Of a stretch of 59,613 nt of DNA, positions 1-59,613 are shown piece by piece. The translations under genes were made by a program, and so were the position numbers. The DNA lies in IMG/VR virus record IMGVR_UViG_3300031578_000031, positions 1-59,613 of that record; one strand, given 5' to 3'. The stretch is from a virus. Positions within the stretch are counted from its first letter, which is position 1; every line of letters begins with the position of its first letter. The notes below the pieces were generated by a model. That model saw nothing but the letters and a program-made list of their open reading frames with translations, ran no database searches and had not been told where the DNA came from.

Positions 1-158
1 CTTAATTGCACACTAAAAATAGGGGTGTTTCAGTTCTGCCTCGCTTGGGCTTGGTCGTACACCTAAATAGTTTAGATTATCGGCAAAGTTCATTTTGTTG
101 TCGTCTCCTGACATTTGCAGACAAACAGCACAAAAGGACGTTTTCTGCTTGAAATATG

Positions 159-190
159 CCGATTTTCTTAGTAGTCGGTTTTCTTTTTTC
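159..190 (+). terminator. Rho-independent terminator candidate
   Basis: CCGATT (159-164) pairs with AGTCGG (173-178), including one G-U pair, around an 8-base loop. A T-rich run (TTTTCTTTTTT) follows. It could end transcription of a gene lying left of the window. The stem is only 6 bp, so this is tentative. Confidence 0.4.
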
Positions 191-317
191 GTTCGGACTC
201 GCTGAAAGGCCGATAAACACTGTATTTTTAAGTCTATTTAACATAATACAAATTATAGGCAAGTCAGGACAGGCAGAAAAGGAGACAAGGAAGGCAGGAA
301 CAACCCAAAAAAAAACA

Positions 318-348
318 GGGAATGCCGATAAACAGGGGGCAGGGGGGG
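318..348 (+). other. Cluster of G-runs, possible quadruplex
   Basis: Three G-runs (3, 5 and 7 G at 318-320, 335-339 and 342-348) lie within 31 bases of non-coding DNA. The 7-G run could supply two tracts, giving the four needed for a quadruplex, though the first loop is long. No such run of G is seen elsewhere in the window. Confidence 0.3.
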
Positions 349-442
349 CAAAAAAAGCGATTCCCTAACCGAGATCCGTACCCCCTTCGCATTATAGATA
401 CCCTGTAATTATGGTTGAGCACAATTTTTTTTGGCTATTTTA

Positions 443-473
443 TTGCAAATAATCAGGTTTTCCGCTACCTTTA
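443..473 (+). promoter_or_regulatory. Bacteroidota-type promoter of the first operon
   Basis: TTG (443-445), a 20-base spacer and TACCTTTA (466-473) match the Bacteroidota -33/-7 pattern except for the last base (A for G). The spacing equals that of the two best promoters at 48986 and 55696. Transcription would start near 480 and read the XRE regulator at 587 and probably the GroEL operon. Confidence 0.6.
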
Positions 474-586
474 CAAGAGAAATGTACTAATTGAGTTTTG
501 TTAATAAGTCAAGCAATGATAGTGGTAGTGTAGGGTGTAGCCAAAAAAGTTCTATAAAAAATAGTACATTCTTGCAAAATTTTAAG

Positions 587-835
587 ATGGAAATCGGGAA
601 AGCTATAAGAAAAATACGGGATGCTAAGAAGGTTTCGAGGCGAAAATTGTCTATTGATTTGCAGATAGATTCCGAGACAATTAAGAGAATTGAGTTGGGT
701 CATATTAAGAATCCGAGATTTTTGACATTGGCTCTTATATTGGATTATTTTGGTTATCAGTTTAATATTGGTTTAATCTCAGACAATTTCTTGAACAATG
801 AAAGTGAATCAGAAGAAGATGAGTCCTTTGGATAG
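587..835 (+). CDS. XRE-family helix-turn-helix regulator
   Basis: This 82-residue protein has a helix-turn-helix of the XRE/Cro type at about residues 1-62. The pattern is IGKAIRKIRDAKKVSRRKL, then an S/D-rich turn and a recognition helix SETIKRIELG, then the family's hydrophobic LTLALILDYFG helix. It should bind an operator as a dimer, probably near its own promoter at 443-473. A TTG at 491 is in frame, but ATG 587 is preferred because the extra 32 residues are polar and unlike the family. The acidic tail (ESESEEDES) overlaps the next gene by 38 bases. Confidence 0.7.
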   Translation: MEIGKAIRKIRDAKKVSRRKLSIDLQIDSETIKRIELGHIKNPRFLTLALILDYFGYQFNIGLISDNFLNNESESEEDESFG

Positions 836-1196
836 TTTAACTCATAGTATGGTATCTCGTGTCCAGAATTTAATTTATGCTATGGGTCGAAGGTCTATGA
901 ATCCGATTGGTTATGCTAATGATGTTGTTGTGCATATAGAGATGACTGAGGGGATGTATCGGGTGTTGTTGGATGAGGTGGGGGATGAGTTTTACCGGTA
1001 TTATGAGGAGATGGATGCTTGGACTGCGACTATGGTTATTGACTTTGATTATTATGGGTTTAAGTTTTCTATGAAGTTTGATTATTTCATTCATATAGTT
1101 CCGAAGGATTATCCTGTGAACTTTTTGAGTTATACGGTATCTGTGTTATCTGATTCTCAGATTGTGAGTGATGTATTTGAGTCTATATACAATTAA
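798..1196 (+). CDS. Hypothetical protein
   Basis: This 132-residue protein is not recognised. It has many aromatic and acidic residues (for example DEFYRYYEEMDAW and DFDYYGFKFSMKFDYF), suggesting an alternating-strand fold with no membrane segment. ATG 798 overlaps the upstream regulator by 38 bases, and a second in-frame ATG at 819 would shorten the overlap. From here to about 4045 codons end almost always in G or T. A strong hairpin follows it at 1218-1257. Confidence 0.6.
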   Translation: MKVNQKKMSPLDSLTHSMVSRVQNLIYAMGRRSMNPIGYANDVVVHIEMTEGMYRVLLDEVGDEFYRYYEEMDAWTATMVIDFDYYGFKFSMKFDYFIHIVPKDYPVNFLSYTVSVLSDSQIVSDVFESIYN

Positions 1197-1217
1197 GTTT
1201 TCATTTTTATTACTTGG

Positions 1218-1257
1218 CCGGGAGGGGTTTTGTGGGTAATATCCTCTTCCGGTTTTT
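1218..1257 (+). terminator. Terminator-like or attenuator hairpin
   Basis: CCGGGAGGGG (1218-1227) pairs fully with CCTCTTCCGG (1243-1252), 10 bp with two G-U pairs, around a 15-base loop. TTTTT (1253-1257) follows. It lies just 15 bases before the next start codon, so it may be an attenuator that lowers expression of the GroEL operon relative to the first regulator. Confidence 0.65.
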
Positions 1258-1271
1258 AACAACTAAACATT

Positions 1272-1640
1272 ATGGCAGAGAAAGTGATTGAGTTTGATGG
1301 GCCTGAGCCGAAGGGTCCTTTTATGGATAAGAAGGTAAAGGGCAAGGGTATTGAACAAATTAAGTCTTGGTTTGAGTCGAAGAGTGCTTGGAGGGAGTAT
1401 GGTGGTAATTACACGAAGGATGGCTATGGCAATTATTTGGAGAGGTATGTTACTTATGTGAGTGGGCCTATTATGGTTGCGTTGGAGTTTGTTGGTGGGA
1501 AGGTGAGTGTTCATACTCATGATGGTAAGACGTTGGTTGCGTTTAATCGGACGATGGTAAAGAGTCCGGAGATGTTGTATGAGGTATTGGGTGAGTTGTT
1601 GGAGATGGTTGCTGCTGCTTCTATACAGGAGGGAGTGTAA
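1272..1640 (+). CDS. Hypothetical protein upstream of GroEL
   Basis: This 122-residue protein is not recognised. The N-terminus is charged and rich in Pro, Gly and Lys (PEPKGPFMDKKVKGKG). The middle looks beta-rich (ERYVTYVSGPIMVALEFVGGKVSVHTHDGKTLVAF), and a C-terminal helix ends in LLEMVAAAS. Its stop overlaps the next start (TAATG), so the two are translationally coupled. A role linked to the chaperonin operon is possible only by position. Confidence 0.6.
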   Translation: MAEKVIEFDGPEPKGPFMDKKVKGKGIEQIKSWFESKSAWREYGGNYTKDGYGNYLERYVTYVSGPIMVALEFVGGKVSVHTHDGKTLVAFNRTMVKSPEMLYEVLGELLEMVAAASIQEGV

Positions 1641-1984
1641 TGAATGCATTTTATGTAAATGCTTTAGCTCATAGGGAGGCGATTATAGAGGTATGTAATG
1701 AGTATGGCATATCGGAGTTGGATATATTTGTGTTGATGATGGTACATGGGAATATTCGTCCTATGTATGTGAAGGATGTTGTTAGGGTATTGGGTTCTGT
1801 TGATGGGCATAAGATTGTGTCGTTGGTTGAGCGGTTATGGAAGGTAGGGTGGTTACAGAGTCCTGGTCATGAGTTGCAGTTAATAACGAAGCGGTTGTAT
1901 GGTATTAGTTTATCGGGTATAGCTGTTTTGGATTCGTATAAATATCATTTTGAGAATATTCATAAAAAATTGGAATTAGGATGA
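1640..1984 (+). CDS. Winged-helix-like protein
   Basis: This 114-residue protein reads like a MarR-type winged helix: helices at HREAIIEVCNEYG, ELDIFVLMMVHG and YVKDVVRVLG, a probable recognition helix GHKIVSLVERLWKVGWL, then a hairpin wing (ELQLITKRLYGISLSG). It may regulate the early block. It overlaps the upstream gene by one base and the GroEL start by four bases (ATGA), which suggests coupled translation. The family assignment is by pattern only. Confidence 0.5.
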   Translation: MNAFYVNALAHREAIIEVCNEYGISELDIFVLMMVHGNIRPMYVKDVVRVLGSVDGHKIVSLVERLWKVGWLQSPGHELQLITKRLYGISLSGIAVLDSYKYHFENIHKKLELG

Positions 1985-3729
1985 AGACATATACTACTCG
2001 GCCAAGGAGGTCGGAAGAGATTAGGGGGGAGATTGGGGAGGCTTTGGAATTGGTATCTGACATTGTATGTTCTACGATGGGTCCTGGGGGTCGCAATGTG
2101 ACGTTACATAGTGATGCTGGCATATCGACTACGAAGGATGGAGTTACTGTTGCTCGTCATTTGAATTTGGAGGGTGGTGTTGCTAATGCTGTTGGGTTGT
2201 TGGCTGTTGATGCTGCGTATCGGACGGTGAAGGAGGTGGGTGATGGTACTACTACGTCAATTTTGATGTTGAAGACATTGTATAAGAATTTGGAGGATTT
2301 GACGGCTGACCGGGGTTTGAATTTATTTGCTGTTGGTCGTGGAGTTGATATGGCTGTGGATCATGTGAAGGGTTGTTTACATGGGATGGCTTTGCCGGTG
2401 AAGGATTCGGATGGTGGGATTGATAAGGCTTTGTTGAGGGATGTGAGTGTAATTTCTGCTAACAATGATGAGATATTGGGTCGGATGATTTCTGATTTGG
2501 TTTATCAGGTTGGGGAGAATGGGATTGTTGAGGTGAAGGATAGTATTGATGGGAGTACGTATGCTGTTAAGACGGATGGTTATGTTTTCAATACGATTGC
2601 GTTGAAGCAGTTTGTTCCTGTTGGTCAGAGTCATGTGGAGTTGGTGAATCCGGTTATAATGATAATTGATATGCAGTTATCGGATTATGATCAGATACGG
2701 GATATTGTACAGACGTGGAATGTGAATTGCAAGGATGGCAATGGGAAGTTACGTCCATTGGTATTGATTGTGTCGGATATAGAGGGTAGTGCGTTGGCTA
2801 CGATGACTATCAATAGTCGGACGATGCCGATATGTGTGGTAAAGAGTCCGGGATTTGGGTTGGTTCGTAGGGACTTGTTGGAGGACATTCAGGTTGTTAC
2901 GGATACTCGTCAGGTGTTTAACAATACGACTGGTCATACGTTGGATCGGTTTGGGTATGGTTTGAATGGGAAGAAGGAGATGGAGTTTGGTCGTGCGGAT
3001 AAGGTGATTGTGTATAAGGATAAGGTAATTATTTCTAATGACAAGGAGATGAAGCGGTGGAATACGGAGCAGACTGTGGTGGAGTTGGTGGAGAGGTTGA
3101 AGGTTATGGCTTCGGAGTGTGAGGGTGAGCAGGAGCGTGGCTGGATACGGGAGCGTATTAGTCGATTGACGAGTGGAGTGGGTACTATTTATGTTGGGGC
3201 TGATTCTGAGTTGGAGTTGGGATTTAAGCGGATGGTTATTGATGATGCTCAACGTGCTTGTTTTTCTGCGTTGGATGGAGGGGTTGTTATTGGTGGTGGA
3301 CAGGCCTTGTTGAAGTGTTATGCTTCGTTACAGGAGTTGATTGATACGATGGATGCTCATGGAGATGAAGCGGAGATGATTGGTGCTCTTGCGGTGTTGC
3401 GGAGTTTGTCTGCGCCAATTAGGATGATTATGAGGAATTTGTTTATGGGGGAAGCGAGTGTGGTGATGTTGAATGAGATTTCTAAGAGTGGTGGTGATAA
3501 GGCGTTTATGGGATGGGATTTTATGTCTTTTGAGGATGGCAATGGGGATGTTAGGGGAAATTTTGTAAATATGTTGACGGCTGGTATTGTTGATCCTGTG
3601 AAGGTGACGGTATCTGCGTTGAAGAATGCTGCGAGTGTGGCGAAGCAGTTATTGACTACGGAGTGGTTTTTATTTTTGGAGTCGAATAAGGATATGGATT
3701 TGGGTAAGATATTCTATCCGGAGCGTTAG
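1981..3729 (+). CDS. groEL: Phage-encoded chaperonin GroEL (Cpn60)
   Basis: This is a 582-residue group I chaperonin subunit, a little longer than the usual ~545. The nucleotide-binding motifs are intact: TMGPGGRNV (32-40), TKDGVTVA (51-58, Asp53) and GDGTTT (87-92, Asp88). IDDA at 420-423 carries Asp422, equivalent to the hydrolytic Asp398 of E. coli GroEL, followed by GGVVIGGGQALL. It should therefore be an ATP-driven double-ring folding cage. The usual flexible GGM-rich tail is absent and the protein ends in LGKIFYPER. Candidate co-chaperonins lie at 7286-8409, before the virion genes, so the likely clients are virion proteins. Its codons are strongly biased to G/T endings. Confidence 0.93.
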   Translation: MKTYTTRPRRSEEIRGEIGEALELVSDIVCSTMGPGGRNVTLHSDAGISTTKDGVTVARHLNLEGGVANAVGLLAVDAAYRTVKEVGDGTTTSILMLKTLYKNLEDLTADRGLNLFAVGRGVDMAVDHVKGCLHGMALPVKDSDGGIDKALLRDVSVISANNDEILGRMISDLVYQVGENGIVEVKDSIDGSTYAVKTDGYVFNTIALKQFVPVGQSHVELVNPVIMIIDMQLSDYDQIRDIVQTWNVNCKDGNGKLRPLVLIVSDIEGSALATMTINSRTMPICVVKSPGFGLVRRDLLEDIQVVTDTRQVFNNTTGHTLDRFGYGLNGKKEMEFGRADKVIVYKDKVIISNDKEMKRWNTEQTVVELVERLKVMASECEGEQERGWIRERISRLTSGVGTIYVGADSELELGFKRMVIDDAQRACFSALDGGVVIGGGQALLKCYASLQELIDTMDAHGDEAEMIGALAVLRSLSAPIRMIMRNLFMGEASVVMLNEISKSGGDKAFMGWDFMSFEDGNGDVRGNFVNMLTAGIVDPVKVTVSALKNAASVAKQLLTTEWFLFLESNKDMDLGKIFYPER

Positions 3730-3757
3730 GGGTTGTTTTTTTCATTGGTTATAAAAT

Positions 3758-4045
3758 ATGATTATGAGTGGTATAGGTTTGGTAGTAAGGGATATTCGTA
3801 AGTTGCGTAAGTTGACTCAGGCTGAGTTGGCTGTACGTTGTGGGGTATCGAGTTCTTATGTATCTACGATTGAGGTGGGTCGTCAGTTGCCGACTTTGAC
3901 GGTTATGGAGAAGTTGGCTGATGGTTTAGCTGTTCCGTTGCCTATATTATCTTTTTTATCTTTGGATGCCGAGCTTATTCCGGTTGATAAGCAGATGTTG
4001 TTTGCTTATGTACGGAAGGAGGTTGAGGGGATATTTTTGAAATAA
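3758..4045 (+). CDS. XRE-family transcriptional regulator
   Basis: This 95-residue protein has a textbook XRE helix-turn-helix in its first ~70 residues: VRDIRKLRKLTQAELAVRCG, then VSSSYVSTIEVGRQLPTL and a closing helix VMEKLADGLAVPL. Such proteins dimerise and bind operators, typically as phage repressors or early-gene switches. It follows GroEL by 28 bases and is the last gene of the G/T-rich block, with a hairpin terminator after it. Either XRE gene could act on the dyad operator at 55688-55718, but nothing here shows which. Confidence 0.85.
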   Translation: MIMSGIGLVVRDIRKLRKLTQAELAVRCGVSSSYVSTIEVGRQLPTLTVMEKLADGLAVPLPILSFLSLDAELIPVDKQMLFAYVRKEVEGIFLK

Positions 4046-4054
4046 AGTTCTTAC

Positions 4055-4113
4055 CCGGCTGCGTTTGGGCGTTTAGTTATGTCAGTTTTTTCATAGGGGA
4101 TGCAGCCGGTTTT
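4055..4113 (+). terminator. Terminator-like hairpin after the GroEL operon
   Basis: CCGGCTGC (4055-4062) and GCAGCCGG (4102-4109) form a perfect 8-bp stem with a 39-base loop, followed by TTTT (4110-4113). The long loop is unusual for a terminator, so it may instead be part of a longer structured RNA that continues into the tRNA-like element. Confidence 0.5.
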
Positions 4114-4143
4114 ATGTTAAACATGGTGTCTAAGGCATCTGAT

Positions 4144-4265
4144 GGGGATATGAACTGACGTACTGAGGCGCATGGTAGGTTCTGAAAGCGGAAACGCAAA
4201 GTCGAGGGTATCTCAGATTGCCCGATGTAAAGGCGAGGTGTAGGGTTCGAGTCCTACTATCCCCA
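4144..4265 (+). ncRNA. tRNA-like structured RNA
   Basis: GGGGATA (4144-4150) pairs perfectly with TATCCCC (4258-4264), followed by A, exactly as in a tRNA acceptor. Just inside is a T-arm-like hairpin GTAGG...CCTAC (4240-4257) with the T-loop signature TTCGAGT, but the loop has one extra base. The span is about 122 bases, too long for a normal tRNA. GAAC (4152-4155) and GTTC (4179-4182) could form a D-stem with a 23-base loop. A GCG-GAAA-CGC tetraloop hairpin (4188-4197) sits in the middle. Two anticodon-loop-like stretches (CTCAGAT and ATGTAAA) occur, neither in a canonical arm. It may be a degenerate or inserted tRNA, or a tRNA mimic. Confidence 0.4.
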
Positions 4266-4290
4266 CTATTAAGAGTTCTGGTGTGTATTT

Positions 4291-4330
4291 ATGTGTCCCC
4301 GGTCATGCTCATTCTACGGGGGCACATTTT
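4291..4330 (+). terminator. Rho-independent terminator
   Basis: ATGTGTCCCCG (4291-4301) pairs with CGGGGGCACAT (4317-4327) over 11 bp with one G-U pair, followed by a run of T. It would end the transcript carrying the tRNA-like element, separating it from the recombination genes that start at 4349. Confidence 0.7.
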
Positions 4331-4348
4331 AAACTAAAAAAATAGTGT

Positions 4349-4624
4349 ATGTTAAACGAAAACAGAAGAACAGGTAGGACTACTCGACTGATTGATGGAT
4401 ATATTCAGCAATTGTTTGAGGAAGGAAGTGTTCTAATTAAGGACCATCATGATTCACCGGATAGTCATTGTTATTTATTCAGGAAGGTATTGGCTCGACT
4501 TAAAGCAGAGCATAGATTCCAAACGATGATGGATAATAAATGGGTTGTAGTAGATGAACCAACTTTACAGATTATTTTTACGGGCAATTACTTAAAATTA
4601 TTAGAGGAGGGCAAGTCGAAATGA
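4349..4624 (+). CDS. Hypothetical protein
   Basis: This 91-residue protein is not recognised. Its N-terminus NRRTGRTTRLIDGY resembles the start of a P-loop (GRTTR) seen in many small phage proteins, but no Walker B or other ATPase motif follows, so enzyme function is not claimed. The DNA just before the stop (GAGGAGGGC) serves as the ribosome-binding site of the next gene, with a 4-base ATGA overlap. Confidence 0.6.
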   Translation: MLNENRRTGRTTRLIDGYIQQLFEEGSVLIKDHHDSPDSHCYLFRKVLARLKAEHRFQTMMDNKWVVVDEPTLQIIFTGNYLKLLEEGKSK

Positions 4625-5208
4625 TAGAAATAATCAGAGGAAACGTTTCAAGCTTAAAGCCGTCTCATGTCATTCTTGACGTAGGTGGTATAGGCTATTT
4701 TATCAATATAAGTCTCCATACTTTTTATGCTATTGAAAAGACAGGAAGGCCTATTGCTACAATATTTACGAGGTTCATTGTAAAGGAAGATAGTCAAAAG
4801 TTGTATGGGTTTGATGATGAGGAAGAGAGGGATTTGTTTGACAAATTGACAAGTGTATCGGGCATTGGCCCAAATACTGCCTTGGTTGTACTTTCTCACA
4901 TGACGGTATCGGAAGTTAAGGTTGCTATTGGAAGTGGCAATGCTGATGCTATTAAGAAGGTGAAGGGTATAGGTGGGAAGACTGCCGATAGGTTGATATT
5001 GGAATTAAAGTCAAAGTTTGAGGCGGAGGTGAAGGATGTTGTTGCCGTTGAAGTTACCGGTCCTATTAAAAATGTACAAGTAATTTCGGATGCGATTGCT
5101 GCCCTTGTCGTTCTTGGTATTGATAAGAAAAAAGCTACTGAAGCTATTAAGTATCACCTTGGCCCTACTGTTCAGGATTATGTGAAGCAGGTGTTAGCAA
5201 AAATGTAA
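4621..5208 (+). CDS. ruvA: Holliday junction DNA-binding protein RuvA
   Basis: This 195-residue protein covers the whole RuvA family. It has an N-terminal OB-fold (IEIIRGNVSSLKPSHVILDVGGIGYFINI...), then two helix-hairpin-helix motifs (LTSVSGIGPNTALVVLS near 80-96 and IKKVKGIGGKTADRLILEL near 117-135). The C-terminal domain III, normally the RuvB contact, starts at about 150 (ISDAIAALVVLGIDKKKATEAI). It should bind four-way junctions as a tetramer. No RuvB or RuvC is in the window, but the RusA resolvase follows two genes later. A clear AGGAGGG site precedes the start. Confidence 0.93.
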   Translation: MIEIIRGNVSSLKPSHVILDVGGIGYFINISLHTFYAIEKTGRPIATIFTRFIVKEDSQKLYGFDDEEERDLFDKLTSVSGIGPNTALVVLSHMTVSEVKVAIGSGNADAIKKVKGIGGKTADRLILELKSKFEAEVKDVVAVEVTGPIKNVQVISDAIAALVVLGIDKKKATEAIKYHLGPTVQDYVKQVLAKM

Positions 5209-5211
5209 ACT

Positions 5212-5895
5212 ATGAAGTATTTTATGAATGAGAATACGCAAATGTTTCAGTATTTCACTGAGCTAATGGGTAAATTCTTAAAAGAGGTATTTAGTAGATG
5301 CGATGTACAACATGGCTTTGATGGAGAGGATCTTGCCGAGTATATGTACAACCATTTTTTAATGGAAAATCCGGTATATGGAGACGATTATTATTTCTTT
5401 CCAATAGACGATTATTTTAACAAAGTGGTAGTTCCGCATAAGATTGAAGTTTTCTTAGCAGGATATGCAATGATTCCAATGATAGAGGAATATAGTAAAG
5501 TTTTTAGAGTTGACAGCAATGAATTTATCAAGCAATTACTTGTACATGATTTGTCGAAGTTTTCTATAAATGAAATTGCATACGCTTTTTATAACTTTAA
5601 GGATAAGTCTAAAAATCCTGAATCTAATCGCATTGCTTTTGAATTAGCTTGGAATCATCATAAGCACATGAATCCACATCATCCGGAGCATTGGCTTGGA
5701 TTTGGAAGGGCAGGTGTGTTGGAGAGTGAATTTGATATGCCCTATAAGTATGTCCTTGAAATGGTAGCGGATTGGATTGGTGCAGGTGAAATTTATGGAA
5801 GCAGCCTGGACGAGTGGCTGCCCAAGAATAGAGGAACTTTTAATTTCAGTTTAGAAACATCTGTTAGGTTGGACATAATCTTAAATGCGATATAA
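5212..5895 (+). CDS. HD-like (DUF5662-type) protein
   Basis: This 227-residue protein has a histidine/aspartate pattern like the DUF5662 family found in phages and related to HD hydrolases. It shows LLVHDLSKFS (near 105), AWNHHKHMNPHHPEHW (near 145-160) and YKYVLEMVADWIGAG (near 180-195). The His and Asp residues could bind a divalent metal for phosphohydrolase chemistry, but the substrate is unknown. It sits between RuvA and RusA, which suggests a DNA or nucleotide role by context only. The N-terminal 90 residues are acidic and aromatic. Confidence 0.6.
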   Translation: MKYFMNENTQMFQYFTELMGKFLKEVFSRCDVQHGFDGEDLAEYMYNHFLMENPVYGDDYYFFPIDDYFNKVVVPHKIEVFLAGYAMIPMIEEYSKVFRVDSNEFIKQLLVHDLSKFSINEIAYAFYNFKDKSKNPESNRIAFELAWNHHKHMNPHHPEHWLGFGRAGVLESEFDMPYKYVLEMVADWIGAGEIYGSSLDEWLPKNRGTFNFSLETSVRLDIILNAI

Positions 5896-6457
5896 TATGA
5901 TAGATATGCCTGATAATAAAATGACTGTGGATGATTACAAACGGTTGCTTGATAAAATAGGCCTTTCTTTGTATGAAGCACCTGTTGGTGTGGAGTTATT
6001 AGAAGTAGTTATTCCGATAGAGCCTATGGGTGCTGTTCGGGAGAATAAGAATACGAAGTGGGGGTCCGGAGCTGCAGCTAAGAAAGCGAACGAATACCAT
6101 GCCTGGAAACATTCTGTGCAAGTTTTATGGATTCAGGCGATGTTGAAGTTAAAATTACCGAAAGATACCATACCTTTAGGAGTTATTCACTCGTTTGAGT
6201 TTGGCTTGTCGATACCTAATCCGGATGTAAAGAGCTTGTCTAAGGTAAAAAGGCAAGAGCGATTGGACTTGATAGGTACTCCTCATAAGAAGAAGCCGGA
6301 TTGGGATAACTTATGCAAGGCATTTATTGATGCGCTGTATTATAAGAAGGATATTGATGATGGGTCTATTTGGAAGGTAAGTGCTGGTATTGAGAAAGTA
6401 TATACTGCGTATGGTAAGGGATATGTAAAGATAGTGTTCCCGATAATCAAAAAATAA
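5885..6457 (+). CDS. rusA: RusA-like Holliday junction resolvase
   Basis: RusA enzymes are small dimeric, metal-dependent nucleases that cut four-way junctions, and are common in phages. This 190-residue protein has the family's hallmark acidic motif KKPDWDNLCKAFIDALY followed by DIDDGSIW. It also has the upstream strand EVVIPIEPMGAVRENK, matching the usual P-x-x-x-x-R start. In-frame ATGs at 5897 and 5906 are possible alternative starts, and 5897 falls just after the previous stop. With RuvA upstream it probably clears replication and recombination branches before packaging. Confidence 0.88.
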   Translation: MRYNMIDMPDNKMTVDDYKRLLDKIGLSLYEAPVGVELLEVVIPIEPMGAVRENKNTKWGSGAAAKKANEYHAWKHSVQVLWIQAMLKLKLPKDTIPLGVIHSFEFGLSIPNPDVKSLSKVKRQERLDLIGTPHKKKPDWDNLCKAFIDALYYKKDIDDGSIWKVSAGIEKVYTAYGKGYVKIVFPIIKK

Positions 6458-6462
6458 GTTGT

Positions 6463-6936
6463 ATGAAAAATCTTGTATTGTTTTTATTGCTAAGTATCGC
6501 TACGGTTTGCCAAGGGCAGCAGGTGGATACGGTACTGGTGTATGGTCAAACGAAGATGCGTATTATTGTGGCCGGGGATACGGTGATGATGTCTATCCGT
6601 CAGTTTGATGGCATTCGGAATGTGTTCAAGAGCTTTGAGGTCAGTGATTCTTTGAATAAGGATCAGATTGCAAGATTGAAAGAGATTATTGAGACCTCGG
6701 AAGAAATTGAGGAGAAGTATAAGAAGATGGATGAAGTTCGGGAGGCTCAATTGAATCTATACAAGCGAGAGTATAATACGCTTCAGGAGATTGCTGCTAA
6801 TCAGAATCAGAGGCTATTGGATATTAGTGATAGTATTTTCAGAAAGAATAAATCAGGTATGTGGCAGGGGATAGCTATTGGTGCCGGAGTTGGTGCTTTC
6901 TTGACAAGTTTTGTTTTCATCTTAATAAGTAAGTGA
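6463..6936 (+). CDS. Exported coiled-coil protein with C-terminal membrane anchor
   Basis: This 157-residue protein starts with a signal peptide (KNLVLFLLLSIATVCQGQ) whose Cys15-16 region could be a weak lipobox. A periplasmic domain follows, with a heptad-rich coiled coil at about 60-125 (LNKDQIARLKEIIETSEEIE). A C-terminal transmembrane helix (GIAIGAGVGAFLTSFVFILIS) ends the protein. Lipoprotein-like start plus C-terminal anchor is the topology of a unimolecular spanin, which fuses inner and outer membranes at lysis. The V before the Cys is atypical. A virion or superinfection-exclusion role is an alternative. Confidence 0.55.
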   Translation: MKNLVLFLLLSIATVCQGQQVDTVLVYGQTKMRIIVAGDTVMMSIRQFDGIRNVFKSFEVSDSLNKDQIARLKEIIETSEEIEEKYKKMDEVREAQLNLYKREYNTLQEIAANQNQRLLDISDSIFRKNKSGMWQGIAIGAGVGAFLTSFVFILISK

Positions 6937-7283
6937 TGAGAGAAAAGATAATTATTGGAGTCGTGTACGTTGTTCTCACTGCGATTGTGACGACTATATC
7001 GGTTATCATTGTAAAGAATGCGATGAATAACTTTAAAGAGGAATTAAGAATTGAGATACGGAAGGAAGCTCAGTCTTGGTCGGATTCTATTGAGGTAAGT
7101 AGGAATAGAGTAAAGATGATTGATAGTTTGTCCTATGAGGAGATAACAGCTATCAAGGAAGATATTGTTTCGCTGTGGAATATCCGGAGGATGACTTGGA
7201 CGGAAGTTCAGGAAGCTGAAAAAAAGGCGGAGCAGGAATTAGAAGAGAGGAAAACTATTGGTAAAACATTATTAGATTGGTAA
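6933..7283 (+). CDS. Membrane-anchored coiled-coil protein
   Basis: This 116-residue protein has one N-terminal transmembrane helix (IIIGVVYVVLTAIVTTISVIIV, residues 5-26) followed by a long charged helix with heptad character to the end (EVQEAEKKAEQELEERK). This is the shape of an inner-membrane spanin. It overlaps the preceding exported coiled-coil gene by four bases, so the two are probably co-translated partners. No enzyme motif is present. Confidence 0.55.
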   Translation: MMREKIIIGVVYVVLTAIVTTISVIIVKNAMNNFKEELRIEIRKEAQSWSDSIEVSRNRVKMIDSLSYEEITAIKEDIVSLWNIRRMTWTEVQEAEKKAEQELEERKTIGKTLLDW

Positions 7284-7285
7284 TT

Positions 7286-7678
7286 ATGAATGAAGGACAT
7301 TTCCCGTATGCCGTAGCCGATGGGCACGTGGCATTGAAGTATGAAGAAGGATATGTGGAGAAAGATGGTATCCAGGAGCCACACAAGAAGATAAAGATTC
7401 GGACGGCTATTGTCGTTGCCGTTGGCAATTCTTCCAAGAAGTCTTGGGATGAGATTAGCCCTATGTTGGTCGTTGGCCGAAAGGTGCTGATGCCTTCGGT
7501 GAATAAGCAGGAGTTCCGGATAGATGGTACTTCATATTTTGTGTGTCACCATAATGACATCAAGGTTATTGATCCAGCCGATGATACTACCCTTATGTTG
7601 GAGTTGTTGGAGAATCACATGAACTCATTGCCGAAGGATGTTGTGTCGAAGTTCACTCAGAAATTTGGTGGATTATGA
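7286..7678 (+). CDS. GroES-like co-chaperonin candidate
   Basis: This 130-residue protein shows the Cpn10 beta-barrel pattern: RTAIVVAVGNSSKK (compare GTVLAVGxG), MLVVGRKVLM (compare VKVGDxVLF), FRIDGTSYFVCHHNDIKVID (compare IDGEEYLIxxESDILAIV). A loop at about 24-36 (YVEKDGIQEPHKK) fits the position of the mobile GroEL-binding loop. About 35 extra residues follow the fold. ATG 7286 is preferred to an in-frame TTG at 7277. It would cap the phage GroEL at 1981. The overlap with the next gene (ATGA) points to coupled expression. Divergence is high, so structure prediction should confirm it. Confidence 0.6.
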   Translation: MNEGHFPYAVADGHVALKYEEGYVEKDGIQEPHKKIKIRTAIVVAVGNSSKKSWDEISPMLVVGRKVLMPSVNKQEFRIDGTSYFVCHHNDIKVIDPADDTTLMLELLENHMNSLPKDVVSKFTQKFGGL

Positions 7679-8409
7679 TTATTACAAATAACAGTGTACT
7701 AATACTTCCGGACCCAAACTTTGTTAAGGATGGAGAGATACAGTTATTTGATGCATTTGAGCCTGCTAAACATTTTTCTGTAAAGGGTACGGTATTGGCT
7801 GTGCCGAATAAGCTGAATTATTATGGGGATGAGATTGAACGATTGAAGCAATTACCAAGGAGTTTAGATAGAACTAAAACGATTCAGGAGCTAAATAGGT
7901 GGAGCTTGCCTTGGGATACGAATTTAGGCATTGTGGTTGGTGACGAAGTTTACTTCCACTACATGAACAGGATAGCAGGAGTAGAGGACAACTTGGTACT
8001 CGGCAAAGATGAGCTTGGAGAAAGGGGCTTATTGTTTGTTGATTATGACCAATTGTATATGGGTACGCATGAAGGCTTGTCATGGATGCTGAATGGATAT
8101 ATCTTAGTTGAAGCAATTGAGTATAGTGACGATGAATTGATGAGCTTAGGTGGAGGATTTGAGAAGTATGTCAAGTCAAAAGAAAAGCCTGGCTTTGGGA
8201 TTGTTAGGTCTCTTGGAATTGGTTCTTGTGGTCCAAATAAATCTTATCTTGATGGCAGTGTTGAAGGACCTGAAGTATGGGATGGGATGGAAGTATTGTT
8301 TCGACATAGTAATGCGGTGCCATTTGAGTATAAATATCACAAGACTGTGAATGAAGGCAAGTATGCTTTTTACAAGATGCAGCGAAAAGATATTTTGGCA
8401 TATAGATAA
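7675..8409 (+). CDS. Tandem double GroES-like protein candidate
   Basis: This 244-residue protein appears to hold two Cpn10-like barrels. The first (about 1-135) has NNSVLILPDP, FSVKGTVLAVPN, GIVVGDEVYFHYM and GLLFVDYDQLYM. The second (about 145-244) has LNGYILVEAIEY, GFGIVRSLGIG, EVWDGMEVLFRHS and KYAFYKMQRKDILAYR. Each repeats the GxVxxVG ... GDxVxF ... DIL order of GroES. Plant chloroplast Cpn20 shows that double GroES proteins exist. It probably pairs with the single-domain gene upstream to cap the phage GroEL during virion protein folding. The loops differ between the two halves. Confidence 0.55.
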   Translation: MIITNNSVLILPDPNFVKDGEIQLFDAFEPAKHFSVKGTVLAVPNKLNYYGDEIERLKQLPRSLDRTKTIQELNRWSLPWDTNLGIVVGDEVYFHYMNRIAGVEDNLVLGKDELGERGLLFVDYDQLYMGTHEGLSWMLNGYILVEAIEYSDDELMSLGGGFEKYVKSKEKPGFGIVRSLGIGSCGPNKSYLDGSVEGPEVWDGMEVLFRHSNAVPFEYKYHKTVNEGKYAFYKMQRKDILAYR

Positions 8410-8460
8410 ATGTTTGTAATTTAGTGTGGTAATATCATTTTTCAATAAAAAATTAAAACG

Positions 8461-9075
8461 ATGAAAGTAAAGTATAATCCATTTTCCGCAGCAAAAATCT
8501 TGATGGCCCTACTCGTAGCTGTGCTAATTAGTCAAAATGTCTCAAAGTCAGAAGAGGTAGAGTTTGAGCCTGATGAAAATGAAGCCAATCCTGAAGCGGT
8601 TGGAGGTAATGTCTTGGCATTTTTCAAGCAACACCAAGCAGCAGCCAAAAAAGATATATCGCATCTGTACTATCCGAAGAACAGTGTATTCCGGAATAGC
8701 GATGTTCCAATGTTGCTATGGGCTGTAAGTGAAGAAGAAGTTGCAAAGCAATGGAAAATCAAAGAGAGCGAAAAGGTACAGGCCTTTATCGTTTCTCGCT
8801 ATGGCAACTTAAAAAACAAAGCTGCCTATCAGGAATTGCTCAATAGGTTACGTGCCCAACAGATGCAGGAGCAGACAATGAATGCCTTGACATTAAAGGG
8901 AGGGGAGTTGATTGAATCAGGATTATATGCACTGGTACAATCTGAAGTTGGACGTAAATTTATGCTTGATCTATGGGCTGGCGTTGAGGAAAAGGAAACC
9001 GAAGAAGAGACGGAAGCTGAAGAGACGGAAGCAGGAGGCCCTGCCGATTCCAAAAGTTCTATTGACGAAGTGTAA
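8461..9075 (+). CDS. Putative membrane-anchored acidic protein
   Basis: This 204-residue protein is not recognised. An N-terminal hydrophobic segment (ILMALLVAVLISQNV, about 12-26) is either a membrane anchor or an uncleaved signal. The rest is soluble and helical, and the C-terminus is highly acidic (EEKETEEETEAEETEAGG). It starts the virion cluster after a 51-base A/T-rich gap and is closed by its own terminator at 9088, so it is probably its own transcription unit or the end of the GroES transcript. The acidic tail may bind a basic partner or DNA-mimic site. Confidence 0.55.
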   Translation: MKVKYNPFSAAKILMALLVAVLISQNVSKSEEVEFEPDENEANPEAVGGNVLAFFKQHQAAAKKDISHLYYPKNSVFRNSDVPMLLWAVSEEEVAKQWKIKESEKVQAFIVSRYGNLKNKAAYQELLNRLRAQQMQEQTMNALTLKGGELIESGLYALVQSEVGRKFMLDLWAGVEEKETEEETEAEETEAGGPADSKSSIDEV

Positions 9076-9087
9076 TATCAACTTAGA

Positions 9088-9125
9088 AAAGGCTATACTG
9101 AATGTATCGGTGTAGCCTTTATTTT
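9088..9125 (+). terminator. Rho-independent terminator
   Basis: AAAGGCTATAC (9088-9098) pairs with GTGTAGCCTTT (9110-9120) over 11 bp with one T-G pair and an 11-base loop, followed by ATTTTT. It separates the membrane protein gene from the packaging operon that begins at 9133. Confidence 0.75.
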
Positions 9126-9132
9126 TAAAGAC

Positions 9133-9780
9133 ATGGCAAAGAAAGATTATAGTGAGTTTGAGGATATGAGTCTAAATCCATTCGCTGTTCCGGCAGGATT
9201 GGCGATGGACCATTATAGGATATTCAAAGCGAAGAGCTTTTGGGTAAGGAAGTTTGATAATACTGACTATGAAGATACGTTCTCAAATGCGGATGTCGAT
9301 GAGATTATTCGATATGCGGTGTTGCTGGTGGACCCTGAAAGTCCTATGTACGATGAACGTAACTTTGAATTGAGGATGGAGCGTTGTCGTAGGATACTCG
9401 ACATTGACCCAAAAAGCCATGTGTGGAAAGAGATTAAGGAAGATGGAGAATTGGTGACGAATATCATTTATGAGTTCTTTAAAAGAATCAATAGCCATGT
9501 CTATGAGACTTGGTTTAGTATGAAGATGAATATCCATGAGCTTAACTCTTACTTGCGTAAGAAATTGAGTACGGATAGAAACGGTAATGTGGCCCAAGAT
9601 GTAAATGCCCGTAGGCAATTATCTCAGGTAATTACTGAATTGACCTTTGAATTGGTTGAAATGGAATATCAACTATTCCCCGATGATAGGTTGTTAAAGA
9701 TGATTAACGAAAGGAGTTCTGATGATGGACTGGGCGGATATGCCGAAGAACACGCTGAGGAACCAAGGTATAATAAGTAG
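9133..9780 (+). CDS. Hypothetical protein, terminase small subunit by position
   Basis: This 215-residue soluble protein is mostly helical and charged, with no motif I recognise. It sits directly before the large terminase, where many phages encode the DNA-recognising small subunit. The segment NIHELNSYLRKKLSTDRNG followed by RRQLSQVITELTFELVEM could form the helical oligomerisation core of such proteins. No clear helix-turn-helix is seen. The gap to the terminase is 36 bases and contains a 16-codon open frame overlapping the terminase start. Confidence 0.5.
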   Translation: MAKKDYSEFEDMSLNPFAVPAGLAMDHYRIFKAKSFWVRKFDNTDYEDTFSNADVDEIIRYAVLLVDPESPMYDERNFELRMERCRRILDIDPKSHVWKEIKEDGELVTNIIYEFFKRINSHVYETWFSMKMNIHELNSYLRKKLSTDRNGNVAQDVNARRQLSQVITELTFELVEMEYQLFPDDRLLKMINERSSDDGLGGYAEEHAEEPRYNK

Positions 9781-9816
9781 CATGGACGTAACATTTGAAA
9801 CAAAAGGTAAGGGGAA

Positions 9817-12027
9817 ATGGCTGCAGGTATAAAATCTGACGAATATTTTTACATTAAAGAATTTGACTCTGATCCGGAGATGATAGAAATTGAAGGATTT
9901 GAGTTAGCTATTCCTTTGCCTAAAAAGCCAAGTAAGAAACATTTTAAGAATTACGGCAAGCAGATAAAAGACCAAAAATTTAAGAAAGAATTTATTCCAC
10001 CTGATTTGCGGTACTGGGCAAAGCGAGACTTAGATGCGTTTGTGTCTTTGATGTGGCATAAGCGAAAGAATGGGGAGTGGTGGCTTATTGGAGGGAAGGA
10101 AGTTTATGTTCCGGGCAAAGCCTGGATGTTCTTAAATTTTTGGTACACACAAAAAGGTCCATTGCCCGATTTCCGTATGGAAGTCATTGACTTCTTTACC
10201 GTATGGGATTTTGCGGAGGAAGATCCGAATTGCTATGGCATTGTTGACATCAAGCCTCGGCGTATTGGAGATACGGAGAAGACATTGTTCTTAGTGTGGG
10301 AGCATTGCTCAAGGGTGAAGTATCAGCGTGGCGGTATGCAGAATGTAAAGGACGATGCTGCTGAAAAGAACTTCAAGCGATTGGTAAAGGGGAATAAGAA
10401 GATGATATGGTTCTTTCGTCCTACCATCAAGGGTAGCGATACGCCATCTAAAATATTAGAGTTCACCTATCCGGAACAGAAGGTCACTCGAAAGAAATTA
10501 AAAGAAGCTGCCCGAAAGAATGCAGGTGGCACTAAGGTTGTGGATAATGAGTATAAATTCAACCCTATTGAGAGTTCTATTGACTACGAGGCAAGTATTC
10601 AAGGCCGGTATGACGGGGAGCAATTAGGTATCTACCATTTGGATGAGCCTGGAAAGATTACGGCCTTTGACATTAAGGACCAATGGCCGGTAATTAGACG
10701 GGCACTATCATTGAATAATGACCGTTTGATTGTAGGTAAGGCGATATTCACCACAACAGTAGAGGATTATCAGAAGGGGAGTAAGAGTGGAGAAAGTTTA
10801 TCTACCCTGAAAAACATTGAATACTTTTGGAAAAATTCAGACCCGACTAAAAGGGATGGGAATGGTAGAACGATAACAGGACTATATCGGTATTTCCGAA
10901 ATTGCGTGTTGTCTGATGAAACGGATGAGTTTGGGTTTTATAATAGAGCAAAGACTATTGAATGGGTTATGAATACCCGACAATCGTTAGAGGACATTAG
11001 TGACTGGGACCGGCTATCACAAGTAAAGAGGCAGTACCCAATAACTATTCAAGATGTATTTACAGTCTCAATGGATGATTGTGTACTCATGCCAATCTTA
11101 CTTGACCGTAGAAAAACACAGATTGAAGATGGCTTGACTTGGAATAATAAAGTTGATCCGGATGGCTATATCAAGCCAAAAACAGTTGTTGGGGATTTAA
11201 TATGGGAGGGAGGAGCCTTTGGAGGGCTTGTTGAATTTTACCCAAATCCCAATGGCCGATTTGTTATAAGTCAATTTCCTACGAAACGAAACTTCAAAAT
11301 TATCGTAAGTGATAATATAGTCAAGCCTGGTAATGATGATACTTATACATTTGGAGTTGACCCTTATGACCACATGGTTGAAGGTAAGGCTGGAGAAGAT
11401 GGTAGTCCTATACATTCAAAGGGAGCCGGCATTGTGTATCGAAAATATAGTGAGCTACTTGACGGCCAACTTGAAAAAGATGAGGATGGCCGGATAAAAG
11501 AGAGTGAAGTTCACAAGATGAAGTCAGATACTTTTGTCTTGTCGTATGCCCATCGTCCACAAGATCCGCATGAATTTTATGAGGATATGCTTAAAATTTC
11601 GTTATATTATGGAGTGGCCATGTTCTATGAGAAGGATAAGCCCGGTGTAGGTAACTTCTTTAGAGCGAATAAGCTACCTACTGGGCAGACATTTGGGACC
11701 TTCCTAAAAACAAGGCCCAAGGAAACTAAGACTGCTTATAGTGCAAAGAAAGAGAAAGGGGTAAAGGCTTCAGTGCCAATTATCCAAATGTATGTAGATT
11801 CATTAAAGTGGCACGTTATCCATCGTATTCATAATTATCACCATCTTGACATTTTGGATGATTTTAGAAAGTTTAAAGTCCATAATAGGACTGAATGTGA
11901 TATTACCGTAGCTGCAGGTATGGCACTATTGGCTGCCGGACAAATATCCATACAGCGAGTAGTTGAAAACAAGAAGCAGATGAGTAATAATGTTGCATTC
12001 TTTAGGAAACATAAATTTAACCGATGA
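9817..12027 (+). CDS. terL: Terminase large subunit
   Basis: This 736-residue protein is the packaging motor and nuclease. The ATPase half has a Walker A-like segment KPRRIGDTEKT (146-156), unusual for lacking the classical GK[ST], and a Walker B GIYHLDEPG with Asp276-Glu277. The nuclease half begins with YTFGVDPYD (Asp515), the first metal-binding acid of the RNase H-like fold, followed by KGAGIVYRK. It should cut concatemers and pump DNA through the portal encoded two genes downstream. Length is typical for large Bacteroidota phages. It overlaps the next gene by four bases (ATGA). Confidence 0.88.
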   Translation: MAAGIKSDEYFYIKEFDSDPEMIEIEGFELAIPLPKKPSKKHFKNYGKQIKDQKFKKEFIPPDLRYWAKRDLDAFVSLMWHKRKNGEWWLIGGKEVYVPGKAWMFLNFWYTQKGPLPDFRMEVIDFFTVWDFAEEDPNCYGIVDIKPRRIGDTEKTLFLVWEHCSRVKYQRGGMQNVKDDAAEKNFKRLVKGNKKMIWFFRPTIKGSDTPSKILEFTYPEQKVTRKKLKEAARKNAGGTKVVDNEYKFNPIESSIDYEASIQGRYDGEQLGIYHLDEPGKITAFDIKDQWPVIRRALSLNNDRLIVGKAIFTTTVEDYQKGSKSGESLSTLKNIEYFWKNSDPTKRDGNGRTITGLYRYFRNCVLSDETDEFGFYNRAKTIEWVMNTRQSLEDISDWDRLSQVKRQYPITIQDVFTVSMDDCVLMPILLDRRKTQIEDGLTWNNKVDPDGYIKPKTVVGDLIWEGGAFGGLVEFYPNPNGRFVISQFPTKRNFKIIVSDNIVKPGNDDTYTFGVDPYDHMVEGKAGEDGSPIHSKGAGIVYRKYSELLDGQLEKDEDGRIKESEVHKMKSDTFVLSYAHRPQDPHEFYEDMLKISLYYGVAMFYEKDKPGVGNFFRANKLPTGQTFGTFLKTRPKETKTAYSAKKEKGVKASVPIIQMYVDSLKWHVIHRIHNYHHLDILDDFRKFKVHNRTECDITVAAGMALLAAGQISIQRVVENKKQMSNNVAFFRKHKFNR

Positions 12028-12362
12028 TTTATTTTATACTGGTGTGTAGCTGTATTCTACTCGTAAGTATTGACTCTAAGGTGTATCACCACATGAGTTT
12101 TAGCTATATAATGGCAAAGAGCATGATTGTAGGTTTAATTGCTTTTATGAGCTTAATGAGTGGGGTCTATATTGATTTTGGAGTTGCACTTAGTTTATCA
12201 ATAGGTGCAATGTCTGTCAATTTTTTTGTATGTTTACTTGTACATTTGCATATATTTGTATTATATAAACTTAGAAAGCTTACAATTGCCTCTGTTTGGC
12301 TATCCTTTGGTGCAGGATATTTTATTGTTTTTATTGCTGTCCAATATCTTAATAACCTATGA
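12024..12362 (+). CDS. Integral membrane protein between terminase and portal
   Basis: This 112-residue hydrophobic protein has about four membrane helices (IYFILVCSCILLVSI, MAKSMIVGLIAFMSLMSG, ALSLSIGAMSVNFFVCLLVHLHIFVLY, VWLSFGAGYFIVFIAVQYL). It is linked by four-base overlaps to the terminase on one side and the portal on the other. That position makes it part of the late operon. A holin, a membrane docking factor for prohead assembly, or a superinfection protein are all possible; nothing in the sequence decides. Confidence 0.6.
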   Translation: MIYFILVCSCILLVSIDSKVYHHMSFSYIMAKSMIVGLIAFMSLMSGVYIDFGVALSLSIGAMSVNFFVCLLVHLHIFVLYKLRKLTIASVWLSFGAGYFIVFIAVQYLNNL

Positions 12363-14743
12363 GCGAAAGAAAGGATTTATACGTAGGAACCTCCCAGTTT
12401 CAAGATGGGTATAAAAAGGGAAAGTATAGTATGCCTACGGAAAAGGACCCTGAAAAGAAGGATAATCTTTATTATCTTGCATGGGCAAGGTATGTGTGGA
12501 GCCAATACGTATGTGACCGAACAGTTGTAGGATATGGTGGGTATAATGATTCCGGGCGTTCTTTTGAAGAGCTTAGGGCTTATGGGCTTGGCAAGCAAGA
12601 CAAGTCCATATATATGGATTTATTGGATGACTGCGACCCAAACAAAACTGAGGGCTATCTGAATATCAATTGGGATAATGTTCAGATTATGACCAAGTTC
12701 AGGGACTTAGTTAGAGGTAAGATGATCACAATGGACTTCGATGTGGTTACTTCTGCAATAGATGAAACATCTATTAAGGAACGGATGACAGAAGTAAACC
12801 TAATGAAGCTTCTGACTAATCCGGTAATACAACAAGTAATTCAGGAAACAGGAGTCGCACCTTCTTATGCGAAGCTTCCTCCGGGCCTTGAAACGGCAGA
12901 AGATGTTGATATGTATGTCAAGCTTGGTGGGATTCGATTAAGCCAGGAGTTGATGATAGGGGATGCGATTGAGTCCACCAATTATGAGTCAAGGTGGGAT
13001 ACCCTTAGAGGGCATATTTCTGAAGACATTATTGATTTTAATATCGCAGCAACTATCACCTATCTTGAAAAAGCTACCGGTATTGTAAAGGTTGATCATA
13101 TTGACCCAAAAGAATTGATTGTTCGTCCAAGCAAATATCAGGATCATAGAGATATAGACTTTGCAGGATTTGTAAAGAGAAAAACTATTCAACAAATACG
13201 CATAGAGAGTGACCTTTCTGAGGAAGCTTTATATGCCATTGCTAAAATGTACAAAGGTAAATTTGGCAATGGTACAGATGTAGGCCTTATGAATGATAGC
13301 CTTGACTATCAGAACACTACAAATAGTGGTATCAACAACGGGATAGGGGATGTGAAGTATAATAACTTTGCTGCTGATATAATGGAGTTTTACTTTATTG
13401 CTAAGGAAGCAGAAGCTTATGTAATTGGGTATCATAAAGATGGCAACAAAATATTTGACCAAGTTGACTTACAAGCAGAGTTAGATAAGCGAGACGAGAA
13501 ACGAGGAAAAACGATTGATGAGAAGGAGATTGAGTATGTGTATAAGTGCAAATGGATTGTAGGCACTGAGTATGTCTATGATTGTGGAAAAGAGTACGCA
13601 GTAGTACGCCAAGGGTATAATGGAGTAAGAAGAGCTTTGTTGCCCATCACTATCTATTCGGATAGATCATCATCTTTGGTGGAGCGATGTATTCCTTTCA
13701 TTGACGATTTACAGTTGGCTGTATTGAAAAAGCGGAATGTTCTTGCAAAGATGCCTCCGGGTCCCCGTATGGCTATTGATAAGTCTTTGTTGATGGATAC
13801 TGTTCAAATTGGCAATAGAGACTATACCCTACTTGACTTGATAGAGATTTTCCCTAAAACAGGGGTACTCGTCTATGAGTCAGTAGGCGAATGGGAAGAT
13901 ACAGAACAGGCCGGTAGTAATCGACCACCGATTACATTTATGGAGTCAGGAGTAAGTGAGGATATAAATATCCTATTACAAGATGTTGCATTCAATATTG
14001 ACCAAATGCGTCAAGTTACTGGTATCAACGAAGTTGCGGATGGTTCTTCGCAACAACAAGATATGTTGGTTCAGGTGATGGAAGGGTTAGCTTCTGCCAC
14101 AAATAATTCCTTGCGTCCAGGGTTTCAATTATACTATGGGCTATATCAAAATCAATGTAGATATGTAGCTCAGAAATGGCAGGTAGCTGTTTTGTCCGGA
14201 GAAATAAAAACAGGATACGTACCTATTGGCGAAAACATCTTAAAGCCGGTACTACTAAGTAAAGACTTATATGACTATGATTTTGGTATTAAAATTGAGC
14301 TAAAACCTACACAGGAGAATAAGCAAGTGTTGTTGCAAGATTTGATGCAAGCTAAAGCCATGAATCAAATATCTACTGCTGATTATTTTGTAGTTTACAA
14401 CATGATCCAATCCGGCGACTTCAAGAAGGCTCAATTGTATTTGGCTAAAGCTGCCGAACGTTGGCAGAAGCAAATGCAAGCTATGGAGATTGAAAAGATG
14501 AACGCCCAAGCACAAGGTAATGCGGAAGCAGCACAAGTAGCAGCACAAGCTCAAGCGCAAAATATGCAATTAGAAGCTCAACTCAAAGCGCAAAATATGC
14601 AACTGGAAGCTCAACTTAAAGCCCAAGAAAACGAGCAGAAGCATCTTCATCGTATAAAAGAACTTGCCCTACAAGGTAGAACAAAAATGGAAGGAGAGAT
14701 GGCTTTATCCGCTATGGAGCAAGGGTTTAATAGTCCTGCGTAG
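12359..14743 (+). CDS. Portal protein
   Basis: This 794-residue protein has the size and position of a podovirus-type portal: directly after the terminase and before scaffold and capsid. The twelve-subunit ring forms the DNA channel. It reads as mixed alpha/beta with a long helical C-terminus. The last ~120 residues are Gln/Ala-rich coiled coil (KAQNMQLEAQLKAQ) and carry a 33-base tandem duplication at 14555-14620, likely the barrel. No motif is diagnostic by eye, so the call rests on context and length. Confidence 0.75.
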   Translation: MSERKDLYVGTSQFQDGYKKGKYSMPTEKDPEKKDNLYYLAWARYVWSQYVCDRTVVGYGGYNDSGRSFEELRAYGLGKQDKSIYMDLLDDCDPNKTEGYLNINWDNVQIMTKFRDLVRGKMITMDFDVVTSAIDETSIKERMTEVNLMKLLTNPVIQQVIQETGVAPSYAKLPPGLETAEDVDMYVKLGGIRLSQELMIGDAIESTNYESRWDTLRGHISEDIIDFNIAATITYLEKATGIVKVDHIDPKELIVRPSKYQDHRDIDFAGFVKRKTIQQIRIESDLSEEALYAIAKMYKGKFGNGTDVGLMNDSLDYQNTTNSGINNGIGDVKYNNFAADIMEFYFIAKEAEAYVIGYHKDGNKIFDQVDLQAELDKRDEKRGKTIDEKEIEYVYKCKWIVGTEYVYDCGKEYAVVRQGYNGVRRALLPITIYSDRSSSLVERCIPFIDDLQLAVLKKRNVLAKMPPGPRMAIDKSLLMDTVQIGNRDYTLLDLIEIFPKTGVLVYESVGEWEDTEQAGSNRPPITFMESGVSEDINILLQDVAFNIDQMRQVTGINEVADGSSQQQDMLVQVMEGLASATNNSLRPGFQLYYGLYQNQCRYVAQKWQVAVLSGEIKTGYVPIGENILKPVLLSKDLYDYDFGIKIELKPTQENKQVLLQDLMQAKAMNQISTADYFVVYNMIQSGDFKKAQLYLAKAAERWQKQMQAMEIEKMNAQAQGNAEAAQVAAQAQAQNMQLEAQLKAQNMQLEAQLKAQENEQKHLHRIKELALQGRTKMEGEMALSAMEQGFNSPA
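14555..14620 (+). repeat. 33-base tandem duplication in portal C-terminus
   Basis: Two 33-base units (14555-14587 and 14588-14620) differ at only two positions and each encode an 11-residue heptad-like piece, AQNMQLEAQLK. A shorter third copy (GCCCAAGAA...) follows. The length is a multiple of three, so the coiled coil is extended in frame. Confidence 0.8.
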
Positions 14744-14785
14744 TTTTTTTAATGCAATTGTTTATATTTTATAGATATTTTTTTA

Positions 14786-14793
14786 TATTTTTG
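14786..14793 (+). promoter_or_regulatory. Possible -7 box before the scaffold gene
   Basis: TATTTTTG matches TAnnTTTG and lies in the 70-base A/T-rich gap before the scaffold and capsid genes. The nearest upstream TTG (14758-14760) is 25 bases away, longer than the 18-20 seen at the other promoters, so the -33 element is weak. Such matches are easy to find in A/T-rich DNA. Confidence 0.35.
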
Positions 14794-14813
14794 AGTTAAA
14801 TACAAAACGAATT

Positions 14814-15884
14814 ATGGAAGGTAATGCAGAAATGGGTGGTCAAGAAGTTCAACTGTCTGAGGAGTTTGCAGCACTACAACAGGAATTATTAGGGGGGCAA
14901 CAAAGTTTGGAGCAACCTCAATTACCTGAGAAAATTGGCGAACTTGGACGGGAAGATTTTGAAAAATTGCTGGAGGAGGCCTCTGGTGGAACCATCAAAA
15001 ATTTTAATGATTTTAAAGAAGTTACGAACTATCGTTCTGAACGCACTGAATTACAGAATAAGTTAAAAGAGTACGAACAAATTTCTAAGCTAAACGAGGG
15101 AGGCCCGAAGTTCGCAAATGAATTGGTTCAGAAATTGAATGACTTTTACTCAAACGGTGTGCCTGAAGAACAAATTTACGAGTTCCTACGAGTTCAGAAG
15201 ATGAATGTAGAGGAACTTGCTGATATGGACGTTCTTCGCATGAAGTACAACAAAGAGTATCCTGGATTAACGGATGACGATTTTGAAAAGCTCATAGATG
15301 CTGAGTTCGGCGATTTGGAAGGAATCGGTGGATTGAAGATGAAAAAAGCTGCAATGGTGGGTCGTAAGGAGTTGGCTGAATTGAAAGTTAGCCTATCCGA
15401 ACCGGAACATCTCAGAATGCAGAAAACAGTCCAAGAACAACAAGAAAATCGTTTCAAAAACTGGCATACCCTTTTGAATGCTACCCAAGGAAACAAGGAA
15501 CAAACTCAATTCAAAGTCCCAGTAGGGGATGATGTACATGAGATTAACTTTGCGGTTCCAAAGGAATACCGAGATTTGTTATCTCGTGAAATGGCAAAGT
15601 ATGCAACGATGCACAATATCCCTGCAACAAAAGAAGGGATAGCTGCACTCGATGACTTTGCACAGCGCAGCATCATGTGGAAGTATGGCACTGAAATTAT
15701 GGCCACACTTTTCCGAGATGTACAAGCAACCACGAAGGACCAAATTCTTGGCAAAGTTCACAATATTGAGATTACCCCAACAGGAACAGGTGGCAATAAA
15801 GCCCCTATCCCGTCAAAGAAAACCCCAATGCAAGAAGCTATTTCTAAGATAGCAAAAGAAGGCATGAATGGGGCATGGAAGTAA
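14814..15884 (+). CDS. Scaffolding protein candidate
   Basis: This 356-residue protein lies between portal and major capsid protein, the classic place of a scaffold. It is strongly charged and helical. The first 40 residues are Glu/Gln-rich (EEFAALQQELLGGQQSLEQPQLPEK). A coiled-coil middle follows (RSERTELQNKLKEYEQISK), and the C-terminus is basic and Gly/Pro-rich. Scaffolds assemble inside the prohead and leave before DNA enters. No protease motif is seen. It may have its own promoter (14786). Confidence 0.55.
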   Translation: MEGNAEMGGQEVQLSEEFAALQQELLGGQQSLEQPQLPEKIGELGREDFEKLLEEASGGTIKNFNDFKEVTNYRSERTELQNKLKEYEQISKLNEGGPKFANELVQKLNDFYSNGVPEEQIYEFLRVQKMNVEELADMDVLRMKYNKEYPGLTDDDFEKLIDAEFGDLEGIGGLKMKKAAMVGRKELAELKVSLSEPEHLRMQKTVQEQQENRFKNWHTLLNATQGNKEQTQFKVPVGDDVHEINFAVPKEYRDLLSREMAKYATMHNIPATKEGIAALDDFAQRSIMWKYGTEIMATLFRDVQATTKDQILGKVHNIEITPTGTGGNKAPIPSKKTPMQEAISKIAKEGMNGAWK

Positions 15885-15934
15885 GTGTATAGGTAGGGTG
15901 AAAAACAATTTCGTAAAAATTAAATTTCATCTAT

Positions 15935-17440
15935 ATGTCTTATAGTCCATTTGTAACACCGGGAGGTCAAGATTTATCTCCAAACGCTTTTAGCGATGTA
16001 GGTGGTGGCGTTCAGTCACAAGGCGTAATCAGCCAATACCAAGCATATAAGCCGAATGAGCTTGTGCAAGTGTTCGAGCGTCACAACTACGCTCCGAGCT
16101 TCCGATTGATGCTCAAAACGATGGGATTCCGTAGAGGCTCCTATGCGCCCACTATTGGTCACTACGAGTACCCTTGGCGTAAAAACCTTGTTACCGTAGG
16201 TGCTATCATTACACCTTCCGGCGGACCGGGAACAGATGTAGTAATCGAATTGGATGCTGCCGATATGTATAATGCCGGTGTGAATGTCAATGGAGTTGCT
16301 GCTCAAGCATCTTATCCGATCAAAAATGAAATTCTTATCTTCCAAGATGGTAACGCAGGTTTCATCAAAGACAAGAACACAAGTGTAACTCCTCACCAAC
16401 TTACAATTTCTCCGGTAACGGCAGCTATTGACTTGGTGGCTTCTATCGTTGTAGGTCAATCGTACTTCGTTGCGACTAATGCACATGGAGAAGGTTCAGG
16501 CTTGCCAAAAGGCCGTTTGCCTCGTGTAATCAAATATTCCAACACATTCCAAATCGTAAAAACTGCTGCTTATTCAACGGGTAGTGAGTTGACGAATCAG
16601 ATGTACTTCGAGCCACTTCCGGGCCAACCAGGTTCTTTCTTTGCGAAAGTATCAATGGATGCCATGTATCGCTTTGAGGAGAATTGTGATGGTGCTTTGA
16701 TTTGGGGTAAACAAATTTCCAACGTTGTAGAATTTAATGCTGACCTTGGATTTGATGTACCGGTAACAGGTACAGAAGGTTTGATTGACTTCGCAACGGT
16801 AAATGGAAACAATGATACCTATGTTGTAGGTAACTTCCAATTGGCAGACTTTGATGATATATCTAAATACTATGAGCGTGAACGAATTGGTACTCGTGAC
16901 ATCATGGCATTGCAAGGTATTGACATCAATATTGAGGTTGAGAATACCCTTATTGATATTCTCGATGGTGACTTGGCTGCTATGTTGACCAAAAACTACC
17001 TTTGGGGTGACGGTGTATTCAGTGATGAGTTCCAACCTCAAAACGATGCTGGTACATTTGCCGTAGAGTTCAACTACCGTGCTGTCCGTAAATCCAACTA
17101 CCGTTATTTCTTTAACTTGCTACACATCTTCAATGAAAATGTTGGAGCAGGTGCGAATGGCTACGACTATGCTAACTGGCAGGTGTTGATGCCTATCGGT
17201 TATGCAACGGAGAAACGCTCAGGTACAAGCACACCTACAATTGGTTATGAGTACAAAACACTTGGCAAATATAGCCGTGAAGAGGTTATTGCAAGCTTTA
17301 GTGGTGTTGGTGTTGCCGGTAGCGGTACTCCGTACTCGGTAGCAGTAAATGACAAGGACATTCACAATATGGGTATGGTGACTGAGATCGCCTTTCATGG
17401 TACTTGTGCCAACCATATTACGTTGTCTCGCCCTGCATAA
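15935..17440 (+). CDS. Major capsid protein
   Basis: This 501-residue protein lies directly downstream of the scaffold candidate, with its own 50-base leader and a terminator right after it, as expected for the most abundant virion protein. The N-terminal arm (FVTPGGQDLSPNAFSDVGGG) is followed by mixed alpha/beta sequence consistent with an HK97-type fold with inserted beta domain (PITAAIDLVAS-like and GSGLPKGRLPRVIKYSNT regions). No cleavage site is obvious. It is a likely client of the phage GroEL. Confidence 0.75.
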   Translation: MSYSPFVTPGGQDLSPNAFSDVGGGVQSQGVISQYQAYKPNELVQVFERHNYAPSFRLMLKTMGFRRGSYAPTIGHYEYPWRKNLVTVGAIITPSGGPGTDVVIELDAADMYNAGVNVNGVAAQASYPIKNEILIFQDGNAGFIKDKNTSVTPHQLTISPVTAAIDLVASIVVGQSYFVATNAHGEGSGLPKGRLPRVIKYSNTFQIVKTAAYSTGSELTNQMYFEPLPGQPGSFFAKVSMDAMYRFEENCDGALIWGKQISNVVEFNADLGFDVPVTGTEGLIDFATVNGNNDTYVVGNFQLADFDDISKYYERERIGTRDIMALQGIDINIEVENTLIDILDGDLAAMLTKNYLWGDGVFSDEFQPQNDAGTFAVEFNYRAVRKSNYRYFFNLLHIFNENVGAGANGYDYANWQVLMPIGYATEKRSGTSTPTIGYEYKTLGKYSREEVIASFSGVGVAGSGTPYSVAVNDKDIHNMGMVTEIAFHGTCANHITLSRPA

Positions 17441-17468
17441 TTGAAATAGTCCATGTACTATATATAGT

Positions 17469-17520
17469 CCCACTTCTGCCGTTGTCCAACTAAGGAAGTG
17501 GGCTAATTTTAGTTTAGTTT
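17469..17520 (+). terminator. Terminator after the major capsid gene
   Basis: CCCACTTC (17469-17476) and GAAGTGGG (17495-17502) make a perfect 8-bp stem, extended by TAG/CTA across a one-base bulge. The loop is 18 bases and T-rich DNA (ATTTTAGTTTAGTTTTT) follows. It probably limits read-through so the capsid protein is made in excess. Confidence 0.7.
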
Positions 17521-17544
17521 TTATCATACAAAACAATTGTTCAA

Positions 17545-18834
17545 ATGGGTTTAATTATTAACGGAAATATCAATGGGAAATCATATTCCGACCAAATGGT
17601 ATCGGCAGATGAAGTCCTTGAAATATTCAAACTAAAAGAGGAATTTGCTCGCTTAGGTAAAGTTTTAAGATTTGACTTAGATGAGTCGAAGCTTAAAAAA
17701 GCAGGAGGGGAAATTCTGCATCCACAACAAGAAGCTATTATGTGTACTACCAATGGTACGATAAATGGTGATAATTTTGAGTTGATTTATTTTAAAACTC
17801 GTACTCGTATAAGTTCGCCTTCAAAAGGAACAGGAGTAGAGTATAACTTAAATCCTCGAAAGATTCTGATTGTAGGGATGTCTCACATGGTAAATTTGAT
17901 GGATAATAAAGAGATGGGTGTCTTTATGTATCTACATCAATCTTGTGTAGAATCTCCGGTACGCCATATTGGTAGCCGAGTTATCTATACGGTCCATGAC
18001 AGTGAAAGAAAGTCCAAAGAGGCTTTCAAGAAGAATCGTCTTATCATGGATGTTTATGAGGAATTGATGAAAGGGAATATTATGGACCTACGCCTTAAAG
18101 CTCAAGGCTTACGCTTAGGTAATATGACCAAAAAAGAGGATGATATTGTTCGGATGGAATTAGTTGCTCATTTCGAGAAAATGAAGCAACAGGGCAAAAT
18201 GAACAAATTTATTGAAGAGTTCAATGCACCTTATTCTATGTTCACCGGATTGGTGATGGAAGCTATCAACCGAGCTATCTTGCAACAGAAGCAAGGTAAG
18301 GGGAGGTTTGAGTACGTTTGGGGGCCTGGAACAGACATGGAAGGCAATGTTGCTTGTGTAGTTCCTGCCGGAGAACAGCCCGTAGAAGCTCTTATCAAAT
18401 ACGCACACGGTAATTATGAGTATTTCTTGTCGAAAATTGACGGGGAGATTCAAAAAGACAAAAAGCGTGAAAAACTTGGCAGCTATTTGGAGCGCATCAA
18501 AAATCGAATGAACGAGCCTAACGAAATCACCGATGAGGAGATTGTGGAAATTGAAGCACTATCTGCTTACGAAATGGGTATTCCTGAGCTGATCGTATCT
18601 GCAGTTGAGCATGATTGCATTGAATATAATCGCAAGACTAAAGAGGTTTACCTTGTAGCAAAGGGAGAGTTGGAAGAGGATGCTTGCTTTATTCCGAAAG
18701 AAGGAGAGGATTGGAAAGAAGCTTTTACTGACTTTTTGAATGATGATAAAAATAGTGACTTGCTGAAGACTATTCGACAAAAGCTAAATGGGCATTTGTC
18801 TTTGTCCAAGAAAAAAGCAAAAAGTAAGAAGTAA
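17545..18834 (+). CDS. Probable virion protein, unknown
   Basis: This 429-residue protein is not recognised. The N-terminal half is mixed, with a beta-rich start (GLIINGNINGKSYSDQMVSADEV). The C-terminal half is helical and charged, ending in a Lys-rich tail (SLSKKKAKSKK). It lies between the capsid terminator and a run of connector genes, so a capsid-associated or internal role is likely. The basic tail could contact DNA. Confidence 0.55.
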   Translation: MGLIINGNINGKSYSDQMVSADEVLEIFKLKEEFARLGKVLRFDLDESKLKKAGGEILHPQQEAIMCTTNGTINGDNFELIYFKTRTRISSPSKGTGVEYNLNPRKILIVGMSHMVNLMDNKEMGVFMYLHQSCVESPVRHIGSRVIYTVHDSERKSKEAFKKNRLIMDVYEELMKGNIMDLRLKAQGLRLGNMTKKEDDIVRMELVAHFEKMKQQGKMNKFIEEFNAPYSMFTGLVMEAINRAILQQKQGKGRFEYVWGPGTDMEGNVACVVPAGEQPVEALIKYAHGNYEYFLSKIDGEIQKDKKREKLGSYLERIKNRMNEPNEITDEEIVEIEALSAYEMGIPELIVSAVEHDCIEYNRKTKEVYLVAKGELEEDACFIPKEGEDWKEAFTDFLNDDKNSDLLKTIRQKLNGHLSLSKKKAKSKK

Positions 18835-18850
18835 CTAAAACGAAATACTA

Positions 18851-20437
18851 ATGGCATTTAATCCAAGTGCGGTATTCAATCTCTTAGAAGGGAATGTGAA
18901 TTACCGGAAAATTGAGGCTCAAATTACAGCAGTCCCTACGCCGGGATTAGATGCCTATAATGTGTACTATCAAGTAGATGGCCCGATTGCGCCAATGAAG
19001 GTCCCCAACTTTGGGGTTCCTGATGGAGTCCTAAATAGCGGAAATCCAACGGCAATTATGCCGTTGGTTAATCTTCCGTTAGATTCAAGTGGAAGTACAT
19101 TAGAAGGCCTTTATAAATTGACATATTGGATAGAAGATGTTTCTATTCCAGGTATCTATACAGAGGTAGTTTCTTCAATCAATTTGGATGTATTAAAAGA
19201 AGGGCCTGAAGATTGCCGGATACAAGGGAATATTCAATTTGAAGTGGATTGTGTATGTTATCGGATAACCATTACGGATAGAACTTTTTATGGAAGTCCG
19301 AATGAAGTTACACTTGATTTTCGGACGATGACCATCATCTATCCAACTATCCCCGGCCAAGCAACACCTACTCCGGATGCCACTACTGACATTACGCTTA
19401 CGGTAGGATTTGATTACAGTAATGTAACCTATATCGTAAACTTGCTATCAGAATACCATCACCAAAATGAAGATGGGACAATTATAGTAAGGGAGAATTT
19501 GGTAGCTCAATTTAGCCAAAAAGTTGTGTGCGACTTTAACTTATGTAAGTTAATTGCGTGTATTACTGAAGCATTAGTGAAGCTTGAACACAAAGCTGCC
19601 CGATTGGGTGGGTATCCTAACCTTCCAATCGAAGAAAGGGACCTATTACAGCAGTTGTATGAGAATTGGATGCTAATGTCTATGGCCCGTGAATGCGGTG
19701 ACTATAAGAAGGTATATGACATCTATAATCGCATTTCCGAATTGGTGAATTGCGACTGTGGTTGTGGAGACAAAGGACCAAGGGGCAATACAGAACATCC
19801 AATACCGGTATCCCCTTCTTGCGGTGGAGCCGGAGGAAATATTACGCAAATAAACGGCACATTGCCGGTGGTAGTAAATCAAGCAGGTCAAACGGCTGTT
19901 ATCAGCTTAGACCCTTCATTTATTGCTGCTGCATTAGCGGATACAGTTGGATTACTTGGTGTTACTGTAAATGTAGGATCAGCAGCGTATTTAACGGCTA
20001 CGCCAAATACTCCAACAGCAGGGAATACAGAATTAGCTTTTAATCCTTCGGCAGTCGGATGGAGTGCTTGGACGGTTCTTGATGATAGCTATGTAACTCA
20101 AGTAGCATCTATAATTAGATACTCTACGGTTCCAATGCCTGTCCGTTATGCTTTGAATACCTTTACTGGACAAATGAAAGTAGATGGACAATTTGAGGCT
20201 CTTCTATATTTCTCACCAATATGTCTAAATGTAGATATAGAAATTATATTACCGGCAGGTGTTAGAGTTGGTATGCCAATATCTGCGTTTAATAGCACCG
20301 GGGACTGTGTTGGATACGTAGCTCTTGTAAATTCATTTGGAGGTGCCCCTACGGATTATCGTATGTTTTTCTATCCTAATGCAGCATTCGTTCCGGCGAG
20401 TGTTATTTCAATAAACGGAATTTTCAACATAAACTAA
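18851..20437 (+). CDS. Probable structural protein with beta-rich domains
   Basis: This 528-residue protein is unrecognised. Residues 1-200 look like beta-sandwich modules (for example TPGLDAYNVYYQVDGPIAP and DITLTVGFDYSNVTYIVN). A helical middle region follows (KLIACITEALVKLEHKAARLGGYP, LLQQLYENWMLMSMARE) with a Cys cluster NCDCGCGDKG, perhaps a metal site. The Gly/Ser/Thr-rich C-terminal third (GAGGNITQINGTLPVVVN) resembles fibre or head-decoration proteins. It probably forms a capsid decoration or collar fibre. Confidence 0.5.
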   Translation: MAFNPSAVFNLLEGNVNYRKIEAQITAVPTPGLDAYNVYYQVDGPIAPMKVPNFGVPDGVLNSGNPTAIMPLVNLPLDSSGSTLEGLYKLTYWIEDVSIPGIYTEVVSSINLDVLKEGPEDCRIQGNIQFEVDCVCYRITITDRTFYGSPNEVTLDFRTMTIIYPTIPGQATPTPDATTDITLTVGFDYSNVTYIVNLLSEYHHQNEDGTIIVRENLVAQFSQKVVCDFNLCKLIACITEALVKLEHKAARLGGYPNLPIEERDLLQQLYENWMLMSMARECGDYKKVYDIYNRISELVNCDCGCGDKGPRGNTEHPIPVSPSCGGAGGNITQINGTLPVVVNQAGQTAVISLDPSFIAAALADTVGLLGVTVNVGSAAYLTATPNTPTAGNTELAFNPSAVGWSAWTVLDDSYVTQVASIIRYSTVPMPVRYALNTFTGQMKVDGQFEALLYFSPICLNVDIEIILPAGVRVGMPISAFNSTGDCVGYVALVNSFGGAPTDYRMFFYPNAAFVPASVISINGIFNIN

Positions 20438-20438
20438 T

Positions 20439-20846
20439 ATGGAGCCTTGGAAAGATTATATTGGGAATGATTCAGGTGTATTAGTTTTAATGCGTCCGGA
20501 AACTGCCAATGGAGCTATTTTGACTGACGACTATCTTGGTACAATAGGATTATTGTCAGGGATGGCATTGCCCAATATGAAAAAGCAGTTGGCCGAATCA
20601 TTTGGTATCTTCACAAACTCGACAGAGAAGAAGGCATTTTTCTATGGGAAAATAAAATCGACTACCTTTCGACTTGATGTTGCGGAGTATTTCTTTGTAA
20701 ATAAAATCTATTATAACCCATCTACGGACCAAGCTTCTGTACTTCAACTTTTGCAAGAGAATGATTTCAATACATTCTTAACAGATGTGAATACGGTAGA
20801 GTTGACAGCAGGGAACGGGGCAGACTTTTTGAATTATTTACTATGA
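20439..20846 (+). CDS. Hypothetical virion-cluster protein
   Basis: This 135-residue protein is unrecognised, soluble and without repeats. It lies between the beta-rich structural gene and the first connector gene and overlaps the latter by four bases (ATGA). Small proteins at this point are often head completion or stopper proteins, but no sequence feature proves it. Confidence 0.5.
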   Translation: MEPWKDYIGNDSGVLVLMRPETANGAILTDDYLGTIGLLSGMALPNMKKQLAESFGIFTNSTEKKAFFYGKIKSTTFRLDVAEYFFVNKIYYNPSTDQASVLQLLQENDFNTFLTDVNTVELTAGNGADFLNYLL

Positions 20847-21538
20847 TAAATGTTCAATACATATTTGAGGCCACTAATGACTTGACACGAAAGAACAATG
20901 CCGGTTATACATCCTCAGAGGAGTTTAACCGGCATTTGAATCAATGCCAAGATATGCTTATGCGCTATTACTATAAATTATTTGAGGAGTCTCAAATAAT
21001 TGTAGATAGCCTACTGCCTTTTTTAAAGGAAGTTCAATTGACGATTGGCACCAAAGGTGTAGTCCAGTTGCCGGTAGATTATCGGTACAGATTAGAAGTT
21101 GGATACTTGGAGATACTGAATGCAGGGTGCGAAGGAGGTGCCCCTAATGTGAAGCCAAAGCCTATGCATTATTTGGCTGCCAATGAGGTGATAGAAACCC
21201 TATCATCCCCTATCAGAAAACCAAGTAAAGCTAAGGGAATTTATAAACATACATTTGTCAACGATGCAATGTATGTTTACCCAATAGACTTAACCGGATA
21301 TGTGAATTTCAAGTATATTGCAGATCCAATTCAAGCTGCATACAATACAACTGTTGATACTGTAAATAGGATAGAAGTGTACGATTCAGCAACTTCGGTT
21401 AATTTACAATGGAATGAGCAAGATAGAGATAATTTAGTTGATTTGTTATTGCTAATGAAAGGCATAAGCATTAGGGAATCAGCATTGACACAATGGGTTG
21501 CCCAAAAGAATCAGTATCTATCAAATAAACAACCATGA
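20843..21538 (+). CDS. Head-tail connector (adaptor-like) protein
   Basis: This 231-residue protein has an N-terminal helical bundle (SSEEFNRHLNQCQDMLMRYYYKLFEESQ) followed by a beta region (VQLTIGTKGVVQLPVDYRYRLEVGYLEIL) and a C-terminal helix. The order helix, then LPxDYRYRxEV, resembles the adaptor rings that bind under podovirus portals. The same order recurs in the 287-residue protein at 22206 (VDLPRDFQTMGKVGV), suggesting the two are distant paralogues forming successive rings. Confidence 0.5.
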   Translation: MINVQYIFEATNDLTRKNNAGYTSSEEFNRHLNQCQDMLMRYYYKLFEESQIIVDSLLPFLKEVQLTIGTKGVVQLPVDYRYRLEVGYLEILNAGCEGGAPNVKPKPMHYLAANEVIETLSSPIRKPSKAKGIYKHTFVNDAMYVYPIDLTGYVNFKYIADPIQAAYNTTVDTVNRIEVYDSATSVNLQWNEQDRDNLVDLLLLMKGISIRESALTQWVAQKNQYLSNKQP

Positions 21539-22206
21539 CAAAAGGTGAAATGGTAGAGTTGGTTTATCTGTACGTTTCAGGTGGCCAATTGAATGCCGAC
21601 ATAAATATTAAACGAGAAGATATTTCAGCGATGTTAGCACCGGCTGTTAATCTTATCGTATTGAGGGAAACCCGAATCCGGAAACAGGAAGAACGCTCCA
21701 TGTGGGAGGGAAGTTCTACTGGGGTGGATTCAGACTTTTTAGCGACCTTTTATTTGGACGTTTTGTATGACGAGGAGCGGTGCTTACGATACATTGAACC
21801 CATTGTTAGAGTAGTACCGTTACCTTTTAATCGAGGGATAAATACAATCGCATCCATGAATGGGGAGATTGAATTTAAGGGTCTAAAAAGCCAATATGAG
21901 GATCATGGATTACATGGTGTATTGAGGAATGTTACTCGTTATTGGTTTGAGCGAATTGGAGAGAAGCAGATTATCTTTTTTAAGAACATCCCCGAAATCG
22001 TAAAAAAAGTCATTCTAAAAGCTGTAATTTCAGCAAATGACCTTGGGGAGGATGACGAGATACCGGTGCCTTCAGGTACAGAATTTGAAGTATTGCAACT
22101 ACTTCAAGGATGGTTCTCAGGAGAGAAGCAAGTGCCGGAGGATTTGAGAAATAATAATAGCGATGGAAGTGCGCCAATAAACATTCAGAAAAACCCAATT
22201 AGATAA
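21535..22206 (+). CDS. Probable connector or tail protein
   Basis: This 223-residue protein is unrecognised. It is coupled by overlaps to its neighbours (ATGA at 21535, TAATG at 22206). Mixed alpha/beta sequence with no membrane segment and no enzyme motif is visible. Its place between two adaptor-like proteins points to a head-tail joining role. Confidence 0.5.
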   Translation: MTKGEMVELVYLYVSGGQLNADINIKREDISAMLAPAVNLIVLRETRIRKQEERSMWEGSSTGVDSDFLATFYLDVLYDEERCLRYIEPIVRVVPLPFNRGINTIASMNGEIEFKGLKSQYEDHGLHGVLRNVTRYWFERIGEKQIIFFKNIPEIVKKVILKAVISANDLGEDDEIPVPSGTEFEVLQLLQGWFSGEKQVPEDLRNNNSDGSAPINIQKNPIR

Positions 22207-23069
22207 TGGCAGGAATACCAAAGAAAAACTTACCTCGCCAAGATGCTGAGGCGTTCAGAACATTCTACGATACCGTTGTAGATATTTGTTCATATATGGG
22301 GGATGATGAGGCTAAGACCTTATTTATCAAGGTGTCTCGATTCCTACGCCTTGCATTGGAAGAGTTGAATTTATATCTATTTGTGCATGGAGTGAAATCT
22401 GTGGTATTAAAAATCAATGATAACATGACCGTTGATTTGCCAAGAGATTTTCAGACTATGGGCAAAGTTGGGGTGTGTTGTAGTAATGGAACCATCCGTT
22501 TTATAGGAAGGAATGACAAATTGTGTGCGCCAAAAGATGTTCCTCTATTTGAATGTTGCGACTGCAATAAAGGCGTAAAAACTGAGGAAGAATTAAGTGC
22601 ATTGGTGGCTCCGGAAGAGTGCTGTGCTGCTTGCACCTTCCATAATGTAGAAGGGATAGGCAAGTCGAGACTCGGCAGTGAGCTTGGCATCAATGGCCTA
22701 TACCATAATTACCTGTATGGGTACAATCCTCAGATGTTCAGAAATGGGACTTATCGACTTGACGAGACCAATCATAGAATTATCCTTGGGGATGGTTGTG
22801 ATACCATGCCTGGGAAAGAGATTATTGTAGAGTACAATGCAGCAATGACGGATGATAGATATGACTTGATTCCAATTAAAGCAGTCCCTACGCTTATGTA
22901 TAAGACTGCTGCAATGATTAAGGCTAATAAGAATCCAAATGCGTCTAACTTTGAGTTTAGACAATTTAAGGTTCATTACCGACAATTGAAAAAAACATAC
23001 GAAACATGGACCTTGGAAGATCTTGTAGCTTCCCTTCGGAAGGGATACAGGTCGTCCCCTAAAAGATAG
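22206..23069 (+). CDS. Cysteine-rich connector (adaptor-like) protein
   Basis: This 287-residue protein has the helical N-terminus plus VDLPRDFQTMGKVGV strand seen in the other adaptor-like protein. Between about 90 and 150 it has a Cys-rich insertion (FECCDCNKG ... EECCAACTF) that could bind a metal or stabilise the ring after release. The C-terminal part (KEIIVEYNAAMTDDRYDLIPI, then helices) is like other podovirus connector proteins. Confidence 0.5.
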   Translation: MAGIPKKNLPRQDAEAFRTFYDTVVDICSYMGDDEAKTLFIKVSRFLRLALEELNLYLFVHGVKSVVLKINDNMTVDLPRDFQTMGKVGVCCSNGTIRFIGRNDKLCAPKDVPLFECCDCNKGVKTEEELSALVAPEECCAACTFHNVEGIGKSRLGSELGINGLYHNYLYGYNPQMFRNGTYRLDETNHRIILGDGCDTMPGKEIIVEYNAAMTDDRYDLIPIKAVPTLMYKTAAMIKANKNPNASNFEFRQFKVHYRQLKKTYETWTLEDLVASLRKGYRSSPKR

Positions 23070-23074
23070 CGATT

Positions 23075-26000
23075 ATGGCAATGCCGGAAGAACACTTAAA
23101 TAAGCCAAATATTTTCATTGGTGGCCTCAATCTTGATGACGATAAGCACTTGATTGAGGCTACTGATATGGTAGATGCGCTAAACATCCGTAACTTGATG
23201 GGTGGAGTCAATGGAGCTACTACTAACATGAAGGGGAATGTCTTGATTGACAATCCGGAGCTTCCGGCAGGGGTAAACACTGTTATCGGAGTATGTGAAG
23301 ATAAGAGGGAGACAAGTGTGATGTACTTTGTACACAATAGCAATGGAGACCATACTATCTTTCGATATTATCCAACAAAAACAGCTATTAACCCAAATGG
23401 GGAGATAGAATTAGTCATGAAGGGCCAAGCCCTTAATTTCAATCTTGACTGGAAGGCACATTCGTCAAGATTTATTGATAGCAAATATCTATATTGGATT
23501 GATGTGTTTAGCGATCAGGATGCTATTGAAGGCAATCCTCCTCGAAAAATAAATGCTGTAAAAGGCAATATCGTAGGTAAGTTACTTGAATATGAGCTTT
23601 TTGCAGGACTTCCAAATCAAGGCCAATTTGCTGCGTCTCCTGGTGACGGGAATCAGGTAAAGGTTGAAGTGTATGACAGGGCAACGGCTACGCTTATTGC
23701 TGGATTCAATACCCTTCCTGCTACGTTGGCAGGGTATCAAGATGACCCTTATGGATTTTTAGACTACATAGCTACTCAGACAAATTCAAGCTTGAGTACA
23801 TGGGTAGAAGCGGAATATTGCGATGAGTGCCGAGTGACGTTTGTAATGAAGCAAGCAACAACTTATCTTCTTATCAGCGAAACTAATCCACCTACCCCAC
23901 TCGTAAATATCATGTTTGTCCGGTTGAATCATTATCCGGATACAATTCGATTGGAGCATATAGATGTTTTGAAATGGCCTCCGCATTGCGAGCTAACATC
24001 AAGATACATTGTCGATACTGAATTTTCTGCAAACAATGTTAATCAAAGTATATTCCAATTCCGAGTAAGGTATTGGTATGATGATGGGGAGAAGAGTGCT
24101 TGGGGCCCAATCTCCTTATTGGCATTGCCAATTGATAAATCGGGCAAATTCCTTAGTGGATTGAATGCTATTGAGTTGAATTTCACTGATGAAAGACTCA
24201 ATGATGTAGATTCATTGAATATAATCAGGAAGGTAGAAATAGCTTTCCGTGAAGGTAATTTGGGTGACTTTAGAAGCATGGAAACATTGTCTCCATGTGA
24301 GATAGGTATAAATACCCAATTATACTATTTCCGAAACGATAAGCTATATTCGATAATCCAAAGTGATGACATTAACACGGATGGCCAATCCCAATCATTG
24401 AAGCTATTTGATTCTGTACCTCGAATTTCCGGGGCTATGGAGACGATGGCAGACTTGAAAGGGAATAATAGATTGTTCTATGGGGCCAATCTTGAAAACT
24501 ACAATGGAGTAGAATGCCTTGACCTGAAATGGCAACTTGGGACTAATCCTGAAGATGAGTGTTTTATAAATATAACAGGAAGAGTAGATATTACATACCT
24601 TCCATTTGATAATAATGATGGATATTTCAGAACGAGAGATGCTGACGATACCGTTATAAGTGGATTTGTAGTTTACTTGGCAGGGACTACATATTACGGG
24701 ATAAGCGAAAGTTTTGAAGTTCCTGCTGTGGTTACACCTACGGGAGAGTTTGAAATTAAAAATGTTCCAAAAGGCGTTTATGTTATGCGTGTCGCAAATT
24801 ACAGATGTAGATTTGACGATACAAAAGGTCAAATATATAACTTAAATAATGGCATAGCATGGCAACGGACTTCTGCTGCTGTACTAAATTGTGCCGGGTC
24901 AAATGCTGCTACCGGATGGCCATACGAACGTGTTATTGATTTAACAGGTGTTGTAGGAAATACGTTTGATTTACTTACAGAAGTAGGATTTGGACCAATA
25001 GAAGTGATAAACTTAGAAAGGGGTACATTCCCATTAGCAGCATGGGGCTTAGGAGAGTATTATGTTTACGACAATGATGCTTTAGCAAGTACGAATGAAG
25101 AGCGACTTGGTTCTATTGCCGTAGAACGGCAGTTAGTTAGATTTACGGCAGGAAGAGCCGTTCCCGGAACAGACCCATATCCTGATTTTAATTTTCCACA
25201 AGCACTAACAGACCCATTTGTTCCACCTACTTCGGTATATGGCAACATGGTAACAGACCACAATGGCTTTGTATGGGCTATGTGGGCCACTCCTGGCAAC
25301 CCTCAATCAATAAACCAATTTCATGTTGAAGTTGCAGATGTATGTGGTGTTGGGACAAGATTTTTAGAAGATGGGAATGCAGTGTTATTCCGAGGGGGAT
25401 TAACTGCTTTGTATGCGGATACAGAATCTAATGTAAGTGGTGCCCTTAGACCATTATTAGGTTCTCCTGCACAAGATTCGAGTGAAGTTGCATTGCAGCT
25501 TATTCTATACAATACCGATGTAGAGTTTACAGAAAAAAACAAAACGATAATTAACGGAAATTCTGTTGAGACGACTAACACACCGGTCCCTGATGTATTA
25601 TTTTTTTATACAAGGAATGGTCGTCAACAATTTACGGATGTTACAGGCGGATATTCTATATCAGTATATTGTCCTTACGATTCTTTTGGAAGAAATGATG
25701 ATACCCTTTGGGCAACATATCCTACGGATAATTGCTACGAATATCCACCTGCTCCGGCATCCCAAGTGCCTAATATTTCTGACTTCTGTACAAATCCGTA
25801 TGATATTGAAAATCCATTCAATGCAACACTTGTTATCTTCCCCTTTCTTGGAGCGATAGTCCAATTTGCTCGATACCTTAAATCAGGTGGAGTTTATAGG
25901 ACCGGAGTAGTCTATGAAGACAGGGGTAATAGAAAATGTACAGTAGTTGAAGGCGATACGTTCCGCATTCCATTCTTTACCGAAATAGGAGATTTTAAGA

Positions 26001-27871
26001 AAATATCACCTACATGGAGTATCTATTCTGTTCCTCCTGAATGGGCTACGCATTACCGTATCGTAATAACTAAGGATAGTTTTTACCGAAGATATTTACA
26101 ATGGGTAGCAGAAGAAGTTCAATATGTCCTTATTGATAGTGTTGGTGCAGCTCCAATTGTAACATCATTTGCAAATGGGAACTCTACCCATATAATGATA
26201 AAAATATCTTCGATAATTACAGAGGAAGATGCTAATGCCAATCCGGTAGAATGGTTCTTTTTTGGGACTAACTTACAAGGATTCAGCGCACAACCAAAAG
26301 ATAGAATCCGACTGATATTAGATGAAGTTGGTGATTTAGCTATAACAAATGACATTTATGACTTTGAGATAGTAGGAGTGTTCAGATCAGGCACCGATTA
26401 TTTTGTAGTAATCGAAACTCCTGAAATTTTCAAAGAGATAAAAGCCAATTGGCTTGTTGAGTTATATACCCCGAAGCTATCTGAAGAGGTAGTTTTCTAT
26501 GAGGTAGGGGAATGCCACAAGATATTGAATCCAGGGCAGCCAAATCGGACGCATGAAGGGTCTTCTCAAAATCAAATAGTTGGCGTACAGCCGGCAACGG
26601 GATTCCTTGCAGGAGGAGATACCTATTGGAGGGATAAAAACTTTACAGTGGACAATTCTGTACTGTTCACTTATCAAGTTGAGAATCCTAACATTACGGA
26701 TAGATTTGATAGTACCTTTTCGGATATTGGCCGGCCAAACATTAAGGATGATGATTTTGGAGAAAGGTTTTATTTTAATAGAATCCGATTGTCAGGCATA
26801 TACATTCCGGACTCAAAAATTAATGGCTTATCAGCATTCCGTGCTATTGATGTACAGTCGTTGAATATGAAGTTCGGAAACATTATGAAGCTTATCCAGG
26901 CTGACAATGTAATGTTAGCTATTTGCCAATTCAAGACACAGCCAATTTATGTTGGCAAGGACAGAGTTATGGACCTATCCGGAGCAGGTTCTATTGGCCG
27001 AAGTGACCAAATCCTGAATCTTGGCAATGAGTTGAAGTATGACTTAGGTACACAGAGTCCTGAGTCTATTGTAGAGCAGGATGGTTCGGTTTATGGGATT
27101 GACTTGTATCAAGGAGCTGTTTGGAGATATAGCACCAATGGTCAATTCCCTATATCAAAATATAAGGCTCAACGGTACTTTAATGATTTAGGCAAAACAT
27201 TATATGCGCTAAATCGTAAAACGACTAAGGTATATGGCTTCTATGATAGAGAGTATGATCTATATGGTATAACTATTGCGCCTAATAATTCCTATCCGGA
27301 TGGGTTCACTATACTCTTCTCCGAAGAAAAGAATCGTTGGAATAATTTTGTATCTTTCGTAGGAGAATATTATTCAGGAGTAATAGATAGATTAGTTTCT
27401 TTCAAAGGTGGAGACTGTTATATGCATGAAGGCGTTGGCCACACTTACAATAATTTCTATGGGGTACAATACCCAAGTAGAGTTAAGTTTGTGAGTAACA
27501 ATGGGCCAAGAGCTGTTAAGAATTGGTGGAATCTATCAATCCAAGCAGACAATCAATGGTATGCCCGTGACATCGAAGCTCCGGCAAGTTATTCCTACCC
27601 GAATGGGATGCGTAGTGAGATACCACCAATGGCCTTTTCTATTGAGGAAGGTATATGGAAGGCAGACTTTTTAAGGGACAAAATAGACCCAAATCCATCA
27701 TTCAATACTATTGCCAATCCGGTAGAGCGTGAAATTTCTAAATTATATAAAGGCAGGGTATTAAGAGGTGAAATTTTGATTATTGAATTAGAATTACTAA
27801 ATTCGTATGAATATTCCATATTACGTAGGGCAGATGTAGAGCATACCCTTTCTATGGATACAAAAGGATAA
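23075..27871 (+). CDS. Large tail (muzzle/stabilisation-like) protein
   Basis: This 1598-residue protein is the largest of the tail genes. The N-terminus (NIFIGGLNLDDDKHLIEATDMVDALNIRN) and the C-terminal repeated blade-like strands (DLSGAGSIGRSDQ, GAVWRYSTNGQFPISKYKAQR, KVYGFYDREYDLYGI) resemble the tail muzzle or stabilisation proteins of crAss-like and other Bacteroidota podoviruses. These proteins form the distal tube below the connectors. A carboxypeptidase-regulatory-like beta-sandwich lies at about 500-590 (GEFEIKNVPKGVYVMRVANYRC). The identification is by pattern and context. Confidence 0.6.
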   Translation: MAMPEEHLNKPNIFIGGLNLDDDKHLIEATDMVDALNIRNLMGGVNGATTNMKGNVLIDNPELPAGVNTVIGVCEDKRETSVMYFVHNSNGDHTIFRYYPTKTAINPNGEIELVMKGQALNFNLDWKAHSSRFIDSKYLYWIDVFSDQDAIEGNPPRKINAVKGNIVGKLLEYELFAGLPNQGQFAASPGDGNQVKVEVYDRATATLIAGFNTLPATLAGYQDDPYGFLDYIATQTNSSLSTWVEAEYCDECRVTFVMKQATTYLLISETNPPTPLVNIMFVRLNHYPDTIRLEHIDVLKWPPHCELTSRYIVDTEFSANNVNQSIFQFRVRYWYDDGEKSAWGPISLLALPIDKSGKFLSGLNAIELNFTDERLNDVDSLNIIRKVEIAFREGNLGDFRSMETLSPCEIGINTQLYYFRNDKLYSIIQSDDINTDGQSQSLKLFDSVPRISGAMETMADLKGNNRLFYGANLENYNGVECLDLKWQLGTNPEDECFINITGRVDITYLPFDNNDGYFRTRDADDTVISGFVVYLAGTTYYGISESFEVPAVVTPTGEFEIKNVPKGVYVMRVANYRCRFDDTKGQIYNLNNGIAWQRTSAAVLNCAGSNAATGWPYERVIDLTGVVGNTFDLLTEVGFGPIEVINLERGTFPLAAWGLGEYYVYDNDALASTNEERLGSIAVERQLVRFTAGRAVPGTDPYPDFNFPQALTDPFVPPTSVYGNMVTDHNGFVWAMWATPGNPQSINQFHVEVADVCGVGTRFLEDGNAVLFRGGLTALYADTESNVSGALRPLLGSPAQDSSEVALQLILYNTDVEFTEKNKTIINGNSVETTNTPVPDVLFFYTRNGRQQFTDVTGGYSISVYCPYDSFGRNDDTLWATYPTDNCYEYPPAPASQVPNISDFCTNPYDIENPFNATLVIFPFLGAIVQFARYLKSGGVYRTGVVYEDRGNRKCTVVEGDTFRIPFFTEIGDFKKISPTWSIYSVPPEWATHYRIVITKDSFYRRYLQWVAEEVQYVLIDSVGAAPIVTSFANGNSTHIMIKISSIITEEDANANPVEWFFFGTNLQGFSAQPKDRIRLILDEVGDLAITNDIYDFEIVGVFRSGTDYFVVIETPEIFKEIKANWLVELYTPKLSEEVVFYEVGECHKILNPGQPNRTHEGSSQNQIVGVQPATGFLAGGDTYWRDKNFTVDNSVLFTYQVENPNITDRFDSTFSDIGRPNIKDDDFGERFYFNRIRLSGIYIPDSKINGLSAFRAIDVQSLNMKFGNIMKLIQADNVMLAICQFKTQPIYVGKDRVMDLSGAGSIGRSDQILNLGNELKYDLGTQSPESIVEQDGSVYGIDLYQGAVWRYSTNGQFPISKYKAQRYFNDLGKTLYALNRKTTKVYGFYDREYDLYGITIAPNNSYPDGFTILFSEEKNRWNNFVSFVGEYYSGVIDRLVSFKGGDCYMHEGVGHTYNNFYGVQYPSRVKFVSNNGPRAVKNWWNLSIQADNQWYARDIEAPASYSYPNGMRSEIPPMAFSIEEGIWKADFLRDKIDPNPSFNTIANPVEREISKLYKGRVLRGEILIIELELLNSYEYSILRRADVEHTLSMDTKG

Positions 27872-27875
27872 GATT

Positions 27876-28592
27876 ATGAATCCATTTACACTAATGGGCG
27901 GATTATTCTCCGCTATCCCTGAAATTTATAAATTAACGCAAGGGATTAAGCAAAGGAAAGAAGGTACGAAAGGCTTAGAGGGCCTTACTCGACCTGAATA
28001 TGTTATGCCTGAAGAGGCTAAAAGGGCACTTGGTATATCTCAAATGAGATACGCTGATAAGTTTATGCCTGGGGAAGGTGCTTATACGGACCGTATTGAG
28101 CAGCAAGCAGCGAATGCTTATGGGCAAAGCTCAGAAGCAGGTAATCCGTTTGCACTAATTTCTAATCTTCATGCACAATCGGGGAATCAGTTGCAAGATA
28201 TGCAAACAAAAGCAGCTCAATTTCAGCTCCAAAACGAGAATGCGTATAAGCAACAATTGATGTCAACTGCGGATTATCGTGACCAAGAATGGCAAATGAA
28301 TGAGTTTGCTCCATACAAAGAAAAATACACAGAGTATCGAGATATGATTGGGGCTGGGACTCAAAACATATACGGGGGCATGGATTCATTGGCAGCTATT
28401 GGCACAGGACTATTAGGTAGTTTTGGGCAAGGATTTGGAATGGGTGGCAAGAAAAGTGCAGGGCCAAATCAGCAAGCTATATCAGGTCTCGTAAGTGGGT
28501 ATAATGGTAATCCTCAACAAGGGCAATTAGGACCACAAGAAATCGTACCTGGACAGGGATTAAATTCAACAAACTTTTTTGGATCATGGTAA
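27876..28592 (+). CDS. Internal/ejection protein candidate
   Basis: This 238-residue protein is rich in Gln, Gly and Ala. It has a helical core (AALISNLHAQSG-like, LQDMQTKAAQFQLQNENAYKQQ) and a Gly-rich C-terminus (GTGLLGSFGQGFGMGGKKS). Small proteins of this kind, encoded after the tail tube and before giant internal proteins, are ejected in podoviruses to make a channel through the envelope. The N-terminal hydrophobic stretch FTLMGGLFSAIPEIYKL fits membrane contact. Confidence 0.5.
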   Translation: MNPFTLMGGLFSAIPEIYKLTQGIKQRKEGTKGLEGLTRPEYVMPEEAKRALGISQMRYADKFMPGEGAYTDRIEQQAANAYGQSSEAGNPFALISNLHAQSGNQLQDMQTKAAQFQLQNENAYKQQLMSTADYRDQEWQMNEFAPYKEKYTEYRDMIGAGTQNIYGGMDSLAAIGTGLLGSFGQGFGMGGKKSAGPNQQAISGLVSGYNGNPQQGQLGPQEIVPGQGLNSTNFFGSW

Positions 28593-30289
28593 ATGTAGGC
28601 ACAAATCAAGGAGTAGCGTATAGTGGACAGGAAGGGAAGGGTAAAGCCTTTATCCTTCCTGAAGGCGATGATTCTATGTTAGCTTTTCAGCAATTATTGA
28701 AAGGTGATGCGGAGAATAAAGATGCTATTAAGAAAGAGAAGTTAGACGCTGCAAAAAAAGAGAAGGAAACAAAGGCAAAGCTAAAGGAAGAGGTTCCGGA
28801 TTGGTGGCTTCGCCATGATACAGAGATGCAGGGGCTAACGGATAAGGTTCTTGAACTTGGGGCCGGACTAATGGCTGCCGGAGTTGAAGATCCTATGGCC
28901 GGGACTGACCCTGGTTCTGCTTTATTCAAAAAAGAGTTGAATCGCTTAAAGTCTTTGGGTGGCTTGTCGAAACAATACAAGGGGCAATTTGAAGAAGACA
29001 GAAAGGTAATATTGGCGGATAAGGACAACCATTTTACTGAGGAGTCCAAGGATGCCTTGGTAAAATTCTATGACGAAAAAACCTTAGCTGAACGCCTTGT
29101 GAATGGTGACTTGCCTCCTCGTTTATTGGTAAAAGAACCTGAGTTCAAGAGGGCCGAGTACAACGGAAAGTTGGCTGAGGCGATGGGCAAAGAAAATAAG
29201 GAGCCTACTGTTGAGAACTTTAAGAACATGGTCAAGATGGCCATGAATGACCCATCTGCTAAAGGGTATCAGGATAATTTATTTACCGATATAACCAACT
29301 TAGAGAATGACAATCCGGATGCTTTTCTTGCATTGGAAGAAGAAGCCAAGCTCAATAACATGACCCCAATGGAAATGCTTGGAACGAAGCATCTCCAATC
29401 ATATTTCGATGTAGAGCCTGTTGACATAACTGCTACAATAGAGAAGTTCATGCCGGCAGTAGATACTAATAAATGGTCTAATGAAGATAAAGATAACATT
29501 ACTGAGTTTGGAGAAACACAAAAATTAGACCCTGTAAAGCTGACTAAGGCTGCTACGGCATATCTTGACTTTAATCCTAAAGCCCTTACACAGCTTACTA
29601 ATAGCGGATTAGCAAAAGACAAAGCTTCTGCTGTCAAGTATATTGAAGAGTTAATGAAGGCGAGGTCAAAGGAGCTGACAAGTTCCGGAGTTAGACGAGA
29701 AGGCGATGGCTATGAAGGGACGGGGTATGGTGAGGATGATATTAAGAAAGCTGCTGATGAGTGGTTTAAATATCTATCCGGTGGTGGAGAAGGTACTGCT
29801 GCTGAGAAATTCAAAGCGCAGAAAAAAGCTGCAGAGTTCTTACGGGGGATCAAAGGAATTGAAGGAGAAACTTTTCAATGGGGTAGAACTTATTCTGCTG
29901 CTGCTTATGGTATCCCTGGTGTTACTACGGAGTACGGCAGTGAGGATGATTACAATCCTGATAAGATTGCATTTGGAGTATTAAGAGAGAAAAAAGTAAA
30001 AACGCCAATGGATGATGGGTCTGAAGTTACTGAAACAGTAATGGAAGATGATGTAATGGACTTTCAATTTACGGATCCAACGAAGAAAAATTATCTTAAT
30101 TTTGACGCAGCATTACCTTACTTCGTTAAAGCTGTTAAAAATCAAGGTCGATTGTTTGAGCCTGATTTAGGAAGAGGGCCTGATGAAACGGAAGCAGAGC
30201 GTGAAGCGACTAAGAAAGAAATAAGTGGGGGTGGATTGAAAAGCAAAACAAAAGAACAAAGAGAATCTAAAGCAGGAGCATTAGATTAA
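28586..30289 (+). CDS. Internal virion protein candidate
   Basis: This 567-residue protein is highly charged and mostly helical (AKKEKETKAKLKEEVPDWW near 50), with a Lys/Glu-rich C-terminus (RGPDETEAEREATKKEISGG). It overlaps the ejection-protein candidate by seven bases and precedes the 4120-residue gene by 11. No catalytic motif is seen. It is best regarded as an ejected core protein that works with its neighbours. Confidence 0.5.
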   Translation: MVNVGTNQGVAYSGQEGKGKAFILPEGDDSMLAFQQLLKGDAENKDAIKKEKLDAAKKEKETKAKLKEEVPDWWLRHDTEMQGLTDKVLELGAGLMAAGVEDPMAGTDPGSALFKKELNRLKSLGGLSKQYKGQFEEDRKVILADKDNHFTEESKDALVKFYDEKTLAERLVNGDLPPRLLVKEPEFKRAEYNGKLAEAMGKENKEPTVENFKNMVKMAMNDPSAKGYQDNLFTDITNLENDNPDAFLALEEEAKLNNMTPMEMLGTKHLQSYFDVEPVDITATIEKFMPAVDTNKWSNEDKDNITEFGETQKLDPVKLTKAATAYLDFNPKALTQLTNSGLAKDKASAVKYIEELMKARSKELTSSGVRREGDGYEGTGYGEDDIKKAADEWFKYLSGGGEGTAAEKFKAQKKAAEFLRGIKGIEGETFQWGRTYSAAAYGIPGVTTEYGSEDDYNPDKIAFGVLREKKVKTPMDDGSEVTETVMEDDVMDFQFTDPTKKNYLNFDAALPYFVKAVKNQGRLFEPDLGRGPDETEAEREATKKEISGGGLKSKTKEQRESKAGALD

Positions 30290-30300
30290 ATATAAAAATT

Positions 30301-33300
30301 ATGCCTGGTACACCAAAGGAAGAAAGAAAGAAAATGTATGACCTGCTCAAATCTGAGAAGGAATACGATGGAGACTCTTTTGAAGATTTTGAAGCTGATT
30401 TCGGTACAGCCGAAGGTCAAAAAATGTTATTTGACCATGTTTCTAAAAAGGGGCTTTATACTAAAAAGTATGAGGATTTTGTTGGCAAATATTATGCTGA
30501 CGTAAACCAAGAGCAAGTTACCGAAAAAAAAAAGGAACAAAAAGCTGCAATCCAAGAAGAGGTTGGTGGCGGTTGGTTCGATGTTGGCTTGCCCGAAGAA
30601 TCTACCCCGAAGGATTCTCCGAAGCCGGCTACAATACTAATGGACCCGAAAAAGGCCGCAGCTCAAATTGTAAACAGTAACGAGAAAATAAATTCTGAAA
30701 GTCTTAATGAATTGTCAAAGCGCATGGGTGCAGCATTTGGCACGAATGAGGTATGGGATAATAATGTAAAAAATGCTGAGAAAAAGCTAAATACGGAGCT
30801 ATCTGTTTTAGAGGAAAGAAAGGCTGCTGGCGACATTAAGGATGAAGCTATCTATAAAAAACTTGTAGAAAAATCTCAAAAAAAGCACGATAACACCGTA
30901 AAGGTTGCACAAGATGCGAAGCTATATGAAAGAAAATTGTCGAATGAAGGGATTGCTCCTCCGACTTATTTAGCATTAGAAACATTGAAAACCATGCAGC
31001 CGGAAGAGGAATGGGTAGATAAGCCCATTTCTGATAAATTATTTCATCAAATAGATGAAATGTCGAAGAAAGATGGTTCTTACCTATCACTTGATTTGCC
31101 TGAAAGAGCTGACCCAAGCATGATGATAATTCCTTTCTCAAGGAGTGCTCCACTTGCTGATAATGTAGATAAAGTATTAGATGCAGAGGGATTTACGGGA
31201 ACAGAACGTTCCGCTATGCGATTACATCTACTACAAAGACTGGTTAATCAGCCAAGAATTGATAAAATAGAAACGAAATTAGCAAAATCCCTAAAGAAAT
31301 TAGGAATGCCCTCTCCTGCGGAGTTTGAGAAAGAGGCTTCTATTATTCAAGACATTCAGAATAATGTAAATAATCAAGTTGTTAAGTATCGTGCCAATTG
31401 GGAGAACCAAGGGAAGGTGCTTGACGATGCCTTTAAAGTGAAAAGTGACTCTTATAAAGAACAGAAAACATTAGAACTTGAAGGACTTGTTGCTGCCTAT
31501 CAAACTGCATTTGAAAAAGGAGAAGTAAGTGATAAGGTTGCAAACGAAGCAATTAAGAAGAAACAGGAAGAGATAAATGCTGAGTTCAAGACTATGTATG
31601 ATGATTACATAGTCAAGCGTAGTGCAATTCAAGAGCAAAGTGCAGTAGAATATGGTAATATTCATAAGCTAAATGAAGAGTCAGTAGCGAAAATAGCCAA
31701 ATTCAAAGAAAAGTATAAGCTGGTGGACGGTAAGTTCTCTGAAGAATACAAAGAAAAATACCAAGCGGTTGTCGAAAGTGTATGGGAAGAGCAAGATTTG
31801 ATTGACAAATCGGCTCAAGCAGATGCTTGGAATAAAATGAATTACCTGCAAAAATTTGAGACATCCTTACAAGGTGGATTTATGAATTTGGCAGAGATGG
31901 GATTTGGCGGATGGAAGTATTTCGCACCTGGTGCGGAAATGCCGGATATTGGATTGATTGATATTGATATTGCCCGTAAAAATGCACCGGCACCTGATCT
32001 TGGTGATTTTAATTTACATCACCTATATAGCCCTGATTGGTGGGTAAAGAATTTAGGAGAGCAGCTTCCTATTATGTTACCCCTAATGGGTACAGGTGGA
32101 GCTGTAATGAAAGGAGTTACATTAGGATTAGGCACAAAAGGGGCTACGAGTGCCCTTTCAAATGTGCTTGGAAAGTATGGACAACTAACTTTACAGACTC
32201 GCCAAGCGATTGGGTCTGTTTTTGGTGGTGGTGCATCAAGGTACATTGAGTCTTACATGGAAGGGTCATTGACGTTTACAGAATCTCTAAAAGATGGTAA
32301 GAGTTGGGAGGAATCAATGAAAAACTTCCAAACTGTTCGAGATTCTAATCTTATGTTAATGGGACTGGATGCTATGCAGATGTATATGACTTTTGCAAAA
32401 GGGCCTAAGATAATGGCATCTAAAGCTCCTTATTCCGGCATTCCAAAGGGCTTGAAAAACGCATATTCCTTTGGGGGAAAAATGGGCATTATGATTTTCT
32501 CCGAAGGAAAAGAGGAGCAACTTCAAGAGTGGTTCCAAGCAAGGGTAAACAATCCTTACTTATCCTTTGGTGCATTCGCTAATTCTGAAGCAGGTAAAGA
32601 AGTGTTTTGGGTAGGTGGTATGATGGGCGTAGGGACCTCAGCAATGTTTGGTGGATTCCGTGACCGTTCTGCTATCGGTATGATAAATAAACAGGTCCAA
32701 AGCTATTATAGCATGATGGACTCAGGAGATGTTTCACTGGATGAAGTAGAGAATAGGCTCCACCAATTAGGAAGTACGATTGAAACATTAAAAGCTCAAG
32801 GCGTTCTTTCTGACAAAGAAATCGGGAATGCCCAAGAAATACTTGCACATAGTGGGCGTATGTTCAATCAAGTATATAATGGCATTTTACCATTTGAGTA
32901 TGATAGTCCTCAGTTCAACGAATATTCAGCCCTTACATGGGAGCATGAACAATTAAGAAAAAAAGCGGAACAGTACGATAAAGCTGTCCCTAATGAAGAT
33001 ACAGCAGTAGAGAAGGAGTTGATAAAATCTCAACAAGAGAATATCAATGACCGGATAATGGAAATAGTATCAGACCCTAAAGCAAGTAGCTATGGGGTAG
33101 ATGATATGCCATTGACAAAAACGGAGTTTGAGTCACTTGTATTTGATCCTGCAAACAGAGAAGCCTTAGACCAAGGTAGGCTTACTACTAATGACCCTGA
33201 AATATTAGCCAGGATGAGGTCAGAAGGCATTAAGGAAGAAATGTTCCTTGGCAATGCTGAGAATGTTATGACGGAATTAACCGGCAGCACTGACTTTTCT

Positions 33301-36300
33301 ATGGAGAATGTCGATGATTCCATAATGATAGCAGAAGATAAATTGGCCATTGCCAAAGAGGAAGCTGCAAAAAATGAGAATAGCTCAAAATACCCTAAGT
33401 TCCTGAATGCGGAAAGGGATGCTCAAAGAAATCTCGATGATTTGAAGTATTATAAAGGGCATCTTGAAGAGCAACAATCTATTTTAGATAAAGGAGTGAT
33501 TCAAACAGAATATACTCCAATCACCAATACGCAAGATTTACTTGATACTAAAAAAGATGATGTATTCGAGGGGCCTGATGGAAAACAATGGACTGTTGTA
33601 AACAACTCAGAGGGCAGGGGAATGATGAAGTCTGAAGATGGTAAGTATAAAGTATTTACAGCTTCGGAGGAGTCTATAAAAGAATTAGAAGGCTTTCGTA
33701 GAGTTTCGGAAGTCGCTGCTGTTACACCTGTTGTTAAGGAAGACATTACTCCGGCAAAAGAAGAAGGAGTAGTGGTACCCGAAGGGGATGGTGAAGTTAT
33801 TCTTGAAAACGAAGATGGGACACCGAGTGTTACTGCTTATACATCTGAGGAAAATGGGGTGACAACTACAAGAATCGAGAGCGAACCAAATAAACACGGT
33901 CACAAAGGGATGGACTGGTTTAATGGAGAGTTATTCGTAAAAGATTACGGGGTTCCGGAAGCTGAAATCCTAAATCAATTGCCGGGGGCGGAAGCTATAT
34001 CTGATGTCAATTCAGTTGTTGTTAGTGAAGAAAAAATAGATGCAGATGGTAATAAATCTGTTAGAATAACAGGGCGATACGAAAACCTGAACACAGGGAC
34101 AATGGAAGACTTCGATATAGAAGTTCCTGTTGCTAATTTAAACTATACGCTTACTCCGGAGCAAAAGAAGTTGATAGGCGAAACTATTGCTAAAGCTAAG
34201 GTTGAACCCACTCCGGCCAAGGAGAAAGCACCTGTCGTTGAAGAAAAAACAGAAGGTGAGCCTACTACCGAGGCTAAGGTTGAGCCGGTAAAAGAAAAGA
34301 AGGGTGTTATAAATGTAAATGCCCCAAACGAGCAAGGTAAACTTAATAATAAAGAAGTGAATCTCGATGTATCGGATGAAAATTCTATGTACGAGATATT
34401 CAATTCTATCGGAGATAATGCCGAAATTGATATAACAAGAGACCCTAAGAAGTTAGATCGTATGTTGGGAATGCCTAAAGAGTTTATGCTTGGGGCAATA
34501 GAGAATCCGCCTAAATCATCAGTTAAAACAGGTGAAGATTTACTAAATAATTATGAGATTATTCCTGGAAAAGTTAAAAAGGCTGGGCAAGGATATAAGG
34601 TAACGCAAAAAATAAAACTCGTTCCCAAGCAAGGGAAAAGTGTAGTTACACCTATCACCGAAACCAAAGTAGAGCCGGAACCTATTATAGAGGAAGAAGA
34701 AGATGTTGAAGGTGAATTGCAAGACACCCCTATCAATGCGGCCGAAGATGTTAAGCGTGGATATAGGGTTGTTGGTGGTATCCGATATGACCGTCCGGCT
34801 GTTATAGAAGATATGCATACCGGCGATGAGATTGGAGTTCGATTTGGGCCAAATGATAAGGTTCAAGCTAAGTTTGCAGTAATGGAAGCAAGTGACGTAG
34901 AGCAGTCACACATGAAAACCATGCCCAATCCTAAATTCTTTGTCAATCAGCCAAAGGGTAGAGGGCATGGCGACTTTATGAAAATCACCGGAACCATCAA
35001 GGCGATGGCCTTAGATAATGAAGCGTTGGCATATTCGGCCAATGCTTACTTTGGTCCACCGGTAGTCAATACAAGGGGAGAAGTCCTACAAGGGAATGGC
35101 CGGACTGAGGGTATCAAGATTGCTTATAACGAATATGGGAGTAACGCTGCGAGCTATAAGCAATACCTGATTGACAATGCAGCTAAATTCGGACTGGACC
35201 CTGATGTGATAGCAAAGATGGAACGGCCAATGATGGTTCGTGTCATTGATGTGACTGATGATGCCGGAAAGAAGCTGTCGAGCTTTAAATCTTCTGACCT
35301 TGAGGATCAAGGAGGAGCGAAGAGCGAAGCTATTTCAATGGTTCGTAAAGTTACGCCTGAGCAATTAGATAGCATTATTAGTGCTTTTGAAGGTAGATTG
35401 GATGCGTCAAAGTCTCTAAAAGAGATTGTGATGAATATAAAAATAATCAATGCCCTTCATAAGGCAGGGGCAATTTCGGACCAAGACTATTCCTCCGGAG
35501 TAACCGGTAGTGTTGTTAGTTCGGAATTGGCAGATAAAGCTGTCTCTTTCTTTAAGCAATTAGTATTAGAGGGGGGTATTCCTGACTTAGCATTTCACTT
35601 AGATCAATTGCCGTTCTATATCATGGATGGCATTGAGCGTTCAACGGTATCGCTATTAAGTACGAATCCACTACGGGATATTATGCCCGACTTGCACATA
35701 GCTATCCTTGGTGTTAGAGATTATCTATTCGGTAGAAAAAGTCAAAACTTAGGCAAATCTCAAACAATTGAGGATTGGTTAAATATTCTCGAATCGGATG
35801 GTTCAACGAAAAGAGACCAATATACACCCGTAGAGCTTGCGTTGATAGAGTTTATGGTGGATAAAACGGCTAAACAAAAAGAGATTGCTAAATTATTTGC
35901 CGACTATAAAACAGCAGTAGAACCTATTGTGGGGGATATGTTTACAGAATCCTTTGACGGTATATCGAAAGTAGAAGCTATAAATCAAATTCTTGGAACA
36001 AATATAGACGAAAATGAAAACAGAAGAAAAGAACTTGAACTTTCCCGAACTGGTGAAACAGCAACGGGAGTTCCGAGCAAAACAGAATCAACCGAAGCAA
36101 CAACCGGAGAATCAGGAGAATCGGTTAGCAAACAACCTACTACAACTGAGCAAGAACGCCAAATTGATAGAGATGAATCGGAAGTAGAGCCTTCTGAGAT
36201 GGAAATGAGCGATGTCTTTGCTGAATTTGATAGACTAATCAATTCAGGAGTAGATCATGTTATTGCTATGGATACAGCGATGTCCTTAGCTGAAAATTCA

Positions 36301-39300
36301 GGACTATCGGCAGAGGCCTTGGAAGAGATTGAGGATATTTTGGAGCAGGATGTCAAGCTTGAAAAAATCAAGAAGGGCGTTACAGAAAAAGCTTCCGAAA
36401 TAGAGATTGAGCTATCTGAAGATGTAACGCCGGCCAAGGTCGAAGAATTGGCTGAGGAGAACGATAAGCTTCTTGATGAGGCTATCCTCCCTACGGAGCT
36501 AAATGATGCGCTGATAGACCAATTAAGCCAAGGTGGATTGATTAGTATTGATGATGCCCATTATGCTAAAAAGCATTTAAAAGAGCCTAATGAAATTACG
36601 CAAGATTTCTATGACTTAGCTTTATCCAAGTTACCTGAATTTGCCGAAAAACAAAAAACTTCTAAAAAAGCTAAAGCAGAAAGAGCTAAAGCAGAGAAAG
36701 TCACTGGGAAGAAAAAAACAAAACCTACTGAAGAGAAGGCTGAAAAACCAAAAAATGCCAAAGAGAAAAACACTCAACTGGATAAAAAACTCGACATAGC
36801 TAAAACTAAGTTGCAGGATTTGTTGGATAAACTAAAAAATAACGATAAGAGCCAAAAATCAGGTGGGCCTACTATTGGAGAGGTACGTATGGCTGCAATG
36901 ACTTATGGTGCGCTTTATGCTGATAAAATAGCTGAGATTCATGCAGATAATCCGGAAAAGATAAACAAGGCAAATTGGAGACAAGGCATGATTGATACTT
37001 TTGGAGATATTATTAGTCCTTATTTGGATATGATTTTGGGAATGACTACACCTCCATCTGTCCATAATGACACTCCTATCCTATCTGACCATATAGCGAA
37101 TCTCAGGAAGATTGCCAAGGGCAAAGAGGTTGTTATCAATACAGAAACACCTGCTCCGGAAGGAAAGCAGGGCAAGCCAAAGGTAGATGAACGAGTAGGT
37201 AATGAGAGACCTCCTATAACTTATGTGAATTATGAAAAGCTACCAAGCTCAGTAGATGAGTTTATTCCGGAGTCTCGATATGGCACCGAATTAGACAAAC
37301 ATCAACGATTTGCTGTTAATATGGCTTTGACCAATTTCCTATCCAATGGCAAGCGTGGATTCTTATTGTTAGATAGTATGGGAGTTGGTAAGACTCGTCA
37401 AATTATAGCCACTGCTATCGAATATGCGAAACGGACCGGTAAAAAGGTTGTTATCGTAACTCAAAATCAACAAATAATTGATACGGCATTCATGCCGGAT
37501 GCCTTGGCTATGGGGATAGATTTAAGTAAGGAAAACGTTGAGCTTATTACCTATACCCAATTAGAAAAAGCTTCTAAGAATCAGTATGGGCTGGTAATCT
37601 ATGATGAATCCCAAAACTTGAAAAATCCAAGCAAAAGATTTGAAGCAAGTGGAGCAATAGTTAGTACCCATGTCATGTATTCTACGGCTACGCCTGGTGA
37701 TAATATAGGTAATGCTATATATTTCCTATCAGACCTACTTGGTATTTCAAGGGAAGAAATGATGGGGGAATTAGGTATTACTAAAACAAAGGAAGGAACT
37801 TGGGAGCTTCGTGCTAACAAGTCGGAGCTGGATGCCATTACTGCTATCAATGATTACATTCAAAAGAGCTTTGAGGATGGGCAGATTATTCGTAGAGAGT
37901 ACCCTTATTGGGGTACTATTGGAGAAGACATTATACCAATTGACTCTGATCAAGAATTAGAAATTGAAGGAATCAATGCTGCTTATGATGAACAGATAGA
38001 CAAAACGAGACCTAACCAAACATTCTATGATGGCAAAACCGGCCAAATGAAAAACTCCGGTAAAGGTAGGAGAGGTTGGGATAATCGGTATAAAGGCTTA
38101 TCGGATGATGCTGCTAATGTATTGGATGATGACATCATCCGTTCATTGAGGGAGCAAAAAATCAATATGCTTGACAAGCTTGTAGAGACATACAAAGTTA
38201 AAGCTGCTGTTTTGCGTATCAAGGCCAACCTGGCCGAAGGAAAAGCAGTAGTCGTTACATCTCAAAATGTGAACGAGCTAAATATTAAAGGATTAAATGG
38301 CGACATGACTACAACGGAGAAACGCCAATCTTTCCTACAAGAATTAGCAAAAGCCTTAGACAAGGCTGGTATCCCTTATGTAGAAATAAATGCAAAAACT
38401 GACAAGTCAAAAGCAGTTGAGGATTTTCAATCAGGGAAAGTAAATGTAGTAATAGGCTCCATGCAATCTATGTCCACTGGCATTAACTTAGATGATGTTA
38501 CCGGAGACAAGCCAAGGGTATTGTATGTTGCTTCTGCTTCATACGATGCTAATGCATTCAATCAGGTGCAAGGAAGAATTTCTCGTAGGAATACAAAAAC
38601 ACCTGCTGAGACAAATATTCTATATGGCAATACTGCTTCGGAAACAACCAAAAGAGGCAAGGTAGAAAGAAAGACAGGCGTACTTGGAGTATTCCAAGGA
38701 GCCGGATTAGATGCGGATAGTGCCAAGGAAATCGAAGAAAACGATAAATTACGTAAAGGTAAAGCCTTGGATCGCAAAAAACCTTATATCGAAACTTTTG
38801 AGGTAAAGGGGTCTATTGTATCCGGAGGCTTCATCCTGGTAAAGGATTCATTCGACATTAAAAACCTTCTCAAAAATATTGGGGCAAAACCTCATACTAA
38901 ATGGGAGAAACAATCCGATGGTACGAATAAAAAGGTATTCCAAGGGTGGGAGTTCCCAATCAGTCGTAAGGCTGAGATAGAGGAGTTGGTTGAGAAGTAT
39001 AATGCAGGGGAGTTGGATATAAATTATGCCCGAAATTCTAAGGCTAATTTTCAATTTTCTACGATGGCCGGCACAAATGCCAACCGTCAAGTGAATGCTA
39101 CTGCTCCAAAAGGAGGTACTGGCACTGCTCCTCGAATAGACGTATCTGTTATTACCGGTAAAAAGCCAAAACCTATTCGAGAGATTATTGGGGACGTTAG
39201 AAGAGCTTTTACTGTTTACATGAAGTATGGCAAATATCAACCTGGCAGCCGTGCTGCCGGTTCATATCAGGCAGTAAATTCTGCTATCCATGCAGCAACA

Positions 39301-42300
39301 CCTAATGATATAGATGTAATTGCACATGAATTAGGACATCTCCTCGATGATAGGCTAAAAATATCTCCTATGGATGATGCATTAGATACGGAATTGATGG
39401 ATTATTGGGCTTATGGGTCTGCTGCTCCGGCAAGCCATCCAAATCCTCAGCAATATATCCGTTCTGAAGGTATTGCTGAGTATATCCGTGCAATGATATA
39501 CAATCCTGCAGAAGCAAAGTCAAGGTCCCCTATCTTATGGGACTTGGTAATGAATAAATTATCAGAGGCAGAAATTAAAGCGTTAGAGACGTTTTCAGAA
39601 GATGTTAGAACGTTACATGGTGCTGATATTTTAGATCAGATGGCAGCCACTATGCAAGAAACTGAGGCTGATAGAAAAGCTCGAAGTAATGCTTATCAAA
39701 ACAAGAAAAGAGCTTGGGATAATATGATGCGCCGATTTGGATTCAAATCGGATGGAATGTCTAACTTTAATATTACGTGGTGGGATAAGTTGAATCGAAA
39801 TTGGGCAGACAAGTATGCTCCATTTAAAAAATCTATGCGTGAATTGCAGAAGATAAATGGAGTAACAGAGCAAGATATTCTACCGGAAGATAATCCATAC
39901 ACACTCGCAAGGTTATTCTCCGGACTGGGGAGTAAGATTAAGAATATGTTCCAACAAGGAGTTGTTACAATTGGCAAAGATGGACTCGGATATTCTCGAT
40001 TAACTGATTTATCGGATATTAGTAAACAAACCTATTTCAATAATGTCAAGAAAGGTGATATAGTGCAAAAGGGTGACGATAGTTACACTGTTGTTGAGGT
40101 CGAAAAAAAGCCTGGCACTAAGGATTCTGTTAAGATAACTGCATTTAAGAACTATGGGAAGGATGTAGATTCTTCCAAGTCAATTGAAATTGTATTTGGG
40201 TCAAAAGAAGCTACTGAATACAAAAAACAATCGCCTATTACAATGGATTGGCTGTTAGCCCCTATTCAATTGGCTATAAATGGAAAATCATCTAAATATG
40301 GTGCTGTTTCATTTAAGGGTAAAAATGTAGCGATAAGGGATTTTAAGGATTATGTAGGATTCTACATGGTAGCCGAAAGGACTATTGAATTAGCAAACAG
40401 GTTTAATAGAGAGGATGTTCTTACCGGTATAGGTATTGGCATGACAGATTTGGATGCAGCTCAGAAGTTTTTAGATAAGTTTGAAACAGAAGGCCCTGCC
40501 TTTCAGGAACAGGTACAAGAGGCAGCTCGCCGATACCGGATATTCGCTGATTCTATGTTACGATATATGCTTGACTCCGGAAGGATTAGTCAAGAGCAGA
40601 TTGACTTAATTAAGGCCAATAATCTCCAATACGTTGCAATGCAACGGGTACAGGATATGAATCCTGGAGAAGATTTTGATTTTATAGAGTCATCCGGTGG
40701 AGGCCAATTTAGCCTTGACAAAGCTGTAAAAGGTTCAAAGAGAGATAGATTTGACCCTTATGAAAACTTAATGACTAATTTTCATAAGGTAGTGGAGAGT
40801 TCTGACTTGAATCAGATTTATAATGCTTATGTAGATTTGATGAGAAATGATAGGTCTATGTACGAAGGAGATGTAACTCCTACGGCAGATATTGGCCGAC
40901 AAATTCATATAACTCCGACTACTGATATTAGCAACCGGCCAATTATTATTGTTTATAATAAAGGGGTAAAAGAATATTGGGAATTAGATCAAGATGTATA
41001 TGATTCAATTCAGCTAATTTCTCGTAGCATACAATATTCAGATGTTGTTAAATTGTTATTGAAAATAACAGGTGTTTACACCAAGGTTCTTCGTGGAACC
41101 GTTACAAAAAGTCCTATTTTTGCCTATCTAAGAAACTTGCCAAGGGATATTCAAGCAAGATGGGTTCAATCAAGAACAGCAGGGAAAGCAGATATTGCAG
41201 GATTCAGGGAGCATTACTTAAAGTTAGGACTGGATGAGAATACAGTTGAGGGGCTTATTAAAGATTTGAATAAGTCAAAAAAAGAGACTATATCTAACTT
41301 TGAGTTATATGGTGGGGACCAAGCAGGATATTATACAAAGTCTCGTGAACATTACTATGCTGCGATGGATGTAGCTATCAGAAAGATGGCAAAAGAAGGC
41401 AAAATTGTGATAGATTCTCAGACATTATCTGAAGTTTGGGATAACTATGACAATTGGTTAGCAAAGGGGGAGCGTAGCACCCGTGTAGCTGAATATAAAT
41501 CGGCATTCAAATACGCTAAGACGAAATTGAAGTATGACGATTATAATGCATCTTTATATGCAGCATTCCAAGCGAGAGACTTAATGGACTTCGCTGTTGT
41601 TGGGGTTCACATGGATTTCTTTAATAAAATAATTCCGTTCTCGAATGCCTCATTACAAGGTACATTGAGAACGATAAAAGCATTCAAGGAAAATCCAAAA
41701 GGGACTTTATTGAAATGGATGTTGATAAATGGTGCGCCTCATGCTTTGTTCATGGCTTTATCTATGCTTGGCGACTATGAGGATGAGTATGACGAATTGC
41801 CGGCATATCAAAAAGATATGTTCTATAATTTCAAGATACCACAACTTTCTAAGGACTTATGGTTCACTATACCTAAGCCATTTGAGTTAGGTATCACAGG
41901 GACGGCTTTTGAAAGGATGGCTACAATGATTAAAAATGGAGAAACATTCGACAAAGCATTCCAAGGATATAATGGTAGTTTGTACCGTGCCATGATACCG
42001 TTTGCTCCTGAAGATATGCTTGGCCCGTTCAAAGCGATAAATGAAGCAACATCTAACTATTCTGCGTTCTATCAATCGTCAATCATCCCTGGATATGAGG
42101 AACCATTGGCCGTTGGGATGCGAAAAGGGACATCAAAGGCATCTAACCTTGGGAAAGTAATTGGGTCTGCAATGGGATTTGGTGGAGAAGGGGTTGATCC
42201 TCGTAAAGTAGATTATGTTATTAAAAACTGGTTCTCTTATTTTGGGGACTTAGCTATGAAAACATCAGATCTATTCCCAAGCGGAGAAGAAGGTGATACG

Positions 42301-42663
42301 GGTTCTAACGACTTTAACTCAGGTATGTTAGGGGTGCTTAAAGATAGGAATCCCGGCAAGATGCGTTCGGTACAGTATATGTATGACAACATGGGAAAAT
42401 ACAAGCTATGGGATACCAAAGATGGAGAAGGGCTTAAAGCCCAATTGGGAGGTATGAATGATTTGAATACAGGAGAAGCACGGGATGAGCAAACAAAACT
42501 TATTATTGAGTATTCCCGTAATATAGAAAAAAAATGGAAAGCCAATATTCCAATTTATGACAAATTCCTTTTAGGTAAGGATGTAGAAATAAATGGGAAA
42601 ATTTATAATAAAAAAAATACGCACCATGCTAAAAGAGTACGCCATTTTTTGTTTAATAATTAA
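30301..42663 (+). CDS. Giant polyvalent protein: DdrB/ParB-like, helicase, zincin
   Basis: This 4120-residue fusion matches the polyvalent proteins that phages inject. In order: charged N-terminus; hydrophobic region near 580-780; DdrB/ParB-like domain about 1485-1690 (VLQGNGRTEGIK); low-complexity linker to about 2290; superfamily 2 helicase of Strawberry-notch type with Walker A DSMGVGKTR (near 2358), DESQ (near 2435) and motif VI NQVQGRISRR (near 2753); zincin HELGH (3009-3013); and an LPD38-like segment near 3770-3830 (IPFSNASLQG). It probably protects or remodels DNA in the new cell and may process itself or host proteins. No RNA polymerase DxDxD motif was seen. Confidence 0.75.
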   Translation: MPGTPKEERKKMYDLLKSEKEYDGDSFEDFEADFGTAEGQKMLFDHVSKKGLYTKKYEDFVGKYYADVNQEQVTEKKKEQKAAIQEEVGGGWFDVGLPEESTPKDSPKPATILMDPKKAAAQIVNSNEKINSESLNELSKRMGAAFGTNEVWDNNVKNAEKKLNTELSVLEERKAAGDIKDEAIYKKLVEKSQKKHDNTVKVAQDAKLYERKLSNEGIAPPTYLALETLKTMQPEEEWVDKPISDKLFHQIDEMSKKDGSYLSLDLPERADPSMMIIPFSRSAPLADNVDKVLDAEGFTGTERSAMRLHLLQRLVNQPRIDKIETKLAKSLKKLGMPSPAEFEKEASIIQDIQNNVNNQVVKYRANWENQGKVLDDAFKVKSDSYKEQKTLELEGLVAAYQTAFEKGEVSDKVANEAIKKKQEEINAEFKTMYDDYIVKRSAIQEQSAVEYGNIHKLNEESVAKIAKFKEKYKLVDGKFSEEYKEKYQAVVESVWEEQDLIDKSAQADAWNKMNYLQKFETSLQGGFMNLAEMGFGGWKYFAPGAEMPDIGLIDIDIARKNAPAPDLGDFNLHHLYSPDWWVKNLGEQLPIMLPLMGTGGAVMKGVTLGLGTKGATSALSNVLGKYGQLTLQTRQAIGSVFGGGASRYIESYMEGSLTFTESLKDGKSWEESMKNFQTVRDSNLMLMGLDAMQMYMTFAKGPKIMASKAPYSGIPKGLKNAYSFGGKMGIMIFSEGKEEQLQEWFQARVNNPYLSFGAFANSEAGKEVFWVGGMMGVGTSAMFGGFRDRSAIGMINKQVQSYYSMMDSGDVSLDEVENRLHQLGSTIETLKAQGVLSDKEIGNAQEILAHSGRMFNQVYNGILPFEYDSPQFNEYSALTWEHEQLRKKAEQYDKAVPNEDTAVEKELIKSQQENINDRIMEIVSDPKASSYGVDDMPLTKTEFESLVFDPANREALDQGRLTTNDPEILARMRSEGIKEEMFLGNAENVMTELTGSTDFSMENVDDSIMIAEDKLAIAKEEAAKNENSSKYPKFLNAERDAQRNLDDLKYYKGHLEEQQSILDKGVIQTEYTPITNTQDLLDTKKDDVFEGPDGKQWTVVNNSEGRGMMKSEDGKYKVFTASEESIKELEGFRRVSEVAAVTPVVKEDITPAKEEGVVVPEGDGEVILENEDGTPSVTAYTSEENGVTTTRIESEPNKHGHKGMDWFNGELFVKDYGVPEAEILNQLPGAEAISDVNSVVVSEEKIDADGNKSVRITGRYENLNTGTMEDFDIEVPVANLNYTLTPEQKKLIGETIAKAKVEPTPAKEKAPVVEEKTEGEPTTEAKVEPVKEKKGVINVNAPNEQGKLNNKEVNLDVSDENSMYEIFNSIGDNAEIDITRDPKKLDRMLGMPKEFMLGAIENPPKSSVKTGEDLLNNYEIIPGKVKKAGQGYKVTQKIKLVPKQGKSVVTPITETKVEPEPIIEEEEDVEGELQDTPINAAEDVKRGYRVVGGIRYDRPAVIEDMHTGDEIGVRFGPNDKVQAKFAVMEASDVEQSHMKTMPNPKFFVNQPKGRGHGDFMKITGTIKAMALDNEALAYSANAYFGPPVVNTRGEVLQGNGRTEGIKIAYNEYGSNAASYKQYLIDNAAKFGLDPDVIAKMERPMMVRVIDVTDDAGKKLSSFKSSDLEDQGGAKSEAISMVRKVTPEQLDSIISAFEGRLDASKSLKEIVMNIKIINALHKAGAISDQDYSSGVTGSVVSSELADKAVSFFKQLVLEGGIPDLAFHLDQLPFYIMDGIERSTVSLLSTNPLRDIMPDLHIAILGVRDYLFGRKSQNLGKSQTIEDWLNILESDGSTKRDQYTPVELALIEFMVDKTAKQKEIAKLFADYKTAVEPIVGDMFTESFDGISKVEAINQILGTNIDENENRRKELELSRTGETATGVPSKTESTEATTGESGESVSKQPTTTEQERQIDRDESEVEPSEMEMSDVFAEFDRLINSGVDHVIAMDTAMSLAENSGLSAEALEEIEDILEQDVKLEKIKKGVTEKASEIEIELSEDVTPAKVEELAEENDKLLDEAILPTELNDALIDQLSQGGLISIDDAHYAKKHLKEPNEITQDFYDLALSKLPEFAEKQKTSKKAKAERAKAEKVTGKKKTKPTEEKAEKPKNAKEKNTQLDKKLDIAKTKLQDLLDKLKNNDKSQKSGGPTIGEVRMAAMTYGALYADKIAEIHADNPEKINKANWRQGMIDTFGDIISPYLDMILGMTTPPSVHNDTPILSDHIANLRKIAKGKEVVINTETPAPEGKQGKPKVDERVGNERPPITYVNYEKLPSSVDEFIPESRYGTELDKHQRFAVNMALTNFLSNGKRGFLLLDSMGVGKTRQIIATAIEYAKRTGKKVVIVTQNQQIIDTAFMPDALAMGIDLSKENVELITYTQLEKASKNQYGLVIYDESQNLKNPSKRFEASGAIVSTHVMYSTATPGDNIGNAIYFLSDLLGISREEMMGELGITKTKEGTWELRANKSELDAITAINDYIQKSFEDGQIIRREYPYWGTIGEDIIPIDSDQELEIEGINAAYDEQIDKTRPNQTFYDGKTGQMKNSGKGRRGWDNRYKGLSDDAANVLDDDIIRSLREQKINMLDKLVETYKVKAAVLRIKANLAEGKAVVVTSQNVNELNIKGLNGDMTTTEKRQSFLQELAKALDKAGIPYVEINAKTDKSKAVEDFQSGKVNVVIGSMQSMSTGINLDDVTGDKPRVLYVASASYDANAFNQVQGRISRRNTKTPAETNILYGNTASETTKRGKVERKTGVLGVFQGAGLDADSAKEIEENDKLRKGKALDRKKPYIETFEVKGSIVSGGFILVKDSFDIKNLLKNIGAKPHTKWEKQSDGTNKKVFQGWEFPISRKAEIEELVEKYNAGELDINYARNSKANFQFSTMAGTNANRQVNATAPKGGTGTAPRIDVSVITGKKPKPIREIIGDVRRAFTVYMKYGKYQPGSRAAGSYQAVNSAIHAATPNDIDVIAHELGHLLDDRLKISPMDDALDTELMDYWAYGSAAPASHPNPQQYIRSEGIAEYIRAMIYNPAEAKSRSPILWDLVMNKLSEAEIKALETFSEDVRTLHGADILDQMAATMQETEADRKARSNAYQNKKRAWDNMMRRFGFKSDGMSNFNITWWDKLNRNWADKYAPFKKSMRELQKINGVTEQDILPEDNPYTLARLFSGLGSKIKNMFQQGVVTIGKDGLGYSRLTDLSDISKQTYFNNVKKGDIVQKGDDSYTVVEVEKKPGTKDSVKITAFKNYGKDVDSSKSIEIVFGSKEATEYKKQSPITMDWLLAPIQLAINGKSSKYGAVSFKGKNVAIRDFKDYVGFYMVAERTIELANRFNREDVLTGIGIGMTDLDAAQKFLDKFETEGPAFQEQVQEAARRYRIFADSMLRYMLDSGRISQEQIDLIKANNLQYVAMQRVQDMNPGEDFDFIESSGGGQFSLDKAVKGSKRDRFDPYENLMTNFHKVVESSDLNQIYNAYVDLMRNDRSMYEGDVTPTADIGRQIHITPTTDISNRPIIIVYNKGVKEYWELDQDVYDSIQLISRSIQYSDVVKLLLKITGVYTKVLRGTVTKSPIFAYLRNLPRDIQARWVQSRTAGKADIAGFREHYLKLGLDENTVEGLIKDLNKSKKETISNFELYGGDQAGYYTKSREHYYAAMDVAIRKMAKEGKIVIDSQTLSEVWDNYDNWLAKGERSTRVAEYKSAFKYAKTKLKYDDYNASLYAAFQARDLMDFAVVGVHMDFFNKIIPFSNASLQGTLRTIKAFKENPKGTLLKWMLINGAPHALFMALSMLGDYEDEYDELPAYQKDMFYNFKIPQLSKDLWFTIPKPFELGITGTAFERMATMIKNGETFDKAFQGYNGSLYRAMIPFAPEDMLGPFKAINEATSNYSAFYQSSIIPGYEEPLAVGMRKGTSKASNLGKVIGSAMGFGGEGVDPRKVDYVIKNWFSYFGDLAMKTSDLFPSGEEGDTGSNDFNSGMLGVLKDRNPGKMRSVQYMYDNMGKYKLWDTKDGEGLKAQLGGMNDLNTGEARDEQTKLIIEYSRNIEKKWKANIPIYDKFLLGKDVEINGKIYNKKNTHHAKRVRHFLFNN

Positions 42664-42677
42664 ATTTATTATCTTTA
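42648..42677 (+). promoter_or_regulatory. Bacteroidota-type promoter before tailspike
   Basis: TTTG (42648-42651), an 18-base spacer and TATCTTTA (42670-42677) fit the -33/-7 pattern apart from the last base. It overlaps the end of the giant gene and would start transcription about 17 bases before the tailspike ATG at 42701, giving the fibre and lysis genes their own transcript. Confidence 0.5.
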
Positions 42678-42700
42678 CTTAATATAAAGAAAATCATACT

Positions 42701-44614
42701 ATGCTGAGAGTAACAAAATTAAATGGTGAGCCTTTGCTTTTGTCGAACGAAGATGTTGACAGGATAGAAAAATCAAGCGCAACAGATACAATAGTGTATT
42801 ATAGCTCGTCAAAGAAAGAAGTCGTACAAGAAACTCCGGCAGCTATCTATGCTACAATAGGACCAAAAGCAGCATTGCTTGTAACATATTCAAACAATAC
42901 GAGCGTTGTAGCTATATTGATGATGCATGGCATCAAGTCTATTGAAGAGTACCCAGGGAATAAGAGTAGAATATCATTCAACTCTAAAACTCCGCTTGTT
43001 GTAGAAGAATCCTTACCAACATTACAAGCACAGATAGTTTCTGCAGGCGGTGGAGGTGGATGTTTACCTATAAACAATTTTACATGGTCCGGGGCACCAA
43101 ATTACTTGCTTACCATTACGGATTGTGGTAGCCCTTATGTAGTGGATTTGTCAGACTTAGCACCGGACGGTACTGTTGTAGCTGTATTGTATAATCCCCT
43201 TACAAGAGAACTTATCATTGATACAGATGAGCCAAATCAATTTATTGTAACTGTACCTGATTTCTTAGTAGGGAATACAGTATTTGTATCTCCGGATGGT
43301 AGTGATGATCCTCTGACAGGGGGTAAAAGGGAGCGAATTGATAGACAATTCGCTACACCTTGGGCAGCCATTGCCTCTGCTCAATCAGGCGATACCGTAG
43401 TTGTTTATCCAGGCACTTATACGTGGCCCAATCAGGTAACTACACAACGATTGATAAAAAATGGCGTAAATATGTTCTGCCATCCAGGTGTAAAGATAAA
43501 CTTTACATCTACTGCTACGACTACCGGCACTTCCCCTTTTTCTGATGATAACGTTCAAGTGATAGGTGGTATCTATGGACAAGGGGAGTTTACTTTTTTA
43601 GGCACAAGTCCGGGTAACCTGACTATAGCTCTTCAAAACATCAACTCTGAAGTTACGATAGAGTGTAAGACATTCTACAACAGAACCCGACTCACTTGTA
43701 CAGGAGCCAAGAAGTTTATCATGCGTGGGGAGAAACATAGCGGTGGAGATACTTCTATTATACGTATGTTCAATGCTACGGCACAGCCTACCATATTTAT
43801 ACATGGGTTTGATGAAGTAATACAAGACAACACTTATAATCCCTCTACTGCCGGCAATGGTGTCTTCTCCCCTTATCAGCTACGTAACTTTACAGAACAG
43901 GGTAGCATCAATATCAAAGCAAAAAGATTACAGTACAGAACTTCTTTCTTTTCACAGGGATTGTTTTTCTGTCAGCTTCTCTCTTGCCCCGTAAATATAG
44001 ATACGGAAATAGAGTATCTTGGCGATGGTACAGGCTATGATGCTCACTACAACCTTATTGGTAGCTCCGAAGCTTGTAGTGCTTTATGGAATGTAAATGT
44101 TAGTTCTAAAAACCATTCAGGTATGGGATGGCGGTGGGGAGTTGGAGGAGGCGTTGGCCCGAACTATGGCAAGTTTACTTTTACCGGAGTACACAAAACA
44201 CCTATTTCCGGAACTATAAATGCAGCCGGACGAGGAACTTTCGTAGGTATGTCAGCCGGGTCAAAACTTGATATGGAGCTTGACTTACAAGTTGAGAATC
44301 GAACCACTACTCTTGATTATTGGTATGACTGTATTATCAATAGTGCTAACATACACTACATCACCGGCAAGCTTCGCTTTGTCACGCCTGACGTAACAGC
44401 AGCTCCTTTCCGGATACCAAACTCTGCATCAAACGGAGTCCCTTATCTAAAGAATCTTGCAGTAGAAACGGACTCTACCTACCTTGCAGAAGGTGGTGGT
44501 GCGCCACAACTATCTGTTCCTTGTATGAGTGTGTTTAGTAACAAGGGCTTTGATCCTGTACTCCACGCTGCTGCCATCGAACCATTAACTGTATCACCTG
44601 CCGTAAAAGTATAA
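42701..44614 (+). CDS. Tailspike/receptor-binding protein with beta-helix
   Basis: This 637-residue protein has two short beta modules at 1-52 and about 56-112, each ending in a VxExxP motif (QETPAAIYA, EESLPTLQA), which probably attach it to the tail. From about 200 it reads as a right-handed beta-helix: FVSPDGSDDPLTGG then TPWAAIASAQSGDTVVVYPGTY, the usual opening of pectate-lyase-like spikes. Such proteins bind or degrade surface glycans. No catalytic residues can be named by eye. Confidence 0.65.
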   Translation: MLRVTKLNGEPLLLSNEDVDRIEKSSATDTIVYYSSSKKEVVQETPAAIYATIGPKAALLVTYSNNTSVVAILMMHGIKSIEEYPGNKSRISFNSKTPLVVEESLPTLQAQIVSAGGGGGCLPINNFTWSGAPNYLLTITDCGSPYVVDLSDLAPDGTVVAVLYNPLTRELIIDTDEPNQFIVTVPDFLVGNTVFVSPDGSDDPLTGGKRERIDRQFATPWAAIASAQSGDTVVVYPGTYTWPNQVTTQRLIKNGVNMFCHPGVKINFTSTATTTGTSPFSDDNVQVIGGIYGQGEFTFLGTSPGNLTIALQNINSEVTIECKTFYNRTRLTCTGAKKFIMRGEKHSGGDTSIIRMFNATAQPTIFIHGFDEVIQDNTYNPSTAGNGVFSPYQLRNFTEQGSINIKAKRLQYRTSFFSQGLFFCQLLSCPVNIDTEIEYLGDGTGYDAHYNLIGSSEACSALWNVNVSSKNHSGMGWRWGVGGGVGPNYGKFTFTGVHKTPISGTINAAGRGTFVGMSAGSKLDMELDLQVENRTTTLDYWYDCIINSANIHYITGKLRFVTPDVTAAPFRIPNSASNGVPYLKNLAVETDSTYLAEGGGAPQLSVPCMSVFSNKGFDPVLHAAAIEPLTVSPAVKV

Positions 44615-44617
44615 TTC

Positions 44618-44953
44618 ATGGATTTATGTATAACAGAGTTAAATGAAAGTGTGCTGTATAAGCACCACCAAAATGGAACCAAAGAATCTGTGGTTATTAC
44701 CGCAGATAGTTATCCTAAAATACAAGCATTCTTAAAAGAATGTTGCGAGATGGTACAGACAAGCTCTGTAACTGTACTTGATAAGTATTTAGGTTATGAG
44801 CTTTTTATACAGGTGCCTGATTATGAAGGAGAACTTATGCCTAACGCTGCCACTGTTCTATATAGTAATCCAGGGGCAGATATTCAAGGCTATGAATTAC
44901 TAACTAACGAGGTCAAGGCTGAACTTGATGCGCTCGTTGCATTGATACCATAA
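44618..44953 (+). CDS. Hypothetical protein in the fibre cluster
   Basis: This 111-residue protein is unrecognised. It starts three bases after the tailspike stop and overlaps the next fibre gene (TAATG), so it is made with them. A fibre chaperone or adaptor role is possible. The sequence is mixed (TELNESVLYKHHQNGTKESVVITADSY) and ends in an acidic/hydrophobic helix. Confidence 0.5.
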   Translation: MDLCITELNESVLYKHHQNGTKESVVITADSYPKIQAFLKECCEMVQTSSVTVLDKYLGYELFIQVPDYEGELMPNAATVLYSNPGADIQGYELLTNEVKAELDALVALIP

Positions 44954-46230
44954 TGGGAAAAACTTACAACAGAGAAACCACAGAAGCAGGGATAGCTTTT
45001 ATCCCTACAACTGTCACTTGGGATATACCCAATGATGGAACGCCTTACAATGTACAGGTGCCTATCACCAATATGCGTGACGACCTGAACTTTGAGATAC
45101 CTAACAATGATGTAACTGTAACCATTGCAGACATCTTGCCGGGTGGCTATGTACTGACTATCACTATACCAAACACGGTTTCCCCTTCTTCTCTGTCCCT
45201 TATAGTCATAACGCCTGGCGGTTCTACCAACGTAGATCTACAAGGGCAGTTGGCTGGTAATGAAGCTTTACGCATTGCAGCCGTGACAGGCCCTTTCTCC
45301 GTAAATGGAGATGATGATATATCAGGCACTTATTTACCAATCATAGAAAAAGGTGCAGTTAATGGTGTAGCTTCCTTGGATGGTACAGGAAAAGTTCCTG
45401 CATCACAACTACCATCCTATGTTGATGATGTGTTGGAGTTTGCTAACCTTGCTGCATTTCCCGGAACAGGTGAAACAGGTAAGATTTATGTAGCTCTCGA
45501 TACAAACAAAACATATCGGTGGTCTGGATCTGTATATGTAGAGATTGCAGCCACTCAGCCAACAACGCTTACCGGTGATGTAACAGGTAGCGGTACAGGT
45601 TCTTTTGCAGCAACTATATCGGCCAATGCTGTTACCAATGCTAAACTTGCTCAGATGGCTGCCAACACCGTTAAGGTAAATGCGACAGCATCAACGACCA
45701 ACGCACAGGATCTTGTAATGGGATTAAGTACCATGCTTGCAAGATTGGCATCAGGTAACATAGTTGCTGCTACTCCTACACAAATAACAGCATTACTTAA
45801 TGTTTTTACATCAGTACTAAAAGGCTTAGTGCCTGCAAGTGGTGGTGGTACGACAAACTTTCTACGAGCAGATGGTACATGGAATGCTATAAAAATGTTT
45901 AATGCTACGGTAACACCTGCTCAGATAACAGCTAACCAAAACGACTATGCGCCTGCCGGATTGGCACCGGGCGTTGTTTTACGATTGGATTTAAATAGCA
46001 ACAGAGAGATTACAGGGTTTTCTGCTACGGATTTTGCAGAAAGAGATTTAGTGCTTATTGTAAATATATCGACATTTAACCTCAAACTAAAAAACAATAA
46101 TGCAGCATCGTTAGCAGCAAACAGAATACTGCTTGACGGCGACTTGACTTTAAGAAGCAACATGAGTGCGTTGCTTATCTATGATGCAGTAAGTTTACGA
46201 TTTAGAGTTGTTTCAATCCAAAAAGCATAA
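44953..46230 (+). CDS. Tail fibre protein
   Basis: This 425-residue protein has the Thr/Gly/Ala-rich repeats of phage fibres, including LTGDVTGSGTGSFAATISANAVTNAKLAQ at about 195-225, and a C-terminal part typical of trimeric fibre tips. The first ~100 residues look like a beta-sandwich (VTWDIPNDGTPYNVQVPITN) for attachment. It probably mediates adsorption together with the tailspike. Confidence 0.7.
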   Translation: MGKTYNRETTEAGIAFIPTTVTWDIPNDGTPYNVQVPITNMRDDLNFEIPNNDVTVTIADILPGGYVLTITIPNTVSPSSLSLIVITPGGSTNVDLQGQLAGNEALRIAAVTGPFSVNGDDDISGTYLPIIEKGAVNGVASLDGTGKVPASQLPSYVDDVLEFANLAAFPGTGETGKIYVALDTNKTYRWSGSVYVEIAATQPTTLTGDVTGSGTGSFAATISANAVTNAKLAQMAANTVKVNATASTTNAQDLVMGLSTMLARLASGNIVAATPTQITALLNVFTSVLKGLVPASGGGTTNFLRADGTWNAIKMFNATVTPAQITANQNDYAPAGLAPGVVLRLDLNSNREITGFSATDFAERDLVLIVNISTFNLKLKNNNAASLAANRILLDGDLTLRSNMSALLIYDAVSLRFRVVSIQKA

Positions 46231-46231
46231 T

Positions 46232-46888
46232 ATGGCATACGAGATATACAGCGAAAACAATGAAGCTATACCTTCTATAAAATGGGGGTTAGTCGGTGGA
46301 ACAGTACCAACCGGATTTACAAAAGTAACAGATATTGTTACGCTAAACATTATAGCCTCAAAAGAAATCGGTATAGATTACAAGGCTGTTCGAGACATTA
46401 TAAAAGATGAGGTGATATTAAAGGGGTTTGAAAATCTTACCCCGGATGAAGGTCTTATCGCTGCAACACACAAGATAGGCAATCATGCACAACGCTTGGC
46501 GTTTGTAGGGGGTAATGTTGACATACTGGTAGCTTTAGGTACGCAGTATCATGGGAATGTATATATGTGCAGACAAACAAGAATGGCATGGGCTATATCT
46601 TGTGTACATAATCACTTGGAACATATAATGGTAGGACCGTACTCTGCTCCTGAAATCATCTTGTCAGAAATACCTGTTGCGTATATAGACAACTGGGTAG
46701 GTAATGGTTTAGGAGGTCTATGTGATGGAGATAACACAGAAGGTCTTTTTGATTATCTAAACAGCACAGTAGGTTCTACATGGGAAAACACTGGACTACG
46801 TTCTAAAACATGGACACCGGAAAGCTTGGCTGATATGAACGCCTTTTGTGATAAGTTGATGGGAATCGTTCAAAATGGGATATACTAA
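46232..46888 (+). CDS. Hypothetical protein upstream of phospholipase
   Basis: This 218-residue protein is unrecognised. ATG 46232 lies just after the fibre stop; an in-frame ATG at 46208 would overlap the fibre gene. It contains several Cys and His (YMCRQTRMAWAISCVHNHLEH) and Gly-rich loops, without a known catalytic motif. It is adjacent to the patatin gene with no gap, so the two are probably co-expressed. Confidence 0.5.
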   Translation: MAYEIYSENNEAIPSIKWGLVGGTVPTGFTKVTDIVTLNIIASKEIGIDYKAVRDIIKDEVILKGFENLTPDEGLIAATHKIGNHAQRLAFVGGNVDILVALGTQYHGNVYMCRQTRMAWAISCVHNHLEHIMVGPYSAPEIILSEIPVAYIDNWVGNGLGGLCDGDNTEGLFDYLNSTVGSTWENTGLRSKTWTPESLADMNAFCDKLMGIVQNGIY

Positions 46889-47764
46889 ATGATACTACAT
46901 TCATACTCAGGTGGTGGGTTTTACCTAAAGGGCATAGCCAAGGCAGCAGCACAAGCCGTGATGAATCATGGCAGTGTGCCCAATGCAGTAGCAGGTGTTT
47001 CCGCAGGTGCATATACCGCAGCAGTTATGGCTATGCGAGGTGCAGCCGTACTGGAATTTGAAGCAGGAAATGTGAAGATGAGTGATGCTTTTGATAGTAT
47101 CCCCTTGACAAAAAAAGGCAACCTTTCATGGAGAGCTTGGCTGAATGTGCTATGTGGAAAGAACTATCTGTCTGACCAAGATGGTCGTCCATTCCTCGCA
47201 AGCATTATCAGTCCGGAGCATTTTTACAACTATCAGCAGCTTGGTACTATCGACTGTTGGGTGATGGCAGTAAAAGTAGAAACAGGAGAAAGAACATTTT
47301 GGAATCTACGCACTGATCCTCGTTCCTACCAAGAAATGTTGGACATGGTAGAAGCAAGTAGCCGGATACCGGTAATGACACAGGCCGTAAAGGTTCGTGG
47401 TAGCTACTACTGGGATGGTGGTAATCGTGACCACAATCCATCTGAGTTGCTGATAAGACAGTATGGCGATAAAGCCACTGAGCTGTTTTCTATATACGCT
47501 CGTCCGGAAGACTTTCAAGTAGTCAACCCTGAATGGGCAAAAGGTTTTGTTTCTACGATAATGAGGTCCATAGAGATCTTTAGTGTAGAAGTAAGTAAGT
47601 CCGATGAAGAGATTGAGAAGCTTCTATGTAAGGAGCTAAACATAAAGAGACAGGCGGTTTATCTGCCTCGCATTTTGAAACATTATTATGATGCTACGCC
47701 TGAGAAGCTGAAAGAGTTAGAAGCTCATGCCGTAGCTCTCACAGAACAAGCATTTAATCAATGA
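46889..47764 (+). CDS. Patatin-like phospholipase
   Basis: This 291-residue protein carries the patatin catalytic elements: oxyanion loop SYSGGGFYLKG (residues 5-15), nucleophile elbow GVSAG (36-40, Ser38) and the Asp motif DGG (Asp176, in YYWDGGNRDHNP). It should therefore hydrolyse acyl chains of phospholipids using a Ser-Asp dyad. It overlaps the downstream holin by four bases. Release of the phage by membrane breakdown is the likely role; a virion-borne or anti-defence role is also possible. Confidence 0.8.
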   Translation: MILHSYSGGGFYLKGIAKAAAQAVMNHGSVPNAVAGVSAGAYTAAVMAMRGAAVLEFEAGNVKMSDAFDSIPLTKKGNLSWRAWLNVLCGKNYLSDQDGRPFLASIISPEHFYNYQQLGTIDCWVMAVKVETGERTFWNLRTDPRSYQEMLDMVEASSRIPVMTQAVKVRGSYYWDGGNRDHNPSELLIRQYGDKATELFSIYARPEDFQVVNPEWAKGFVSTIMRSIEIFSVEVSKSDEEIEKLLCKELNIKRQAVYLPRILKHYYDATPEKLKELEAHAVALTEQAFNQ

Positions 47765-48369
47765 ACATGGGAATCTATAACCACACTACAATTTTAGGCT
47801 TTCAATCGTGGAGAGAAATATTTAAACAGATGTTTAAGTACCATCAGATGCGATTAAGCCTTCTCATCAACATCAGCATCGCTATGACACTTATCTTTCT
47901 TACAGTCCCTCTCTTGGAAGAGTGGCTATGGTCCCCATTGTGGACATTGTTTCTGCTTATTGCAGTAATCATCCTTGACTTCATATCTGCCGTTGCATCC
48001 AACTGGGAAAAAGACAAGGGGCTAAAAACAGAGAAAGCAATCAAGGTTCCGGTGACTATCGCCGCTTACATTATACTGTTAGCCATTATGAACAGCCTTG
48101 GCAAGGCCGTCACAGCGTTTGAGATGGACGAGATTTTCAATCCGGTAGCGTTTGACTACATGGCCAAGTCCGTGTACTTCCTATGCTTCTCTATCAACTT
48201 TATCTCGGCACTAAAACACATGAGCAACTTGGGCCTTATACCTAAACCGGTAGCCAAGTTCATAGAACGATTCATAGACACACATAAGAATCGTATAGAA
48301 GAAGTTATCGACAATAAAATTATATCACCACAGGAGCCGGGTGAGGCCCCTTCCAAATCCGAAAAATAA
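47761..48369 (+). CDS. Holin
   Basis: This 202-residue protein resembles toxin-secretion/phage-lysis holins. A cytoplasmic start is followed by hydrophobic segments LLINISIAMTLIFLTVPLL, PLWTLFLLIAVIILDFISAVA, VPVTIAAYIILLAIMNSLG and SVYFLCFSINFISAL, then a charged C-terminal tail. It would open holes in the inner membrane at the end of infection and let the adjacent phospholipase, or another enzyme, act. The phospholipase-holin pair is the only lysis candidate visible in the window. Confidence 0.65.
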   Translation: MNMGIYNHTTILGFQSWREIFKQMFKYHQMRLSLLINISIAMTLIFLTVPLLEEWLWSPLWTLFLLIAVIILDFISAVASNWEKDKGLKTEKAIKVPVTIAAYIILLAIMNSLGKAVTAFEMDEIFNPVAFDYMAKSVYFLCFSINFISALKHMSNLGLIPKPVAKFIERFIDTHKNRIEEVIDNKIISPQEPGEAPSKSEK

Positions 48370-48370
48370 C

Positions 48371-48955
48371 ATGACTGGACAAGGCCAAATGATTTTAGTT
48401 ACTCCTATCGGAGCTACTGAACCAACAATAATCCTCGTAGATAGACTAAAAGCTATCTATGAAACAGATGACCAATTAAGAGTTTTTATTGGATACAGAG
48501 GTGGCCGTGAACCACTCGAAGTTCAAGAAACGCTTATCGAAATTTGGAATCAACAAAATACTGACGGCAATAACCTCAACATGGTACTATGTACTAATGT
48601 AGAGAAAAATCGTAGAACGATTGAGTTCACACATCAAATGAAGCAAATCTGTACAGAAGGGACAGGGGCTAAAATTACTTTCGATGATGGACGTTCCAAT
48701 CTGATCACAGTAGAAACCTTGCCGGTATTATATGCTTATCAGGGAAATGCAGGTGCGAAGAACTTGGGGATGATTTTTATCACAAGAAAATCGGATGGGC
48801 AAAATTTTATTGAATTTACCCATAAGGTGAAAAGTATGGACCCATATCCGAGTACAGGTGTTGTAACTGGCAGTATCATTACCTTTGCCCCTACCCGTGA
48901 CAGGGTAATCATTGATGAAACGCCTGCTGTTCTTTACGCAAATCAACCGAAATAA
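48371..48955 (+). CDS. Three-module beta protein related to tailspike start
   Basis: This 194-residue protein appears to be built of three similar modules of 50-60 residues. Each has a short beta start, a middle [FI]xHxxK or similar helix, a Thr/Asp-rich strand and an end such as TLPVLYA or TPAVLYA. The last two modules share IEFTHQMK and IEFTHKVK. The tailspike's N-terminus ends its modules similarly (TPAAIYA). It may be a tail attachment adaptor. A similarity to the FlbD-type small beta fold is suggested but unproven. Start 48371 is chosen over 48341. Confidence 0.55.
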   Translation: MTGQGQMILVTPIGATEPTIILVDRLKAIYETDDQLRVFIGYRGGREPLEVQETLIEIWNQQNTDGNNLNMVLCTNVEKNRRTIEFTHQMKQICTEGTGAKITFDDGRSNLITVETLPVLYAYQGNAGAKNLGMIFITRKSDGQNFIEFTHKVKSMDPYPSTGVVTGSIITFAPTRDRVIIDETPAVLYANQPK

Positions 48956-48976
48956 ATATTTTTAATAAAATAAGTT

Positions 48977-49016
48977 TTAAAATGCTTGTTTTTTAAAAAT
49001 ATTAAACATACATTTG
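48977..49016 (+). promoter_or_regulatory. Promoter with extended upstream element
   Basis: TTAAAATGCTTG (48977-48988), including the -33 TTG, a 20-base spacer and TACATTTG (49009-49016) form a strong Bacteroidota-type promoter. The same 12-base element, with one change, and identical spacing occur at 55688-55727. It starts the replication module. Confidence 0.75.
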
Positions 49017-49041
49017 TATTGTTAAGATTTAGAATTACATT

Positions 49042-49079
49042 AAGCAACGCATCTTGACCGGTGTGTTGCTTTCTGTTTT
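49042..49079 (+). promoter_or_regulatory. Leader hairpin (attenuator candidate)
   Basis: AAGCAACGCAT (49042-49052) pairs with GTGTGTTGCTT (49061-49071) over 11 bp with two G-U pairs. TCTGTTTT follows. It lies between the promoter at 49016 and the start at 49098, so it sits in the leader and may be a conditional terminator of the replication operon. Confidence 0.6.
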
Positions 49080-49097
49080 AAAAACATAAGTAGGATT

Positions 49098-49568
49098 ATG
49101 ATAATAGGATTCACAAAAAAACTTAACAGTGGACATCTAAAAGGATGGACTACTGATTTTGAGAAGAAGATTCTCAATGGGACTAAGCGGCATACTATTC
49201 GCAAAGCCGGCAAGCGTAACTTCCGTGAAGGAATGATGCTTCAACTTTCACACGGAGTACGTACAAAGCATTACTACTGTTTTCTCGAAACAGAATGTAG
49301 CCAAGTTCAAACAATTGTATTTAAAAGCTGGAATGCCATCCATCCGGAACTGGCTAAATGGGGAGCTTCGTATTACGAATACGATAGCGGATTCATAACA
49401 ATTGAATTAGATTACAAAAAATATTTAACACTTCCTGAGATGGAATCCTTAGCTATCAATGATGGCTTTGATAACCTTGAAGATTTTTTCAAATGGTTCG
49501 ATGTAAAGAAGGGGGAGCATTTCATTGGCGAACTAATACATTGGAAGCATGAGCAGCACAACACGTAA
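49098..49568 (+). CDS. ASCH-like domain protein
   Basis: This 156-residue protein has a basic segment KRHTIRKAGKRNFREGMMLQLSHG, the pattern of the ASCH beta-barrel found in RNA-binding proteins and in many phage genes. The rest alternates aromatic and acidic residues (YYEYDSGFITIELDYKK), consistent with a beta barrel. It is the first gene after the 48977 promoter, so it may act early on RNA. The C-terminal region is Asp/Glu/Phe-rich. Confidence 0.45.
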   Translation: MIIGFTKKLNSGHLKGWTTDFEKKILNGTKRHTIRKAGKRNFREGMMLQLSHGVRTKHYYCFLETECSQVQTIVFKSWNAIHPELAKWGASYYEYDSGFITIELDYKKYLTLPEMESLAINDGFDNLEDFFKWFDVKKGEHFIGELIHWKHEQHNT

Positions 49569-49806
49569 AGAAATTATGGCTTGGTTCCTAATAGATGGCA
49601 ATGAAACCATCACCACAGCACAAGCCAATACCCTATCTGCCGGGAATTACTTTTACAATGGCAGGAAGCACGTACAAGAATCTCTTAGCCGACTTGTAAA
49701 GTCAGGAGATCTTGTGAGGGTAGCAAGGGGGGTGTATAGAAAAGGTACTGGAAACGGAAGCAAGTATGAACCTCCTCCGGACAATCAACTAAATCTATTC
49801 GATTAA
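49549..49806 (+). CDS. Small winged-helix-like protein with clamp motif
   Basis: This 85-residue protein has a winged-helix pattern (ITTAQANTLSAGNYFYNGRKH, ESLSRLVKSGDLVRVARGVYRK) suited to DNA binding. Its extreme C-terminus is DNQLNLFD, close to the QL[SD]LF peptide by which many replication proteins bind the beta sliding clamp. It overlaps the ASCH-like gene by 20 bases; ATG 49576 is an alternative start. It could link DNA with the clamp during replication. Confidence 0.5.
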   Translation: MSSTTRKEIMAWFLIDGNETITTAQANTLSAGNYFYNGRKHVQESLSRLVKSGDLVRVARGVYRKGTGNGSKYEPPPDNQLNLFD

Positions 49807-49829
49807 AACATACTTTACTCTATATTATC

Positions 49830-49923
49830 GGGTCGCAGCAATAACATAGAGTCCTTATATTTTTTTTAACAAAGCCCTTGGCATTGATAGAGACTGCGAC
49901 CTCTTGATTTGTACAGGGGCTTT
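49830..49923 (+). promoter_or_regulatory. Interleaved RNA leader before replication initiator
   Basis: Two stems are interleaved, as in a pseudoknot or a switch. Stem 1 is GGTCGCAG (49831-49838) with CTGCGACC (49894-49901). Stem 2 is AAAGCCCTT (49871-49879) with AGGGGCTTT (49915-49923), followed by T-run and A-run. Loops of 32, 14 and 13 bases make a true pseudoknot possible. As the two stems cannot be nested, they could also act as mutually exclusive forms controlling read-through into the initiator at 49944. Confidence 0.5.
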
Positions 49924-49943
49924 TTATATAAAAAAGGCTCGAT

Positions 49944-50972
49944 ATGATCATAAAAGTAAAACACAGAGAATCCCCATACGTCACTATTGATAAGGGGCCT
50001 ATCAACCGAAAAGAACTATCTTACAGAGCGAAGGGAATACTCGCTTACCTCCTATCCAAGCCGGAAGATTGGCAGGTGAAGGAGCAAGATATAGTAAATC
50101 ATGGTACAGAAGGGCGAGATGCTATCCGTACAGCGATAAAAGAGCTTATTGCTTGCGGATATATGGTCAAGGAGCAAGGAAGGTCTGAGAAGGGCCTTTT
50201 TGACGAAGTTGACTATTTAGTATCAGACCATCCGTTTACTGGAAATCCGTCGACGGATAATCCGTCGACGGATAATCCACTGCATACTAATATAGAGTGT
50301 ACTAATAAAGAATTAAATAAAGAAAAGGAAATATCGGAAAATCTCACAGAATCCGATCAACTAAAATCCCAACTCGCTAAATGCTATTACCCTCGATTGA
50401 ATTACTTCGATATGAGTGACGCAAAAGAGAAATTGGAGCTTTTCTTAACTGAGCCTGAAAATGTAAAGTATTGCAGAGATATGGCTAAAAGCAAAAAAGA
50501 TGATGCTGCCATAGTTGCTTATGTCAACACCTTTGTTGCTTTATCCTACGATACAAAGTACATAAAGCACATACAAAGCTTTCCTCAATTGCTAAATCGC
50601 TTCATTGAGTGGTTAAGCAGAGACCGGCCAAAGACTACCTCGGCACCTGAAGCTAAATTAGAGGATAGACGTATTGCATTTGTTTCTGCCTTAGAAAACT
50701 CAAAGGTAGATCAGGAGCTTATTGATAAATTCAATACCCTTGACCTTGATGATTTTGCTAAAAGCTTATTGTTGAGAATAGAGAAATCGAAAATCCTATC
50801 TAAGATGGGTAAATTAGAGCTGGATGATATTATCCGTCTCGGATTCAAATACGGGATGTTTTATACCCGAAAGAATTGGCTATATGAGCTACTGACCAAG
50901 ATTGAGAGTGAGGCTTGGCTTCAGAATTACAATAAATTATTTGATGCAATTGAAAAAGCAAACAAACAATGA
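49944..50972 (+). CDS. Replication initiator-like protein with internal repeats
   Basis: This 342-residue protein begins with a winged-helix domain (about 20-95: RKELSYRAKGILAYLLSKPEDWQVKEQDIVNHG, IKELIACGYMVK), as in many phage replisome organisers. A linker of tandem PSTDN repeats (near 96-115) follows, then a helical C-terminal domain. It overlaps the DnaB-like helicase gene by four bases. Initiators of this kind bind iterons within their own gene and recruit helicase. The DNA encoding the linker carries just such repeats, so it is the probable origin binder. Confidence 0.6.
   Translation: MIIKVKHRESPYVTIDKGPINRKELSYRAKGILAYLLSKPEDWQVKEQDIVNHGTEGRDAIRTAIKELIACGYMVKEQGRSEKGLFDEVDYLVSDHPFTGNPSTDNPSTDNPLHTNIECTNKELNKEKEISENLTESDQLKSQLAKCYYPRLNYFDMSDAKEKLELFLTEPENVKYCRDMAKSKKDDAAIVAYVNTFVALSYDTKYIKHIQSFPQLLNRFIEWLSRDRPKTTSAPEAKLEDRRIAFVSALENSKVDQELIDKFNTLDLDDFAKSLLLRIEKSKILSKMGKLELDDIIRLGFKYGMFYTRKNWLYELLTKIESEAWLQNYNKLFDAIEKANKQ
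50230..50289 (+). repeat. Iteron-like repeats inside the initiator gene
   Basis: Four 15-base units lie end to end. Units two and three (50245-50259 and 50260-50274) are identical, ATCCGTCGACGGATA, each with a palindromic TCCGTCGACGGA core. Units one and four are degenerate copies (ATCCGTTTACTGGAA, ATCCACTGCATACTA). An A/T-rich stretch follows from about 50285, resembling an unwinding region. Phage lambda-type origins lie within the initiator gene in the same way, so this is a candidate origin. Confidence 0.6.
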
Positions 50973-52591
50973 GTATTAACCACAGAGAGATATTAGACCT
51001 CGTAAATGAGGTTATGGCTTGGAATAAGTCACTGGGCATGAAAGAGTCCTTGGCCATGCAAGATGTGTTGAATAAGGGGATAAAGGCCATCATCCGCAAG
51101 GGGACAATCGGGAAAGAAGCTTTATCGGAGTTCCTTTTCCAAAAAAAACCTCCACATAACCTTGAAACTGAAGGTTCTCTTATCGGCAAGGTGTTACTAT
51201 TTCCTGGAAAGACAATGCCATCATGCAACATCATTACCACTGATTTTTTCTACGACTTGAGGCATAGCTTGATATGGGAAACCATTCGTTACTTGTGGGA
51301 CGGCCAAAAAAAGGTTACAATGGATTCCGTTGTAACACACCTTACAAGCATGGGTAAGTTAGATGCTACATTATCCAAAACTTATATCGAAGCATTGGCC
51401 AAGGACCAATCAACGGTAGCAGACTTTGAAGATAGAGTAGCGGAACTGACATCATTCTATCAGCTCAGAGGGATATGGAGAGTTGCAGCCGAAGCTGTAC
51501 AAAACTCTTACTCTATCCTACCGGAAGAAGCGGAAGCGTTTCGACACAAAGTGATAGAGCAGATTACTGAGTTCGGCCAATCTCAGGTTAAAAAGTATGA
51601 TGATGGGGCCTCCCTTGCTGTAAAGCTACGGGCCTTGAAAGACAAAAAGGAATTAGCCCTTGCAATGGGGGGCTATTCAGGGAGTCATTCTCCGGTATTG
51701 GAATTGGATGCTATTACGGATGGATGGCAAGATACGGATGTGATTGTAATTGCAGGTAGGCCGGGCATGGGTAAAACTGCCCTCGCCATATCGGATGTAG
51801 CTATTGCTTTAAAAAACAATGAGCCGGTACTATTCTTTTCCCTCGAAATGTCTGCGGTACAATTAGCTGCCAGGTTATTCTCAGTAATGGAAGGATATAG
51901 TCTGAAAGACTTATTTGCAAAAGCTCCTCAGCAAATGAGTCCAACGGAAGCTGAGGTTGAGCAATTCAAAAATCTAAAAAGTTTAGCTCAAGCAGCCTAC
52001 GATAAGTTTGAGCTAAAATTGGCAACTATGCCAATCTTTATAGACGATACCCCAGGCGTAAATTGGAGATACATCCAAGACAAGGCCATGTACTTCAAAC
52101 AGAAGTACGGCATTCGCCGAATCTATGTCGATTATCTTCAGCTAATGTCAGGTATTGACCCTCGTGTTACTAATTCCGAACAGGTGATAAGTGAAAATAG
52201 TAGAGGGCTAAAGATTGTGGCTAAGACTTGTGGTTGCCCATTGTTTGAGCTATCCCAACTATCTCGTTCTTGTGAGAATAGACCGGATAAAAGGCCAAAT
52301 CTATCCGATTTGAGGTCGTCCGGAGCTATCGAGCAAGATGCAGACATCGTAATATTTACTTATCGAGATGAATATTACGGAATCTTGGCAGGGGATAATG
52401 GTGAGTCCCTTGAAGGAGTGGGTGAGTTGATTATTGCAAAGCATCGAAATGGGCCACTTGGAACAGTCAAGGCGTTTTTCAATGCGCCATACACCAAATG
52501 GAATAACCTTCACTCTATGCCGGCAGGATATACTTCCGGATTGAAGCCAAAAGAGGAAGATCCTGATTTTAATGTAAATATGCCTTTCTAA
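50969..52591 (+). CDS. Replicative DNA helicase (DnaB-like)
   Basis: This 540-residue protein has the DnaB order: helical N-terminal domain (about 1-170), then a RecA-like ATPase with Walker A GRPGMGKT (263-270), Walker B-type strand RIYVDYLQLMSG and a DnaB-typical segment GCPLFELSQLSRSCENRPDKR, then QDADIVIFTYRDEYY. It should form the hexameric ring that unwinds the fork, with the initiator gene just upstream as the likely loader and primase downstream. Length is slightly above E. coli DnaB (471). Confidence 0.93.
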   Translation: MSINHREILDLVNEVMAWNKSLGMKESLAMQDVLNKGIKAIIRKGTIGKEALSEFLFQKKPPHNLETEGSLIGKVLLFPGKTMPSCNIITTDFFYDLRHSLIWETIRYLWDGQKKVTMDSVVTHLTSMGKLDATLSKTYIEALAKDQSTVADFEDRVAELTSFYQLRGIWRVAAEAVQNSYSILPEEAEAFRHKVIEQITEFGQSQVKKYDDGASLAVKLRALKDKKELALAMGGYSGSHSPVLELDAITDGWQDTDVIVIAGRPGMGKTALAISDVAIALKNNEPVLFFSLEMSAVQLAARLFSVMEGYSLKDLFAKAPQQMSPTEAEVEQFKNLKSLAQAAYDKFELKLATMPIFIDDTPGVNWRYIQDKAMYFKQKYGIRRIYVDYLQLMSGIDPRVTNSEQVISENSRGLKIVAKTCGCPLFELSQLSRSCENRPDKRPNLSDLRSSGAIEQDADIVIFTYRDEYYGILAGDNGESLEGVGELIIAKHRNGPLGTVKAFFNAPYTKWNNLHSMPAGYTSGLKPKEEDPDFNVNMPF

Positions 52592-52612
52592 CTTTCTAAA
52601 ACATAATAGTAT

Positions 52613-52642
52613 AAGGTTTCGTTGCGACCTTGAAACAGCAAC
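52613..52642 (+). other. Leader with competing short stems
   Basis: Three 5-bp pairings compete within 30 bases: AAGGT/ACCTT (52613-52617 and 52627-52631), GTTTC/GAAAC (52616-52620 and 52632-52636) and GTTGC/GCAAC (52621-52625 and 52638-52642). They cannot form together. They lie just before the small gene at 52667 and may influence its expression. Stems of five are short, so chance is possible. Confidence 0.3.
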
Positions 52643-52666
52643 TAACTTAATTAAAAGACAGAAATT

Positions 52667-52879
52667 ATGAGTAAAGAAAACAGTAACCAAAAAGGCAAAA
52701 GCAATGAACTTTATACAGTGTTACCTACCGTTATTGACGATGTAGTTAAAAGACTATCACAAATACAGATTGACTTTATGAAAACAACAATGCAAGCAAA
52801 AGACTTTAATGAAATATCTGGACAAATTACTGACCTAAAAGAATACCTTATAAACTCTGATTCTTATAATGGTAGGTAA
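52667..52879 (+). CDS. Small hypothetical protein
   Basis: This 70-residue protein is unrecognised. It is hydrophilic with a helical middle (TVIDDVVKRLSQIQIDFMKTTMQAKDFNEIS), resembling small phage proteins that bind a partner by a coiled coil. It lies between helicase and primase-side genes, separated on both sides by structured spacers. The A-rich start region (AGACAGAAATTATG) has no Shine-Dalgarno sequence. Confidence 0.5.
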   Translation: MSKENSNQKGKSNELYTVLPTVIDDVVKRLSQIQIDFMKTTMQAKDFNEISGQITDLKEYLINSDSYNGR

Positions 52880-52898
52880 CGTTTGATTATAAAAAATC

Positions 52899-52931
52899 GG
52901 TGGGGAATTTGAAGCACCCACCTATCAAATT
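52899..52931 (+). other. Interleaved stems in spacer RNA
   Basis: GGTGGG (52899-52904) pairs with CCCACC (52917-52922), and AATTTGA (52906-52912) pairs with TCAAATT (52925-52931). The two stems are interleaved. The 1-base and 2-base connectors are too short for a full pseudoknot with both stems complete, so either partial stems or mutually exclusive hairpins are likely. Confidence 0.4.
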
Positions 52932-52968
52932 GAAATAATGTTTAACCTAAGCAGATGGGCTAAAAATT

Positions 52969-53018
52969 GCACCTTAACCCCACTGTTTTTTATAATGTGT
53001 TAGGGTGCGTTTTATTTT
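52969..53018 (+). terminator. Hairpin before a small gene, terminator-like
   Basis: GCACCTTAAC (52969-52978) pairs with GTTAGGGTGC (52999-53008) over 10 bp with one T-G pair and a 20-base loop. GTTTTATTTT follows. It ends right before ATG 53019, so it may be an attenuator controlling the small gene rather than a simple terminator. Confidence 0.6.
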
Positions 53019-53240
53019 ATGATAGTAGAAATAACAAAAGACAGCAGTAAATACGGTGTTAGATTCCCATTAGTAGGTGAATTTTATAAAGCAAAGCCTT
53101 ATAGATATGATTCTGAAAAAGTAACCTTACTTTACAAGGTTGACTCAAAAACTCACGAAAAAAGCAAAGACCAATATTGGGATGAACCTATGTACAATGA
53201 ATACAGATACAATTTAAGGGTTGTTTCAAATGCCCTATAA
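53019..53240 (+). CDS. Small hypothetical protein
   Basis: This 73-residue protein is unrecognised, short and polar, with alternating strands (MIVEITKDSSKYGVRFPLVGEFYKAKPY). The stop is followed by a spacer with another hairpin. It sits directly downstream of a strong hairpin that may control it. The sequence looks like a small beta-barrel, but no family can be named. Confidence 0.5.
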   Translation: MIVEITKDSSKYGVRFPLVGEFYKAKPYRYDSEKVTLLYKVDSKTHEKSKDQYWDEPMYNEYRYNLRVVSNAL

Positions 53241-53259
53241 CACATTTATAAACGCATTG

Positions 53260-53290
53260 CGCATATATATTTAATTAGGCTGTATATGCG
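53260..53290 (+). other. Hairpin in spacer
   Basis: CGCATATA (53260-53267) and TATATGCG (53283-53290) form a perfect 8-bp stem with a 15-base loop. No T-run follows, so it is not a classical terminator. It precedes a short open frame (53308-53352) and the gene at 53369. Confidence 0.4.
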
Positions 53291-53307
53291 TAATAAAACC
53301 CACAATA

Positions 53308-53352
53308 ATGATAGAAGTAGTAAAAGCTTACCAATATCGGGCGGTGGAATGA
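53308..53352 (+). CDS. Possible 14-codon leader peptide
   Basis: ATG 53308 opens a 14-residue frame (MIEVVKAYQYRAVE) ending with TGA at 53350, 16 bases before the next gene. Its first residues resemble those of the gene at 53019 (MIVEITK). It may be a leader peptide or a remnant; nothing confirms translation. Confidence 0.25.
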   Translation: MIEVVKAYQYRAVE

Positions 53353-53368
53353 ATAAAAACAGAGCAAA

Positions 53369-53737
53369 ATGAAAAAATGTAGATATATCAAAGACCCAAT
53401 AGCAGGAAAAGTCTTAATACCGGAGTGCATGAGCGTTGTTATTTCAAATGACATAGATGATTGTATATGCCAAAAATCACCCGAAGTGCCAATAGATATG
53501 CCCAAGTCCCTAACGGCAGAGAATGGGGCTAAAGCATTGTTAATGGGTGAGTTTTTTGAAACAATTGAGGTATTAAATAAAGCCTATTGTGGTTGTGGAA
53601 AATGTGACCACTGCTATGATTTTCCGGAAGAACCGGAAATGATTACTCAGAAGGTGCCCGTTAGTTGGACCACTATAAAAGCGATTTACGCTAAAATTGT
53701 ATCACACTTTAACGACCAAAACAATGGCATACGATAA
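53369..53737 (+). CDS. Cysteine-rich small protein
   Basis: This 122-residue protein contains CGCGKCDHC near residue 73, a four-Cys arrangement (C-x-C-x2-C-x2-C) that could bind zinc, plus three further Cys in the N-terminal half. The rest is mixed and has no enzyme motif. It overlaps the primase start by 14 bases, suggesting co-expression with the replication genes and a possible nucleic-acid role. Confidence 0.5.
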   Translation: MKKCRYIKDPIAGKVLIPECMSVVISNDIDDCICQKSPEVPIDMPKSLTAENGAKALLMGEFFETIEVLNKAYCGCGKCDHCYDFPEEPEMITQKVPVSWTTIKAIYAKIVSHFNDQNNGIR

Positions 53738-54974
53738 AAAAGACTTTGAAAGAGTAGGAGACCTCGCTGACATCGTTCAGGAAATAGGCTCCCGAATAGA
53801 ATTAAAAAAAGTAGGTAGCAATTACCAAGGATGCTGCCCATTCCATAGCGAGAAAACACCATCCTTCACAGTATCCCCTACCAAGAAGATATGGAAGTGC
53901 TTTGGATGTGGAGAGTCCGGAGATGTAATCGCTTTTGTAGCAAAACATGAATCCATATCCCAAGTAGCGGCCATGCGTAAGTTGGCCGGTAGCTACGGGA
54001 TAGAAGTATCCTCAAACCACAAAGAGGAAGAAGGTGGTGCTACGGATAAACAGGAGGCATATACTGCACTAAAGATAGCTCAGATTGTATTTGAGTCTGC
54101 CCTACTACATAATGTGGCAGCCAAGCGGTATATCGTGTCAAGGGGCATCAGCAACATTGACATCGTAAAAACTTGGGGAATTGGATACGCTGCCTCAGAT
54201 TACCGTGTCGAAGCATCTGAGATAGGGATGAATCTATCAGGCTTGAAAAAAGATGGTAGGTGGTTCTTCCGGAACCGGATCATGTTTCCAATTGAAGACA
54301 TTTCAGGAAGAGTTATCGGATTTGGTGGACGTAGAGAGGAAGGTGGAAAGTCAAAGGCTAAATACATTAACAGCCAAGAAACTCCACTTTACAATAAGAG
54401 TAGTGTCCTATATGGCATCCGACAAGCATTGCCACATATCCGTAAAACAAAAACCGTCATCATCACTGAAGGCTACTTTGATGTTATTATGCTACATCAA
54501 GTGCCTGGACTCAACAAGGCAGTAGCTCCCTGCGGTACAGCACTAACAGTTAGTCAAGCTGCAATTCTCGCAAAGTATGCCAACACTGCTGTCATTATGT
54601 TCGATGGGGATGCTGCCGGACTAAAGGCTACGGCTAATGCCATTGAGTCACTTATTCAGGCAGGATTCAAGGACATTGAAATTACCTTATTCCCTGATGG
54701 ATGTGATGCTGCGGATATGGCAGTTGATTCAGGATTCGACCTGAGTACATTCATCGACAATGTAAAGCAGATCTCCGCAATTGATTTTCTACTGGATAAG
54801 ATAGTAGGGGATAGCGAAGAGAAGTGTAAGGTGTTACTTGACATAATTTCCAAATGCCCATCCCCTCTTCGTAGAGATGATTATATCCGCATTATTGCGG
54901 AGAATACTACATATTCCCAAAACTCTTTAACTGAGGAATTAAATATTATCCTCAAACGAAGGGCTTATTCATAA
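53724..54974 (+). CDS. DNA primase (DnaG-like)
   Basis: This 416-residue protein has a CHC2 zinc finger (Cys38, His41, Cys59, Cys62) and a catalytic core with TOPRIM motifs TVIITEGYFDVIML and AVIMFDGDAAGLKA. It would make RNA primers for the DnaB-like helicase at 50969. It is shorter than E. coli DnaG (581), so the C-terminal helicase-interaction domain is reduced or diverged. Start ATG 53724 (MAYDKKD) is preferred to the in-frame TTG at 53697, which would deepen the overlap. Confidence 0.92.
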   Translation: MAYDKKDFERVGDLADIVQEIGSRIELKKVGSNYQGCCPFHSEKTPSFTVSPTKKIWKCFGCGESGDVIAFVAKHESISQVAAMRKLAGSYGIEVSSNHKEEEGGATDKQEAYTALKIAQIVFESALLHNVAAKRYIVSRGISNIDIVKTWGIGYAASDYRVEASEIGMNLSGLKKDGRWFFRNRIMFPIEDISGRVIGFGGRREEGGKSKAKYINSQETPLYNKSSVLYGIRQALPHIRKTKTVIITEGYFDVIMLHQVPGLNKAVAPCGTALTVSQAAILAKYANTAVIMFDGDAAGLKATANAIESLIQAGFKDIEITLFPDGCDAADMAVDSGFDLSTFIDNVKQISAIDFLLDKIVGDSEEKCKVLLDIISKCPSPLRRDDYIRIIAENTTYSQNSLTEELNIILKRRAYS

Positions 54975-54980
54975 AAAAAG

Positions 54981-55008
54981 CGACGATCCTTGGTAGAATC
55001 GTCACTCG
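54981..55008. other. Hairpin after primase
   Basis: GACGAT and ATCGTC form a 6-bp stem within a 28-base spacer after the primase. On the opposite strand it is followed by a T-run, so it reads as a terminator only for the minus strand, where no gene is known. It may simply be a structured spacer. Confidence 0.3.
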
Positions 55009-55070
55009 AAAAGTAGTGCATAAGTAGGACTGCAAATCTAATTAAAAATAACATAAAAAATAAATAATCA

Positions 55071-55691
55071 ATGAAAAATTTACTAATAGGCCTTAGAGCT
55101 TGCGATGAATCGTTAGAATGGGTTAAAGATTTAACAATAGAAGAAGCAGTTGAAAAATGTAATCAAGCAGATTGGATGCTTTGGTTAGCAAAGAGAGTGC
55201 AAGTTCACCCTAAAAAGACGGTATTAGCGGCTTCGTTATGTGCAAAACTCGGCACAAAATTTTTAGAAGATAAATGCCCCTCGATATTATTGGCCTTAGA
55301 TGTATTTATTAAATACGGGAGAGGCAGAGTAAGCAGAACTACGTTAGACCAAGCTGTTTTTACTGCGTATAATAAATATGAATATCTCCGTAAATGGAGA
55401 AGCAGTCAAAATGATGACCCGATAATTCTTGCAGCAGAAGCTATATTTGCTGTATCTAATATGATAATTAGTCCTACTGCATATATACCGTATAATGTTG
55501 ACGTAGAACTTGCTGCACTATCAACATATAGAGCTTTTTATAAGGATTCATTGAATAGTAATGGAAATTTAATCATAGCCGGAATGATAGCAGATAAAGT
55601 AAATATTGAAATGTCGAATATTTGCAGAGACATTATCGGAAGAGATATTGTGTCAAAAGTAAAAAAAAGATTATTGAAAAAAAAGTGTTAA
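55071..55691 (+). CDS. Putative immunity-like (Imm5-type) protein
   Basis: This 206-residue helical protein begins ACDESLEWVKDLTIEEAVEKCNQADWMLWLAKRV, a pattern I associate with the Imm5-like family often found in phages. The family is annotated as putative immunity, but its function in phages is unknown. The rest is helical (LEDKCPSILLALDVFIKYG, ILAAEAIFAVSNMIIS) with a Lys-rich end. It precedes the promoter at 55696. Confidence 0.4.
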   Translation: MKNLLIGLRACDESLEWVKDLTIEEAVEKCNQADWMLWLAKRVQVHPKKTVLAASLCAKLGTKFLEDKCPSILLALDVFIKYGRGRVSRTTLDQAVFTAYNKYEYLRKWRSSQNDDPIILAAEAIFAVSNMIISPTAYIPYNVDVELAALSTYRAFYKDSLNSNGNLIIAGMIADKVNIEMSNICRDIIGRDIVSKVKKRLLKKKC

Positions 55692-55727
55692 AATGTTTGT
55701 TAATACAAAACATTTTAAATACCTTTG
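55688..55727 (+). promoter_or_regulatory. Strong promoter with overlapping dyad operator
   Basis: TTTG (55696-55699), a 20-base spacer and TACCTTTG (55720-55727) are a full match to the Bacteroidota consensus. An 11-base perfect dyad, TTAAAATGTTT (55688-55698) with AAACATTTTAA (55708-55718), lies across the -33 box and spacer, so a repressor could block RNA polymerase there. The same 12-base upstream element is at 48977. Confidence 0.8.
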
Positions 55728-55769
55728 ATTTAAGGAAGCGATAATTTTAAAAACATTAATAATAATAGC

Positions 55770-56741
55770 ATGAGTAGTAAAGTAGGAAGTATCAAAAATG
55801 CATGGGAAACAACGAAATGGCTGTTCACACAGCTATTTTCATCGACTCCCGATCCATCGGTTAGTTCCGGTGTCAAGATGTTACAATGGGTGTCTAAGGG
55901 GCTACTTATTGTTGGAGCTTTATCTTCAGTGTCATACACTGCCCCTACCTTCTATAATATTTGGTCCGGCATTATGGCATTGTTCGTAGCTCAAATCGCT
56001 ACAATCATCTGCGTAGTTCTAATACTCTTCCTTATCGAACTATCCTTTGGAGCGTTGACTCCCTTTGCTCTTGACTTTACCTTTTCAGGCCAAGCCAGTC
56101 AAAATGATATGAGCAAGATTGGAGCAACCTTATTATGGATATTTGTAATATTCCTTGGAGGAGCCAGTGTTGTTTTTACTTACAATGGGGCAAGCACACC
56201 TGTCCATGCCTCAATAGTTGCACCGGAGATGATTGACATCTCCTCAGTTGAAGCTCAAAAGCAATTCGCTTTGAGCAAAGAGGAGCATCGCTATGATGCC
56301 TTGGTAGATAAATACCACAAAGAAGATAGTGCCGGAATAGCATCCCTTTCCCTTTATCATCACAACAATATCAAAAATATTGAGGCGTATGCCATCAAGA
56401 AGTATGGAGAGTATAGCCATCTTGTAGATGAATCAGTTTCCAAAGCAAGAAAGGACTCCACCATAAAAGTCCAAGATTACGAGTCCACAAAACTCAAAGC
56501 ACCTTACTACGTCCGTGAAAGAAATCAAGCGATCAATGATGCTCGGAAAACTTGGAATGGGCTTATCGAAGAGAAAAAAGCAGCGAACGAGAAGTTGGAG
56601 AAACTTCACAATTTCAAAGTTTCAGCAGCGATAATGCTTATTCAAAACTTCGGGGCAGGGTCAACGATTCTCTTCTTTATCCTACAAGTTATAATTTCAA
56701 CACTTCGAGTAGGTGAAACTTCGGTAAAAAAAAAGTGGTAA
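55770..56741 (+). CDS. Membrane protein with coiled coil, possible frameshift partner
   Basis: This 323-residue protein has membrane segments in the first half (LLIVGALSSVSYTA, IMALFVAQIATIICVVLILFLIELSFG, MSKIGATLLWIFVIFLGGASVVF). A charged helical region follows (VSKARKDSTIKVQDYESTKL, NGLIEEKKAANEKLEKLHNFK), and a final membrane helix near the end. It terminates at W-TAA straight after a GTA AAA AAA AAG run, where a -1 shift would join the next frame (56735). Function is unknown; a virion or host-membrane role is possible. Confidence 0.6.
   Translation: MSSKVGSIKNAWETTKWLFTQLFSSTPDPSVSSGVKMLQWVSKGLLIVGALSSVSYTAPTFYNIWSGIMALFVAQIATIICVVLILFLIELSFGALTPFALDFTFSGQASQNDMSKIGATLLWIFVIFLGGASVVFTYNGASTPVHASIVAPEMIDISSVEAQKQFALSKEEHRYDALVDKYHKEDSAGIASLSLYHHNNIKNIEAYAIKKYGEYSHLVDESVSKARKDSTIKVQDYESTKLKAPYYVRERNQAINDARKTWNGLIEEKKAANEKLEKLHNFKVSAAIMLIQNFGAGSTILFFILQVIISTLRVGETSVKKKW
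56726..56735 (+). promoter_or_regulatory. Candidate -1 frameshift slippery site
   Basis: Nine A then G (56726-56735) contain A AAA AAG in the reading frame of the membrane protein, the same heptamer used in E. coli dnaX. A -1 slip there leads directly into the next frame at 56735, which lacks any early ATG. The original frame stops one codon later. Confidence 0.6.
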
Positions 56742-57178
56742 CTAATTCGAGTTTCAAGCCCACTCCTATCAGAGATAAGGCTGATACTAAGAAGCCTGAA
56801 ACCATTGAATTTCAGAACATTCCGTTCGACATTGAAACTGAAACTTACTCAGATACGGGAGAGGGGCTTGAAACTGAAACTCAAAGCATCGACCTTTTTT
56901 CTGAAACTGAAACTGTTCTCGGCGAGGATAATCTTGAAACTGAAACTTTTTGGATTGACGGATTCAGCACTCCTTTTAACTTGGCAGGTTTACGAAGAAA
57001 CGTACAGCAATATGCCAATAAGTTTCACCAAAATAACGGTAGGCCTGAAACCAATATTTCCAACGGAAAGAAGTTTTTCCTGAAATACATAAGCAGGGCA
57101 AAAATAAATGAGGTAAACGATTTGAAGCAAATGCTTCGTAAGAGTTACCCAATTTTTCTAAATGAAATACTAAAATGA
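56735..57178 (+). CDS. Probable frameshift extension or GTG-start protein
   Basis: This open frame of 147 residues has no ATG until near its end (Met about 132) and begins at a GTG that overlaps the upstream stop. Together with the slippery run just before it, this suggests it is made mainly as a -1 fusion to the membrane protein, giving about 470 residues. The first half has four ETET repeats in acidic sequence; the second half is basic and helical (LAGLRRNVQQYANKFHQ, KMLRKSYPIFL-like), a DNA-binding shape. A GTG start is the simpler alternative. Confidence 0.55.
   Translation: MVTNSSFKPTPIRDKADTKKPETIEFQNIPFDIETETYSDTGEGLETETQSIDLFSETETVLGEDNLETETFWIDGFSTPFNLAGLRRNVQQYANKFHQNNGRPETNISNGKKFFLKYISRAKINEVNDLKQMLRKSYPIFLNEILK
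56834..56947 (+). repeat. Four direct repeats spaced by three helical turns
   Basis: GAAACTGAAACT occurs four times (56834-56845, 56870-56881, 56903-56914, 56936-56947), start-to-start distances 36, 33 and 33. Each is encoded in frame as ETET. The regular spacing of about three helix turns is what a DNA-binding protein would need on one face of the helix, as in a partition or origin array. It could also be selected only at protein level. Confidence 0.55.
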
Positions 57179-57423
57179 GACATTCCTTAATCATACAAGT
57201 ATTGGCAGCAGCCATAATGACCGGAATTGTATGGGTGTGGATAGAAATGTTCGGACTTATAGATAGAGACGATGGATGGTTTATTGTAGGGGCTACTTAT
57301 CCAACATACATTACGCTCTGCACGATACTCGCAGACATCATTGAAAACATAAAGATAAAACTATGGGATTACAATCGCTCCCCACGCTCACAGAAGCGGA
57401 AAGGAAAATCGCCTTCTCGGTAG
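57175..57423 (+). CDS. Small membrane protein
   Basis: This 82-residue protein has two hydrophobic segments (SLIIQVLAAAIMTGIVWVWIEMFG and YPTYITLCTILADIIENIKI) and a basic C-terminus (PRSQKRKGKS). It overlaps the previous frame by four bases and the next by 61. Possible roles include small holin-like or superinfection-exclusion protein, but none can be chosen. Confidence 0.5.
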   Translation: MRHSLIIQVLAAAIMTGIVWVWIEMFGLIDRDDGWFIVGATYPTYITLCTILADIIENIKIKLWDYNRSPRSQKRKGKSPSR

Positions 57424-57707
57424 CAGTAGCACTAAAAGCTAACCATACCGGCCAAGCCAAGGCTATCTCAAATTCTAAGATGGTAAAAGCCTTGGCTAAG
57501 GTCCAGGTGAAAACATCTGATACTGTAATGCGGAAAATCATAAATTATTTGCGCCACGAAGGAAAACCTATCTGCTCCGGATCAAGCGGATATTGGTGGG
57601 CAGCAAATAAAAACGAGTTGGCAGAATGTCTCGCTGCCCTAAAAGATAGGGTAGAAGCACAGATAGCTACATTAAATCAATTGAAGGAAATTTATCAAAA
57701 CTACTAA
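57363..57707 (+). CDS. Winged-helix-like small protein
   Basis: This 114-residue protein looks like a winged helix: SNSKMVKALAKVQVKTSDTVMRKIINYLRHEGKPICSGSSGYWWAAN, where the end resembles a wing. A helical C-terminus follows (LAALKDRVEAQIATLNQLKE). Proteins with this form are common in the replication regions of Bacteroidota phages and may bind DNA. The 61-base overlap with the upstream gene makes its exact start less certain. Confidence 0.5.
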   Translation: MGLQSLPTLTEAERKIAFSVAVALKANHTGQAKAISNSKMVKALAKVQVKTSDTVMRKIINYLRHEGKPICSGSSGYWWAANKNELAECLAALKDRVEAQIATLNQLKEIYQNY

Positions 57708-57708
57708 A

Positions 57709-58056
57709 ATGGAACAGAACATAGATTACGAAGGCCTACCAAAGGCAGAAGATATTGGACGCATCCGTAAAATGCTATCTTGCCTTGAGTCACCCAGTCG
57801 AAGATTGATTCTTTCCATCCTTATGGATGGCAAGCGTCATAAATTCGTAAGATTGGCTGAGGCTTGCGAAAACACAATGGAGAACCCTCCAAAACACATC
57901 TACTCAGACATCGGGACTCACCTGCGCTATATGCTAAAGGTAGGTCTCGTAGAGAAGCACGACAAGGGAAAAAACTCCGTAAAAGGAGCATACTATTCTC
58001 TTGACCCAAACAAAATCAAGGAAATTAATTTATTCATCAACACGTCAAATCTATAA
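57709..58056 (+). CDS. Winged-helix-like small protein
   Basis: This 115-residue protein has an ArsR-like winged-helix pattern: SPSRRLILSILMDGKRHKFVRLAEACENTM, then IGTHLRYMLKVGLVEKHDKG, with a wing VKGAYYSLD. It begins one base after the previous stop. It probably binds DNA and may be a regulator of the replication genes. No metal-binding Cys pair is present. Confidence 0.55.
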   Translation: MEQNIDYEGLPKAEDIGRIRKMLSCLESPSRRLILSILMDGKRHKFVRLAEACENTMENPPKHIYSDIGTHLRYMLKVGLVEKHDKGKNSVKGAYYSLDPNKIKEINLFINTSNL

Positions 58057-58062
58057 ATCATC

Positions 58063-58929
58063 ATGGGAGAAATATCCAGCACAAGTAAGAATAGATCTTA
58101 CTACGAAATAAACGGGCAGCAGAAATGCATCCTAAAATATGTAAAAGGGGAAGAGAACATCCCTATCAAAGGCCTTGAAGGATACCTTCAAGATATTACC
58201 CTAAAGAAAGGCCAAAAGCCGAATGGAGATATTGTATTTTCCTACCGACTTGTACTAACAGAAGAAAGAGACCCAAGCCATGAAGATGAGGAGATGGTGT
58301 TATCATTCAAGGAAGGTACATACCTCACCGAACGAATCATCAATACCATGCTTGGCATTGATAGACCTGAGAAGCTAACTATCCTTGTATATCCGTCAAA
58401 TGGCATCAAAGATAGCCCAGGCGTTATGATTAAAATCGACAACAAGCCTGTCACTTTTAAATTTGACGTATGGGATGATCAACTACGGGGCTATAAAGGC
58501 ATCCCTGGCGGCAAGCCTGAAGGCCGTATCCAATTTTGGAGAGACCAAATGTTCAAGGAAATTTATGTTAACCTTCTCGGAAGAGAATGGGATGGTGAGA
58601 TTGAGCTTGACTACGCTCTAACCCAAGGAAAAACCACCTCAGCACCAAAAGAGGAAATTGGCTGTTCCGTTGATGCTATCCTTGCCCTGAATACCATCAA
58701 GAAAAAATTGCCAGGATACGAAGCAGCAGGAGACCATATCGCTTTGTGTAAAGCATGGGCAGATATGGTAAAATTCATCCAATCAAAAAGTACCTCCCCA
58801 GGAGATGCTAAAATCTTGGATGATGCCCTCCTCGAAGCACAAACCGTATTAGATAGAATTTGTCCTGCCGGTTCCCCTATGAAGTTAGAGAAGGATGGTA
58901 CCTATGGGGCAGAAGACTTGCCATTCTAA
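58063..58929 (+). CDS. ssb: Single-stranded DNA-binding protein
   Basis: This 288-residue protein ends in GAEDLPF, the acidic peptide with a terminal Pro-Phe that marks bacterial and phage SSBs and recruits repair and replication proteins. The N-terminal part is an apparent OB-fold (EGYLQDITLKKGQKPNGDIVFSYRLVL). A long, acidic, partly helical middle precedes the tip. It would coat single-stranded DNA at the fork with helicase and primase encoded upstream. It is larger than typical SSB. Confidence 0.7.
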   Translation: MGEISSTSKNRSYYEINGQQKCILKYVKGEENIPIKGLEGYLQDITLKKGQKPNGDIVFSYRLVLTEERDPSHEDEEMVLSFKEGTYLTERIINTMLGIDRPEKLTILVYPSNGIKDSPGVMIKIDNKPVTFKFDVWDDQLRGYKGIPGGKPEGRIQFWRDQMFKEIYVNLLGREWDGEIELDYALTQGKTTSAPKEEIGCSVDAILALNTIKKKLPGYEAAGDHIALCKAWADMVKFIQSKSTSPGDAKILDDALLEAQTVLDRICPAGSPMKLEKDGTYGAEDLPF

Positions 58930-59039
58930 TGAATATAATCAGAAATATTTTAGGTATAATAGTGGCAGTCGTATTGGCTGCCACGCTTGCCTTGACTATC
59001 AAAATAATCATAGACCTATGCAAGAATTTATATCAATAG
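58929..59039 (+). CDS. 36-residue membrane peptide
   Basis: ATG 58929 overlaps the SSB stop (TAATG) and opens a 36-residue frame to TAG 59037. Nearly all of it is one membrane helix (LGIIVAVVLAATLALTIKIII) with a short charged end. It overlaps the start of the next gene (59018). Small membrane peptides of this kind are common in phages and usually uncharacterised. Confidence 0.5.
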   Translation: MNIIRNILGIIVAVVLAATLALTIKIIIDLCKNLYQ

Positions 59040-59410
59040 AAGAGGTAAGGAGACAAGTTCTCATACTTCGCCGAAACTACCGAGTAAACGTACAGAAGAA
59101 TCTCAATGGAGACTTCCAAGTGTACGTTATGAAAAACAGCGATGTCCTTGCTCACATTGAAGTGTTATTCAACTCTGATAAGAACCACTATGTAGTGGAT
59201 TGGGTAAGTGCAACGGGTAAAATGTTGGGTAAAGGGAAATTACTATACTACATGGCTATGGATGAGGCATTCCCTCGATTCCTTAGTTCCGGAATCCGTA
59301 CAAACCAAAAGGCCAATAGCGTATGGGATGCTATTGAAAAATTGGCCGAGAAAGGGAAAATTGTAAAATCTGAGAAGGGCTATAAGCTCCATTCAAAAAT
59401 CGGAGAATAA
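59018..59410 (+). CDS. Hypothetical protein
   Basis: This 130-residue protein is unrecognised. It is basic and soluble, with an N-terminal helix (SIEEVRRQVLILRRNYRV), a beta region (FQVYVMKNSDVLAHIEVLFNS) and a helical C-terminus. Its start (59018) is inside the preceding small frame and its stop overlaps the next start (TAATG). It sits between SSB and the PP-loop gene, so a nucleic-acid role is possible by context only. Confidence 0.5.
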   Translation: MQEFISIEEVRRQVLILRRNYRVNVQKNLNGDFQVYVMKNSDVLAHIEVLFNSDKNHYVVDWVSATGKMLGKGKLLYYMAMDEAFPRFLSSGIRTNQKANSVWDAIEKLAEKGKIVKSEKGYKLHSKIGE

Positions 59411-59613
59411 TGGGGCTACCTAAAAAATCTTACAAGAAAAACAGTGATATTGTACCGGAGCTGACAACAGTGTTGTCATTTTCAGGTGGACTGTCTTCCG
59501 CAAGGATGTTATCTCTATGGGGGAATGCAGTGGATCATGTGATTTTTGCCAATACTGGGAAGGAACATCCTGGCACACTGGACTTCGTTAGAGATTGCGA
59601 GCAACACTTTAAC
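59410..59613 (+). CDS. PAPS reductase-like PP-loop protein (partial)
   Basis: The window ends within this gene; 68 residues are seen. VLSFSGGLSSARML (near 20-33) is the PP-loop that binds ATP in PAPS reductases and related adenylyl enzymes. The following VIFANTGKEHPGTLDFVRDCEQ is the family's Glu/Asp-rich second element. In phages these enzymes may serve sulfur or nucleotide modification or DNA modification. Without the rest the substrate cannot be judged. Confidence 0.7.
   Translation, partial: MGLPKKSYKKNSDIVPELTTVLSFSGGLSSARMLSLWGNAVDHVIFANTGKEHPGTLDFVRDCEQHFN

What the first reader, a model, noticed from the sequence alone, without database searches (positions are those of the whole stretch)
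7286..8409. Two adjacent GroES-like genes, one apparently a tandem double domain
Both proteins follow the GroES order (GxVxxVG, then VGDxVxF, then a DIL end). The second shows it twice, in residues 1-135 and 145-244. Together with the phage GroEL at 1981-3729 this would be a complete, self-made chaperonin with an unusual mixed cap (single and double lids), resembling chloroplast Cpn10/Cpn20 arrangements. They sit right before the virion genes, so a dedicated virion folding machine is likely. I know of no described phage system with this layout.
Basis: partly seen in the sequence, partly recalled or inferred. Interest (0 to 1): 0.87.

Follow-up and report, generated by a model that had tools for sequence, protein, structure and literature searches.

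The report
Phage chaperonin with a double lid
This virus of bacteria carries its own protein-folding chamber (GroEL) with two kinds of lid protein, one ordinary and one made of two lid units fused in tandem; the same trio turns out to be a conserved, unremarked feature of a group of Bacteroidota phages, so a chloroplast-like mixed lid can be tested in phages already in culture.

Summary
Confirmed, with corrections. The 7286-7678 protein is a genuine Cpn10/GroES (Pfam 5.6e-8). The 244-aa protein at 7675-8409 has no direct database hit, but relatives place it as a head-to-tail double GroES: an 18-member family profile hits chloroplast Cpn20 best among PDB sequences, and a relative's AlphaFold model matches Cpn20 (7ekq_R) full-length. 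The window's own, weaker model ranks T4 gp31 and Hsp10 first, not significantly. The phage GroEL keeps its ATPase residues. The system is not unique: GroEL, single GroES and a double GroES near the terminase occur together in four of four deposited genomes checked (Cellulophaga phi38:1, Flavobacterium elemoE, Maribacter Panino, MW202828) and in five metagenomic phages; three of the four label the double protein simply 'co-chaperonin GroES'. Specific to the window and one sister phage: the single GroES gene lies beside the double one (overlapping ATGA), its GroEL-binding tripeptide is non-canonical (IQE/FEE), and the double protein's second half keeps a long loop. Best explanation: a phage-encoded group I chaperonin closed by a mixed single/double cap. 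Cap composition and clients are inferred. Novelty: new variant of a known kind.

The parts
1981..3729 (+). Phage GroEL (group I chaperonin homologue, 582 aa)
   Evidence: Pfam Cpn60_TCP1 7.7e-37; PHROG 5725 GroEL 2.3e-98; ATPase residues D52, D87, D398 and GDGTTT kept
7286..7678 (+). Single-domain GroES/Cpn10 (130 aa) with a non-canonical mobile-loop tripeptide (IQE where Hsp10 has IML)
   Evidence: Pfam Cpn10 5.6e-8; Hsp10 alignment; 45% identical partner in L007
7675..8409 (+). Tandem double GroES (244 aa), Cpn20-like in architecture; start codon overlaps the stop of the single GroES (ATGA)
   Evidence: Family alignment and profile, models and fold searches; 44% identical partner in L007
7675..8073 (+). 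First GroES-like unit of the double protein (about residues 1-133), with a helical insertion at residues 51-83 and a hydrophobic triplet in the mobile-loop position
   Evidence: Model, loop alignment
8077..8406 (+). Second GroES-like unit of the double protein (about residues 135-244)
   Evidence: Model; homologous halves of the L013 and phi38:1 doubles pass the Pfam Cpn10 cut-off
9817..12027 (+). Terminase large subunit, the neighbour that the double GroES accompanies across relatives
   Evidence: PHROG 6681 1.6e-46; synteny

Best explanation
The phage makes its own group I chaperonin. GroEL (1981-3729) is an ATP-driven folding ring. The single GroES (7286-7678) and the double GroES (7675-8409), encoded by overlapping neighbour genes, together build a seven-unit lid, most simply three doubles plus one single (3x2+1=7), that closes the phage GroEL while it folds phage proteins, head proteins being the likeliest clients. 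Shown by computation: homology of all three proteins, intact ATPase residues, double-domain architecture, conservation of the trio and of the double gene's place near the terminase. Inferred: that both lids sit in one cap, the 3+1 count, that the phage rather than the host GroEL is the partner, and the clients.
For: Single: Pfam and Hsp10 matches. Double: family profile hits Cpn20 best among PDB sequences, leave-out ranking, relative's model matches Cpn20 chains full-length, viral-library match 2.4e-5 to a phi18:3 cpn10. GroEL catalytic residues kept. All three genes together in the window, L007, four of four deposited genomes checked and five IMG/VR records. Single and double genes overlap in this clade. 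Precedent: Arabidopsis Cpn10(1) works only with Cpn20, three doubles plus one single being the favoured arrangement (PMC4242682); the PDB entry 7ekq holds single and double chains together.
Against: No complex was modelled or measured. In relatives the single GroES lies beside GroEL and the double beside TerL, which also fits two separate jobs. The C-half loop is about 12 residues shorter in elemo-type doubles. GroEL contact positions for GroES are only partly kept. Virion clients rest on gene position only.
Confidence: 0.55

Rival explanations
1. Two separate lids: the single GroES is the general lid of the phage GroEL, and the double GroES forms its own homo-oligomeric cap (as Plasmodium or Arabidopsis Cpn20 can) for a special client such as the capsid protein, without mixing.
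For: In relatives the single lies beside GroEL and the double beside TerL; Cpn20 alone can act as a lid (PMC5780408).
Against: In the window clade the two genes overlap and the single's tripeptide is non-canonical, which fits dependence on the double.
Confidence: 0.22
2. The double GroES is no longer a lid: it is a GroES-fold assembly or packaging factor (for instance a terminase partner) kept beside TerL.
For: Constant place near TerL; C-half loop shortened in elemo types; strong sequence divergence.
Against: N-half hydrophobic triplet kept in nearly all members; always together with GroEL and a single GroES in deposited genomes; in the window and L007 two other genes lie between it and TerL.
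Confidence: 0.12
3. The lids serve mainly the host GroEL, as T4 gp31 does, and the phage GroEL works alone or mixes with host subunits.
For: T4 gp31 and RB49 CocO act with the host GroEL (PMC9598537); EL, OBP and AR9 phage GroELs work without a lid (same source).
Against: The phage encodes a GroEL of its own and both lids co-occur with it in all deposited genomes checked.
Confidence: 0.07
4. The 244-aa protein is not a GroES at all and the resemblance is chance.
For: No hit by itself in Pfam, NCBIfam, PDB sequences or phage records; its own PDB fold matches are not significant; leave-out E-values are modest.
Against: Alignment in register, profile hit to Cpn20, viral-library fold match 2.4e-5, the relative's fold search, top ranking among ORFs and shuffles, and conserved gene position.
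Confidence: 0.04

Closest known systems
PHROG 13932 'co-chaperonin GroES' beside TerL in Cellulophaga phi38:1 (Callevirus, Pervagoviridae), Flavobacterium Elemovirus and Maribacter Panino
   Same: Homologous double protein near TerL, with GroEL and a single GroES in the same genome
   Different: 180-200 aa instead of 237-244; shorter second-half loop; single GroES near GroEL rather than beside the double; about 20% identity
Chloroplast/apicoplast Cpn20 (and Chlamydomonas Cpn11/20/23)
   Same: Two GroES domains head to tail in one chain, accompanied by a single-domain Cpn10; best PDB sequence and fold match of the family
   Different: Phage-encoded, very divergent; no biochemical data; C-half loop reduced in many members
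T4 gp31 / RB49 CocO
   Same: Phage-encoded GroES-fold co-chaperonin; gp31 is the first, non-significant, PDB fold match of the window model
   Different: Single domain, works with the host GroEL; no phage GroEL (PMC9598537)
EL, OBP and AR9 phage chaperonins
   Same: Phage-encoded GroEL orthologue
   Different: Those work without a co-chaperonin (PMC9598537); this one is accompanied by two

Membership tests
Cpn10/GroES (single protein, 7286-7678) | Sequence match over the curated Cpn10 cut-off | tested here: met
   33.1 bits against 21.1; the match covers residues 34-92 only
Cpn10/GroES (single protein, 7286-7678) | Hydrophobic tripeptide in the mobile loop (IVL in GroES, IML in Hsp10) | tested here: not met
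   IQE in the window, FEE in L007; singles of relatives are canonical
Cpn10/GroES (single protein, 7286-7678) | Heptameric ring binding GroEL with ATP | not testable with these tools
   No complex prediction or biochemistry available
Cpn20-type tandem co-chaperonin (7675-8409) | Two GroES-type domains head to tail in one chain | tested here: met
   Family alignment, relative's model matching 7ekq_Q/R full-length; the window's own model agrees in layout but only weakly in fold search
Cpn20-type tandem co-chaperonin (7675-8409) | GroEL-binding loop in each domain | tested here: inconclusive
   First half: hydrophobic triplet place kept; second half: long loop (GGGFEKY) without a clear triplet
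Cpn20-type tandem co-chaperonin (7675-8409) | Forms functional rings alone or with Cpn10 | not testable with these tools
   No experiment or multimer prediction
Cpn20-type tandem co-chaperonin (7675-8409) | Common descent with plastid Cpn20 as a double protein | not tested
   No tree was built; independent doubling is possible, so it is called Cpn20-like only
PHROG 13932 | Match of the protein to the PHROG profile | tested here: not met
   Neither the window nor the L007 double matched it alone, although 16 of the 18 aligned members do
Group I chaperonin GroEL (1981-3729) | ATPase residues D52, D87, D398 and GDGTTT | tested here: met
   Alignment with E. coli GroEL
Group I chaperonin GroEL (1981-3729) | NCBIfam GroEL equivalog cut-off | tested here: not met
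   298 bits against 582 (TIGR02348): a divergent homologue
EL/OBP/AR9-type phage chaperonin | Works without a co-chaperonin | not testable with these tools
   The genome encodes two lids, which makes it unlikely

The most novel reading that the evidence does not exclude
An obligate mixed cap exists in phages: in this clade the single GroES has lost its canonical GroEL grip and works only inside a ring with the double GroES (about one single to three doubles), so that phage and chloroplast arrived at the same seven-unit single/double lid.
Probability: 0.3. Interest if true: 0.82.

Novelty: new variant of a known kind. Interest (0 to 1): 0.6.

Why it matters
To my knowledge double co-chaperonins are described only from plastids and the apicoplast, where a seven-fold GroEL meeting a two-domain lid is a recognised symmetry puzzle (PMC5780408). 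A phage group with GroEL, a single and a double lid gives a second, compact case, partly in cultured phages (phi38:1, elemo, Panino), where gene removal and in vitro folding can test how mixed lids work and whether head assembly needs one. It also refines annotation: PHROG 13932 'GroES' proteins are double.

Tried and rejected
Direct searches with the double protein alone (Pfam, NCBIfam, PDB sequences, phage records, IMG/VR) found nothing. Scans with the single GroES returned nothing or only the sister phage; a genome-collection scan with TerL found nothing. I considered that the single's odd tripeptide co-varies with the polar residue at the L234 position of phage GroEL; rejected, because relatives with canonical tripeptides also have polar residues there. 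Idea that the cap serves a phage ClpP, as in 7ekq: no ClpP found in the window. The first family alignment misaligned the C half because of C-terminal tails; trimming them fixed it. The iterative HMM drifts towards single GroES proteins, so the leave-out profile is the cleaner test. Half-against-half profile comparison was in register but weak and is not used as main evidence. No closer relatives for a deeper alignment were found, hence the medium confidence of the window model.

Full report
OBSERVATION. The window is a 59,613-base IMG/VR virus record. The stop of the first and the start of the second overlap as ATGA. The first protein is a Cpn10: Pfam 33.1 bits against a cut-off of 21.1, human Hsp10 at 1.6e-6. 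The second has no direct match in Pfam, NCBIfam, PDB sequences, phage records or IMG/VR, so it had to be reached through relatives.

RELATIVES. A GroEL search gave one sister phage, L007 (IMGVR_UViG_3300044624_001994, 69.8 kb), with GroEL 48%, single GroES 45%, double protein 44% and TerL 67% identical, and the order single - double - two genes - TerL - portal. TerL searches led to Flavobacterium Elemovirus, Cellulophaga phages, Maribacter Panino and many IMG/VR contigs. In elemoE, Panino and phi38:1 a 180-200 aa protein annotated 'co-chaperonin GroES' lies just before TerL; such proteins belong to PHROG 13932. In MW202828 it is a hypothetical protein one small gene away from TerL. An HMM started from two of these proteins reaches L007 and the window in later rounds, and then single GroES proteins.

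IS IT A DOUBLE GROES? Four lines, of unequal weight. (a) A profile of 20 family members without the window and L007 ranks these two first among all their ORFs (E 0.0026 and 0.0003) and above 2000 shuffled versions; the E-values are modest. (b) The 18-member profile, which includes the window, has Cpn20 (7ekq_R, 1.6e-4) as best PDB sequence hit, and its eight best hits are all co-chaperonins; the matched part is the C half. C halves of the phi38:1 and L013 doubles pass Pfam's own Cpn10 cut-off. (c) The window model (pLDDT 69.4, pTM 0.67) has two successive strand sets with low-confidence segments where mobile and roof loops would be. Its PDB fold matches are weak: none reaches E 0.001; T4 gp31 (0.065) and Hsp10 (0.14) rank first and second and GroES fifth (0.94), with unrelated proteins at ranks 3 and 4. 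In the viral library it matches phi18:3 'Chaperonin cpn10' over its length at 2.4e-5, and every named hit down to rank 33 is a GroES. (d) The relative L034 gives a better model (pLDDT 81.8) whose first two PDB matches are 7ekq_Q and 7ekq_R over about 210 columns, and whose first 36 hits are all co-chaperonins (7ekq_R is named Cpn20; that 7ekq_Q is Cpn23 is my own knowledge). The strongest structural evidence is thus for the family; for the window protein it rests on homology to that family. I put the double-GroES reading at about 0.95.

THE CHAPERONIN. The GroEL keeps D52, the GDGTTT loop with D87, and D398; the C-terminal GGM tail is absent and the apical residues that hold GroES are only partly kept. 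In all four deposited genomes checked (phi38:1, elemoE, Panino, MW202828) GroEL, a single GroES and the double protein occur together (with 17, 18, 52, 67). Five IMG/VR records also have all three; others lack a GroEL or single GroES match but may be fragments. PMC8776804 lists cpn10 among eight core proteins of Pervagoviridae; the text read does not say which cpn10. PMC13288928 lists methylated peptides of phi38:1 GroEL from infected cells and from free virions, so such a phage GroEL is really made.

LOOPS. GroES grips GroEL by a hydrophobic tripeptide in its mobile loop. At this place of the double protein's N half the 15 elemo-type members read L[VI][VLTI]NT, and the window, L007 and L013 read EIQL, VFEL and KLYL. 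The C-half loop is about 12 residues shorter in the elemo type and long in the window, L007 and L013. The single GroES of the window and L007 has IQE/FEE, whereas singles of relatives have GLLL, GLIM or GLYL.

MECHANISM. The most economical reading is a phage-encoded group I chaperonin closed by a mixed cap, one single plus three doubles making seven units. The precedent is Arabidopsis, where Cpn10(1) acts only with Cpn20 and three Cpn20 plus one Cpn10 is the favoured arrangement (PMC4242682); 7ekq also holds single (P) and double (R, two chains) co-chaperonins together. The gene overlap and the non-canonical loop of the single in this clade fit dependence of the single on the double. Clients are inferred from the place of the double gene at the head-packaging module. 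Nothing here is tested biochemically: 0.55.

NOVELTY. The double-domain character in phages and the mixed-lid possibility were not found in the papers searchable here, a library that excludes most subscription journals; the most relevant paper known to me (Marine et al. 2017, ISME J, viral chaperonins) is not held. New variant of a known kind.

Noticed in passing
L007:2205-7501 (between minus-strand early genes): Ten copies of an intergenic repeat of about 50 nt with arms AACGGAA/TTCCGTT and an inner stem that alternates between GGGAG..CTCCC and GGCGG..CCGCC, a compensatory change; it folds better than shuffles (z about -3) and matches no Rfam family over threshold. None in window 48000-59613.
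   Followed up: partly
window 4621-5208 and 5885-6457: A RuvA homologue (RuvA_N 8.9e-20) and a RusA resolvase (2.5e-10) lie between GroEL and the GroES pair.
   Followed up: no
window 46889-47764: Patatin-like phospholipase homologue in the phage (4.6e-14).
   Followed up: no
window 30301-42663: A single ORF of 4120 aa, about a fifth of the record.
   Followed up: no
L003:4823-5617 (minus strand): A 265-residue frame on the strand opposite TerL joins the double-GroES family in the iterative HMM, while its record has no GroEL or Cpn10 match; could be a displaced relative or profile drift.
   Followed up: no
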